DNA of 64,000 bases from Arbacia lixula (lineage: Eukaryota > Echinodermata > Echinoidea > Arbacioida > Arbaciidae): contig OZ022577.1 of NCBI GenBank assembly GCA_963669155.1, positions 25,513,865 through 25,577,864 of the forward strand. Reading direction: 5' to 3'. Under the pieces are notes generated by a model, which worked only from the letters and a program-made list of their open reading frames with translations, ran no database searches and was not told the origin of the DNA. Below are positions 1 to 64,000 of this stretch, piece by piece. The position numbers were made by a program, and so were the translations under genes. Each line of letters begins with the position of its first letter. Position 1 is the stretch's first letter.

Positions 1-1266
1 TTTCCCTTTCAGGCAAATGTTTTCATTTTTTATTATGTTGAAGTCCAAGAGCAAACCCTTTTTGCTTCGGGTATACATATTTTGTAAGAGCACAGATTCA
101 AATTCTACTCACGTTTTACTAATCATTTCCCATTAATACTCTTATGCTGTTTATCATGGCATGTTTCCTTTAATTTCCTCATTCCATGCAATTTTTAAAT
201 TCAATTCCTCATGCCTCTCCTTCTTCTATCGGCCAAAGTGCGTTGAAATTCTGTTCCATAGTCACTGTTCTCCTCCTTTTTTTTTTGCATTTTTTCCTTT
301 TCCAACACTTCCTGTTCCTCCTCTTTCTCTTCCCCTTCCTTCTTACCTCCAGTTTTTACCTCTTAATTTCCTATCTTAAGTCCTTGTTTCCTCAACTTTT
401 ACATGCTCCTTCATTAGTTTTTTAGCTTTCTTTCACTCACTTTATATATAATTTCTTATCCTGTTTATGTTATCATGTATCCACCCCTTTCAGATAAATG
501 TTCTGTTAAGTGTCTTCTCATTCTATCTGGTGGCCAAATCGCACACACTTTGAGCATCTTAATATTTTCTTCCATTTTTTCATTCATTCTCTTTTCCTGT
601 AATTATTTTCTTTTCCTATATTTCTCTCTCCCTTTCTGTTCTTCTCTCTATATTATCTGTTTCTCATTAACTACATCTCCCCCCATGTGATGTTCTTCAA
701 CCTGCTCATCTGTCTCTTTACCCTCTTTGCATTGTACCATTTCCTGACGTCTACTCAGACTAGATAACACACAAATGTCAATCAGGGATTGGAAGAAGAA
801 GGACTGCAAATCTAGACAATGGCAAACTCATCATCCGAGTAAGAGTGCACAGGGAACTAGAGCAGGGCACAATGTAAACCTATGAAGTAAGGGTGTACCT
901 TCCGAACATCCTCCTACAAGATAAAAGGAGGGAATTATTAAGTGGGTCAAAAGGGGGAGTGCAATGATGGCAGGACGTTAAAGCAATTTGAGAAACCAGT
1001 GCTGACACATTCATAAAAAATGCCTCATGGACACAATTTCATGATTCTGCAAATGGGATTGGGGAAGTGCTTCTGTTCTAGTTTTTTTTTTTCCGCCTCC
1101 AAGATTGCATTCACTTAACTCTGCTGATGTACATTTGAATAGAGGAACAAAAGTCTGTGAGAGCATATCTTTACCTCCCAGACATTGTCATAAAGAAGCA
1201 GCTTGCAAACACATAACATGTTACATAATAAGAACAGTGCATGGACATATATGTTTGTTTTAAACT
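1..1266. other. Unassigned AT-rich DNA, no exon recognised
   Basis: Pyrimidine-rich, AT-rich sequence at the left end. I looked on the minus strand for the missing C-terminal NDUFAF5 exons (residues like those around the family's NYPGMFELM and IGWK stretches) and found none. It is probably intron of NDUFAF5. The short open frames here are low-complexity and not credible genes. Confidence 0.4.
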
Positions 1267-1394
1267 ACGAGTTCTGGACGCTTGTTCAGCAGTGACTGCT
1301 TATTAGCGTTCATAATGAGTATTTCATAATGAGTAGAAACTACTCATTATGAATGCTAATAAGCAGTCACTGCTAACAAGCGTCCAGAACTCGT
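1267..1394. repeat. Near-perfect fold-back (inverted repeat)
   Basis: Two arms of about 55 bases pair almost perfectly: ACGAGTTCTGGACGCTTG on the left meets CAAGCGTCCAGAACTCGT on the right, and the CTCATTATGAA stretch pairs near the centre. It has the shape of a small non-autonomous DNA transposon or hairpin. No transposase is present and I do not recognise the family. Confidence 0.7.
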
Positions 1395-1645
1395 TTCAAA
1401 ATGCCACCACCAAAATAAGTTTAAGTTATGTAATCTTAAAGATGCTCACAACAATTTCGTGAGTGGTTATATTCACGATCATGGAGTACTAGTAGTATGA
1501 GTACATGTGCTCGTGCATATCGTGTTCATGTTTTCGCGTGATGTTAAATTTGCGAACAATACCCGACTCGCGAAATTCATGAAAATAAAAACCCTGCGAA
1601 ACATATGGCGTATACAGTATTACTATATCATATTTCATCATAGGA

Positions 1646-2420
1646 CATTTTTACATTATATTACATTATCATTTATTTATTGTAGATTTTTATCTGTTGC
1701 ATACCAAATGCTCATTGGTCCATTTGTATTACAACATAGTCATCTAATATTATATCCCTTCTATGAATACCCATGATCATTCTAGGAACGTGATTGGTCA
1801 ATTGATGCTCGAAGAGCTCCGGATATTTTGCACTATTTTTTCCTGGGGAGGACTGCGCATGCTCTATTTACTATTTTCTTCCTTGGGACTACTGCGCATG
1901 CGCTCTACCTGAGCAAGCGTAAATTAGTGCACAGTGAATGCAGTGCGCGGCGTGTTGCGCATTTACCTGGGATGAACCGATATCGAGACAGAGAAAAAAA
2001 AGGCGACTATTTTTGTTCTTTTATTGCTTTACAAAAGGGATATAAAACAAATATACCAAGCATTGAGTTCGAAAGTATAGTGAAAATTATCCATCTTCGG
2101 AGGGACTGGCATAAGTTACTATTTTTTTCTCGGGGGCTTCGCCCCTCGGAAAAAATAGTTTTATGCCACTCCCTCCTCAGATAGATAATTTCCACTAAAC
2201 AATCTCACAGCTTGGTATATTTGTATACTGTTATAAGTGTAGAGGGGGGTTGTGGTAAAGTGGTTCTACTCTATTCTTATAACAGTACTCTAATAATAAC
2301 AGTACTCTAATAACAGTATTAGATGACTCCATTTTAATACAAATGGACCAATGAGCATTTGGTATGCAACAGATAAAAATCTACAATAAATAAATGATAA
2401 TGTAATATAATGTAGAAATG
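1646..2420. repeat. Element bounded by ~100-bp inverted arms
   Basis: The left arm, about 1646-1753, reappears inverted at about 2315-2420; both contain GCATACCAAATGCTCATTGG or its complement. The interior has a second smaller palindrome at about 2085-2203 whose loop includes GGGGGCTTCGCCCC. No transposase frame is visible, so this looks like a non-autonomous DNA element. The outer boundaries are estimates. Confidence 0.6.
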
Positions 2421-2591
2421 TGTTTGAAGATCTGAAGGCTTGAGGTTCAAACCCCACCATGGCACTTGTTTTCTTCAAGATATCTGATTCACATTACTGC
2501 CCCCACCAATAGTGGTCATTCTGCATAGACAAGGAACATTTTCCAAGAAGTGGAGATGGTTATGATTTTGATATTCCGAACAGTTCAGTGG

Positions 2592-2657
2592 ACGGTGATA
2601 GAGACATACCCTACATACCATTGACGGTGATTGAGACATACCCTACATACCATTGAA
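2592..2657. repeat. Short tandem duplication (~33 bp x2)
   Basis: A unit containing GACATACCCTACATACCATT occurs twice in direct succession with only one or two differences. Confidence 0.75.
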
Positions 2658-4205
2658 GGACCCAGTAACAATTTCATAGTCAAGTGTCTACACTCATGAA
2701 TGCATCAATCTTTAATTTGATTCATTTGGTTTCTGTACTTTTCGCTATTCAATTAAGTAAGATTGAACATATTTTTTTAATTTTTAACATATTGTACAAA
2801 GTTATACACAAAAGTACAGATGTTCTTTTCTTGGACAGAAGTTCATTGATAATGTTCTTTGTGACATGAACTTTTCTTCACAGATTGAAAGTACTCCAAT
2901 GCCACCTCCCGCAATCCCTTATGAAAACTAACAAAACATGAAACTATGTGCCAAAGTATGTGATTATTCTCTAAGACATTAACAGCATAAAATTACTCCA
3001 CAGCCCTCACGGGTTACGTCTCCTATCAGATTTTCTGCCCGGCTGCCTAATTATGTGAGCTTTCTCCACATGGGATGCACTAGAGCAAAAATCAATTTTG
3101 AAATCACAAAGTCACTTCTCCTCTGATGTCCTTTTATGTCTGATTTCTTTCAGCCTGTTAAGGCACAGATTCAGTGGGGATGAAATCAAACTGACAGCTC
3201 AACCGAGGGTGAGATCCAGCGAGTGAATGGACAGAAAGGAGAAAAAAATTTGCTTTACCTATGATGTAATTTGGACTTTTCCTGAAGCGGACTAGCCAAT
3301 AATTCAATTGATTTAATCATATCTGCACGTCATCTTTCATCTTGTAATAATCAGTTATGTAGCGAGACAGGATGTTGAACCTACTCGCTCCTGAAAAAAG
3401 GGCGACTGTTTGGACAAGCAAAAATGTTTTAAGAGATAATTTTGAACCTTACATTATTTGTGAATTACAGAAATAAAACACATGTCATATGGAACTGGTT
3501 CAGGGGCTATATATATATATATATACAAACACAAAAAATATAGCTTTGCTGGTAATAAGACAAAACTCCTCTTCAACAATTCAGAAAAATTGCACGTTTG
3601 ATGGTAGAATCAGTCTTCTATCAAAAGATAATTGGTTTGAATAATACATTTATTTTTATTCCTATTGAGTCCTTTTTCCTTTCCACTTACAACAAAATTA
3701 GACCTTGTTTATGGGTAATCAATGATAAATTAGTGGGTTGTGATAGGGAAAGCACATATTTTCTGGAGGAAGTGAATCATGTCTGGAGGATGACAGTAAT
3801 GTTACACTTCTCTAATTGTTGTCCAAGTTCAAGTTAGAGTTTTATTTTTCATCAAGTATGAAGGTTTCCTCCAAGCACAAGCACAAGGCTTGAGAAGGTT
3901 TGGTATAGAGTGACAGAAAATCTGAAACATTGATAAGACAATATATTTGTATAACTATGACTGTACAACCTGTAGCACAAAACAAACAACAACATATCAA
4001 TCAATAGCATACATCAACAAAAGCACACAGATGTAGACGCACCAACATACATTCAAACTTAAAAACAAACATACATCATCGCTGATCATCATTATATCAA
4101 GTTGTTAGACCCTCCATACAAATGAATAAAGTACAATCTCCAAAATGCGTTTTCATTAGAATGTGACATAGAAATGGTATTGAGATATTTCAAATGCAAC
4201 ACATA
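2658..4205. other. Unassigned intronic or flanking DNA
   Basis: No exon, transposon end or RNA gene is recognised. There is a short (TA)n run near 3512-3525. The stretch probably belongs to the NDUFAF5 intron following the exon at 6011-5925. Confidence 0.35.
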
Positions 4206-5902
4206 CAGTTGTCCTCAAAATTATTCATACCCTTGTTAATTTTTATGATTTTTTATTTTTGTGATGAAATGAATGCATTTTGTCAAGTGTGTATATCAGT
4301 TATATGTGACCAACATGTGAAAGAATAACAACAATACACAATTCAGGAAATTCATCATTTCAGGGGTATTTTATTCATGGATTTTCAAAAAATGCCATGT
4401 TCAAAATTATTCATACCCTAGGTTTACTGAGTCCAATGTCTTTCTTTAATAGTCAATAGCATAGCCTTTGTTTCTTATGACTGCTTCTAGACGGTTCTTG
4501 TACGTGTCCACAAGCTTCCTGCATGTCTTCTGGGGGATGTTGGCCTACTCTTCCTTGGCAAAAGCCTCAAGCTGGGACAGGTTGGTCGGTTTCCTAGCCA
4601 ACACTCTGGTCTTCAAGTCTCGCCACAAGTTCTCAATTGGATTCAGGTCAGGACTCTGACTTGGCCATTCGAGGACGTTGACATCATTGTCCTTGTACCA
4701 TTTCTTCACTACCTTGGCGGTATTTTTTGGATCATTGTCCTGCTGGTACTTCCAATTAGGGCCAAGCTGGAGTTTCTCAGCGGATTCCTTCACGTTTTCA
4801 TCAAGGATCGTGATGTAATCCTCCTTTCTCATGATTCCTTGGACCTTGACGAGGTTGCCTGTGCCACTGGAAGAGAAGTATCCCCATAGCATTATGTTTC
4901 CACCACCATGCTTGACGGTGGGCACAGTGTTCTTTGGAGTGTATGCTTCTCCTTTTTTCCTCCAGACGTATTCAACATCCATATGGCCAAATAACTCCAA
5001 CTTTGTCTCATCAGACCACAGGATGGTTGACCAAAAGGTGGAATCTTGCTTTAGATGACCTTTAGCAAAGGCTAGGCGAGCCTCCAGATGCTTCTTCCTG
5101 AGCAGCGGGGTCTTCCGAGGCCTACGTCCATGGAGACCTCCTCTGTGCAAGACTCGCTCAATAGTGGACCGTGACACCTTCGTCCCTGCCTGGTCAAGCG
5201 TTCGAAGTAGGGCCTTGGTTGTGGTCCGGGGGTTGTTGTTGACCTCTCGGCAGATTTTCCTGGCAAGTTTGGGGGACACCTTTCTCTTCCTGCCACGCCC
5301 ACAGAGGTTTTTAACAGTATTGAACTTCTTGTGCTTGTTGATAATGCTCTGCACGGTTGCCACCGGGACATCATATTGCTTCGAAATGGCCTTATAACCC
5401 TTTCCTTTAATGTGGGCACGCACAAGACGTTGCCGTAGGTCCTCACTGAGCTCCTTCTTCTTGGCCATGATGATCAGAAACTGAGAATGACCAGAACACG
5501 TTTCCTCTATTTAAAGTCTTATGGAAAGATGCTATGTGTTTGACAATAGTTTAACATTTGGTCAACAAAAAAGGTATTTAATCCATTGGAACATCTTGAA
5601 ATAAATATAGGACAAAGATTAACACATTCTCAGGAAAGGAAAACAATGGATACTATGAAGAAAGAACATTTTTGTTGAGGTATTGTCAGGGGTATGAATA
5701 ATTCTGAACATGAGGGAAAAATAACTTTTGGACTTATCTATTATTATGCAAATGAAGTTTAGCCAACTCATATGTGGATTTGTGCATAGCAACAAGTAGA
5801 CAAAAGATACACAGGAAGTACCAACATAATAGCTTTTACAAAGGAAGAATCTAACAAAGACTGTTATTTTCAATGGGGTATGAATAATTTTGAGGACAAC
5901 TG
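4206..5902 (-). mobile_element. Tc1/mariner-like transposon, copy 1
   Basis: A complete 1697-bp element flanked by TA target duplications (4204-4205 and 5903-5904). The terminal inverted repeats begin CAGTTGTCCTCAAAATTATT. A second inner inverted copy of the TCAAAATTATTCATACCC core lies at about 4400-4418 and 5689-5709, giving the IR/DR layout of Sleeping Beauty-type elements. It encodes one transposase on the minus strand, the same sense as the host NDUFAF5 gene. Its right end is only about 16 bases inside the intron from the splice donor of the exon at 6011-5925. It is nearly identical to the element at 45386-47084, so both arrived recently. Confidence 0.93.
4446..5468 (-). pseudogene. Tc1-family DD34E transposase, one nonsense mutation
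   Basis: The start codon is at 5468, and the frame corresponds to a 340-residue transposase. The N-terminal third is a paired-like helix-turn-helix DNA-binding region with an AT-hook-like GRGRKRK at residues 57-63. The catalytic domain carries the triad D153 (WSDETKLE), D244 (QQDNDP) and E279 (SPDLNPIENLW), the DD34E spacing and numbering of Sleeping Beauty. A TGG-to-TAG change at codon 308 (4545-4547) stops translation after 307 residues. The remaining frame to the natural stop at 4446 stays open and matches copy 2. The truncated product keeps the triad but lacks the last ~33 residues, so activity is doubtful. Confidence 0.92.
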
Positions 5903-5924
5903 TACATTTGCAGGATATACTTAC

Positions 5925-6011
5925 AACGGTCAGCATGTTGAAGCCTGCTCGTGACAATAAACTTCCCAAGTCTTGCATATCAGTGAAAGGAGATATATGT
6001 GGTGCAAATCC
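5925..6011 (-). CDS. ndufaf5: NDUFAF5 coding exon 8 (last seen)
   Basis: The acceptor GACAG lies just right of 6011 and the donor GTAAGT just left of 5925. The exon encodes 29 residues, beginning [16 protein letters not shown] and ending AGFNMLTV, closely matching the family segment GFSPHISPF...GFNTLTV. It starts and ends in phase 0. The following C-terminal exons, which should include the NYPGMFELM-type stretch, were not found to the left, so the gene probably runs off the window. The Tc1 element at 4206-5902 begins directly after the donor. Confidence 0.93.
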
Positions 6012-6182
6012 CTGTCCAAACAAACAAAAAGTTTAAAATGTATTTAATATAAGACAATTTCATGTAGCTCTTTTGAATATATGAATGGTGTGCATTTCTT
6101 GGTTAACTTGTATATGAAGTTGTATAGTGTGCAGATAAACATTAAATTATTTGACAAAAAAATCAATATGACAATTTCTTAC

Positions 6183-6293
6183 CCCTTCCACCTCAATTTC
6201 AGCAAGCTGAAGGGAACATCTCAGTTCGAAGAGGGTATCCCCTCCAAACATAGCTCCAATGAAGGCACCATCTTTCTTCAAGACATTGCGGAT
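6183..6293 (-). CDS. ndufaf5: NDUFAF5 coding exon 7
   Basis: The exon has 37 codons, with a TAG acceptor at the right and donor GTAAGA at the left. It encodes [19 protein letters not shown] followed by [18 protein letters not shown], matching the strongly conserved [20 protein letters not shown] block of NDUFAF5. In frame (phase 0) with the exons on both sides; the intron to exon 8 is only 171 bp, by far the shortest in the gene. Confidence 0.95.
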
Positions 6294-6329
6294 CTATGGG
6301 TGCAAAGTGAAAGGAACGATGGGAGACAG

Positions 6330-6690
6330 AGAGGGGTGGAGGGAGAGTGCGTGAGTGGGAGGTAAGGGGCAGGGAGGGGTGGAGGAAGGGAGGGGGGTAG
6401 ATAGGGAGGGAGAGGGTGAGAGTGGAGGGAGGTAAGGAGCAGAGAGGGGTGGAGGGAGAGTGCGTGAGTGGGAGGTAAGGGGCAGGGAGGGGTGGAGGAA
6501 GGGAGGGGGGTAGATAGGGAGGGAGAGGGTGAGAGTGGAGGGAGGTAAGGAGCAGAGAGGGGTGGAGGGAGAGTGCGTGAGTGGGAGGTAAGGGGCAGGG
6601 AGGGGTGGAGGAAGGGAGGGGGGAGATGGGGAGTGAGAGGGTGAGAGTGGAGGAAGGTAAGGAGCAGAGAGGGGTGGACAGAGGCGGAGG
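6330..6690. repeat. Purine-rich minisatellite (~119-bp unit, ~3 copies)
   Basis: A G/A-rich unit containing GGTAAGGGGCAGGGAGGGG is repeated about three times, almost unchanged. The proline- and leucine-rich open frame on the other strand is a by-product of the repeat, not a gene. It lies just inside the 11.9-kb intron upstream of exon 7. Confidence 0.85.
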
Positions 6691-9114
6691 GGGAGAGATG
6701 GGGAGGAAGAGGGCGAGAGCCGATGGGTTAGGGACAAAGAGTGGATGAAGGGATAAGTAAATAAATGAGGAGAAAAAAGTTCAAGGGGTGTAAGAGTGAG
6801 GGAGGGGCAGCGAAGTAAGTTAGAGGGTGGTGGTGAGGAGAGAAAAAATATAGAAAGAGACAGAATAAGATAAAGATAAATATAAGATGGTCCATGATAA
6901 AAACAAATATAATGACAAGGTGAACAAGGCAAATCTAGTCCACTGTTAGTGCAAAAATGGTCAAAGTATTGAATGTTTTCCTTTGTAAAACTTTTGTCCA
7001 GTTTTTATGTGAATTTTGCCAGCAAGATTTGGAGTCTTGCCATCATTACAATTCTGCATGGAGTGTATTTCTGTATTAGATATGTGGGCATACTGCATGT
7101 AATTATTCTTACACTCTGAAGATAATGAGTCATTAGAATTTATGAGCGACAGCTGATGCTTCCAAGTCAAAAAGTTTTCGCCACTGTATGTTTGTCATTT
7201 GCATTCTTCAAACTTTTGCTGCAAATAGTCTCTTTTCCAGACCAACTTCTGAGAAAAAAAAATGAAACTGCAAGATGTAAATTGCGTTAATCACAAAATA
7301 GAGATTGTGAGATATGAAACTAGACATTGACATAATGGTCAAACGATACATGTACTATGTAACTGAACTACTTGACTCAAGCACAGCATTTTGTTAAACG
7401 CAAATGAAAACATATCTAACTAGTTGTTGGATTTGACAATAATAGCTTCTATTTGCCTACATAAATATATCTCTTAACACGAGGCTGGCAGAGATTTTCA
7501 TGTGTACAGTATATGGTCTGATCGAATGAAATGTTCAGAAGTCGTCAATACAAGGTTCTACAGGCACTAGACTCTGTATGGGCATGTATACACAAAATGA
7601 ATGACGTCTTTGGAGTGTATTCTTCATATTTCTTCATAAAAAAAAGATTATTTCGACATTTTCGATCATGATTTCATGTGAATACAGCAAACTGGAAACT
7701 AAACTAAACTATCAATTACTATCCATATCCATAATTTTATACATATGCATCTTAAACAAGCTATTCAAGAAAAAAAAAATAGATTTGGTGGCTAAATTAC
7801 AACACATTTCTCAACAAACATGAACAGTAGCTGGAGAATTAGCAGTCAGTGCAATCTCAAAACAGAAGAAATATAGATCAGCTTTCCTGGCATGAGTGAC
7901 CAATTTTCAGCGTTCCCTGCTTGGGATGTGGCGAGGGGAGCAATTATCCCAGGGGCTAGCCAAAACGTGTGGAGTATGAGTCCCTGGATGGAAAGGTATG
8001 GGTGGGGTGGGAAAGGGGGGAAATTCCCATGCTTGTCAGGTGGATACACTTAGATGCTTTGCATTTCATCTAGATATACCGCACTTCATTTGCTCCTCTG
8101 CATCACGTTTGATTGCTAGTACTATGGTACTAAATCAATACCACATCAATACAAATTAAATGGGACTAAAATTCTAATACAAGACTATGATTATGGCAAA
8201 CTATAATATCTTCAAGAGTTTGCAACTTTTGTTAAGCTGAATGGACTTTCATGCAAGGTTATTAATGTGCCAAGCTACAATGTTTTGAATTGGTTTGCTA
8301 ACATTGTGAGCGGAATGGATTTCATGTTTAATTGTCTTTTATAGAAAAGAGCAAAAACTGTTACTCTAGCATATCTAGGGGAATAAAAATGTGGAAGGAG
8401 ACTGGTGCCCTCTATCCGTCCCACCCCTCCCTCCCCCAAGCCCCATCATACGCACTACCGATCTGTTGTGGATTGCTCGAGTGACTGACTGACCTACATA
8501 CATCTCTGGGGTGCTCGGCCCTAGGTATACCCAATTTGTGTCAGGTTTATGGGACTGGAAAATCATGACAATCACCGCTGTGACAGAAGCTTTCCAAAAG
8601 CAGCCCTGCCTCTGTTGATACTAGAATTGATCTGTTTTCTTATATTTGCTTCCTTAAAAGGAGGCTTCTACAAGCACAGAACTGTGTATATATACATGTT
8701 TATTTATGTATTCATTTTTCTCTTCCATAAAAAAGCAACAGACAGACCTATTCCAAATAACATAGGTGTTTTAAAATGATGCTCAATATCCATTCACAAT
8801 GAAATAAACTTAATTTGAAAGCAAGATAATATTAGAATATCCAACATAAAAAATTCTATTTAAATTAATGAAAATTGAAAATTGAAAAATGAAAAATAAT
8901 ATGGAAAGTGCAATCCTAAAATGACAAAATAAACACCTTCAGATCATTCATTGAATCATTGAATCAATATTCCCAAGAGAGACAATGCCATTACAATAAT
9001 TAGTCCTCACATATCTTATACAGATGTGAAAATGTTACAATGATGGTATGCATGCTAATCAAACACAGGATAAAACATTCAATCAATCAAGGAATTGGCC
9101 TCATGCTGTATATG
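6691..9114. other. NDUFAF5 intron 6, unassigned DNA
   Basis: AT-rich intronic sequence with no exon, transposon end or RNA gene that I can support. Short open frames here have no recognisable protein features. Confidence 0.5.
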
Positions 9115-10060
9115 AACACAACACTAAATGGATGATGTTAATGCTATATGTAATTATATGAACACAACACTAAATGGATGATGTTAATGTTATATGTAAT
9201 TATATGAACACAACACTAAATGGATGATGGTAATGCTATATGTAATTATATGAACACAACGCTAAATGGATGATGGTAATGCTATATGTAATTATATGAA
9301 CACAACGCTAAATGGATGACGGTAATGCTATATGTAATTATATGAACACAACACTAAATGGATGACGGTAATGCTGTACACAACACTAAATGGATGACGG
9401 TAATGCTATATGTAATTATATGAACACAACACTAAATGGATGACGGTAATGCTATATGTAATTATATGAACACAACACTAAATGGATGACAGTAATGCTG
9501 TATGTAATTATATGAACACAACACTAAATGGATAACTGAAATGTTCAATGTAATTATATGAACACAACACTAGATGGATTACAGTAATGCTAATTATTTT
9601 AACACAGCACTAGATTGAATGAATGTCAAGCCCTATATAATAACATGAACATAACACTTAATTAATAAATGTCATGGTCTACTAATTACATGAACATCGC
9701 ACTCAACGGATGAACATCAAGCTGTATGTAATTACATGAACACCGCACTCAACGGATGAACATCAAGCTGTATGTAATTACATAAACTCCGCACTCAACG
9801 GATGAACATCAAGCTGTATGTAATTACATGAACACCGCACTCAATGGATGAACATCAAGCTGTATGTAATTACATGAACACCACACTCAACGGATGAACA
9901 TCAAGCTGTATGTAATTACATGAACACCGCACTCAACGGATAAATATCATGCTGTATGAACACAGCACATAATGGATAACCACAATGTTGCATGTAATAA
10001 TATGAACACAGCAGTCAATGGATAACCAGAGTGTTGTATGGATTCATATATGAACACAGC
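9115..10060. repeat. 46-bp tandem array with two unit variants
   Basis: Units contain ATATGAACACAACACTAAAT followed by GGATGA. They repeat roughly ten times to about 9600, pass through degraded units, then continue as a second homogeneous variant (ATGAACACCGCACTCAACGG) at about 9690-9950, with more decayed units to about 10060. One unit near 9375 is partly deleted. No coding potential. Confidence 0.9.
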
Positions 10061-12419
10061 ATTCCATGCATGCGTCACAAAAGAGCAACGAGGCAAAAGG
10101 TTTGACTGTGATAATCAAGTAAAGCAATGGAGGAAGCGTGATGAACAATACTGGGCCACTCATTGACATGGTAAGTGTGATTGGTTAAATCAATGGCCAC
10201 GCAGCCCTGGCGAGCTGAACGTCTCTCTCTCAGAAGACCCGTGCGGAGGACTCGGCTTCTGATTAAAAAGTGAGGGTGTGACTCCAAAGTCAATTTCATC
10301 AGGTTCCATTGGCTCCTCTTTCACAAACACGGATTAAAGAGAGTGACCTTGTTTTCACCCTTGGCCGACTTTTTCAGATCACCTCTACACACGCGAGTCA
10401 CTCATGGAGCTCTTAAAAAGAGCATGCTATTTTCCGATAATGAGGAATTAGCCCGAAGTAGAAATGGCATCTTTATTACATCAACGCAAGGAAATAGTGC
10501 GCTATTTTGCCCACACACATCAGATTTGATGAGTTTTCAGTTTTTGTTGAATGCAAAGCACTGCCTGCTGTATGCTGTTGTGCATATAGTGGAAAATAGA
10601 TTCAAGTCAAATGAAGAAGCACAACAAAAAGTGTGATATTTTGCTGATCTAGCCCAAAATTTAGGGGGGTAGATGAAGCTAATAAAGACAGGGCTGTGGA
10701 CACGCAATGTGTGAATGAGGTATGTTAGATCTAGCTGAAGGAGAAGATGGCTATCATTATACTTCCAATGGTTTATCATCACAACTCATCCCTTTTACAG
10801 CTTGCAGGATGAGTTTAAGATAATGGACTGCTATCACATTATTTTTCCCGGTGACAGAATAATAAAGACGAAACAAGCTATACCCTGGAACAATGAAGTC
10901 TGTTCAAAATTTATAAGGACTATTATTTATCATGTGTACCTTAATATGTCCTCATGCTTTATGTGTTGATAAGCTCTTGCTGAGAGGTCAGAAACCATCT
11001 GAGATATAATCTGCATTTTTTTTTAATGAATAAAGAGACAGTGTTTGAAAAAAAGGAATGCAATGTACATTCTTAGAACCCCCAAAATGGTCAATAATTC
11101 AAAGCTGGTATCAAAGCTTTGTTCTTTTTTTTCTTGCAATCTCACCACTGATGTTAAAGGACCAATCCAACCTACAGTTGTAATGATATAAAGGACGCTA
11201 AACCAATGGAGAGTACACACGTGTCATCAAAGTTGTTTTCAACTGTATCAAGAGAGGGCTCTACCACTCTTCCCGCACATACTGGCGGTGAGTTGAAAAT
11301 GATCGTCATCTTTCTCTATAAAGAGCATTTCTGTCCTCGAGGTAAAAGCTAAGGATATGTAGGGCACGCACACAGCGACAAATAGGTGACCAAAATTAAT
11401 ACTGTCCTTACCAATTTGCTTAATTGACCCTCAATTTTCGCCGCCACGCAATCATTTCTTTGTTGCTCCTTACACAGGTGTGGTTACCATGAATACAATT
11501 GACCATTGATATTCGATTAGCTATCAAAGTGAGAATGCAACTTCAAGCAAATGGTCAATGAAAGGTCTGGAAAAAATACACTAAATTGTGTGCGTTTTGT
11601 TGAAAATACAGGTTATTTTTCACATTAAATTTGGAAGGGCATACAGGTGCATGTGTTTGAATTCTTAGTATACAACTGCATAATTGAATCAGCACTGCCC
11701 ATCTGCATATATATTGCTAACTGTGTCTAATGGAAACGGGTGGCTTGTTCTCAGATTGGAAAGGAAAATTGCTTTCTGTTTCGCTGTAATTTCGTTTCAC
11801 AATTAGGTTACATACCACTCAGCCCTCTCAATTTGTAGGGATCATTATTTCCAGATAACCTGTTTCAGGAGTTGGCCTGCAAATTGTCATTTTTTGCGTT
11901 CTCTTTTAAAGAGCAAAGTTTAGCTGTTTTTCTGTGCGTGGTTAAGAATGCTGTCACCAAATTTAGAAGCTAATTCAAAAAAAGGGATGTAAAATTGATA
12001 ATTTAGAAAAAGACAGGCAGACACCTCAGCAGATACTCCTACAATTCTTGGGACTTATTCAATGAATACTATGATTTTGTGACTTCTTTATAAACTATGG
12101 AAATAAAACTTAAAAAGAGTTGGTACAATGTTTGCATGAAAAAGTACATAAACAAGGCAGATACTTGGAGGTAAAATTGCTTCAAATGTATGCAGAGGGA
12201 GGAAATTACAGCCCACTTTGAACTATTTGTACTGCCTTGTTCAAAGTAGAATTGACTCGATACCAATCATAACCTCACAATAAACATATTCCATGTACTG
12301 CTTTCCAACAAAGCCCACGCTTATCAATTAGACTCCTATCATTACATTAGTTTTTCACCCTGAAGCATACTGTTACTTCCCATCTTCTAATGTGTGCAAC
12401 ATGGGTCTAGGACAATATC
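10061..12419. other. NDUFAF5 intron 6, unassigned DNA
   Basis: No exon or mobile-element end is recognised in this AT-rich intronic sequence. Confidence 0.4.
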
Positions 12420-12525
12420 CCCCCTGGACACTGTCCCCTAGAACAACTAGCCCACAGGACAACTACCCCTAGGACAACTACCCCTAGGATAACTACCCCT
12501 AGGACGACTACCCCTGGACAATACT
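12420..12525. repeat. Short tandem repeat, CTAGGACAACTACCC unit
   Basis: About five imperfect copies of a 16-20-base unit containing AGGACAACTACCCCT. A G13 run follows at 12751-12763. Confidence 0.75.
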
Positions 12526-13204
12526 GAAGCCTAGCTTGAAGATTCTACATGTCCTATTGATTGATTGATTTTATTTTATTTCCACATGTCAAGAAGGCGG
12601 AGGGGTATATGCAGAGGGGTTATTATGGTCACAGGCATGTGTTGTAAAAGAAGAATATTAAATTTGTTTGAAGAAGAAATAATGTTTGACTGAGTGAGAA
12701 TGAAATACTGAAAAGTAACATTCCATAAATGTGGCAGAGGGGTGAGGGGTGGGGGGGGGGGGGCTTTCAACTAGGCTAAAAGTAGTGATTACAGGTAGCG
12801 GAAGAATAGCAGATTGGTTTCAAAACCATGTACATTATCAAAATTATTTATCATTTTGTTTGTAAATGATCTGAAATCATCTGCATGTTCTCATGTAACA
12901 TGACTCCCTACGGCTAGAAATTAATATTCTGTTGAACAATCATCACATAGTAGCTGTCTTGGAGGATCATATTGTCCTGGGGCTATATTCGTCCTAATGG
13001 GTAATGACCAGGGGGTAACCAGGGGGTACCATCCTCGTGCTATGTTACATCTTCATTCACATGCAAACTTTATCAACTATGCTGTCCAGGGACTACATTA
13101 ATGCAAACTCTCCAAGCTAGTTTCAGCTACATGCAGTTTTAACTACTCATAAAGGCTCGGCTAGTTAGGATTTCAAGAGTATAGCTCCAGATTTCCACAG
13201 ATTA

Positions 13205-13440
13205 CAAACATTACAAAGAAGAAGAAGATTGCAAAGAAGAAGAAGAAGATTACAAAGAAGTAGGGGAAGGAGGAGAAGAAGAAGGAAAAGGAAGAGAAGG
13301 AGAAGGAAGAGAAGGAGAAGAAAGAAAAGGTGAAGGAGAAGTAGAAGGAGGAGGAGGAGGAGGAGGAGGAGAAAGAGGAGGAGAAGAAGATGAAGAAGAA
13401 AAAGAAGAAGAAGCTTACAAAATGAGAAGAATAAAAAGGA
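13205..13440. repeat. (GAA/GGA)n purine-rich low-complexity tract
   Basis: Nearly pure purine strand of GAAGAAG and GGAGGAG steps. Overlapping open frames on the complement encode only Leu- or Ser/Phe-rich simple sequence and are artefacts. Such purine/pyrimidine mirror tracts can form triplex DNA. Confidence 0.85.
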
Positions 13441-14323
13441 AAAGAAGCATTCTCCATGTACGAAATGATCTGCCACGATGAAAACAATTTACAACATAAA
13501 CTCTTGCAATATATTGCCATTGCTTATTCATTCATCAGACCTCAGAGGAGAACACAACCCTGAAAACAATTTGACACGAGTAGATGCAAACAAATCAGAG
13601 AGACATATCAAAGCAAATCTTGAGCAATATAAGACAAATGTTTGATTTCTTGGGGGAAAAAAGGTTTTAGATGCTGAGAAACATTTCTACGATCTGCACA
13701 AATCAGCTTGTCATTAGGGTTTTCCCCCCTTTAAGATCGTGGCGACGGCTCGTTCCCCAGGCTAACTGCTTAGGGTGATATAATTTTTCCCCATCCCCTG
13801 CATAGCGGACATCAATCATCAACTCCCGGTCGCGTCCACACTGACAAGACGAACCATTCAGACCATGTTTTTTGTTTAACCGCACTAAGTACCCAGCTTC
13901 TCTGTCAACAAAGATAATGAATTCCAATGTAGCATCCAAACTATATACATTTCTGCTTGCTTAATGCAATGCATCTCTTGATGGAACATCTGCTAAAGGG
14001 GTTGTCAACAAACAGAAAACGGCTGACAGTGTCAGGTCATGCCAGTTCAGAATTTGATTGAAAATATGTTCAGGGATATATTCATTCTTCTTCTCTGTGT
14101 GCGTAAAATACAATTAGAAACAGCAGAATTATGATTCTGAACCACATCAACTACATGAACTAAAATATGGCACAAAAATGTGCTCCAGCTGTCTTTGATG
14201 TTATAAATGTATCAACAATAATATATTAATCTGGTTTTTTTTTCCTGTGTAAGACAGAATGCTGATGAATGAAAATTGTGTGTAAGACTGGTGCCAAAAT
14301 GAAAAAGTAGCCTAAAAATTAGT

Positions 14324-14560
14324 TCATGTGTTTTCCATGGTAGAAACTTGAACTATTGGCTCTTCGAGATCACATACACATTCCCCAAGACCTGTATGAT
14401 AATTTTTCCCATACAGTTGTTCGCGATAGTACATTGTAGGAGCATGTGTTTTCCATAGTAGAAACTTGGAACTGTTGGCTTTTTGGAGATCTTCTACACA
14501 TTCCTCAAAAGATTGCATGGTTTTTCCCAACACGGCCTTTCGCGATAGTAGAAGTGTGTG
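14324..14560. repeat. Tandem duplication (~117 bp x2) with open frame
   Basis: Two diverged copies begin CATGTGTTTTCCATGGTAGA and CATGTGTTTTCCATAGTAGA. On the minus strand both stay open within a 114-codon frame (14668-14324), giving two related segments such as GKTMQSFEECVEDL and GKNYHTGLGECVCDL. Conservation of reading through the duplication is compatible with a short repeated-motif coding exon, but I recognise no family and see no good splice sites. Confidence 0.5.
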
Positions 14561-14905
14561 AATGTTTTTGCTCAGTGCTAACGCTCCGATGCCGCAATAC
14601 ACCTTCCGTGTGCGTGGGATCGTGGGGGAGCTGAAACACCTATTCATCACTCCCTGCATGAAAAACAATGTCGTTGCCTCTTGCGAGTTCTCAGACTGGA
14701 GACATTTGTGGGGCTTTTTCTGGGGGCATATTTCTCAAATGTTTGCAAATGATCCATCATCAAAGAGTGGTTTGTAACTGCTTCTTGGAGGGGACTGAAT
14801 CTTTGTGATGAGCAACTTGCTTTGGGTTTACATTTTGATGCATGGTGGGGGGAAATGTCACAGGAAGACTTGGCATGTTTCCACATTTATTCTCCTTTTC
14901 TGTCC

Positions 14906-14909
<4 letters not shown>

Positions 14910-14940
<31 letters not shown>

Positions 14941-15082
14941 TTTCTTTGATTAACAGCAAAATATATCTAATTACATTTTTCTTTGAACTGTGCAACATTT
15001 TGAGGTATGATGTTGCATTCGTAGGAAGACATTACCGATACATCATAATTTCTCCCTCACCACATTCCTCTCCCTTTTGCTT

Positions 15083-15131
<49 letters not shown>

Positions 15132-15270
15132 CTTTGATTAACAGCAAAATATATCTAATTACATTTTTCTTTGAACTGTGCAACATTTTGAGGTATGATG
15201 TTGCATTCGTAGGAAGACATTACCGATACATCATAATTTCTCCCTCACCACATTCCTCTCCCTTTTGCTT

Positions 15271-15319
<49 letters not shown>

Positions 15320-15372
15320 CTCTTTCTCTCTCTCTCGTTCTCTCTCTTTCACTCTATCTCTCTTCCTCTCTC
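14910..15372. repeat. (TC)n microsatellites within a ~187-bp tandem duplication
   Basis: Three (TC)n runs start at about 14911, 15088 and 15273. The sequence between them, starting TTTGATTAACAGCAAAATAT, is present twice and almost identical, so microsatellite plus spacer was duplicated as a unit. Confidence 0.9.
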
Positions 15373-16779
15373 ATCCCTTTCTCTTCCTGAAAGTGTACCC
15401 TCCTCTTTCTCTCCACCATTTGCTAACCTTTCACCCCCACCCACACACCCCACCCCGCCCTCTCTCTTCCATGTTTTTTTAATACATTCCTCACAGCTTG
15501 TGTTATTTCTAAATATTGACAGAAAAGATTCTCAGCAGCAATAATATTATCATATCATATCTTTGAATGATTAATCTCAATGATCAACATGGCTTGCAAT
15601 CAAATTTCCCCCTAAATGCACTACTGCCGACAGATAAGTTACTATAGCTTCCTTCCATCTGTATCTCGGGTATCTCTTCCACCACATATATGTTCAAATC
15701 ATTTATAGCATTTAATTAATTAGTTTAAAGAACAATATCCTAAAGCTTTTAATCCATAATCTTTCATATCTTTCCGGTTTTGTGCCCTCCTCCTCTCCTC
15801 ATTGGTATTAAGTATTGCACGAATGGAGCCTTACCCAATCTTACAACCTTGTATAGGCTGTGTTCACATTTCCAATGAGAACTATGTTCCTGTCATGACA
15901 CTGATTAATCTAATGTCCAATTCTTAAACCATGACACATTATTCTCAGACCTAAATGTGCTCTATCCAGTTAACCTCTCCTGTGTCAGATAACATGCTAC
16001 ATGTACATGGGATTCATGTGCATTTTTGGTGACAAAATGCACACTTGCAACACACGGTTAATTGAAAAACTGTACTATGAAACGGACAGAGAGAGTAAAT
16101 CATGGTACATGTTGCTCATGGTATTCAATGAGCATGTTGGTCTCCGTGGAAACACACCCTCTCAATGAGAACGCACCCTCCTCCCCTCCCCCCCCACCCC
16201 CATCCCCTTACATCTTCCTTATCTCAGCCTCTCTATCTCCCCCAGCCTTGACAGCCCCATTTGCCTTAATGGAGCAATTATCAACAGGATCTATTTGGTC
16301 TCAATCATTAAGGCATTAATTCTGGCTGCTCATTCCGGCTGATTATAATCTCTTCTTCTTAAATTGGCTTGCCCTGTCATCATCATCCTCTTCATCGCTG
16401 CCGTAGTGTGATGCATGAGAACAATAAAACTCCAGCTCCCACCCACCTACCTACAGAGGAAAGGAGAGGCCACATTTCCAGACCTTTCACCACAATGTTA
16501 ATAATCTACTTCTCACTAGGTTTGCGTGTAGCTATAAACTCAAGTCATCAACATAGTATTTATACACATTCTCATATAAAATACAGTTTCATATACAGCA
16601 CATAGCTGATATTATACACATTTTGATAATGATGTGCTTTATCTTTAAGAAATATTTCTGATATATACTTTTTCTGGTAGATAAGGCCAATTCAAAGTTT
16701 GAACATGTTTAGGCTGGTCCTCTGGCAACAAACTGGGTCTGTTTGTTGATACGTAAAATGTCATGACAAACGTTACCTC
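15373..16779. other. NDUFAF5 intron 6, unassigned DNA
   Basis: Pyrimidine-rich then AT-rich intronic sequence; nothing recognisable as exon, RNA gene or transposon end. Confidence 0.4.
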
Positions 16780-17140
16780 AAAGCAATCAACTTCCTTCAA
16801 ATAATATACCTCCTTCAAACAATAGCCTTCCTTGAAACAAAAGTTCTCCTTAAAATAAAATATCCCTCAATGAAACAATAGCTCTCCTTGAAACAATGGT
16901 TCTCATTTAAACGATAGCTCTACTTTGCGACAATACCCGTCATTGAAACAATATCTCTCCTTCAAACAATAGTCTTCCTCAAAACAATAACCCTCCTTGA
17001 AAAAAATAAGCCCTTACTGAAACAATAGCTTTGCTGGAAACAATGGCTCCTCCTAAAAAAAACTCTCCATAAAACAATAGTCTTCCTCAAAACAATAACC
17101 CTCCTTGAAACAATAGCCTTCCTTAAAAAAAAATAGCTCT
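16780..17140. repeat. Degenerate short tandem repeat (CTCCTTGAAACAATAG-like)
   Basis: Around twenty imperfect copies of a 16-20-base unit combining CTTCCTT or CTCCTTGAAA with ACAATAG. Confidence 0.8.
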
Positions 17141-17261
17141 CTTTGTAATATTGGCCATAAAAACAATAAATGATGATTGTCATATCATGGATGAAAGGCA
17201 AAGCATGCATTAGCATGATAATAACCAGTTACATGGTCTAATCAATTTGGATATGAACATA

Positions 17262-17491
17262 CACTACAGCTCATAGGAATTTGCACGGGTAAAGGGAAAG
17301 GGAAGAAAGGGAAGGAGCCGCAGTGTTAAACCATGGTATATTTTGTCCAGGTCAGCATGAAACACAATGCTTTTTAGGCTAAAGCATCGTGTTTCATGCT
17401 GAACTGGACAAAATATACCGTGGTTTAAACTGCGGCTCCTTCCCTTACTTCCCTTTCCCTTTCCCCGTGCCCATTTCTTTGAGCTGTAGTG
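17262..17491. mobile_element. Fold-back MITE family, copy A
   Basis: A 230-bp near-perfect hairpin bounded by CACTACAGCTCA and GAGCTGTAGTG, with TA on both sides. Inner landmarks are the purine run AAAGGGAAAGGGAAG, the TATATTTTGTCCAGGT block and a centre around GCTTTTTAGGCTAAAGC. Three other copies occur in this window (29578, 34453, 60079). The TA target site suggests mobilisation by a Tc1/mariner-type transposase, although its ends do not match the Tc1 element here. Confidence 0.88.
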
Positions 17492-18198
17492 TAACTGTCC
17501 TCATTCTGTCCCAAATTTGTGAATCATTTTAAGTGCTCTGATTCTCTTCATTGTGTGAAAGCTATTTGTCAAATACAAGCAACTTGTCCATCTGGTCACT
17601 CTTGCAGTAGACTCGGAAATATAATACGAAAGCACTTTACGTCTAAATAATGAACCTTCATATTAATGCACTAATTGTTTAGATAAATAAACCTTATTTG
17701 ATTTTTCTTTAACAAGCCCCCTACACATGTGAGTATAGGACTTTCAAAACAGGGTAGCCCATTTGGCAGAGTCATGAAACTTGACAGGAATCAGCAGTGT
17801 ACCATATATATGGTGTATGAAAATCTCACAAACATAGCTTCATGAATCTCTTCAGGAAAAGTACAAAACTATCTCTGTTTACGTTTGAGACAGTAATAAC
17901 CATGGTCGACATTCATATACCGAATTGCAACATTCCGTTTATCGCTCAGCGGTGCGCCGCTTGCCACAATGCATTACTGTGCTGCAATACAAACCCTGGT
18001 GTATATTTTTTTACTATTTGTGTATTGCGGTCTCCGCTAGGTTTTGGACTACCCCTCCTAAACCTACTCTTAATGTAGCAATCCAGATAATTCTGCTTAA
18101 ATTTCAAAGGTGATAAAATTGATAGTACATGCATCAAAGAATCCACAAATAGATATATCAGCAAATAAATGAATTCAAAGAAGTAAATCTTTTCATAC

Positions 18199-18238
18199 CT
18201 GTCGAAGAGTACCCGGTAAGTCATTCACCCAGTGGAGG
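18199..18238 (-). CDS. ndufaf5: NDUFAF5 coding exon 6
   Basis: A 40-base micro-exon between acceptor TTTTCAG and donor GTATGA. Joined to exon 5 it completes the codon AG|C and reads SLHWVNDLPGTLRQ, matching the family's hallmark SLSLHWVNDLPRALEQ. It ends in phase 0. Introns of 11.9 kb and 15.3 kb flank it. Confidence 0.94.
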
Positions 18239-18930
18239 CTGAAAATAAAGGGAGAGAATGAGATAATAAATAAATAAATGAGATACAAATGGATGATGAT
18301 TGTGCAACATGCAGTATTCATCAATGTATATTTCACCTGCAAGCAAAGGAACAGAATATTCAACTAGCAAGCAAATGTGTGAACAGAGAATATAGTTAAA
18401 TTTGTGAAACTTTCTGCATGTAGGATAAGCTGGCAACCAAAATTGATATGATAGTAGGGTATGTGTACGAATAGAGAAAATGAGGCCTCAGGTTTGCAGA
18501 TGCTCAGGCCACTTATTACGTAATGGTTGTTTTCTCAAATTCAGCTTTTACCTTAGCTTTTACTTGGTGATCCCTGATGGGTTCAGCTGTATAGGGAGCA
18601 GAGATTCATGTTAACATTCATTTCATGCGTACCAGTTTTGACATCACGTATTACAATCTAAAGGCATCGTAAACACTGCATAGTTGTTCATTGTTATTCT
18701 TACATTGTAGATAGTTTGTTTCTCGTCACAAAACAAGCTGCAACAAACTTGCAGATTCTGCTTACCTGAATTGAACCAAATTATAGGAAATTGAGCTGCT
18801 GTTATCTTGAATTTACACAAAGCCCAAGAAATTGTTTTTTCAAGCTACAGAGAAAATAGTATTTACAATTTACAGAGGCCCTTCCAATAACAATGCCGTC
18901 ATCCCAGCTGGTCCACTTTCTCTCCTCCCC

Positions 18931-18947
18931 TCTCTCTCTCTCTCTCT

Positions 18948-18988
<41 letters not shown>

Positions 18989-19181
18989 ATACATCAGATA
19001 GAATGCGTTCACATCTACTCAAGATTTTAATCTAACTGTGAACATCAAAAGATCACCATAATACAGGCAAAACACTCTTGAAATAAATATCTCATATCAC
19101 TACTACATACATTGCGTACATCTCAATCGCACACAGTTCTGAAGTGAGAAGAAAGTGATCATACTTTACCAACCATGCAAA

Positions 19182-19233
<52 letters not shown>

Positions 19234-19411
19234 TCTTATCCATTGCATAGAATGCGTTCACATGTGCTAAAGATTTGAATCTACCTCTGAGCCATGATAC
19301 AGGCGAAACACATTCATGTCACTACTATACACATTGTGTGCCTCTCAATCACATAGACTAATGGTGAGAAAAGTGACCATACTCTGCCAGGCTGGCAAAC
19401 TCTCTCTCTCG

Positions 19412-19454
<43 letters not shown>

Positions 19455-19455
19455 C
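18931..19455. repeat. Three (TC)n microsatellites with related spacers
   Basis: TC runs at about 18931-18985, 19181-19232 and 19403-19452. The sequences following the first two share AGAATGCGTTCACAT and ATACAGGC, so the run plus flank has been duplicated and then diverged. Confidence 0.85.
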
Positions 19456-20804
19456 TGCTTTACCCCAAACTACACTTATCGACATTCTCTCTCCTCTCTC
19501 CTGTTGCCAAACAAAACAGAATCAAAATGCAAAGTTTTCTTTAGGAAACTAGTTCACAGCACTGCGAGCCTACCGTGCACACATTTTGATAAATGTCAAT
19601 TATTCCGGCCTGGCAATAAATCTGCAGGTGCTCCACATGCCCACTTACTAATGTTTCACGGCCCATTGTCTAATTTGAGCGTAATGACTCCCAATTCCTC
19701 ACCGCGATTGATTCAATCATCACCGGTAATTCCTTAGCATTGTTTTGTTGAAAGAGGATGCCTGGTTACCCGTACAGGTGAAGATTTGGAGCAAGGATGA
19801 AGCGATTAAATCGCAGCAGGAAAAATCCTCTTGGTTTGTGATAGCGATTTAAGGGAACTCTTTATGATGACTGCACCAGAGTTACAAGGTCTCTGAGTTC
19901 AATTTTGTTTCTGCCAGCTTGTGTTCACCATCAAAGCTCTGCAGGTGCAGCTACGATACATGCATGTCCATAGAAGTCACTGATGTGTTCACAATTTATG
20001 TTTGTTGAGAGGAGTCAGCACTGTGTTCACACTTAATGTGCGTTCTTAAGTCCATGCTGCGTTCAAACTTTGTGAAAGAAGTTGCTAGTGTGATTTTTTT
20101 TTTAAATCAAGATCAAAATTACTCCTGCACTTTAAAATGATTCATATCAAACTACATGTGTCAGTGTTAAAGGTTTTGTAACAAAATGTATCTAGATCTT
20201 ACTATTTACTTAATGGAATAGTACAAATGTGCTTGGATTTTGTTTTATCAGATGTTTCATTCCATGCCTGCATAATGGGTCAAGGCGAAATAATGTATCT
20301 CCCCCGTTTCCTCAGAGCAAACTTGGGAGAGAACAAATAGAATAATGCTCACTAGAGATGCATACTTTTATGGCTCTGTTTGGAAATAATTTGTCATGGA
20401 GCAAACAGAATATTCCATGAGTTCTTACATGATTTGAATCTTTATGGTGATACTGGTATTGTAGTGTATGCACAGTACTTTTCCTTCATACTGATACTCG
20501 AGAAATCTGCTTTGTGTAAGGGTTTTGAATCATGCATGGTAGCAACATTGATAGATGGGCAATAAGTGTGGAAATTGGCAATAATGGTGGAGCTAATAAT
20601 GGGGAAGCTCATAGAAAGAAGAAGGCAGAAAGAGCAACAGAATGAAAGCAGAACGAGAGCAGAAAAAGGAAAACATAGACATAAAGGAGAGAGAGAACAG
20701 GATCTTTACAAGGGGGTGAGGGATGAGGCAAAGGCAAAGAAAAGCACAGGTTCACAGGCAGGCAGCAAGAGCTTCATTAAATCTAAATTGAATGACATAT
20801 AGAC

Positions 20805-21140
20805 AGAAACAAACAACACACAAACATACATTAAGATAGAAGTATCAAATAAAAGAGAGGAAGAGGGAGAGGAAGAGAGAGGAGGAGAGAGAGGAGAGAC
20901 ATACACAACACAAAAGCATACAGTAACATAGCAGGATTGAATAAAGAGAGGAAGAGAGGAAGAGAGAAGAAGAGAGAAAAAAAGAGAGAGGAGAGAAACA
21001 CACAACACACATATATTAAGATAGAAGGATGAAATAAAAGAGAGGAAGAGAAAGGAAGAGAGAAAGGAAGAGAGAGAGAGAGAGAGAGAGAGACAGTGAG
21101 AATGAAATACAGCTAGAAAGCAGGAGAAGAGTGCGCGCGT
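20805..21140. repeat. Purine-rich tandem repeat, ~90-110-bp units
   Basis: Roughly three units joining ACACAACACA...ATTAAGATAGAAG...AAATAAAAGAGAGGAAGAG, followed by (GA)n. Open frames on either strand here are simple-sequence artefacts. Confidence 0.75.
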
Positions 21141-21204
21141 GAGAGAGAGATAGAATGGGAGTGAAAGCTCTTGATTTAATCTCCATTTTTCATTATGTGC
21201 AAGC

Positions 21205-21522
21205 CTATAGAACAGAAAGGAAACTGGGGCAAGGGAAATGAGATTTCAAACAAATCATGCACAGTTCAGATGACATCAAAGCCATAATAACATTAAGGCA
21301 ATTTTTTTGGAAGCGTACCTTTGTATCAATATCATAGTCCCCTCCTAATTCATTAGCTGCGAGGAACAGCAAACTCTGTGTGTTGATGACTCTGAGAGTT
21401 CCTGAGAAATAGTCAACACTGCTGCATGGCTCTTGTGGATGTTCATTCCATTTCTGTTTCATGACAAATCCTTCTCTCTTTTTTCTCTTTCTCTTGCTTT
21501 TTGATCTGACATCAGATTTCAC
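21205..21522 (-). other. Unidentified minus-strand open frame in NDUFAF5 intron 5
   Basis: A 105-codon frame starts with a basic stretch (KSKRKRKKREG) and contains SGTLRVINTQSLLFLAANEL. A GTACGC at about codon 68 could serve as a splice donor. It does not match NDUFAF5 and I recognise no family; a nested-gene exon or chance frame are both possible. Confidence 0.2.
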
Positions 21523-22213
21523 ACGATAACGTATGATTCAATAGTTAATGATGTGCATGCGTCCATCCAGGTGCATGTTTTCTCATGCCCAGGGATCAAA
21601 ACAGTATTTTGGTAGGATTTGGGGGGATTAGGAAGAAGACATTAGGAACCTATGCTTCCTCCTTTACCGGTACATGGCACACAGTGCTAAATCTCCCTCA
21701 CTCATCCATACTCGGCTCTGTAACAAACCACTTGACCACGCACCCGGGATGACAACCCCTGACTGATTGGGTGTCGGTACCACGATGGAAATCTAGAAGG
21801 TGTTTGCCATCGAGGGCGAGATTGAATGAACGAGAATCTGGGAAGATGAGCCCCAAGAGGAAGACACCTTTGACGGTTCACTGTCCTCACGTTCGTTCCT
21901 TCGCTCATTCGCTCGCCCAGTCCTTCATGCACCCAGCCATCCGACCATCCTTTGCATCATACCAGATGCCCGTCACTGTTGCTCCTGTCAAGTTCGATTT
22001 TTAATTTCATTTTTCAAATGCTTTCAGGTTCAATGCTTCTTCAAGTGCGTCTTTCCTGCTACTTCCTGCTTGACTGGATTTGTCAATATTGTTTAGGCTT
22101 AAGGTTGGGTCTGTGTCGTTTCCTACACATGCTTTAATAATCATTACCTCTGCATGTATACTGAAATTTGCCTTCAGCAAAAATTTAGTTCCTGTACCGT
22201 GATTCAACATTAA

Positions 22214-22578
22214 AGGGCATATACTGTACTGGGAAGGCAAAAAGGCCTTCAAAATGTAATTGTTAGCAATCTTCTTGCCAATGGTCTTAAATTCATGTAT
22301 TGTCTATTTTAGAAGCTTGCTGAAAGTTATTTGCCCTAAAATGATCTACATTTGGAGTAATGAGTGATTACATCACAAATCCTCAAAATGTTCTGGCCGA
22401 ACATTTTGAGGATTTAATCATTAATCATTAATTACTCCATATGTGGATCATTTTAGGGCAAATAACTTTCAGCAAGCTTCTAAAATAGACAATACATGAA
22501 TTTAAGACCATTGGCAAGAAGATTGCTAACAATTACATTTTGAAAGCTTTCTTGCCTTCCCAGTGCAGTATATGCCCT
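22214..22578. repeat. 365-bp fold-back element
   Basis: Outer ends GGGCATATACTG and CAGTATATGCCC, with arms of about 170 bases that pair almost throughout (for example ATCCTCAAAATGTTCTGG at the centre). A truncated relative lies at 40541-41100. Structure fits a non-autonomous DNA transposon of undetermined superfamily. Confidence 0.85.
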
Positions 22579-22639
22579 ATAAGCCATTGTGCGCTGGACA
22601 AGTATTGCTCATTGGGATTTGTGTGTATAACCTGTGCAA

Positions 22640-23430
22640 AAATGCACCGATGGCACGGAAAGATTTCAACCTCAACCTCTCCAACCTCCTGTACAAAAGC
22701 ATACTCTGTGAAGTACTTAGAATGACAATTTTGGTGAATATGCTTACGCTGTACTTTACAATATCGTAACCATCTGAATGTTCACCTTAGACTTCCAACA
22801 CATTTCGTAACCGTACATATACAACAGTACATGCAAGTTCAAATGAAGTTCCAATGAGAAGTGTAAAAAACAAATGCTCTGTGAAGTTTCAAGAATAACA
22901 TTTTTGGTGAAGGACCTCACACTGTACTCTAAAATAAGTGAACAAGTTTTGCACACTGACCTTAGACTACCAACACACCTGTCATACATGTACATGCACC
23001 GTATACTTTAAAGATTACAGTTTATAACCCTATTTATTTCCCATGTAGAGGTACATTAAAGACCAAAAATAATGTGTGTACTTTCAACAATTTGAATTTT
23101 CAACACCACTCTTATAAACTTCAGACACACATTTTATGCATTAATACCTAAGTAACAACAAAAGTATGTAAATAAGTTAACTATCATGTTTTCCATGTAG
23201 TTCCAATGAAATGTAAACAACAAATATACTATGCCTATGTGTACCATGAAGAAATGATTTTGTTGGTAGATGACCTCACACTGTGTCTTACAATAATTAA
23301 ACAATCTGTAATTATGGTTTTACCCAACTGACTTCCAAAATACTTTTTATAGAATGAATAACAATATGCTAGTTCACATTAACACGTTCAGGAGGTTCTA
23401 ATTCAATGTGAAAAACAAATATACTAACAG
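22640..23430. repeat. Degenerate long tandem repeat (~200-bp units)
   Basis: Recurring blocks include CTGTGAAGT, GACCTCACACTGT, CACCTTAGACTTCCAACACA and GTTCCAATGA in the same order in about three to four diverged units. Boundaries are approximate. Confidence 0.55.
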
Positions 23431-26400
23431 CACTTTATGCATCCCCAATCAGGAAAATGCCCATAGATTACAAGATTGGATTCAGGCCATTCAATTCCCC
23501 AAAATTTTGTTTGGTACAGTCACTACTACCCCCAGTGGCTAAGTTCTCCTAGTTGTGAGCTCTATTGTTCGATGGGGTAGTAGTTCTTGTAAATTGCTTT
23601 CACATTTCAAACATCCCTGCGACTTTGGAAACAAATCAATAGTCTTAAGAAAGTACCTACTAAATGACAGGTATTTATCAGCGGGGATATTACTAGAACT
23701 TTGGGCAAAATAACAGGTATTTTTTAAATTGGGGTAGAGTACCCAATCAAAAAAAAAAAAAAAAAGAGATGTGAAGGCACCTACAGTGTACCTTTTGTGG
23801 TTGACCTTAGATTGTTCTTTGCATTACAAATTTTGTTTATGTTTTTAACACCTTCTGTAATCTTCATGCAGTTAACAATTTATACCTCAACTTATGGAAT
23901 CAAGTATTAAAATTAAACATGTTTTATTGAAAAACATTAATTGAAAATGATTTTCAGCACCATTAATACATATAACTCTCATTAAGGTTCAAAATAATGG
24001 CACATATGGAGTTAAAATTCTCAAAAGTTCCTCCGTTATGATCCTTTACCAAGTTCTACAACCGAAAAAAAACAAACTAACCGATTCCAAGAAATTAAAT
24101 ATCCAGCCAATCAAGCGCTAAATTCAAAATCAAGAAAGATCATAATTTGGGGAGCTTTTTGGACATTAAATCAAGCACGTCGCTAAATCATGCATTTGGC
24201 ACTTCTAATCCTGAAAGGATCGACCAGATGGTGAGTACACTTTAACGCTGAGTACAGGCTTAGCCTCGTTTTGGTGTCCAGACCAAGAGATCACATTGTC
24301 GGGATTCGGAGCAATCAATCAAGCAGGATTCTCGCCGCTTCCAACAGCTACGAGGTATTAGGATCTTCCTCACGATTGAGGATGTATCACCTGTATGTCA
24401 ATATTTTAAAGGTAGCCTGACTTGCGAATAAAATCCCTGTTTTAGAATATATTTCATGTGGGTCTTTTTTTTTTAGGGGGGTGGGGGTGGGGGAGGTGCC
24501 ATTGTTCTATATCATATCAGACTTTTCTTCCAATCTTAAAGTTATCATTTTAATCTAAATAGGGTTACTTTCTCTTTCGTTCTCCTTTTTTGAGATGAAA
24601 AATCATTTCCCTTTCCATTTTTTCGTAAAGTCATGATGAAATTACATTTAGCTAAAAAACCTTAAAAAGATATCAAGTTATCATAGAAATGATCAGAGCT
24701 AAATTCACATGAATTCATAAACTCTACATTTATTTAAAAACATTATTCAGCCTAGGGCAAACCTCCACTAGCATTCATGGGCTATTGCTTGCATTTAAAT
24801 CATGATCGATGTAATGATTTATATATTTGATTGTTGTTGGTAACAAATTCCTTCATTCCTTCAAATTCTGTATAATCTCATAACTTAGATACATCAACAT
24901 CAAATATCCCTCATTATTCAGTGAATCAATTAAATTCCCAAGACATTTCTGCAAAGCATTGTTGCTAGTACAAGCCCTAGTAAACCTCAATTCCATTAGA
25001 AACCACAGTAATCATATTAAGTCCTGACAATAGTCAAATACTTTTAGAATGGATAAAATAGTTATGGAGGTACACAAATAGAATGCCAAACCACACAAAT
25101 ATTTTGCTTGCTCTACCTTTAGAGTGAACCCCAATGCTCACAGAAATTCTACTCAAATACAGAATCCCAAGAGATGATATGATAAGATGATAGCAAAAAC
25201 AGAAAGGCACTTGTTCAAAATCAGCGCAACTGCATGGACAGTACATGGTTATTACACAAAAGTTCACATTAAAAGTTTTCATTAAACTTAAAGTAATGTT
25301 TTTCCGATAGCTCTATTCCATGTAAAGTAATCATTTAATTCAATTTTTTTTATAGTGTCGTGTTCACAAATTCCTAATGAAGTGGCATTACTTAAGAAAA
25401 AATATGTTGTATGAAAACCACAGGAAGCACAGTGACTTTGCCTCCCTGTATTACCACATTGCACATATGGGATTGGCCAAATTTCAAATCGTCCTGATTA
25501 TTAGTTTGTCCAACCGTGCTCAAACTTTGCATCTCTTTAACATTAGAATGGTCCTCTTCTTACAGTTCAGAATCAGAATTGATGGGGATGTTACATATAT
25601 AGCCTTTGTCGCTGGGTACAAGGACATATTATGCACATATGTGCACCATCTCCATCTCCTGGGCAGATGTAGTATTTATGTGACAATTCACAGTTTACAT
25701 TTCATGGCTGACATAGCATTGTGGATCTTAGCACATGCGTCCCATTGGTAGGCTTCAAGCTTTGTTGTTTATCAATATTTTTGAAAATTTCATGGAAGTT
25801 AAGGGCAACACTGTAAAAGATACTGTACTCTGCTTATTTCAAAAAGGAATGATTAAATAAAACAGATATAAGATATTTGCATTACTTACAAAATTTCTTC
25901 ACTTTCCGATATCATGCAACTTTGGGGGATTCAATCATTGACAAAAAATATCTTAATGTAGTGTTTGTGGTGCGTTTACGTACAGCTAAGATATTCTACT
26001 CAAAAAACATGTTTATATTTGTTTGCTGATGTCTGCTATGCCCACGTTAGTATTGATGCCATTAACAGAGCTGGACTGGTGAAAAAAATTCTTTTGTTCT
26101 CTCTGAGAAGCCATTGCCACGCTAATCATGTTGGTTATTGTTAAGACACTTGAAAAGCACATGTTGGCGGTGTTGAGCATAGGTTCAAGAAAAGATGGTT
26201 GATTCATATCCTTCCATACCATATCCCAGAAGAAACAGAGCACTTTCTGACAGTCCTTACACCTATGGTGGAATAGAATGGACCATATTTCTGGCTACAT
26301 TACATACTCCTGGCTACATTACAGAATTATTGAGGTACATGTATAAAGACAGTAATCATGGTCACAATTCGCGCAGTTCAACGGATCCTCTGCTTTTACA

Positions 26401-26456
26401 GATTCAATTCTTCAAAACAAAAGTAACGCTAGGTGATTAAGCATTTGCTTACAAGT
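23431..26456. other. NDUFAF5 intron 5, unassigned DNA
   Basis: AT-rich intronic DNA with an A18 run near 23750; no exon or mobile-element end could be supported. Confidence 0.4.
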
Positions 26457-26555
26457 GCAGCCCCCAAGCTCTGGAATAGCTTACCCCGTCAAGTTAGGAA
26501 AGCACCGTCCATACAGAACTTTAAATCAAAGCTAAAAACGCATCTATTTAATTAA
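26457..26555 (+). pseudogene. LINE reverse-transcriptase C-terminal fragment
   Basis: A plus-strand frame reads AAPKLWNSLPRQVRKAPS followed by IQNFKSKLKTHLFN and a stop. The P-x-LWN-x-LP...F-K-LK-L pattern is the characteristic C-terminal tail of non-LTR retrotransposon ORF2 proteins (CR1/L2/Jockey-like groups). An AT-rich 3' tail follows. It is a 5'-truncated insertion, the usual product of target-primed reverse transcription. Confidence 0.75.
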
Positions 26556-26719
26556 TAACAAGCATTTTAGGACTCCCATAAAGCGCAGTAGTATACTTTA
26601 TGGATTACTTTCTGTGCTCTATAAATTCATATATTATAATTATTATCACTTCCCTACAACATGAATGAAGTAGCAATCAGTCTTGAATAAAGGAGAAATG
26701 TTTGCATTATGACGATTTC

Positions 26720-26975
26720 TTTCAATTTTCTGGGAGGGGGGGGGGGCAGAGAAAAAGCATTCCCATTCTTAAAAATCCCAAATTTCCAGGCAAACTAGGT
26801 ACATTCCCAGGGGTTATCTCTTAGAAACTAGGATGAAGTAGCAATGTTAAACTATGATTTACTTTCATTTCAGGGGGGGGGGGGGGCATCAAGAGGAAAT
26901 GGCATTTCCATTATTAAAGATCCCAATTTTTCAGGGAAATTAGGTACATTTCCAGGGGTTACGTATTAGAAACTG
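26720..26975. repeat. Tandem duplication beginning at G-runs (~150 bp x2)
   Basis: Two copies each start with a G12-14 run followed by GGC, then share GGTACATT-CCAGGGGTTA and TTAGAAACT-GG. They are diverged by roughly a tenth. Confidence 0.75.
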
Positions 26976-27249
26976 GGTTTATAGATCACAGGAGGCAGCT
27001 ACATGCGAGTGATAGCAGTGTTTGATCTTCTTTCGTCTGGTAAGACGATATATATATATCCAGATCAACAGGTGATTTTTCTGTCCTGGTCAAAAGATAG
27101 AGGCCTCCATTCTGACGTCAAGCCACTTTTGACTGATTAAGATTTAAAGGGGTATGGGATGCCATGAATATATGTACATGTATCAAAACGAGGCCTAGGT
27201 TACAAGTACTCATTTTCCCAGCTATTTTCAAGGTCAGTTTCAAGAAAGT

Positions 27250-27360
27250 TAGATGGAAAAAGAAAGGCATCAGATGTTGCAGTTATGATTTCCCATTGGG
27301 AAATAAATGGAAAATGAAAGGCATTAGGTGTTGCAGTCATGATTTCCCATTGTGAAATCA
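27250..27360. repeat. Tandem duplication (~55 bp x2)
   Basis: The segments around AGAAAGGCATCAGATGTTGC and TGAAAGGCATTAGGTGTTGC are adjacent diverged copies, both ending in TGATTTCCCATTG. Confidence 0.8.
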
Positions 27361-28140
27361 TTTTAAATCATCAAACTTGTTTCTGTCAAAATATGAATTA
27401 CAAATGTGACCACTTATTGCTACCAACTTGGATCCTGAGCAGCCTTCACTGACAATACCATTAAAAGCCTGTGACGCATTTTACCTTGTTAAATTGAAGG
27501 ATGCGGACAAATGTAAGGTTATGCATCACACAAACAAAAGAGGGAAAGGATGTTTTTAAGATAGGATGTTAAGATGTGGACATGAGGAGAAGACTCTCTC
27601 AGAGATAAGCAGCGGCACTCTGTCCCTTAATGGCTGCTTGGAGATGTTGGACACTACCGATCTGGCATTACTTTTCTGAGACAGAGCCTGATAACCTGAG
27701 CAGAGTACCGAGATAAGGCACTGATTGACCACAACTGGTAATGGACCATCAATGCCCATCTACCTCAGGACTAAACTAAACTCCTCTCTCTCGCTGTGAC
27801 GCTGGTCATGAATCGAGAGAGAGCTGTGAAGTACAAGATTGCATTAATTGATGTACAGCCTGCCTCAGGCTCCTTCACACTGCATGTAAACAAGTGCTGG
27901 AAACTGGAGGGGGGAAAAAAAGAGGAAGAAACTTCCAAATGTTGCTGGCAAACTGGTCCTTGGAAAGGTATTGTAACACATTCTTCCTGAGGTTGAAGCC
28001 ACAAGCATGGTTCACTCACCTTCCAAGAAACTAGTGCTTTCTTGTAGAAGAACAGAAGAAATTCTGTCTTGAAAGTGCCAATCTACAGTGAAGTACATAC
28101 ATGTACATATACCAAATGTTAAATTCTAAACCACGTTCTC

Positions 28141-28494
28141 ATGTATACCTCAACCTTGTTCGTAAAACTAACAATTAAAAAAATTGCTGATACCAATATC
28201 AAGCAAACTGCTGGTTTTATTTATCATTTTGAAAATGACATGCTTTCATTGTCCTTAGAAGTACATGTACATGTAACCACCAGAAAGTCAGACAATCATA
28301 TGTTACCCCATTGTATGCAGTATATCAATTTTCAAGAACCACTGTCAAATATTTTTGTACCAAAATTATGGAACGGTCTGCCAGATTTCATTAAAAAAAT
28401 ACACATCCTTACTAATATTCAAAAGAGAATATACATGAAAGTAATAGATTCATATAGTTTTGCCTTTACATCATCCCAGACAATACTAAAATGA
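28141..28494 (+). pseudogene. LINE reverse-transcriptase C-terminal fragment
   Basis: A 117-codon frame contains TRKSDNHMLPHC followed by FVPKLWNGLPDFIKKI and a final KRIYMKVIDSY. This order resembles the C-terminal end of non-LTR retrotransposon ORF2, where an HTR...Y-LP segment precedes GPKLWNSLP. No upstream reverse-transcriptase core is visible, so it is a 5'-truncated remnant in the NDUFAF5 intron. The following ~250 bases may be its 3' UTR. Confidence 0.7.
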
Positions 28495-28857
28495 TGATAT
28501 ATCCTTCTTCCTAAATACTTTTGGAGGGGCCTGTTTTGTACATGTAATTGGTTTTGTTACTGTTGTTGATGTTGTATTTACATTTTCACTCATACTGGGT
28601 AGAAGCCTTAGACAGGTCAATGCCCTTTGCTTCTCCCACTTCGCTTTTATCATGGAATTACTTTGTATTATATTTATTTTGCTTGATGTATTTGTGATAG
28701 ATGTTTCTTTACATCAATATTGAATTGTTTATAAGTCACGTTGTGGGAAATGAATGAAATAGAAAATAATTTTTATTTCTTTCATCTTTCTTGTTATCAC
28801 CATTGTGTCTTCCCTGCGTTTTGGGAGTCTTGATATGTACTCGAAATACCGAGGAAA

Positions 28858-28985
28858 ATGTTGCCATCTGATTTGAACCACTTGGGCTCTACTTCAAAGC
28901 TATATAGTATGGGGATGCGAATATTGCCATCTGATTTGAACTACTTAGGCTCTACTTCAAAGCTATATAGTATGGGGCATGCAAA
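28858..28985. repeat. Tandem duplication (~62 bp x2)
   Basis: Both copies contain TTGCCATCTGATTTGAAC and CTACTTCAAAGCTATATAGT with very few differences. Confidence 0.85.
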
Positions 28986-29577
28986 TTAGTGACCAAAATA
29001 AATGTGGAAAGAAGTTTTAGGTACACTTGGCTGCAGAAAGTGGTTAATAAGCAACATTTCCGAGAATTTGTTCCATCTACAGGCATGTAATGATATATAC
29101 ACTATTTATACACTATTTATATATATATTTTTTTTTTATATTACATTTATTATTCTCAGATAGCTCCTTCATAGGCAACAGGGAAAGAGCACAATTCCTG
29201 CTATAATATCCAATAAGTTTTTGGGAGAATAGAGTGAGGTGAATGTCTTCTCCGCATCACACGTCTATGCCCCATGAGCATTGATTTGTGCATTTCCAGG
29301 CACTTGACTCATTCAAGAAGGCAGGAAACTTTACCGCTTTCATTAATGATGTTCCTTAAAAAGAAACAGCTACATGTTCTCATTATGAAATATCTATGAA
29401 CAAGGACATTCTTTTTCAATCATTTCAGCACATCATTCTATGATTGGGATCCTCTCAGCTCTACATTTGGTAAAGTGGTTGCATTTTCATTAAAAACATC
29501 AACAACAAAGAAAACTGAAGTGGCATTTACTACTTTAAAAAATGAATGTACACATCAAGTAAAAAGTAAAGAATATA

Positions 29578-29766
29578 CACTACAGCTCAAATGAATTGGC
29601 ACAGGTAAAGGGAAAGGGAAGAAAGGGAAAGAGCCACAGTTTTAAACCGCGGTATATTTTGTCCATTTCAGCATGAAACATTTCATGCTGAAATGGACAA
29701 AATATACCGCGGTTTAAAACTGCGGCCCCTTCCCTTTACCCAATGCCAATTCCTTTGAGCTGTAGT
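29578..29766. mobile_element. Fold-back MITE family, copy B
   Basis: Starts CACTACAGCTCAAATG after TA and ends GAGCTGTAGT. It is shorter than copies A and C because the hairpin centre is trimmed: arms meet directly at GCATGAAACATTTCATGC. The last G of the terminus is missing. Confidence 0.85.
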
Positions 29767-32700
29767 ATATTCCTCTGGTTCAAAGAAAGAATGCAAGCAG
29801 TGTTACATTTTCCTTGATTTCTGACAAGAAAGTCTTGATGTGACTTAGTAGAATCCATAGACTATGAAGGAGACTTTACAAAACTGTGTGACTGAAATGC
29901 CACAATTGAATTGCAAAACAACACATTATGCTATGAACTTCATGGTCTTTTGTTATATGCAGACAAAATTTCAAAGGGTCCCTTTTAATTTGTGTCCACA
30001 GAAAAGAGACCATGTTAATAGTGTTAGTCACATACTCATGAGCAAATTGTGTAACTTTGTTTGGATATATAATCAAAAATATTATGACGAGCCATACTTG
30101 AAGTTGATTCACCTTTCAAAACTGCTGCATGTGTTCATACTTGGACATATTTTTATTGAGATATTGACTTTCACTTATAAACATGTGATCCCCAATTCAT
30201 AAATTGTATAGATTTTGAGTACTGGTCCGCAACTATCAAAACCTCTTTAAGAGACTGAGCCAAAATTTAGCCAAAGACCCAGGGGCAATATTCATGAAAC
30301 CTTACAGGCCCAGAAAGTTACTGAAAATACACAAGCTGAATGCACAGTTTAGTAACCAACTAGGCTTCATAATGTTTCATGAATATGGCCCCAGTTATAT
30401 ACAATGCTTGAAATTATTTCACAATGTAGGTATGCAGGATGCAGCTTGGCTAACGCAATATGTACCAAATATGTTCACGTCACATTGCCATAAACGGGTG
30501 TTGTTTCCCAGAAGTCATAAACGAGGGCAACATTATACATCTGTCAGAACACATTTCTTTCTCTCAGGCAGCAAGCCATGAAATCATTATCTGAATGTCA
30601 TATTTCCCCTCGGGGAGATTAAATGGTGCCTCATATCATAAAGTGGGAGCACAAATAACAAAAAAAGCACAGTCGGCATGGAGATGGTGATGGAGAAGGG
30701 GGGAGCGGGAGTCAAAGGGAAGCTTGACTTCTCCCATTTAAACATTTTTGTTGTGCATTCCCAGACAGCGAGACAGACACCTGTGGGGTATTTATGGTGA
30801 GTGAATTTGACTTTCATGTTTCTCTATCGCCTACCACGCTACACTGGCTTCACTGCATCTTCCACCTTGGTGAGCAAGACCACGTCGCCATGGACATTCA
30901 TGGACATCGGAACAGATCAAGAAACACAGCATGGGTTTGAGGTGGTTTGTGGGTATAGTCTCATTTAAGTCTTAAACAGACTCTTTTTGGTACTGATCCA
31001 CCACTTTTATAAGACCCAGAAGGGAAGAAAACTATGTTACTATCAGGAAATCTTATCATCATAGATAAAACATTTTCCACTCTTGTTGACACTGTTAAAG
31101 ATATTGATCATAAAAATAAACACTGTTACAGGGCACTGTTACGAGGCATGTAATTTACAATGTACATTGTAATTTACAATGTACATGGTGGCACATATTT
31201 ATTTATTTGACTATTTACAGATACATGTACTTAGCCTGAAAAATCTCAACTCCCTACTGAACAATATTTAAAATAACTGCTGTGTAAAAGCTGAGAATGA
31301 TACCCAATTAATCTCCTGGGACTAGAGCGGGACTCTTAATGTCAAAGATTGACAGAAATATAGATACTGACAATACTCACATCGAGAATCTTTCTACACC
31401 CGATACTCTCAGACTGATATACATAACACCACTCAAAAGGTGACAGAATTTGGGGTCTTCGTAAAATGGGTTAGAATGACTTGAAATTGCCTTCTAAAAG
31501 CAGTCATAAACAGTAATCCGTGCATGCGTTTACTGATCTTAGCCATTTTGCATTTATGGTAACTAATACAGGTTTGACTGAGCAGTGAACATCTTTGGGT
31601 GAACATCCGATATGTCATTTCGCTAATGGAATGCATGAGAATCGCGCTTTGCATAGCAGTTTATGTGGTCTGCTAATCAGGCAATGCTTCCTGCTTCTCG
31701 CCTTGTGGTCATGCAAGACGGAAATGGTGAAATTCATGAGGGGGAATCCCTTTGAGTTTGTACAAATGTCTCAACTATGAAGTGAATAAAGCAAAGTCTA
31801 CGGTTTGTGTGGCAAGAAACAAGGTCATTTTGCTAAGTTGATACATGTACTATAACTGTAAAGAAACTAGAGAGAATGTTGGGGAGGGGGCAAAAAGAGA
31901 GGTAAGAAAGAGGAGATTAGAGTTTATGTCAATAAACCACATCTCTGTGTGACATCGGTGAGTTATTAAGCACAAATGCAATATTTATATTTCGTCTAGA
32001 GCAGAATGGTTTACTGAAAAGGATGTTGGACTTTACTGATGAAATGTTTTCTTTAATTCTGTTTAACTCTTCAGACTGATATTAAGAAACAATTGGATGT
32101 TCACTTAGATGTTTTGTGCTATAAAGGATGGATTCCAACCCCTTCCCCCCCCCCCACCCCCTCCCCCCCACCACCACCACCACCACCACCATCAAAAAAG
32201 GGGGGAAAACATGAGCATCACCTCTTACCCGCGTAACACATTTGAGGTTATTAACCCTTACTCTGCATGATCAAAAGCTGCCTTTTGGGATTTGTATTAT
32301 TGAAAGTGCAATAATCCGCACATGCCAAGTTTTAATCACTTAACATACTACACAGAATACCAAAGCTCTACAAACAGACCCGTCTTAAAATGGCAAGGCT
32401 AAAAAAAAAAAGCGATAATAAAGCCCACCCTTAAAATCAAATTTTCTCAGATTTAATTTTCCAGAGCTGTCAACAAAATAAATTCGACCAGGAATTTGCC
32501 TTTGACCAATTTCAACATGAGTACTCTTTACCTGGAGGTGTTGTTCCAAGTGTCGCTTGATTCAATCAAAGAAGGGGACCGAAAAAAAAATGCGTCGATG
32601 TGAAATTACACCGGCACTCATGGGAGAGCTAAAAGAGGGATATCTTTGTACATGCAGCCCGCTCAAATAATTGAATGTTTCAAGTTTTTCCCGGCTTCTT

Positions 32701-33239
32701 CATTTTGCACTAACTGCATCATGGGTATGAGGAGCAAATTTCATGTTCTAGGAAATTGCACCTACTGGGCTAGGAATCAATTAAAGTATGAAATAATCCT
32801 TCAACAAAACATTCAATAGAGGTGTGTTTTTGTTTTTGCAGCTAGAAATAAATCTACAAAGTGTATAAACTATCACATCCACTGGGTTCTGTAAGTAATC
32901 ATTTTATCAATACAACTAAAAAGCTATCCTTGTTTTCATGAATAATTAAACATCCTTTATGAATTTTATCCTAGTTGCATTGCCATCATAGTTTAGTACC
33001 TGGATAGTATTATTGGGAGACACTGAGTGCCACACTGAAAGATAAAATAAACTGTGAGAGTTTGTCACATTGAGAAAAGTCCCCAAAATGCAATTGAGAG
33101 TCCCCACAATTAACAAAAGTGCCCTTGAGAAATCTTGATTTATGGTTCAGAATGTTACAAGTTCACTAGAAATTAATCAATCTGCATTTCTCTTGCACTT
33201 CTGTGTGTGTATGTGTGTTTCTTTTTGTCTGTTATACCG
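29767..33239. other. NDUFAF5 intron 5, unassigned DNA
   Basis: AT-rich intronic sequence with a C-rich tract at about 32143-32168 followed by (CCA)n. No exon, RNA gene or transposon boundary recognised. Confidence 0.4.
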
Positions 33240-33475
33240 CTTGATCGGGTGAACCTCACTAAAGATAAAATGACCATGTGAACATCGATCAGGTGACGCT
33301 GAGGAGAGATGAAATTGACATACTGTGACCATTAATCTGGTGACTCCCCTTAGAGATGAAATTACCATGTGGATATTGATCAGGGCGACCCTCAGTAGAG
33401 ATGAAATTACCATGTGACCATTGATCAAGTAACCATTAGTAGAGATGGAATTACCACGTGATCCATTTCCTTTAA
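33240..33475. repeat. Degenerate tandem repeat (~50-57-bp units)
   Basis: About five units share GTAGAGATGAAATTACCATG and a TGATCAGG-type junction. It lies about 70 bases downstream (intronic side) of the NDUFAF5 exon 5 donor. Confidence 0.75.
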
Positions 33476-33547
33476 TCCTATGGTTACTTTGGGCACACAA
33501 ACTGAATGGCCATGTCACGTCTTGTTATCGCGTGGGTTAAGACTCAC

Positions 33548-33654
33548 CTGAGATTACTGATGACAAGATCCATGGACTCCTCCTGAAAAGGGATCTTCTC
33601 CTCATCCACCTGGAGCTTAATGGTCTTGACTCCCTCAATAGATGGAGCTTGCTC
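33548..33654 (-). CDS. ndufaf5: NDUFAF5 coding exon 5
   Basis: A 107-base exon between acceptor GACAG and donor GTGAGT. It starts in phase 0 and ends after two bases of a codon completed by exon 6. It encodes EQAPSIEGVKTIKLQVDEEK then IPFQEESMDLVISNL, matching the family's [21 protein letters not shown], the AdoMet-fold strand 4 region. Confidence 0.93.
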
Positions 33655-34452
33655 CTGTCATACAACAAGAGCAAGATAAATATTTAGACCAAATAACAAC
33701 ATACCAACCTTTAATCCTAAACTAAATGATTTCTTTATGAGGAATGGGCTTTAAATGAGGCATTGCCTTCCTGCCTACCCCTCAACACTTCTTTAATTTT
33801 GTTTTATTCGTCTTTGGTCAATGTTTCATTCTATTTTTGTCATGTACTTCTTGATGTATGTGTTTTAATGTCATTGTTTTTTTAAGTAGTGTTGGAACAA
33901 ATGAATTTGTACTTGAACTCAAAAGTGGTCAAGAATTCACAAAATATTTTTGCTTTCTATCACAACAGAACAGCTACCCTTCTTATTTCTTCACTGCATC
34001 TCATATTTTTTTAGATTAAATACCAAATGCAAAAGCTTGTGTTATAAAAATAATGAAAGCAGAAAGTCATAGCTGCATTGTTTCTCTCCACTTCTTCCTC
34101 CTTCTTCACCATTTATTTGGCTCAATCATCACACACAAAAATACAACTATAAACATAACAAAATGTTTTCTGTACCCTCTCGCTAAGAAAACCTACAAAG
34201 AACATCTGAGCATTTCCTTGTATTTGTAATTTAAGTATAAGGTACACAGTACTGTACATCGGTAAAGATGAAATGTAATATGTATCTCCAGGAATATTCA
34301 TGTCATATTCAGCAGTAAAGTTCTAGAACATAACTGGATAGAATGTATAGTCTGTTTGCATATTTCCACAACATACAGTGTTGTTTATTGTAAAATACTT
34401 CTTTCAAAATTAATATCAAGTGCTATAATTGTCAAGAGATATATTCCAAGTA

Positions 34453-34681
34453 CACTACAGCTCAAAGGAATGGCGTAGGGAAAGGGAAAGGGAAGAGAGG
34501 GAAGGAGCTGTAGTTTTAAACCGCGGTATATTTTGTCCAGTTAAGCATGAAACATGATGCTTGTTAGGTTAAAGCATCGTGTTTCGTGCTGAACTGGACA
34601 AAATATACCGTGGTTTAAACTGAGGCTCCTTCCCTTTCTTCCCTTTTCCTTTCCTCATGCAAATTCCTTTGAGCTGGAGTG
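34453..34681. mobile_element. Fold-back MITE family, copy C
   Basis: A 229-bp hairpin flanked by TA (34451-34452 and 34682-34683), starting CACTACAGCTCAAAGG and ending GAGCTGGAGTG. The CCGCGGTATATTTTGTCCAG block and the GCATCGTGTTTC block identify the family. Confidence 0.88.
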
Positions 34682-37600
34682 TATGGTCTACATTTCTGTA
34701 GCTAAAAATCAAACAAGTTTGAGATGCTATTGAAGCAAGAGACATTGCTAATCATGATTATGAAATTTGTAATGTATCAGTTCTTCACTTTATCCTTGGG
34801 ATGGAAGAGTAAGGCTAGTTAGATCTTAGGTAGATGTGGAATGTAGCATCATGAGAGCACAGGCACCTGGCTTACATTAACCAAATGCACAGAATCTAAG
34901 GTGCACAGCAGCAATGTACTTAGAGGTATGTCCATCATATCAGATATCATAATCTGCCCTTTTCTGAACCAAATATTTTTTATTTACAAAAGGACTGTCA
35001 TGCATGTTTTCCTTGTGGCAACTTGATCAGAAATTTACATCTTGGAAGAAGTATACAGTATGCGAGTGAAGTATAAACATCAGGATTAGATAACAATATA
35101 TATTACGAAACATGACATATCGTGTTTCAGGCAATCATTTGCAGCTTTAAGAGACATACATGTAGGGGGAACCAGTGCAAACGTCATGTGAATCAATCAG
35201 GGGAAATTTCCATGTAACAGAAATATTCTTACACACATAAACAAAAATGAAAATTAATTATAGATGGAACTTAGGATTTAATTACATTACAAACATTATC
35301 TGTCATAATCAATAACTAGAATAGACTATTTTATTCAGAACTTGGTAGTGAAAATTAAAGTACAGGAATAAAATGTCAGGATTAAATTAATATTAAAAAA
35401 AAAAAGACATTGGAAGCTGGAAAAAAATATGTAAAGATATCATTTCAGCATCATGTGATTGACCTCATGAAAAATGTAAGCACATCTTAATAGATCAAAA
35501 TCAGTGAAGAAACAGTACTAATATAGTCAACACTGAGCTACTTCAGCTCTTAAACACATGAGGTGGGACCTTAGTCCGACCCATACAAAATATCTAGAAA
35601 CACAAACATTGATGATTGAACTGGGTCATCCGAACAACCATGAGCAAGCAGGAAGTCCGCGGACAACAGAAGTCACAAAAGGTGTGAACACATATCCTCT
35701 ACTTTACGATTCAAATTCATCAGAAAGAGACGACTTTCAATCTTCAACGATGCGAGGTTTGACACAAACGATGTCAGAAGACACATTGAGGCTGTAATTG
35801 GTTCTTTGCCCACAGGGGGCTTACCCCCCCCCCCCCCCACCTCCCCCTGCACGTCTGGACGGGGGGTGCGTGCCGAGACGTGTTTGAGTGATCCATTATG
35901 TGAGGGAGTTACCACAGGGTGATTGACTTCAAATTGAAAATTTCTCCTGCCTCTCTCTGATTGGATTGCAGATAAGACATGTTGGTTTGTGCAACTTGGG
36001 ACGTGACACGGCTTAGTTTTGTTGTCGTTGTTCTCCCCTGTGCTGTCCTGTCCTGTCCTGTCCTGTCTGGGTTGAGAGGGAAGCGGTGATGTTGAAGGGC
36101 ATGAATCGTTCAGGAGGGAGATGGACACAGACAGGTACATCTTCCTTGCCTGTGTTCTTTCTTTTCTCCTTATACTGATACCATCTACTTCATCTACTAC
36201 AAGCAGTACACTATCAGTCTACTTTCCAAATTATCCTTTTCCGACATCTTCATGGTCAAGAAGGGTGTGGAAGTAAAACAAGGACAAAAATTTGAACTTT
36301 TAAAACAATGGCCCCAAATTCACAAAGGCATAGATTTAGTCCATGCTTTAAGTAAATTGATTTTAATAGCGTGTACACTTCAAAAAATCCAATAATGAAT
36401 GCACGTAATTGCCTAGGGTGCTAAATTCACACTGGTTGCTGTGACTCTCTACCGATAAGTCAGATGTAAAGATGGGATTATTAAAGGTGGTGATTTTGGA
36501 ACCTGGAAGTATGACAGACCACTATTCAGTCATCACAGGCCCCAGTCCCCAGTCGCATTTGACATCAAAGACTATCGTTTACAGATAATTTCTTCTCATG
36601 ATCCTGGATTCAAAGCAGAATTGGAGCTGTGGTTATGGCACAAAGGTTCTGCCATCATCACGGATACCAATATTATCTTTGTCACTAGTAACCCATACCT
36701 TTAAATGGAGATCTACCCTCGAGTTAAGCTGGTTTTAATCAAAGCAATTTTTTTTTTAAATAGACTGAATCAATGAATTTTTAACAAATCTGTTGAAGCA
36801 TAACAAAGTTATGGAAATTGTCAAATTCTTAATTTTATGATATCACATGCGAGATACTATACAATAATTTGTGCACTACTTTTTTTGAAGATTTCAATTT
36901 TCTCAAAAGGATGTAAACTTTTTTCCCTGGGCATTTTCACGGTAACTGACGTTACATGGCACAATTTTACACACATTTCAATGTGCGTATCTCTCTTGCT
37001 ACATATAACTGGAGTTTGTTATTGATACAGTCAATAAAGTTAACCTTGGTGTATACACTGATATTGAGATTTTCAATGCAACAGCATTTGTCACACTTAA
37101 GTGAGCAAAAATGTGTTGGTGTCTGACATTACACAAAAAGGACATGCAATTTTAGGGTGTTCAGTAAAATTGAAATGCCTCATGTCCCTGATTGGATAGA
37201 GCGATTTTTCCCTGAATTAAGAAAGGGCGTGATAAACTTTTTGAAAGTTCGAAACATGACGGAAGTTAAAGTTGTCTTGAAGAGATAGACAATGCTACCA
37301 CGTGAAAGATAAGGGTGGGACACAGAGGAGAAAGAAGGAAGAAAGGAAGTGTAAGTAAAACTGGCCTGGAGAGGAGGGAAAGATAGCAAATTAAGGATGA
37401 TAGAGGGAGACAAACCATGTGTGAAAGAGAGAGAGTGTGTGTGGATGGGAAGGAATCAGCAGCATCACAATAACGCATGAAATCTAAGAGTCATAGTTCG
37501 ACTACACTTTTCAGAAAAAGTGTAAGGCCAACCTTGTTTTTGTTTGCATCCCAAGTGACCACAGTCTACTTTCACAGACCATATTCTATTTGGAGCACAA

Positions 37601-40540
37601 TATTTTTAGCCTGGCACAGCTTGAAAAAAAAATGACATGGGCACTGACAGTTTATCCCTTCTAGTTTTAGAAGGCAATCTTATCTTTCAGAAAAAAAGTG
37701 GATTTTTTTGTGGATTTTGTCCGCCCAACAAGTACAAAACCCCGGGGGGGGGGGGGGGGGGGAACTCACATACATTGGTGGTACGGGGACGTGCCGCTTT
37801 GACAGCCAGACCGCAGCAGGCGAAAAAGCCGTCGTATTTATCGTACGCGTATGCATGGCCCTCGCGGATATGAATACGTAATGAGCTGTGAGACCACATT
37901 TTTGACGTCCCAGAACATAATATCGGAATGGGATAGTTACATAATATATATATCGTTAGAAAGCGGAAGAGTTTTTCTTTCAAATGCATTAAGTTATTTG
38001 ATAGGAATTTAATGGCAAAATATGAAAAATAAAGACGAAACACAACAGAAAATCTGCATATTTTTCACTGTTGCTCGGGAGCAAAATAAACCAGTGTAAT
38101 GATCCCAGAGCAGAATGAAAGAGATATCATGTGAAAGGAAAAAATGTCTTCTTTAAGAATATGATAACATCATTTGGTGAATTTACTGGAACGGGTCAGG
38201 TCATCGAATAATTCATTGCATTGCAGATTTAATTTTTGTCAAATTTGCGAGATTTCAGCTTGCAACGAATGCGTGTACCTGATTGGTTCCCTCGGCAATA
38301 TAGGGGAGTTCAACAAACTTTCACGGGAAGCTAGTGCTTACTTCCGTACTAGTGCTTCCACATGAAATGATATTTTAGACAATTTTAGAAAAATTTGGGA
38401 TGTTTAGGAAATTTGATCATTCCAACCAAGCGTCAAAAACGTCTTGTGAAGAATAATTGAACCCGCAAATCTTTCACCGAGCACACATTGCATTATTACA
38501 GTCCCACATACCCATGTCTGTGTGTGCATTTGTTCTGTTGTTGCAGCTTGATGCATGTGAATTGTGTGTTTAGCAGAACGTTATCCCAATCACTAAATTC
38601 AAATAAATTGCTATGATTGTTCTTTGAATGTTTTCGTGGTGAGAGTGTAGTAATAAATGCTATTTAGAAAATAGTTAAACTTTCGGTAACACTTTTAGCA
38701 ACTTTCGGTAACTTTCGGTGACTTTGTTCGTAGATTAGAAATTATACTTTGTCGGTGAAATGTAAATTCCCTGGTCTCTGTTGTTTCACCTGATCTTCAG
38801 CATTTCTTTCTTGTCCTTTATTTATAAGTTAATTTTTGTTTTATAACTTGTACCTGTAGACTCTCCAGGCTTTCATTTGAGTTAACTTTCCGATTAAAAT
38901 GTTATTAATCTATTGATTTATTCATTCGATACCATCTTCTGGATCTTGTGGAGCCAAGTTATTAAAATTGTGATCAGCAAAATAGATGTACTTCTAACGT
39001 TATTTTTCTCATGAATCTGAAGAGTTAAAATTCTGATTGACCAAATAAGATGTCACAAGCTTAAAATTAAAATCTGGGTTCTGTTTTACAAAGAAGTTAG
39101 AATTAATTGTGAATTTTTCAAACTATTTCCCATAGAGCAGCAATTGATCTTGATCGTCTGACAGCAATCAATCACAGTAGTATTGTCGTTGGGCTGTTAA
39201 AATCTTGTAGAGAGCATTTCGATTCAAATTACCTTTACATAAATATGAAGTTCGGCCTGGTACAAAGTTTATTCATCTTTCATAACACATGAACTCCACA
39301 TATATCAAACCGATCATCAACCATTGTCTCGAGTTAAAATTATATAGCCTACACACATAATTTGCTGAAATAAAAAGTATATTTTTGCTCTCCTAAAACT
39401 TTTATTTGAAGATACATGTAAATGATAAATGCTTTTTACAGCCCAGCGACAATAAGACAAATCGTGTAGAAAATGCATACAATTCCAGCCAATACATGAT
39501 AGACAACACCACAAACATCACATGAAAACAAACTCTTTCGCCTTTTCAATCCTGCACATAAATAAATATATATACACACACTTATTTCAAAATCCTCACT
39601 CTAAAGTTTGAAAAAAGAAAATATAATTTACAAGTTGGACACCCTCCTTTTTTATGTCGATATGAAATTTAATCAACTAAAACATATTTGCAATGAACTT
39701 AAACACACTATAGCATCGTAAAACATTTTTTTCTGTAAAATGTATGTTGGATTATTGTTAAAAGCTTAAAAAAGAGAATGGGGTAGCCACGGCCCATTCG
39801 GCCCCCTCTGGACAGTCTGAAATAAGAGGGATCGTGGCAGATTCAGCCCCCTCTGGTTTCAAAAAAGAGGCAGCAGCTGATTTGCCCTCCCCCCCCCCCC
39901 CCCTGATACATGTATGCCCCTGCAATAAGGACACATTTTGGATCAACTAATACATGTACTTACTGTGTGAAGATCAATACTTCAAAGTGGTATTGCTTTT
40001 GATGCTTCAAAACAAGCTTGAAAGACAATATTATAGCAGAAAATGGAAAATAAAATGTAACACAGTTTTCTCTCTGGAGTCGGCCAAACCAAAAGTTGTT
40101 TCGGTTTCAGTGTTTTGACTTCTTATTATCAATCAATACACAAAGCAAAGAGAAACATACAATGTTATATCAGCGCTTTGTCAGTTCTCTCTTCTATCAC
40201 AGGTCAACGATCCTGAGGTAATAATAATCTGGCTGGTAGATCAATCTGGTGTATGGACATTGTTGCATGATGTTGCACGCTGCTGCTGGGAATTATGGCA
40301 AGAGGTTGTAATCTGGTGGACTACCAGACGGCTTCACATTGTTGCTCGAAAGCAAGGCGAGACACAGCGAACTTGCCAAGATGCTTGTAGCAATGGGCTG
40401 GACTTCTTGCAGAATTACTAGAAGGAGTTGGGTGCTATAGGATAAACAAACAAAAAACAAGCGAATTTAAAAAAATAAAAGAAAAATTATCCAGCATTGA
40501 TTTGTCACTGTTTTTCACCAAAAAAATGCATAACCATTAT
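34682..40540. other. NDUFAF5 intron 4, unassigned DNA
   Basis: No exon is supported. Contents include a (CCTGT)n run at about 36045-36066, C/G homopolymers at about 35826-35838, 37744-37762 and 39889-39903, and GTCAGGTCATCGAATAA at about 38195, which recurs near 42680. The latter suggests two copies of an unrecognised dispersed repeat. Confidence 0.4.
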
Positions 40541-41100
40541 GAGTAATTAGTGATTAAATCACAAATCCTCACATGTTGAGGATTTCACTAATTTCACTGA
40601 TTACTCCAATTCTCCCTATCGCATATAGCCGATATCAAGCGATATCACCTCGCGATACCGATATCTGATCGATTGCTCTTGGGACGTAAATTTCCGGTAA
40701 GAGTTTGTTGTCGGCAGAAAGTGACCTAGAAATCACTTTTTTTATGAATTAAGCAGCGAATATTTTGTGTAAGGTTATGGTTAGGGTCAGGGTTAAATTT
40801 AGAATTAGGTTTAGGGTTAGTGTTAAGGTCAGGGTTAGGTTTAGGATTAAAATTCATAAAATTAGTTGGATACCCTGGTCCGTTATTGTACGGGATTGCC
40901 GAATGTTCGTGGACCGGAGGTTCATATCCCAAGAATTAAAGGTAAAAAAATTAGAGCGCCACACACGTTCAGATTCGGAGAGCTATATGCGATAGGGAGA
41001 ATTGTGGATCATTTATGGGCAAATCACTTTTAGCAAGTTTCTAAAATGGACAATACAGTGTACATGAATTTAAGACCATTGGTAAGAAGATTTGCTGTCT
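40541..41100. repeat. Truncated copy of the 22214-22578 fold-back element, interrupted
   Basis: The segment 40541-40610 (GAGTAATTAGTGATTAAATC and the central ATCCTC hairpin) and 41001-41098 (TGGATCATTTATGGGCAAAT onward) match consecutive parts of the element at 22214-22578. The outer left arm is absent. A 390-bp sequence splits the two parts. Confidence 0.75.
40611..41000. mobile_element. 390-bp inverted-terminal element nested in a fold-back repeat
   Basis: The ends TCTCCCTATCGCATATAG and CTATATGCGATAGGGAGA are exact inverse complements, flanked by AAT and ATT. The uninterrupted relative at 22214-22578 shows the approximate empty site. The interior holds degenerate TTAGGG-like units (about 40778-40856). 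No transposase is encoded. Confidence 0.7.
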
Positions 41101-41144
41101 TAGTTTATTACTAATTTCATACATGTTCATATATTTATGACTTC

Positions 41145-41460
41145 TTATGAATGGGTATGATGGGTATGAGAGGTGTCTGTTAGCTTACATTTATTTGGAT
41201 CCGGTGGCCTGCCAGAAAGTTGAACATCACTGCTTGAAATCATGGCATGAGGTGAAACGCTAGAGTCGCTTGACACAGTGCTAATAGGTACATAGATCCA
41301 GTGGTAACAGTTGGACCCAGTAGCAGTGGAAGGTTGCACATCGTCGCCAGAAGTGGACCTCAAGGCAACAGGTGAAGGAGGTGAAGAACTTCATACAAGC
41401 CTCCTAGGTTGAATGGGATCAAGGCTGATCACATCTGAGGAAATTGATTCCTGTGGAAAA
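41145..41460 (-). other. Unidentified Ser/Pro-rich open segment
   Basis: On the minus strand a frame reads SPPSPVALRSTSGDDVQPST and ends SSSDVQLSGRPPDPNK just before a possible donor GTAAGC; an acceptor CCACAG lies near 41453. A second minus-strand segment near 40300 reads SSNNVKPSGSPPDYN, a similar ending. This may be remnants of a nested gene or mobile element. No family recognised. Confidence 0.25.
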
Positions 41461-42330
41461 CAAAGAATTAGCTTACAGTTGAGGGTAGGCCTACATTCAA
41501 ATGGAGCAATTACACAATTATACATCTTAATATAAATGCAAGTTAAAAATGAATTTATTTTCCAAACATGTGACGTTGGCATTCATACAAAATCTCCAAT
41601 TTATTCTGTTTTTGAAAACAATTTTTTTATGATCAAATTTTTAGCCCTTCAGAAATACATTTAATAATGAACGGATCTGATCAGTCTGCATGCATGTTTC
41701 AAGTACGAGGAATCCGGCCATGCCTCTGGCTTGGGGTACTTATACGAACTATTGGAAACAGCCACAATGATTTGGGATGGTAAGCCATTTAGGAAAATGG
41801 TTTGGACACACATGTAGATTTAAGAATGGGACGCCCATTTAAAATTTCTTGTCAAAGTTTGCTTTCTGTGTCAAAATCAGTGATTTAGACGGGAAGTGTA
41901 GATTTTCGCTCAAAAAATGGCTTCCGCTATCGTTTCAAGGACAATGTGCCTGTGAAAGGCTGTAAACATTTTTGTACTACATGGTTGATAATATCCATGC
42001 TAGTGACAGGCTTCACATTGATCGCGCATACCATGACATGGTTTTTAAAGCTGGTAGACATAAACATGATGTGAAGATTGACACTGTCTTCACGTCTTAC
42101 TCACTGATTTATACACAGAAAGCAACCTGGTCCGGACAAGAAATTTTCTGCGAGACTGCGTCCCTCTTCCTGAGGCTGAGCTAAGCCTAATCATGCTAAT
42201 CTACCCAGTTGTTGTTTTCCTCTGGGTGTTTTTTTAGTTAAGAGTTAGACTAATTATCATGATCAATGTCACGGCTGTGGTGTGGAATCATGCCACGGAA
42301 TGAATACATGCCGTTCATCATGTTTTGAAT

Positions 42331-42359
42331 CTGTACTGTACTGTACTGTACTGTACTGT
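42331..42359. repeat. (CTGTA)n microsatellite
   Basis: About five perfect pentamers of CTGTA. Confidence 0.9.
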
Positions 42360-43079
42360 GTAAATATTATTGGATATGGCCTATGGGAAAGTGCACGCAA
42401 AGCACGAGACGCAAGTGATTTATCTACACTATATTCAATACGTGGGACTTAGATAAGATATTGCAAAATGCGAGAACGCGCCAACTTACCGTCCGCTGGA
42501 CAATATTCCGCGCCAAACGATGCTGAATAACCAGACGACTTCCGGTGAAACATGATGACGAGATTTGTAGATTTTGTTAGTTTTCAGATGCGAGAGCAAA
42601 ATGAAAACGGCAATCTCGTAGTGATGAATGCTTCCTCCTCACGAAGGTGTCAAATACAAGGCATGTAATTGCTGGCACGGGTCAGGTCATCGAATAAAAA
42701 ATACTAATACAAATTTTCATTTTAACTCAATGGTAAAAAATACGCAAACCTTTTCAGTATTTTTACCAATTTTTTAATTATCATAGTGTAGCATATTATA
42801 TACCAATCAAAAGAAAATTTTATTGCGAATCTTGTACGACTTAAATCGTGCACAGATTTTAAGTTCTAGCTTCAAAACATCTTGGAACGTTAACACATGT
42901 ATTTTCATGCTGAAGCTTCTCGCAAAATCTCGAATGAAAATTCAGCACTGCGAGACTCGAAGCCTGTACGATAAATTCTGTGCGTACGCCTCATTAACGC
43001 ACCTGCTGCGCTCTGGCTGTTGAAGACCCCCTTTTTGAGACCTCGATATCCGTTCTTTAGATCCTCTATATCCTACGCA

Positions 43080-43249
43080 TGGTGAAAGTTCCGCGAAAGT
43101 TCCGCTCCTTAGCCTCCCCGCTGTTCCCCTCCCTCCGTTCCCCAGGTCCGCGGCTTGCGTGCAGCTTGCTACGCGTACGCTTCAACATCAACCCGGCCGC
43201 CCGACCCGCCGGCCGAGCGAGCTGTAAGAAAACCCTGATGTAACTGCTG
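43080..43249. other. GC-rich block at the left gap edge
   Basis: GC-rich sequence unlike its AT-rich surroundings, including CCCGGCCGCCCGACCCGCCG. It could be part of a CpG-rich exon, or foreign to this locus through misassembly next to the gap. The open frames crossing the gap are artefacts. Confidence 0.35.
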
Positions 43250-43449
43250 NNNNNNNNNNNNNNNNNNNNNNNNNNNNNNNNNNNNNNNNNNNNNNNNNNN
43301 NNNNNNNNNNNNNNNNNNNNNNNNNNNNNNNNNNNNNNNNNNNNNNNNNNNNNNNNNNNNNNNNNNNNNNNNNNNNNNNNNNNNNNNNNNNNNNNNNNNN
43401 NNNNNNNNNNNNNNNNNNNNNNNNNNNNNNNNNNNNNNNNNNNNNNNNN
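43250..43449. other. Assembly gap (200 N)
   Basis: Exactly 200 N, which looks like a placeholder or estimated size. CCTGATGTAA occurs immediately before (43233) and immediately after (43450) the gap. Confidence 0.98.
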
Positions 43450-45298
43450 CCTGATGTAAACACAACGCGTCGCATGTGCAGCAAGGATAGTTCTGTAGAC
43501 CCTGTTTTTCACAATGCCGGTATATTTTTAGTTCCTAAGACCCCACATTTTACGCGGAGTTTACCCTTGTAGTCAGTTCCTTATACCCTCATTTCAGGGT
43601 TTCGTGAGGCACACCCCCATCAAAATATAATTTGAGTGCCCCCCCCCCCCCCCCCCGGGACAAAACCTCACAGCGCTACCGCCATTATTGGAGTGAGCCT
43701 GTCCAAGACACGACTTGAAATCTAATAGTCAATATAATTCCACTTTCCACAGTCAGTTTCCAGTTCTAATCTTGTTAGGGGACCACTTAAACAGTATTTT
43801 CTTACTTTGTTGTGATGTTAAGAAAATATTATTTTGTTTTTACCTGCAAAAGGGTGACATCATTACCTTAAACTACAAAGCTTTAAGCTCATTGGCTCAT
43901 CGTGTGTATCCAATATATATATATATAGATATATATATACATATATATATATATAGTGGTGTAGTAAGCAACAGATCCTACAAAACCACAGACATAGTCG
44001 AATGAAACATGCTCCCGACATTGGCAGACACATTTCAATTCAATTACTTAATTCATTTTCCAGACGAGCTCATGAAACAATGCTTTAATTTTGCAGCTCA
44101 GTTGGTGATAGTTATTTTGGAAATGTCACTGCTGATCTGGAATTAGTTACAGGAATTCTGCAAATTTGAATTTAAACAAGTAAATTACATTCCAAAAGAG
44201 GAAACCCTAGCTTGGTTAGTTTAATGCATTGTCATTGATTGTTGTATTGTCTGACAATTTTAATTTGTAGGCTTATTTGTATCAAGATGACATATGAACT
44301 TCAATGAACATAATTAGGCATGAAGCTCGAAAACCCCAATCTTAGTGTACTTTTAATAATAATATATTTGCATTATTGATATTATTTTGTCAATTATGGG
44401 TTAGTGTTTGGGTTAGGGTCTCTATTCATGAGACAGAAAAGTTAAGAAAACATTGTTCAACAGCAGCATTCTCACTTGAAAGCATAACAAAACATATGAA
44501 GTACAATAGCAACCAATTTTAATTTTTTGACCCTTGGGTAACATTTTTCATGGAATTGCCCAATAAATTCATCTTTCTAGAGAATCCCACTATCTAGGCA
44601 TGCACACATATCACATAGTATTTCCATAAAAATAAGTACATTTCCTGCCAGGTAATTGCTTGTTATGTAGAACATAATCAGAAATGCAAGGTGCAGAATG
44701 TCCTGAGAATAATAAAAAAATCGCTCATATCCAACATACTCATTGTTCCTGTTCCAGCTGTTAATGCTGAGAAACACATTTAGAAATCTATGTTTGACTT
44801 AGAACTAAAATCCTAAATGAGGCTTTCCATTTCTTGTACTTTTGAATTATGCTCAGACGAATGCACAGTATACACTGTATGAATTGTACACGAGCCAGTC
44901 AAACATTGTCTTATAAATACAATGTGTCACTCTAATTTCTGCAGCATTCTCTCAATGTTCAATCATCTTCAACTGTATGCACTGCCCTCTAGCAGCATTT
45001 GTATGCACATGCCTGACTCTCTTCACAAGTTCAGTTGAATAGAAACAAAACCATCCCTGATATGAAGCATTGAGAAAAAGTTACAAAAGTAATCAAATTA
45101 ATCTAAAGGCCCTGTCCAATACTGCCCTGTAAAATTCCCGTCTGCCTCCATTTAAATATTTAAGTCAGACGACGGTAAACGTAACAATTTTTGGCCATGA
45201 AAGGTTTCTATTTTTACCACCTTTGCATCCCTACTGGCATTTAGTTTCAATGTGTTTCAATTACTATGTGTGTGTTTGGGGGGGGGAGTATGACTTAC
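43450..45298. other. NDUFAF5 intron 4 right part, unassigned DNA
   Basis: Contains a C17 run near 43640 and a (TA)n tract at about 43912-43955. No exon recognised before the exon at 45299. Confidence 0.4.
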
Positions 45299-45346
45299 CA
45301 ACATTTTGCTAGACATCTCACACTGGTACAGAGTTTCCACTTCATC
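45299..45346 (-). CDS. ndufaf5: NDUFAF5 coding exon 4
   Basis: A 48-base exon, phase 0 on both sides, with acceptor CTCAG and donor GTAAGT. It encodes DEVETLYQCEMSSKML, matching the family's FFQADIAENAL segment. The acidic residue expected to contact the AdoMet ribose is Glu here instead of Asp. The second Tc1 element ends 38 bases upstream of the acceptor AG, so the branch point may lie within or at the edge of the transposon. Confidence 0.88.
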
Positions 45347-45385
45347 CTGAGACAACAGAAAGCAATGAAATATAAAGTTGATATA

Positions 45386-47084
45386 CAGTTGTCCTCAAAA
45401 TTATTCATACCCCATTGAAAATAACAGTATTTGTTAGATTCTTCCTTTGTAAAAGCTATTAGGTTGGTACTTCCTGTGTATCTTTTGTCTACTTGTTGCT
45501 ATGCACAAATCCACATATGAGTTGGCTAAACTTCATTTGCATAATAATAGATAAGTCCAAAAGTTATTTTTCCCTCATGTTCAGAATTATTCATACCCCT
45601 GACAATACCTCAACAAAAATGTTCTTTCTTCATAGTATCCATTGTTTTCCTTTCCTGAGAATGTGTTAATCTTTGCCCTATAGTTTTTTCAAGATGTTCC
45701 AATGGATTAAATACCTTTTTTGTTGACCAAATGTTAAACTATTGTCAAACACATAGCATCTTTCCATAAGACTTTAAATAGAGGAAACGTGTTCTGGTCA
45801 TTCTCAGTTTCTGATCATCATGGTCAAGAAGAAGGAGCTCAGTGAGGACCTACGGCAACGTCTTGTGCGTGCCCACATTGAAGGAAAGGGTTATAAGGCC
45901 ATTTCGAAGCAATATGATGTCCCTGTGGCAACCGTGCAGAGCATTATCAACAAGCACAAGAAGTTCAATACTGTTAAAATCCTCTGTGGGCGTGGCAGGA
46001 AGAGAAAGGTGTCCCCCAAACTTGCCAGGAAAATCTGCCGAGAGGTCAACAACAACCCCCGGACCACAACCAAGGCCCTACTTCTAACGCTTGACCAGGC
46101 AGGGACGAAGGTATCACGGTCTACTATTGAGCGAGTCTTGCACAGAGGAGGTCTCCATGGACGTAGGCCTCGGAAGACCCCACTGCTCAGGAAGAAGCAT
46201 CTGGAGGCTCGCCTAGCCTTTGCTAAAGGTCATCTAAAGCAAGATTCCAGCTTTTGGTCAACCATCCTGTGGTCTGATGAGACAAAGTTGGAGTTATTTG
46301 GCCATATGGATGTTGAATACGTCTGGAGGAAAAAAGGAGAAGCATACACTCCAAAGAACACTGTGCCCACCGTCAAGCATGGTGGTGGAAACATAATGCT
46401 ATAGGGATGCTTCTCTTCCAGTGGCACAGGCAACCTCGTCAAGGTCCAAGGAATCATGAGAAAGGAGGATTACATCACGATCCTTGATGAAAACGTGAAG
46501 GAATCCGCTGAGAAACTCCAGCTTGGCCCTAATTGGAAGTACCAGCAGGACAATGATCCAAAACATACCGCCAAGGTAGTGAAGAAATGTTTCAAGGACA
46601 ATGATGTCAACGTCCTCGAATGGCCAAGTCAGAGTCCTGACCTGAATCCAATTGAGAACTTGTGGCGAGACTTGAAGACCAGAGTGTTGGCTAGGAAACC
46701 GACCAACCTGTCCCAGCTTGAGGCTTTTGCCAAGGAAGAGTGGGCCAACATCCCCCAGAAGACATGCAGGAAGCTTGTGGACACGTACAAGAACCGTCTA
46801 GAAGCAGTCATAAGAAACAAAGGCTATGCTATTGACTATTAAAGAAAGACATTGGACTCAGTAAACCTAGGGTATGAATAATTTTGAACATGGCATTTTT
46901 TGAAAATCCATGAATAAAATACCCCTGAAATGATGAATTTCTTGAGTTGTGTATTGTTGTTATTCTTTCACATGTTGGTCACGTATAACTGATATACACA
47001 CACTTGACAAAATGCATTCATTTCGTCACAAAAATAAAAAATCATAAAAATTAACAAGGGTATGAATAATTTTGAGGACAACTG
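45386..47084 (+). mobile_element. Tc1/mariner-like transposon, copy 2
   Basis: A complete 1699-bp element flanked by TA (45384-45385 and 47085-47086), with the same terminal and inner inverted repeats as copy 1. Its transposase is on the plus strand, antisense to NDUFAF5. The two copies therefore form a widely spaced inverted pair about 40 kb apart within one gene. Confidence 0.93.
45820..46842 (+). pseudogene. Tc1-family DD34E transposase, one nonsense mutation
   Basis: The frame is 340 codons from ATG at 45820 to the natural stop at 46840-46842. A TGG-to-TAG change at codon 195 (46402-46404) interrupts it between D153 and D244. All three catalytic residues (WSDETKLE, QQDNDP, SPDLNPIENLW) and the helix-turn-helix region are otherwise intact, with no frameshift. 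It differs from copy 1 at only a small number of residues. The position mutated here is still Trp in copy 1, and the reverse holds for codon 308. Confidence 0.93.
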
Positions 47085-47444
47085 TATGCATTGATTGTAT
47101 TCCTTGAAGTTACTGAATGGTAATCTAAACATGACTTAACATGATATGTAATTCAAATTGTATCGGGAGAAGTGCTAGTTGAGGGCTTAATTTTTTTCTC
47201 AGGATTTGAAATATCATCAAATTTGGAAAAGGTTGGGTAAATCAAAGGATGGATTTCATATGTTAGAATTCCCTTTCTAAGTTTTGTTTACCAACACATT
47301 AGGAGCCAACACTGGGAAGCTTGACAGTATTTCTAAAGAGGCATTCAAAGCTGCTCTTGATAGCTACATTAAGGGGTATATGGTTTTGAAACAGCAAGAT
47401 CTCTCACAGAATTGTGGCACTGTCAGGAGAAAATGGTTCACTTA

Positions 47445-47905
47445 AAGGGGAGGTCCACCCTGAAAATAAAGTAGTTTTGATTATCGCAGCAAAATGAAAG
47501 CAAGATATTAGTGAAGATTTCATGAAAACCCATCAAGACTTTCTGAGTTTTTCATTTTGTGACGTCACTTGTGAGGTGCTCTCCCATATGCTCTGTGCTG
47601 TATGATTCCATAAATTGCATTTTTTGAGTTTTTCTTTGCAGAAATCAAGGTGTGTGTGTAAAAACATTTCTCTAATAGGTTAGATGGTAAATAGCCTTTT
47701 GAGAAAAAGGAAATTTAAAGAAAAAATAGTACAAAACTATAGCAGAGTACACCGCAGGTGACATCACAAAAATAAGAAATCGAACAGTATTCATAACTCT
47801 GTTATCCTTTGATGAATTTTTGTCAAACCTTCACGTATTTGTCTCTTTCATGTTTCTGCCTTTATTAAAAAACAACTTAACTTTAGGGTGGGTTTTCCCT
47901 TTAAA
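47445..47905. repeat. Diverged fold-back MITE (AAAGGG...CACCCT ends)
   Basis: The left end AAAGGGGAGGTCCACCCTGA and the right end, whose complement reads AAAGGGAAAACCCACCCTAA, are imperfect inverted repeats. The interior includes TTTGTGACGTCAC and a matching GTGACATCACAAA. It shares the end pattern and interior motifs with the element at 62050-62554. Confidence 0.65.
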
Positions 47906-48166
47906 GGAAAGGGGTGCTAGTGGTTAAGACTAACAGGCACTTAGTTTGATGGAGAATGTCACTCTTTCATGACTATGGGCCCCATTCTTGGTTGCTTTCA
48001 GGATATCAGGAAAGTATATAAACTTTCCTGTAAAAAAAAAATTATCCAGGCCCAATGAAATCTGCAGAGTAGCTGGGCCAGGATTTCTGCCCATAATCAT
48101 TACTGTTACTGCCCCTTACATTTAGCCATCTATAGCTATCATTTTCAATGTTTTTACATCACTTAC

Positions 48167-48230
48167 CTCTGTCAGATACTTGGCAAGTAGACCTCTTCCA
48201 CACCCCAGGTCCAAAGCAACAGGAAACTTT
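48167..48230 (-). CDS. ndufaf5: NDUFAF5 coding exon 3 (AdoMet motif I)
   Basis: A 64-base exon between acceptor GTGCAG and donor GTAAGT. Its first base completes an Arg codon from exon 2; the exon then reads KFPVALDLGCGRGLLAKYLTE. LDLGCGRG is the glycine-rich AdoMet-binding motif I of class I methyltransferase folds and is nearly identical to the family's ALDLGCGRGYIA. NDUFAF5 is known to hydroxylate an Arg of complex I subunit NDUFS7 in the mitochondrial matrix; that role is inferred from family membership. Confidence 0.95.
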
Positions 48231-48616
48231 CTGCACAGAAAGAAAAACGCATCAGGACAATACATTTAATGTAACTCCATAAAACCAGTCAAAATATATG
48301 ATAGAATGTGTCTAATGTCTCTTGATTCAACAAGGGTTTAAACTGCATCCACGTAGCTGGGGGAAGGGGGGGGGGGGATCACTCGTGACAAAGAAATTAT
48401 TTTCAAGACAAATATTAAAGCCTTCCCATAATTTTTTATCTCTCTAATCCACAACCAACTCACTTTCTTTTTCTACCCATATTCTTTGTTTGTATGATAC
48501 TGTGTAGCATTCTGCAATGAGCTGAAAAAGCTGGGGACTTTTCACCCTGCTTCTGAGGTTTGTTATGTATGTGGAGATAAGCAATCCCAATAAATTGTCA
48601 TAACATCTGCTTTCAT

Positions 48617-48698
48617 ACAAGGCATTAGCAATATTGTGTCTCGCCCACTTGCGAAAACAAGGCATTAGCAATATTGTGTCTCGCCCACTTGCGAAAAT
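48617..48698. repeat. 41-bp perfect tandem duplication at the left end of the satellite array
   Basis: A segment containing GGCATTAGCAATATTGTGTC and TCGCCCACTTGCGAAAA is present twice with no visible difference. It includes the GTCTCGCCCAC terminal motif of the array that follows. Confidence 0.9.
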
Positions 48699-48740
48699 AA
48701 CCAGAAATATCGCGATCTCCGTTGCTACGCAAAAGAATTG

Positions 48741-51700
48741 TATCCCTGACCTCAAATGACCTTTGACCTTATCCTGTGACCTCCAAAGGTACCATAACAT
48801 GAAGGTACCCCCAGTGCATCTATGACCCAAGTTAGGTTGTAATCCAAGCAACCTATGTGAAGTTATTTGTCAAAAGAGAGTCTTGCAGGTAAACTTTAAC
48901 GTATGACCTCAAATGACCTTTGACCTTATCCTGTGACCTCCAACAGCACCATAACATGAAGGTACCCCTAGTGCATCTATGACCCAAGTTAGGTTGTAAT
49001 CCAAGCAACCTATGTGAAGTTATTTGTCAAAAGAGAGTCTTGCAGGTAAACTTTAACATAGAAAAAGAGAGTCTTGAACATACTCTTTAATATATGACCT
49101 CAAATGACCTTTGACCCTATCCTGTGACCACCAACGGTACCATAACATGAAGGTACCCCCAGTGCATCTATGACCCAAGTTAGGTTGTAATCCAAGCAAC
49201 CCATGTGAAGTTATTTGTCAAAAGAGAGTCTTGCAGGTAAACTTTAACGTATGACCTCAAATGACCTTTGACCCTATCCTGTGACCACCAACGGTACCAT
49301 AACATGAAGGTACCCCCAGTGCATCTATGACCCAAGTTAGGTTGTAATCCAAGCAACCTATGTGAAGTTATTTGTCAAAAGAGAGTCTTGCAGGTAAACT
49401 TTAACGTATGACCTCAAATGACCTTTGACCTTATCCTGTGACCACCAATGGCACCATAACATGAAGGTACCCCCAGTGCATCTATGACCCAAGTTAGGTT
49501 GTAATCCAAGCAACCCATGTGAAGTTATTTGTCAAAAGAGAGTCTTGCAGGTAAACTTTAACGTATGACCTCAAATGACCTTTGACCTTATCCTGTGACC
49601 TCCAACGGTACCATAACATGAAGGTACCCCCAGTGCATCTGTGACCCAAGTTAGGTTGTAATCCAAGCAACCCATGTGAAGTTATTTGTCAAAAGAGAGT
49701 CTTGCAGGTAAACTTTAACGTATGACCTCAAATGACCTTTGACCCTATCCTGTGACCACCAACGGTACCATAACACGAAGGTACCCCCTGTGCATCTATG
49801 ACCCAAGTTAGGTTGTAATCCAAGCAACCTATGTGAAGTTATTTGTCAAAAGAGAGTCTTGCAGGTAAACTTTAACGTATGACCTCAAATGACCTTTGAC
49901 CTTATCCTGTGACCTCCAACGGCACCATAACATGAAGGTACCCCCAGTGCATCTATGACCCAAGTTAGGTTGTAATCCAAGCAACCCATGTGAAGTTATT
50001 TGTCAAAAGAGAGTCTTGCAGGTAAACTTTAACGTATGACCTCAAATGACCTTTGACCTTATCCTGTGACCTCCAACGGTACCATAACATGAAGGTACCC
50101 CCAGTGCATCTATGACCCAAGTTAGGTTGTAATCCAAGCAACCCATGTGAAGTTATTTGTCAAAAGAGAGTCTTGCAGGTAAACTTTAACATTTGTGACG
50201 GACGACGGACGACGGACGGACGACGGACGGACGCCATTTGGATCCCTTAGTCTCGCCTTCACCTCCGGTGGGCGAGACAATAACCAGAAATATCGCGATC
50301 TCCGTTGCTACGCAAAAGAATTGTATCCCTCACACAATTCTGTGCACAAGTTAGGAAGCCTTCACCAAGAGTCTTGCAAGTAAACTTTAATGTATGACCT
50401 CAAATGACCTTTGACCTTATCATGTGACCTCTTACAGCACAATAACATGCAGGTGCCCCCAAGGCATCCATCATACAAGTTTGATTGCCATTGTAGCAAC
50501 ATGTGATGAGTTATGTGTGATAAGAGAGTCTTGCAAGTAAACTTTAACATATGACCTCAAATGACCTTTGACCTTATCCTGTGACCTTCAACGGTACCAT
50601 AACATGAAGGTACCCCCAGTGCATCTATGACCCAAGTTAGGTTGTAATCCAAGCAACCTATGTGAAGTTATTTGTCAAAAGAGAGTCTTGCAGGTAAACT
50701 TTAACGTATGACCTCAAATGACCTTTGACCTTATCCTGTGACCTCCAACAGCACCATAACATGAAGGTACCCCCAGTGCATCTATGACCCAAGTTAGGTT
50801 GTAATCCAAGCAACCTATGTGAAGTTATTTGTCAAAAGAGAGTCTTGCAGGTAAACTTTAACGTATGACCTCATATGACCTTTGACCTTATCCTGTGACC
50901 TCCAACGGCACCATAACATGAAGGTACCCCCAGTGCATCTATGACCCAAGTTAGGATGTAATCCAAGCAACCCATGTGAAGTTATTTGTCAAAAGAGAGT
51001 CTTGCAGGTAAACTTTAACGTATGACCTCAAATGACCTTTGACCTTATCCTGTGACCTCCAACGGTACCATAACATGAAGGTACCCCCAGTGCATCTATG
51101 ACCCAAGTTAGGTTGTAATCCAAGCAACCCATGTGAAGTTATTTGTCAAAAGAGAGTCTTGCAGGTAAACTTTAACGTATGACCTCAAATGACCTTTGAC
51201 CTTATCCTGTGACCTCCAACGGTACCATAACATGAAGGTACCCCCAGTGCATCTATGACCCAAGTTAGGATGTAATCCAAGCAACCCATGTGAAGTTATT
51301 TGTCAAAAGAGAGTCTTGCAGGTAAACTTTAACGTATGACCTCAAATGACCTTTGACCTTATCCTGTGACCTCCAACGGTACCATAACATGAACGTACCC
51401 CCAGTGCATCTATGACCCAAGTTAGGTTGTAATCCAAGCAACCCATGTGAAGTTATTTGTCAAAAGAGAGTCTTGCAGGTAAACTTTAACGTATGACCTC
51501 AAATGACCTTTGACCTTATCCTGTGACCTCCAAAGGTACCATAACATGAAGGTACCCCCAGTGCATCTATGACCCAAGTTAGGTTGTAATCCAAGCAACC
51601 TATGTGAAGTTATTTGTCAAAAGAGAGTCTTGCAGGTAAACTTTAACATAGAAAAAGAGAGTCTTGCACATACTCTTTAATATATGACCTCAAATGACCT

Positions 51701-51967
51701 TTGACATCATCACATGACCTCTGACAACACCATAACATGAAGATACCCCTAGTGCTTCTATCAACCAAGTGTGGCTGCCATTGCTGTAACAGTTGCCAAG
51801 TTATGGATCATAAGAGAGTCTTGCAGGTAAACTTTAACATTTGTGACGGACGACGGACGACGGACGGACGACGGACGACGGACGGACGACGGACGGACGA
51901 CGGACGGACGACGGACGGACGCCATTTGGATCCCTTAGTCTCGCCTTCACCTCCGGTGGGCGAGACA
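48741..51967. repeat. 157-bp tandem array bounded by GTCTCGCCCAC inverted ends
   Basis: About 18 units, mostly spaced by exactly 157 bases, sit in NDUFAF5 intron 2. Each opens with TGACCTCAAATGACCTTTGA and later has GAAGGTACCCCCAGTGCATC. The array consists of two blocks, each closing with a GGACGACGGAC microsatellite (about 50198-50232 and 51845-51923) and TTCACCTCCGGTGGGCGAGA. GTGGGCGAGAC is the inverse of the opening GTCTCGCCCAC. The sequence AATAACCAGAAATATCGCGA follows the opening motif at 48699 and again at 50279. The layout resembles non-autonomous elements with internal tandem repeats. One unit near 50400-50550 and the last are diverged. Confidence 0.92.
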
Positions 51968-52032
51968 AAAATGGTTATCTGTTAACTCAAGTAAAAGACT
52001 GTTCCACATAAAAGAATAGATTACTCACTCAC

Positions 52033-52073
52033 CGTGTCACATCTCTCACTCTGTCCACCATCCTGTAGGCCAT
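52033..52073 (-). CDS. ndufaf5: NDUFAF5 coding exon 2
   Basis: A 41-base micro-exon, acceptor TTCTCAG and donor GTGAGT. It reads MAYRMVDRVRDVT plus two bases of an Arg codon and matches the family's VGSRIADRVYDIPR. The frame joins exactly with exons 1 and 3. Confidence 0.9.
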
Positions 52074-52945
52074 CTGAGAAGGCAAAAACATTCAAAAATA
52101 GATTTTATCTTCAAGAAAGCAGACCACGTTCTGCTTCATACCATACCTCTTATAAATCAAATGAATTACCATTTTACACCACTGCCTAGCACTCACTATG
52201 AAATCATTTACTTAACCCGTTATTAACTGAGAACGCATATAAGCGGGCAATCTCTTTCCACTCAGATACTAAGCAGGACAAATCCCGTACAATCTGCTGT
52301 TCGAACAAAAGACGGCCAGCTATAAATAAACTTCAGATACCTTAATATCCCTGTGATTACTGCAGTTCCATGGCAAATTTTAACATCCCTACAAGACCAC
52401 CGTTCAAGACGACAGAAAATCTAAACAAAAGCAAGTGGTTAAAATACATTTTCCTTGTTCTAACCTATTAGAGGTAAGGAGTACTCGTGGTAAAGAATAC
52501 AGGACCCTGTAATAATAGCACTGCCATTTTACCATGAGTAGGCATATGAGTTCCAGTGCCATTTGATTTCTGGATACCAGAAAGGAAACATCTCAAATTT
52601 ATAAATCATTGAAATTAAATGAAATCCACGATTTTGGCACATAATCATTTCCATCGCTTCCACAGAGATGGCAAGGTCAGACAGGCCGTCTTCGTCAAAA
52701 ATAGTGATCCATTGAAAATACGGCCACTTCATGTGATGATGTGGTAGGAGTGACAACAGTTAAGCATTTTCTTGGGGGGAAGGGTGATCAAATGCAAATA
52801 TTCAATTATAAATGAGCCCATTTTTCTTTTTTTTTTCACCCCAATCTGGCCTTGATAGTTGCAGGTTAGGCACTCTTCTGTAGCATGACTCTCACACCAA
52901 TCACGTGAACCAAGTAAAGCCTCATGACACTCTTTTTACACTCAC

Positions 52946-53608
52946 CTCATCTTTGATGTAGTCATAAACTTCCACATCTTCAGCCATGGCAGCTCGATCT
53001 CGCTGCTTCCTTTTGGCATTTCGGTCAAACACGTTCATGATGGTCTCCTGCCTTTCTGGATGGGAGAGATTCTGGGAAGTGGACAAGTACCTTCGGGTGG
53101 ATACACCTTGAAACATGTTTCTTTCTATACATTTGACTGTGGGTTGGAAATTGTTGCTTTCAATAGGAGATCCTCTGGAAAGCAATGATGAAGTCTGCCT
53201 GTGGGGTGATAACCAGGAACATGTTGATATTGGCTGCTTTGTATTCAACATTACTGTCCTGTTGAATGCAGGCATTTCATGTCCACATTTGGAAGACAAT
53301 TTTGAAAAGGATGCATAGCCGCTGTGTGTAACAGCAATGTCACATGTTGGCGTGATTTGCTTGGAACAACTAGGATGATAGCGATTCGTCTTTGTTGATG
53401 ACCTCCGCACGATATGACAGGACTGAAGGTTACTGCTCACAGATGAAACCTCAGGCTGCATGATACACACTCCTACCATATTCTCTTTGCCGCCGTGATT
53501 CACGGAATGAGTTTGTGTCTGTGAAAGCCTGATGAGGCTCTGAAGACGGATCTTGGACATCCTTGAAGGAAAAAGCACGTCACAGCCCTTCACACAGCTC
53601 TGAAGCAT
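52946..53608 (-). CDS. ndufaf5: NDUFAF5 coding exon 1, with long N-terminal extension
   Basis: There are 221 codons from ATG at 53608 to the donor GTGAGT next to 52946. The last ~31 residues (MNVFDRNAKRKQRDRAAMAE ending YDYIKDE) match the start of the conserved NDUFAF5 core (NIFDRDLKRKQ...FDYLKEE). The preceding ~190 residues are Ser/Thr/His/Cys-rich with no domain I know; vertebrate proteins have about a quarter as many residues before this core. The first 40 residues are basic and hydroxylated with few acids, compatible with a mitochondrial presequence. A good acceptor (CTGACAG, ending at 53641) lies 32 bases upstream of the ATG, implying a separate non-coding 5' exon. A later internal ATG remains possible as the true start. 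Confidence 0.85.
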
Positions 53609-54039
53609 TTTTGCTGATTAGTCTCTTTAACTGCAGGATTCTGTCAGGAAGAAAAATAGAATGTGGAAAGAACGAAAGGTTAGAACAAATTATAAGACTG
53701 TAGCTTCATTCAATGATAAGTTTGAAACTGCTTGGAGACTGAATGGACAGCTTGTACCATTCACCGATTCATTCTTCTGAAATAAGTCCCCAGAACCAGG
53801 ACCAGACGCGATTGCACACATCAAGTAATTTGGCTCCACATATATAACCCCCCACCCCAACACACACACAAATGCCTTGGAGGAGTTTATGTCTACTGTA
53901 AGTCTACGTAGGGGTAGATATATTTAATACTTAGCCGTTTTCCTCCTGGGTGCATCGATCTGAAGTGTTCATATCATATTGGGTTAGTCTACATGTAGTA
54001 AACTAGTAAGAGTGTCTAATCCCCACACTAGCCGCAGAA

Positions 54040-54166
54040 CTGCTCCCGCTCCTGCTCCTGCTCACACTGCGTGAGAGGGCTGGTCGCAGTAAATCCCCAC
54101 ACCTGGGGCTGGGGGGGGGGGGGGGGGTTACTGCGACAAGCCCGCTCACGCAGTGAGAGGGAGCAG
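54040..54166. repeat. Inverted repeat with a G17 loop
   Basis: Left arm 54040-54092 (CTGCTCCC...GGTCGCAGTAA) pairs with right arm 54128-54166 (TTACTGCGACAAG...GGGAGCAG). Seventeen consecutive G (54111-54127) lie in the loop and sixteen more (54178-54193) just outside. Both runs follow GGGGCT. G-quadruplex formation is plausible. Confidence 0.8.
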
Positions 54167-54190
54167 TCCCGGGGCTAGGGGGGGGGGGGG

Positions 54191-54342
54191 GGGCATTTCA
54201 TGAAAGATGTCAGCACTGACAAGTTGTCTTTCTCCGCCAGTTGCCAAAGTAACAGTAAGAGGTGCCTCTCAGTGCCTCTCAGCCAATCAAAACCAAGGAT
54301 TTCACTGAAGTTGTAAGTGCTGACAACTTTCATGAAATGCCC
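54191..54342. mobile_element. Small MITE with GGGCATTTCATGAAAG ends
   Basis: Begins GGGCATTTCATGAAAGATGT with CAGCACTGACAA and ends with the inverse TTGTAAGTGCTGACAACTTT then CATGAAATGCCC. The interior has a small duplication of GTGCCTCTCA and an AGCCAATCAAAACCAAGGAT segment. No target duplication is certain because the left flank is a G-run. Confidence 0.7.
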
Positions 54343-55956
54343 TGACCTGCATGCGGCAGAAGCCAGGTGGGGTCTAGGCCTACTCGCGTCCGCCTCCCGG
54401 ACCATCCCGGCCCAGGAGACGAGCCGGCTAGCTGTATAGCACACGACCCTATCGTGTCGGCATGTGCTGTGTCGACTGACCAGACGGTAATTGCACCCGA
54501 GAGCGAGTCCTACAATATACGTTTAACTACTTCTATATACCATCTGGATGTATTGGTTACGCAGCAGGCTTCAATGCTCATACTTTGTTAAGATTTTATT
54601 GTGGTGTTTATTTTACCTTGTCTCAGAAGAGGGATGTTATGTAACTTCGGTCCTCGCTGCAGACAGCAACGTAACAAATGTAGGAGCCAATATTATGAAA
54701 TCATCCGTACAGTTTGAAATGTTTGTTTCTTACATTTTATATCTAAAATATTCAAATAGAACTCATAACTATCAAAGGTATTTCATAAAATCAAAAGCTA
54801 TTTTGGTAAGTCATTAAATAAAAAAGATATATTTTCATTATTGATTCGGTGAATTTTCAGAACTTATAGCATGCACCTCGTACATTTGTCCACTATGTTC
54901 AGTCAATTCGAAGTCACTGACGCTTGCTGTTGTCCTGCCTGATAAATCCCGAATTTCAACTTTGATGACTGTTTTCAACATTCTGTGATGCTTGTCTGTA
55001 AGTATTTCTTTTTATTTTCAAAGCTTATTTAAACATGGTATCTCTCTTACTGGTATGCCTTTTGTCAAAATGAATTAGGAGACTTCTTTAATTTCAGTTT
55101 CATATCACGCACGGGGCTGTGCTGGCCGCTGCGTTCCTCCAGCTCCCAGGCCAGCTGGCCGGGTTGCCAGTGCAGTGGCTGCATGCACTGATGCAGAACC
55201 ACAGGCACTGGGGTGACCATATTTTGCGCACATTTTGGCTTTCTTGACGATTCCAAGACACCTAGATTATTACACATAACGTTCAATACCTTAAAAGAAT
55301 GAGAATATCTTATAGAATCACATTTCATGGCCTGGTCCTGGAATTCAAATTTCAGATTAAAATCAATTTAATATCAAGAAATTTGCAACACTTGCTGACT
55401 CGGCCGTCGGCTCACGTGTGTGAGCTAATTTTGCACAGTCTTGAGTCTTGTGGTCGACAGCGAGTATCAAAACGTTAAAAAAACACCTCGTATTTTCCAG
55501 CACATACCAGCCATTTGAGTAAATACTTTACTTTTTTTATTACTATTAGGCCCTATTTGTTATTGATTTTATGGACGTTTAGTCTGTATCTTGTTCGACT
55601 GTTCGAAGAGTACAGTATCTTTGATAGTCCCATGTATGCATCGTGTATCCTCTCATTTAAGTGTATTTTACTATTTAGTGTTAGTGCGCAAAATGAGGAC
55701 ATGGGTGAAATCAGGACAAACCACCATACGTGTATCGCATTGCTTGACCTGCGGATGGGCTTTCGATATATTGGGCCTGTTTCTACATTAGAAAGCCGGT
55801 GACATCTCATGTGGAACTCACGCTAGTACCAATAATGCCAAACCTTTTTTCAGAGAGAATAGTGACTGAGATGTCAGTGACATTTTGCATATCGGTATCA
55901 GATACAAATTCTTTCTCACAAAACATTACAAAAACGTGTCATTTGTTCCATTTCAG

Positions 55957-56096
55957 CTTCAAGCGAGATGGATTCCCTCCAGATCAAACAGGCAGGGGTT
56001 GAGGTCATCCACAGGGCAGAGGTGGGAGCTGGCTCCAACGTGATCCCTCAGAGGGAGTACACACCCATTCTCAGCTTCACTTCCCGCCAGTATCAG
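55957..56096 (+). CDS. dicer: Dicer coding exon 1
   Basis: The exon follows acceptor TTTCAG and ends before donor GTCAGC. The ATG is at 55968-55970, with 11 untranslated bases in the exon, so a non-coding 5' exon is expected upstream. It encodes residues 1-43, ending REYTPILSFTSRQYQ, which matches the family's NIYTPRKYQ at the start of Hel1 (the Q-motif-like region). It ends in phase 0. Confidence 0.85.
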
Positions 56097-57429
56097 GTCA
56101 GCAGGCACTTTTAATCCTCTCACTATCTCATTCCCAAGTACTGAAGTGTGACATCATATCCATGGGCATGTTGTCAAGACGACAGGTTCTAAACTATGAG
56201 GGTAGAGTGATGATGATCATAGCAGGGACTCTCATTGGGAGTGCCAGATACTAGCCGCTAGACTATGTGGACTAATGAAAGTCTCACTTGAATGATGTTC
56301 TCTCGAACCAGAAGTTGGCAAAACAATGGATATGAGGAAACCGCTTCGGTACTAGGCATTGTAATATATCTGTATTTGAAATGGGACTAAGACTGGTCGA
56401 TACTGACAACCAAGTCCCATTGAGATGTTAACGATCACAGTGTCCTTTTTTTGCATTTAACTGTACCCTTTTTGGAGCTCCAGTGATATGACTATTTCCC
56501 ATTATCGATAAACATGTATATATCGACTTTTCCATTTCGCAATGTATTGATACGGCTGGATGGCGTCATTTAGTCAACACATGCTTCAAATGTATGGTCG
56601 CACGACCAAACAATAGACTTTACAGCCTACCCAGACCTCCGACAACGCGGCACCCACCACACTAGACCCAACAAATCTTTGAGGTGATTGATGAATACCA
56701 TGAGCGATGTTTTTATCCCATTTATCGCAGGCAACGGACAGGGCTGGGCGATTAACTGTAGTGTAAATCACAACCCCGTAAAATTATGTTGGGACTTGGG
56801 AGTGCAAAAATGTAGAAGGGTTTCAAACAAAGTGTTATCACTCCAGAGAGGGATAAACTGTGAGAGAGAATGATGAAAAGGAACTAAAAGAAGGAGAGAC
56901 CAGAGATAAATAAATATAGAGGGCCATTCTACGGAAATGTCAGACAAGTCACACATGTTTCATGTCACACAATTTGCAAACAAGGGTCTAGATCAAAACT
57001 GAGAAAATATTGGAGCTGAATCCATTACTCGATCAAGTAAATCAATCATCTATACCCTGACATGTGACTTGTAAGACACAACACGCGTGACTCGCCTGAC
57101 ACTTATATAGAATGGCCCAAGAGAGGAAGGAAGAGGGGAGAGAGAGAGCGACAGAGCTAGGATGAAAGTGAGCACCAGTAAGTACAGTTGAACATTTTTT
57201 TCCTCATGTGCATAATAGATTGTCATTTCTTTGGTGCCATTTACTGTACTGATTGAAGAAGGAAAGATGTTGTTTTTCTCTTCCCAGCCATTTTGCTTGG
57301 TCGTAGTCAGTTACAATATTTCTGTTTTTTTGTATTCTTTTCATGCAATGCAGGTTATTTTATGAGGTAATACAGTTTGTGATTTATTGCGCATACTAGT
57401 GAAGTTTTGATTGGTACTGTTTTCTTCAG

Positions 57430-57592
57430 CTGGAAGTACTGGAGACAGCCCTTGAGCAGAACACCATCGCTTGCCTGCAGTCAGATACAGAGAACACATT
57501 CCTTGCTGTCATGCTGATCAAGGAGCTCTCTACACCTGTGAGGAAACCACTCCCAGACAATGGCCAAAGGACTATTGTTTTGGTTGACTCAG
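57430..57592 (+). CDS. dicer: Dicer coding exon 2 (Hel1, motif I altered)
   Basis: Residues 44-97, acceptor TTTCTTCAG, donor GTAAAG. LEVLETALEQNTIACLQSDT then ENTFLAVMLIKEL aligns base-for-base with the Dicer segment [20 protein letters not shown] then KTFIAVLLTKEL. The Walker A loop GSGKT is therefore replaced by DTENT: the nucleotide-binding Lys is Asn-65, and both flanking glycines are acidic residues. RTIVLVDS is the motif Ia strand. The alignment is ungapped, so this is substitution and not a missed exon boundary. Confidence 0.93.
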
Positions 57593-57931
57593 GTAAAGTG
57601 TCGCAACTCAACTTTCAGGAACTGACGCAATACCAGTGCTGGTTGCATTGATAAAAGATTTAACGCTTTGGATGATACAGTGAAGTGTTATTATTGTGGT
57701 GAAAAAATGCTGTTTTCTTCAAATGTACTTTCCAGCAGAATCAAGTTTGAGACTTCTCTAGACTACTATCCATAGAAAAGTTGATATTTTGTTGTAACAA
57801 TGATTTCCTTCAACAAGAAGAATGAAGTATTTTGTGTATAGTTTGCCCTACATGAATGGATTAACATAGTTAGGCTGGAGCATGCTCCTCACAACATCCT
57901 ACATTTAAAACAAATGTTCTTATCCATGCAG

Positions 57932-58940
57932 AATCATCTTTGTCCACGTATGGAGTTGCAATCCGGACGCACACAGATTTGAGAGTGAGCGAATTCAGGA
58001 ACTCAAAGGAATCGCTCATTTGGGATCGAGCTAAGTGGCAGGATGAGATGGATAAATGTCATGTGGCCATTATGGACCCAGAGATCTTTCTGAAGCTCCT
58101 TCAGGCGTCATATTTCTCCCTCTCCATGGTTAATCTGCTCATATTGAATGAGAGCCATCACACCCTGCAATGCCTACACCCATACTTTCACATCATGCAA
58201 GAATTCCGCAAGTGCCACTCAGAGCGCCGCCCCCGGATCCTGGGGCTGACGGAATCAGTTCTGAACTGCGATTGCGACCCGCACTCGCTGTCCCAGCACA
58301 TCACTCAGCTGGAGGTGTCATTGCAGAGCACAGCCAAGATCGCCACCAATCTGACGGGCATCAGCAAGTACGGCACCAAGCCCAGGGAGGCAGTGGTGGT
58401 CTGTCAGAAGTACGAGGATTGCACAGAGCTCGTCCAACAGCTGAACAAGCTGCTCCAGGACGGCCTGAACCTGCTGGAGCAGTATGAGTACCCTATGAAG
58501 GCTAGGGACCTGGATGGGGAGGTGGTGGAGTCGGAGCGGGATCCTGTTCTCCCGTGCAAGCAGGCGTTGTCCGAATGCCTCCACGTGCTGTCGACGATTG
58601 GACCCCTGGGGCTGAAGATCCTGGTGCCCATGCTGGTGCGGGAACTCCTGAAGCTAGAGCGGCACGAGTTCCTGGACCTCCACCTCCTGTTCCTCCACCA
58701 GACCATGACGCAGCTCAGAATGGTGGTGCAGCTGTGCGACAGCACCATGTGCGAGGGGGGCAACTTCTACGATCTGAGGTTTCTGACTCCAAAAGTGCGG
58801 GGCTTGTTGGAGATCCTGGCCGAGTTCAAGCCAAAGGAAATGAGCCTGGATGAGAAAAATGCTCAGGCTGCTCGAGAAAGGACTAACAAGTATGCAGCCC
58901 GCAGGAAGACACAAAGACTTCAAAGAGGAATCCAGAAAAA
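57932..58940 (+). CDS. dicer: Dicer coding exon 3 (Hel1 motifs II-III and Hel2i)
   Basis: A 1009-base exon, residues 98-434, acceptor ATGCAG and donor GTATGT. AIRTHTDLRVSEF corresponds to the family's AVRTHSDLKVGEY. Motif II, DECH in Dicers, is NESH at 170-173 inside LSMVNLLILNESH, so the Mg-coordinating Asp is lost. Motif III LTAS is LTES (203-206). The Hel2i insert follows with good similarity (RPRILGLTE, GPLGLKILVPMLVRELLK, LRFLTPKVRGLLEILAEFKP). Codon usage is GC-rich and the whole exon is open, which argues against a decayed pseudogene. Confidence 0.96.
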
Positions 58941-59410
58941 GTATGTCATCACCTAACATTCTGATCTGATTTTCTCTTTGTGTTGTGTATATCTGGAAAA
59001 CATCAGTCAATTATAACCTGTGTAAGGATGGTGAGAGATCCTGGGAAAGCAAAGTAGTACTTGCAATACTCTGAGGGGGAAATTGGTTGAATTGGTTTAG
59101 AAATAGACACTTAAAAAAGAAAATCTGGTTGGAGGTTGGAAAGAAAATGTGTATCTCAAGATTCATGTATAAATAAATAAGTAACATCATGACTGAACCT
59201 CAAGAAGGAGGTCAATTTATACTTAAACTAACTGATATCAAAAGTAAGTGGAGACTATGTATTTTGTCAGTTGAGACATTTTCATTGTACAGTGTAGTTG
59301 TGTGATTTACATATATTTATGATTTTGTTAAATACATTGTGCACTGAAAAGGAATAGTTGGAACTCTTCAATTAATGTTGATCTTTCATGGTATCATGAT
59401 ATCTCAACAG

Positions 59411-59606
59411 TCAGAAGTGGAGGCCAGTTCCTGAAGCAGACCAAGAAGAAGAGGAGATCAGTGAGGAGGAGGAAGAAGAGGAGGACGATGAGGATGATGG
59501 TGTCGAGACCCAGCAGGCGGGGTTGTCGTCAGGGGCAGCCAATCTATGCGGCATCATCTTCATAGAGCACCGATACTCGGCAGCCGTGATGAGCAGACTG
59601 TTCAAG
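59411..59606 (+). CDS. dicer: Dicer coding exon 4 (acidic linker, start of Hel2)
   Basis: Residues 434-499, acceptor CTCAACAG and donor GTGAGC. A stretch of about 25 mostly Glu/Asp residues corresponds to the acidic linker seen in animal Dicers. It then reads LCGIIFIEHRYSAAVMSRLFK, matching [21 protein letters not shown] (motif IV region). Phase joins on both sides. Confidence 0.95.
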
Positions 59607-59837
59607 GTGAGCATTTACATTTACCACCCCATGTAAACGGTGTGATTCAGTTTATACTATGTATGTTTGAGTGTTTTATTGAATGTTCTAATAACCTCCA
59701 CAACCGAGGTGCATTTATGGCAATAGTAATATTCAGTGCTAGGAGCTAGTTGATAACTAGTAAGTAACTCACGATTATATACTCCTAGGTAAGCTAATAA
59801 TAATAATGATAATATTAATAATTTGTGTTGTTTGCAG

Positions 59838-60030
59838 AAACTATCCCGGCGAGACTCTAGGCTTGGGTTTCTGCAGTGCAGCTGCCTGACGCTGGGGATC
59901 GGCAGGCTGGACGTGGTCAAGAAATCCGCCGCCCAGGCCAAGAATCAGCGCAGGGAGCAGGAGGAGGTGCTGAGGAAGTTCAGGAGGAGGGAGATCAATG
60001 TCTTGTTTGCTACCAGCTCCTTAGAAGAAG
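59838..60030 (+). CDS. dicer: Dicer coding exon 5 (Hel2, motifs IVa-V)
   Basis: Residues 500-564 (last codon split), acceptor TTTGCAG and donor [26 protein letters not shown] followed by TSSLEEG matches [20 protein letters not shown] followed by TSIVEEG. The first half, around CSCLTLGIGRLDVVKK, is shorter and diverges from the usual ...ISSNFITGHGIGKN segment. Motif V itself is kept. Confidence 0.95.
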
Positions 60031-60078
60031 GTACAGGTCCATTCTGTAATCATGGTTTATTATGCATACCAGTATGTA

Positions 60079-60294
60079 CACTACAGCTCAAAGGAATTGG
60101 CATAGGGAAAGGGAAGGAGCCACAGTTTTGAACTGCGGTATATTTTGTCTAGGTCAGCATAAAACACGATGATTTTTAGGCTAAAGCATCGTGTTTCATG
60201 CTGAACTGGACAAAATATACCATGGTTTAAAACTGCGGCTCCTTCCCTTTCTTCGCTTGCCCTTTCCCTATGCCAATTCCTTTGAGCTGTTGTG
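60079..60294. mobile_element. Fold-back MITE family, copy D, in Dicer intron 5
   Basis: A 216-bp hairpin flanked by TA (60077-60078 and 60295-60296), with CACTACAGCTCAAAGG and TTTGAGCTGTTGTG ends. It is the same family as copies at 17262, 29578 and 34453. It begins 49 bases after the exon 5 donor. Confidence 0.88.
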
Positions 60295-60315
60295 TATGTT
60301 AACTCTATCCAATAG

Positions 60316-60458
60316 GTGTGAACTAACCCTAGTTTAACTGGGTGGTCCGTTTCAATCGAAACCGACCCACTAACATACTGCTAATTCTATTCAATTTGGT
60401 GTACCCGTTGTGTATGTTAAATTTATCCAACAGTTGTGAACTAACCCAGTGTAACCTG
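60316..60458 (+). repeat. Two decayed copies of the Dicer exon 6 acceptor and 5' end
   Basis: CTATCCAATAG|GTGTGAAC at 60304-60323 and TTATCCAACAG|TTGTGAAC at 60423-60441 duplicate the real CTATCCTACAG|GTGTGAAC at 60474-60492. The first copy also retains a GGTGGTCCGTTTCAATCGA stretch matching exon 6's GGTGGTCCGGTTCGATCGA. Splicing from exon 5 into either copy would give a TAA stop within four codons. Confidence 0.85.
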
Positions 60459-60484
60459 TATGTACGTTACAATCTATCCTACAG

Positions 60485-60672
60485 GTGTGAACTTTCCGCG
60501 GTGTAACCGGTGTAACCTGGTGGTCCGGTTCGATCGACCCACCCACTACCGCTCTTACATGCAGTCCAAGTCTAAGGCTAGAGCCCCGACCTCTCACTAC
60601 CTCATGCTGATTGAAGATGCGCAGCTCCAAACTTTCCTCAAAGACCTGCACAACTACCAGGAGTTTGAAAGG
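60485..60672 (+). CDS. dicer: Dicer coding exon 6 (Hel2, motif VI altered)
   Basis: Residues 564-626, acceptor CCTACAG and donor GTAAGT. It reads [20 protein letters not shown] then YRSYMQSKSKARAPTSHYLM and aligns to [20 protein letters not shown] and YVQSKGRARAPISNYIML. Motif VI QxxGRxR has become QSKSKAR: Gly to Ser-593 and the arginine finger position to Lys-594, with Arg-596 kept. Three residues (RCN) are inserted through a 9-base tandem repeat, CGGTGTAAC twice. The exon ends in phase 0. The next exon (DUF283 region) is not seen in the remaining 3.3 kb. Confidence 0.95.
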
Positions 60673-60682
60673 GTAAGTATAG

Positions 60683-60849
60683 TATTAGATTACTAGAAGT
60701 AGTAATACTAGTAGTAGTATAAGTAGTAGTAGAAGGATTAGTAGTAGTAGATGTAGTAACAGTAGAAGTAGTAGATCTAGTAGTAGTAGTAGTAGTAGTA
60801 GTAGAGGTGGTAGTAGTGGTAGTAGTAGTGGTAGCAGTAGTGGTAGTAG
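60683..60849. repeat. (TAG)n microsatellite, left part
   Basis: Imperfect TAG trinucleotides begin 10 bases after the exon 6 donor and are interrupted at 60850 by a fold-back element; the repeat resumes at 61665. Confidence 0.9.
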
Positions 60850-61664
60850 TACCGTAAATTTCGGCGTACAAGACGCAACGGCGGATAAGACGCATCCCGA
60901 CTTTGAGCACGCAATTTGAAAAAAAAAAAAAAATCGGGTCCGTATAAAGTTTCAACACATATACACATGTATGGGACTATATATACAGTCAACAACAAAA
61001 TAAATGGCTTTGATAGCCTGACACAATTGATGTACCAGTAATACGATCTCAATCACATCACCAGCATACTTAACCCGAACTAAAAAAGCCCCAGGAGTAG
61101 TATTTGTCCGCGAGACAACTCAAAGAAACCGCTGATCAAATGGCTTAAACTAGAAAACTCCGTTTGATGGAGACTGATGGAGATTGATGCTATTATCAGC
61201 TCTGGCCACAAGCTGGCGCTAGTACACAAAGATCGTTCTTTGTCATAGAGTGTCCCAATGTAGCTCTATGTTCTTTGTGTACTAGCGCCAGCTTGTGGCC
61301 AGAGCTGATAACAGAATCACAGAATCAATCGCAGTCTCCATCAAACGGAGTTTTCTAGTTTAAGCCTTTTGATCAGCGGTTTCTTTCACTTGTCTCGCGG
61401 ACAAATACTACTCCTGGGGATTTTTTAGTTCCAGTTAAGTATGCTGGTGATGTGATTGAGATCGTATTACCGGTACAACAATTGTATCGGGCTATCAAAG
61501 CCATCCACTTTTTTTAATGTCACACAATGCATAGTCCCATACAGGTGTATACGTGTTGGTTTGAAAGACCTGATTTTTGCTAACGCCGTGTATAAGACGC
61601 ACCTGGACTTTGGCGTGATTTTCAAGGGAAGAAACATGCGTCTTATACACCGAAAAATACGGTA
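60850..61664. mobile_element. 815-bp fold-back element inside the (TAG)n tract
   Basis: Ends TACCGTAAATTTCGGCGTA and the inverse ACCGAAAAATACGGTA. Both terminal regions carry AAGACGCA or TGCGTCTT. The arms pair over nearly the whole length; for example ACTAGAAAACTCCGTTTGAT and its complement are at about 61150 and 61335, and GCGCTAGTACACAAAGA pairs near the centre. No transposase is present. Non-autonomous; superfamily not assigned. Confidence 0.85.
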
Positions 61665-61686
61665 GTTGTAGTGGTATTAGTTGTAA

Positions 61687-61758
<72 letters not shown>

Positions 61759-61813
61759 CAGTAGTAATAGTCGTAGTAGTAGTAGCAGTAGCAGTAGTAA
61801 TAGTAATAGTAGG
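61665..61813. repeat. (TAG)n microsatellite, right part
   Basis: More than twenty TAG units, the continuation of the tract at 60683-60849. The poly-Leu open frame on the complement is an artefact. Confidence 0.92.
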
Positions 61814-62049
61814 TGTTCAAAAAAAACAATCACAACTTTTATCAAGCTGAACTTGATACATCATGAAGTCAAAGATTATCACATTTTTTTCAAACTGTTT
61901 TGTTTTTACATTTCAATTAATTGTTACATTTTTAGATCCATATTTGTCAAAATATAGATCTCATTAGATATTCACTGCATTATTACAAGAAAAGTAATGG
62001 ATCAAATGTCACAAACCTTGCTTCTAGAACATTTGATATTGCTTGACCT

Positions 62050-62554
62050 AGAGGGATAGTTCACCCTGAAATTAAGTTGGTGTCAGTAAAAGCAGACACA
62101 TGAAAGAAATATGTTACTGAAGGTTTGATGAAAATCTGTCAAAGGATAAGAAAGTTATGATATTGTACATTTTTTATTTTGTGACGTTACTCGCGAGGTA
62201 CTCTCCCATATGTTGTGTACAGGGTTTTTTTTTTAAATGTCCATTTTCTCAAAAAGATATGCATACTTTTACCTGTGCATTTCATACATTATTAGATTCC
62301 AGTTTTTATACACATACCTCTATGGAAAAAAAAAGATTCCGTTTTCAAAAACAGAAAAAAGAATAATTTATCGAATCGTACAGCACACAACATATTGGAG
62401 AGCACCTTACATGTGACATCAAAAAATCTAAATTTCAAGAGATAATAATTTTTGTAATCCTTTAATGGATTCTTGTCAAACCTGCACTATTGTGCTTCTT
62501 TGATATTTCTGTTTTTATTGAAACCAACTTAATTTCAGGGTGAACTATCCCTTT
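62050..62554. repeat. Fold-back MITE (AGGGATAGTTCACCCTGAAA ends)
   Basis: The left end AGGGATAGTTCACCCTGAAA with TTAAGTTGGT and the right end ACCAACTTAATTTCAGGGTG with AACTATCCCTTTAA are exact inverted repeats of about 30 bases. The interior contains TTTGTGACGTTACTCGCGAG and a CATATGTTGTGTAC segment with an inverted partner (ACACAACATATT). Related to 47445-47905. Confidence 0.82.
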
Positions 62555-63584
62555 AATGATGTGTCAATTCAAGCTTGATTTGAGTTGTACCTTATTTTTA
62601 AAGCTTTTCCAAAAGTGTCAGAATGTTTTTTTGACACCTAGTATTAACGAAAATGATAGTGTAAGTTTTTATATGTCATCTCACATCACTTTCATTATAA
62701 ATTCATATTTCAAGTACTGCTACATAAAATTATTATAGTGGCATGAACAAAAATTTGTTCCTGTCAAGACATCTCGGTGACTGAGTAGGAAATGCAGCAC
62801 TTCCTGTGAAGGTTCAAAGATGATGGCATGAGCACATGCACATTTTAAAACCAATTCTGACATGGGGGGAAGGGGGGGGGGATCAGTTAATGACACCCCC
62901 CCCCCCCCCCCACCCCAAGTCAAAACCTGCTCTCATAAAGCCCAGTCAGAATAGAGTTACTGTAACTGTTCTTCATCATGGTGACTCTCATTCAGACCTC
63001 AGTAGAAATACAGTGGGTTGCCTGTGTGGTGGTGTGCATCAAGTGAGAGGGTCTTTTTCAGCAGTGTGTGGAAATGTTCCGGTTAGGAACCAAATATCTT
63101 GGTACTGGAACCAGGCAGTTTTTCATTCGTGTTCGCTATGCGAGAAGTGTTAAACCGGATAAGGCAACAGCAAAGGTATAAATATTTTTTTAATGCGATT
63201 AGAATTTTAAATAATTTGTGATTTTTCAGAATGTGAATGTACAGTATTGTGGAGATTGTTAGCCCGGGGTTTTCTCGACAGCTTATGAATATTTATGAGT
63301 GTATATCTTGCACATCTGCTCTTAACTACTTCGCATCAATGTCACTCGCCCGTCGGGCATTATCTGATTGGTCTAGGCATCTCGGCCTCGTGAGCTAACA
63401 CAGCATTTCCTTAGCCCAGTACTATTTTTCGTTTCTGTTCTCACTGGCGCTCTTAGCCCCGGACTCTTTGGCATGGCCCTGCAATTGCGGGGCTAACCCT
63501 GCTTTTTTGCAGGGCCAAATAATCCCATATTATTGGTGGGGCTAGCCCACTTTGGTAAAAAACAATGTGAACAGAAAGTGGTCT
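62555..63584. other. Dicer intron 6, unassigned DNA
   Basis: Contains G- and C-runs at about 62865-62881 and 62897-62911. A plus-strand stretch at 63049-63170 is open between an AG and a GTATAA but does not resemble any Dicer segment, so I do not call it an exon. Confidence 0.4.
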
Positions 63585-63655
63585 AAGCTTAGCCCCATAC
63601 TATAGGTGGGGCTAAGGCCCCCCTTAGCCCCACCTATAGTACGGGGCTAAGGAAT
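63585..63655. repeat. Palindrome of TTAGCCCC / GGGGCTAA
   Basis: CTTAGCCCCATACTATAGGT then GGGGCTAAGG is followed at once by the inverse CCTTAGCCCCACCTATAGTA then CGGGGCTAAG. Related GGGGCTA fragments occur upstream from about 63260, so the palindrome may be the end of a larger repeat. Confidence 0.8.
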
Positions 63656-63691
63656 TTTTTTCCAGTGTAAAAAGCATATAAGCATTCCGAC

Positions 63692-63906
63692 ATTGCGCAA
63701 TCCCATGTCCACGAAAGATTTAGCAGCCTGACATTGCGCAATCCCATGTTCACCAAACATTTAGCAGACATTGCGCAATCCAATGTCCATAACAGATTTA
63801 GCAGCCTGACATTGCGCAATCCCATCTTCTCATCGCTCTGAGCAGCCTGATATTGCGCAATCATTGAATCGCTGCCTGAATGTTTGTGTTTGAGGTATTG
63901 CGCAAT
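63692..63906. promoter_or_regulatory. Six ATTGCGCAAT palindromes in a ~41-bp tandem repeat
   Basis: Exact 10-base palindromes lie at 63692, 63733, 63770, 63811, 63852 and 63897 (first base). ATTGCGCAAT is the optimal symmetrical binding site of C/EBP-family bZIP factors. The flanking unit (AGCAGCCTGAC...CCCATGTCCA) is repeated but diverging, while the palindrome is unchanged in all six. Function is inferred from the motif only. Confidence 0.6.
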
Positions 63907-64000
63907 GGTTCATCACTATGACTTTGTGTTTTCAGTAATCACGCACACATGCTTTGTGGCACTTTGATAGCGATGCTGTCTCGTCACAGTAGCCCTGTTC

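Follow-up and report, generated by a model that had tools for sequence, protein, structure and literature searches.

ATP-independent Dicers of the miRNA type are already known from arthropod Dicer-1 and from molluscs. In Dicer-1 of the fly type, motifs I, II and III are eroded while the dicing machinery is complete; of 22 ATPase-motif positions at which nine other deuterostome Dicers, our reference set, are invariant, D. elegans Dcr-1 is changed at 9 and Parnassius Dicer at 10. Mollusc and annelid Dicer-1 is also motif-degraded (6/22 positions changed in Haliotis, 5/22 in Octopus, 7/22 in Capitella), and DECH variants and DICER2 loss have been published for these animals (PMC11114477). In the mouse, the K70N allele ('GNT', Zapletal et al.) is tolerated and the ATPase is dispensable for viability, while the animals are not fully normal, one mirtron miRNA being doubled, and removal of Hel1 is lethal (PMC9645528). 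Among echinoderms, PMC11114477 gives Asterias rubens as having no siAGO and the sea cucumber Apostichopus japonicus as having no endo-siRNA signature, and Aderounmu et al. 2023 urge the study of mollusc and echinoderm Dicers (PMC10159624). Our literature search found no report of the echinoderm erosion series described below, which bears on the question of why animals gave up an ATP-powered Dicer.

The DNA analysed, called the window here, is a 64,000-nt stretch of the Arbacia lixula genome. Six Dicer exons splice into one open frame of 626 amino acids, with AG before and GT after each exon, in agreement with the original prediction of in-frame exons with canonical splice sites; the span it gave, 57430..60672, holds exons 2-6, and exon 1 lies outside it. 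The features are as follows.

55968..56096, plus strand: Dicer exon 1, with the ATG, residues 1-43 (splice model; S. purpuratus Dicer tblastn match 55968-56099)
57430..57592, plus strand: Dicer exon 2, carrying motif I (splice model; tblastn E 1e-16)
57478..57498, plus strand: motif I codons Q-S-D-T-E-N-T, Asn-65 at the Walker A lysine (translation, Dicer alignment)
57932..58940, plus strand: Dicer exon 3, remainder of Hel1 and Hel2i, with the Dicer partner-binding domain (PF20930, E 1.6e-14)
58147..58158, plus strand: motif II codons N-E-S-H, DECH in most relatives (translation, Dicer alignment)
58246..58257, plus strand: motif III codons L-T-E-S, LTAS or LTAA in most relatives (translation, Dicer alignment)
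59411..59606, plus strand: Dicer exon 4, acidic linker and start of Hel2 (splice model, tblastn with S. purpuratus Dicer)
59838..60030, plus strand: Dicer exon 5, Hel2 (splice model, tblastn with S. purpuratus Dicer)
60485..60672, plus strand: Dicer exon 6, Hel2 with motifs V and VI (tblastn; PF00271 E 9.7e-10, residues 534-593)
60562..60582, plus strand: motif VI codons Q-S-K-S-K-A-R, QSKGRAR in most relatives (translation, Dicer alignment)

Beyond the window the gene runs on to a complete Dicer of 19 exons and 1,828 amino acids, in which all internal junctions are GT-AG, and the full model parallels S. purpuratus Dicer end to end; the other echinoid Dicers retrieved have 1,808-1,812 amino acids. 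PF20930 and PF00271 match in the helicase part and PF03368, PF02170 and PF00636 at the locus, and the helicase, DUF283, PAZ, two RNase III domains and dsRBD that define a Dicer were found in one protein. Both RNase III domains (IIIa and IIIb) retain their catalytic acidic residues, at 8 of 8 positions, the equivalents of E1316, D1320, D1561, E1564, E1705, D1709, D1810 and E1813 in human Dicer numbering. The PAZ and 5'-pocket region was mostly retained, with R to K changes. The RNase III, PAZ and dsRBD parts are intact, and the ATPase motifs are destroyed. A pseudogene was rejected because the gene is complete and its C-terminal two thirds are conserved.

The motif positions were fixed by alignment to human Dicer 5zak (E 1.6e-107) and to 28 other Dicers. 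N65 replaces the Walker A lysine in motif I (residues 60-66), and the glycine preceding it is also altered; motif II, at 170-173, has changed from DECH to NESH with E and H retained, and motif III, at 203-206, from LTAS to LTES. All three replacements had been read in the same way by the original prediction. Motif VI (590-596), said there to be lost as well, is indeed changed at the G and the first R (R to K), but its last R is kept. The Pfam DEAD and ResIII models were absent among the families matching the 626-aa protein (E up to 1); PF00270 is listed for S. purpuratus Dicer. The protein does not carry the Walker A GxGKT, DECH and motif VI GR of an ATP-driven, Dicer-2-like helicase, 9 of the 22 positions being changed, and it shows the degenerate ATPase motifs and intact dicing core of fly-type Dicer-1. 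To judge from these residues, the helicase is very probably incapable of binding or hydrolysing ATP, with the caveat that intact motifs are no proof of ATPase and motif decay is no measure of its loss. It might still bind or slowly hydrolyse ATP through its unusual residues, as it retains the E of motif II and the final Arg of motif VI, and human Dicer, long considered inactive, has been reported to have a weak, low-turnover ATPase (PMC11658451). We consider such residual activity improbable, however, as neither the Walker lysine nor the preceding glycine nor the DECH aspartate is retained, and K70A alone lowers the ATPase of human Dicer about 400-fold (PMC11658451).

N65, N170 and S172 are known from one assembly, and base errors, or other exons in which the motifs are intact, could in principle produce the same picture. 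An artefact of this kind is hardly credible, as the frame and splice borders are flawless and motif I is also degraded in six further Dicers from separate records, three of echinoids and three of other eleutherozoans. Relaxed tblastn searches covered about 53 kb (window positions 50001-64000 and 39 kb downstream), with motif I peptides from crinoid and hemichordate and motif II peptides from crinoid as queries; they matched the known exons and no exon with GKT or DECH, the best other match having E 0.27. In 55000-61000, scanned in all three plus-strand frames, a pattern search was likewise negative. An alternative exon with intact motifs within the 53 kb was rejected on these grounds.

The original prediction had also allowed that this gene could be one of two paralogues. 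This option is unsupported, since a single Dicer was found in the genome: DUF283 matched once, PAZ matched once at the Dicer locus and three times at other places (presumably Argonaute/Piwi), and RNase III pairs occurred at two loci genome-wide, the Dicer locus and one other (presumably Drosha). A second Dicer paralogue was rejected from this exon-by-exon genome search, which a very divergent copy could escape. The sole Dicer found is a class III RNase III of the Dicer-1 class. In a maximum-likelihood tree of 23 Dicers it grouped with S. purpuratus and Lytechinus (support 99), within echinoids, Eleutherozoa and echinoderms (100 each), and the split from the Tribolium Dcr-2, tick and nematode Dicers had support of 81, which places it with Dicer-1 and not Dicer-2. 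The gene tree joined starfish with urchins to the exclusion of the sea cucumber, with weak support (62), and differs in this from the species tree that was imposed for the branch-length sums; a rooting-independent repeat gave the same values, and the pairwise Hel1/PAZ ratios and 22-position counts given below are independent of tree topology.

The motif table comprised 29 Dicers, A. lixula and 28 of 151 retrieved homologues, with all named echinoderm and hemichordate matches included; both protein searches scored the approximately 7,970 candidates sharing most words, and the database may hold further echinoderm Dicers. The sampled Dicers of urchins, sea cucumber and starfish depart from the reference at 3-9 positions in 7 of 7 cases (A. 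lixula 9, Lytechinus 8, S. purpuratus 6, Diadema 5, Holothuria 6, Acanthaster 4, Asterias 3), and two crinoids, two hemichordates and amphioxus at none, these five being among the nine Dicers that define the 22 positions. The original interpretation needs amending on this point, as motif decay is not confined to this animal: among the sampled echinoderms, the Walker lysine and the DECH aspartate are lost only in A. lixula, but each of the seven eleutherozoan Dicers sampled has a degraded Walker A, and an event private to A. lixula was rejected for this reason. Motif VI is eroded in the sampled urchins and sea cucumber and motif III in three urchins. The S. purpuratus ortholog (XP_011668948.1; 66% over the helicase part) shares with A. 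lixula QSKxKAR, LTES and a 3-residue insertion beside motif V, but has not lost its Walker lysine (EKT) or DECH. On balance it appears that Eleutherozoa gave up an ATP-driven Dicer that is still motif-encoded in crinoids and hemichordates, and that their lineages are at different stages of this loss. The loss can be tested with living proteins, since the motifs range from intact in its crinoid and hemichordate relatives, through partly eroded in starfish, sea cucumber and other urchins, to most eroded in A. lixula.

The Hel1/PAZ distance ratio was 2.08-3.41 in five eleutherozoan pairs, whereas crinoids gave 0.60 and hemichordates 0.63. The bootstrap ranges are disjoint, those of the eleutherozoans going no lower than 1.45 and those of crinoids and hemichordates no higher than 0.99; domain borders were placed by hand, and 2 of 16 pairs gave no ratio owing to too few RNase IIIb columns. 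A raised ratio is not specific to motif loss, because gnathostomes, at 2.83 and 3.23, have every one of the 24 motif columns preserved, and the ratio for the amphioxus pair is 2.46 (1.16-5.48) although its motifs are intact. Such rates could also mean that the helicase is decaying towards loss: with the ATPase gone, it would now be of little function, and only its position ahead of PAZ and RNase III would keep its frame open. Of eight domains, Hel1 evolves fastest both in echinoids and in starfish (over all seven eleutherozoans the rate of Hel2i equals it, owing to the sea cucumber), and the eleutherozoan motif columns vary nearly like the remaining helicase, with a mismatch of 0.331 vs 0.490 in the seven eleutherozoans compared with 0.028 vs 0.295 in crinoids plus hemichordates. 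We nevertheless think such relaxed decay unlikely, as Hel1, Hel2i and Hel2 are still 68.6%, 69.2% and 71.7% identical to S. purpuratus and the partner-binding domain (PF20930) is still recognised. Neutral simulation of the helicase coding sequence left no run stop-free at the divergence observed (0 of 1000 at 34% amino-acid difference and 0 of 1000 at 40%), yet stops would be selected against under decay too.

The explanation we favour, with good confidence for a reading from sequence, is a miRNA-dedicated Dicer that works without ATP and retains its helicase as a scaffold, ATP-driven threading having been given up in the eleutherozoan lineage. From the original interpretation this keeps an intact full-length Dicer with a very probably ATP-incompetent helicase, and leaves out the second paralogue and the animal-private decay. 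Under this explanation the helicase fold would be retained and the processing of long dsRNA lost: pre-miRNA would be cut without ATP, likewise any long dsRNA that reaches the PAZ end-pocket, while the helicase region would act as a non-catalytic scaffold contacting the pre-miRNA loop and Hel2i would dock a partner of the Loqs/TRBP type. The motif residues would have drifted after the threading of long dsRNA was abandoned. Fly Dicer-1, with which the gene had been compared at first, is apt in the sense that it works in a like manner; flies, however, carry a second, ATP-driven Dicer-2, whereas one Dicer was found in A. lixula, and fly Dicer-1 keeps KGRAR in motif VI and is altered at other residues. 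Molluscs and vertebrates are the closer parallel, given one Dicer as against fly Dicer-1 beside Dicer-2. The mollusc/annelid case concerns a separate lineage and other residues, and the echinoderm case differs in having close outgroups with intact motifs (crinoids, hemichordates). The vertebrate Dicer (human, mouse) is single and has a fast Hel1 relative to PAZ, as in A. lixula; in contrast to A. lixula, the motif columns of four gnathostomes are invariant, and their RNase IIIb lock residues are mostly unshared.

If Eleutherozoa did give up the ATP-driven Dicer in this staged way, the echinoderms would add a further independent loss to those of arthropod Dicer-1, spiralians and vertebrates, and would offer a natural experiment on the trade that has been proposed between the Dicer helicase and RIG-I-like receptors, the link to the latter being taken here from one sentence on S. 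purpuratus (PMC8998645). The Asn at the Walker lysine of A. lixula is the same change as in the engineered K70N mouse, and evolution appears to have taken by itself the step made in that allele. The scaffold role is not simply transferable from mammals, since the Hel1-RNase IIIb lock residues compared, those of the RNase IIIb side, are mostly not kept: with residues placed by offset from human numbering, mouse Y1688, V1755 and F1760 correspond to R, Y and F in A. lixula, unlike the mammalian closed state. Elsewhere in the window, an ORF at 52925-53617 had no Pfam match at E up to 1, and its PDB matches were limited to six weak ones to homeobox proteins, none with E below 0.3.

The six exons of the Dicer gene that lie in the window were found to join in frame, with AG/GT borders throughout. 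The span originally predicted for this gene contained exons 2-6 but omitted exon 1, which lies upstream of it. Using the S. purpuratus Dicer as a guide, the gene was traced into the 39 kb downstream of the window. The full gene spans window positions 55968-82556, ending 18.6 kb beyond the window, and has 19 exons and a coding length of 5,487 bases including the stop (1,828 aa); the internal junctions are all GT-AG. The top protein matches of the Dicer part were sea urchin proteins (S. purpuratus and Lytechinus pictus, 66% each; Diadema antillarum, 60%). In a tree of 23 Dicers the window Dicer grouped with S. purpuratus and Lytechinus (support 99), nested in the echinoids (support 100). The RNase IIIb domain and the dsRBD are 94.3% and 97.3% identical to those of S. 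purpuratus, none of the eight RNase III acidic residues is lost, and the Dicer partner-binding domain was recognised.

The helicase ATPase motifs were aligned in 29 Dicers.

Helicase ATPase motifs in echinoderm and hemichordate Dicers
Motif I: QTGTGKT both crinoids; QTGGGKT both hemichordates; QSNAGKT Asterias; QTDTSKT Acanthaster; QSASAKD Holothuria; QNANEKT Diadema; QSGTEKT S. purpuratus and Lytechinus; QSDTENT window
Motif II: DECH Asterias, Acanthaster, Diadema and S. purpuratus; DDCH Holothuria; DEFH Lytechinus; NESH window
Motif III: LTES window and S. purpuratus; LSES Lytechinus; LTAS Diadema and Holothuria; STAS and MTAS starfish
Motif VI: QSKGRAR Asterias, crinoids and hemichordates; LSKGRAR Acanthaster; QSKARAR Holothuria; QSKSKAR or QSKAKAR all four urchins

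Twenty-four motif columns were chosen, 22 of which are invariant in nine reference deuterostome Dicers (two crinoids, two hemichordates, amphioxus and four gnathostomes).

Changes at the 22 positions
Urchins: window 9; Lytechinus 8; S. purpuratus 6; Diadema 5
Other eleutherozoans: sea cucumber 6; starfish 3 and 4
Insects with decay: D. elegans Dcr-1 9; Parnassius Dicer 10
Others: Capitella 7; Haliotis 6; Octopus 5; hagfish 2; nematode 1
No change: Tribolium Dcr-2, Limulus, Pycnogonum, tick, Hydractinia and one further sequence

The loss of ATPase motifs first noted held for the window gene, where they are eroded, but decay was also present in the six other eleutherozoans sampled. Judged from the alignment, ATPase-site decay is common to all seven sampled eleutherozoans. 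It is graded and affects partly different residues, as would be expected had constraint been relaxed first and drift then followed. Motif VI is also altered in a vertebrate outside the gnathostomes, the hagfish Eptatretus (QSKGCAQ, not QSKGRAR). An insertion of three residues next to motif V (PRCNRCN or PRCNGCN; residues about 570-572 of the window Dicer, exon 6) was seen in S. purpuratus, Lytechinus and the window urchin, and was absent from Diadema and the remaining Dicers of the alignment.

Rates were compared as pairwise Hel1 distance over PAZ distance.

Hel1/PAZ distance ratios (ranges from 1000 column bootstraps)
Echinoids: window-S. purpuratus 2.08 (1.45-3.03); S. purpuratus-Lytechinus 3.41 (2.07-5.69); window-Diadema 3.13 (2.26-4.51)
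Other eleutherozoan pairs: window-Holothuria 2.51 (1.88-3.46); Asterias-Acanthaster 3.40 (2.38-4.96)
Crinoids 0.60 (0.35-0.95); hemichordates 0.63 (0.37-0.99)
Ticks 0.95 (0.68-1.26); Tribolium Dcr-2 1.49 (0.99-2.37)
Gnathostomes, motifs fully kept: 3.23 and 2.83
Amphioxus, motifs intact: 2.46 (wide range, 1.16-5.48)
Molluscs, motifs eroded: 3.33 and 2.15

Hel1 is relaxed in all five eleutherozoan pairs relative to their intact-motif outgroups. Branch lengths on a fixed tree were consistent with these ratios (Hel1 crown/PAZ crown: crinoids 0.15/0.29, hemichordates 0.13/0.23, asteroids 0.89/0.25, echinoids 1.23/0.48, gnathostomes 0.57/0.20). A raised ratio alone is not diagnostic of motif loss; the high ratios of gnathostomes and amphioxus despite intact motifs speak against a one-to-one link between ratio and motif state.

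The suggestion that the gene is one of two paralogues was not borne out. The whole genome (606,990,701 bases, 590 contigs; window at C2:25513865-25577864) was searched for Dicer domains, and one Dicer was found, in a search run exon by exon with only the best candidates scored, which a very divergent second Dicer could escape. DUF283 (PF03368) matched once, at the window Dicer locus. PAZ matched four times: one match is at this locus, and three further contigs carry one each, presumably in Argonaute/Piwi genes. RNase III also matched four times, twice at the Dicer locus and twice on contig C13, the latter pair presumably being Drosha. S. purpuratus, the sole echinoderm studied by Gao et al. 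2014, is given one Dicer, of Dicer1 type, in a passage of that paper (PMC3991619).

The window Dicer has an intact dicing core and a destroyed nucleotide site. It most likely makes miRNAs without ATP, and its helicase probably serves as a scaffold for the pre-miRNA loop and a partner protein. The mammalian Hel1-RNase IIIb lock is probably not conserved (RNase IIIb-side positions R, Y, F; mammalian Y, V, F), so the scaffold contacts would have to differ. Excerpts of published work describe an ATPase decrease of about 400-fold in human Dicer K70A, with pre-miRNA cleavage reportedly little affected (PMC11658451), and a degenerate helicase and ATP independence in Drosophila Dicer-1 (PMC10328071). 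Passages of other papers report Asterias rubens without siAGO and Apostichopus japonicus without an endo-siRNA signature (PMC11114477), and, in S. purpuratus, an expanded set of RIG-I-like receptors (PMC8998645).

Known cases in which the Dicer ATPase domain is degenerate or escapes detection come from molluscs, annelids and arthropod Dicer-1 (PMC11114477, PMC3991619, PMC10159624), and the last of these papers names echinoderms among the groups whose Dicers await study. No description of echinoderm Dicer ATPase decay was found among the matching open-licence PMC papers listed (titles, abstract starts, passages). The echinoderm Dicers add to this known kind an unusually clean graded series.

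Other features were observed in the window:
4551-5510 (-), Tc1/mariner (Sleeping Beauty-like) transposase, open across the matched part
about 43228-43527, a run of N within this span, either a gap or a withheld stretch
45778-46839 (+), second copy of this transposase, with an in-frame stop
52925-53617 (-), open frame of 231 codons, head to head with Dicer
60107-60251, foldback inverted repeat in the Dicer intron after exon 5 (69-nt arms, 87% complementary)
60994-61514, foldback inverted repeat in the intron after exon 6 (arms 60994-61176 and 61332-61514; 183 nt, 92% complementary, a 48-nt pair being nested inside)
about 63680-63880, short direct repeats around GACATTGCGCAATCCCATGT, downstream of exon 6 (read by eye)

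The 231-codon frame gave no Pfam match and only weak homeobox matches in a PDB search; the stretch at its end resembles NDUFAF5-type proteins. The intronic foldbacks could let the Dicer pre-mRNA fold into long hairpins.
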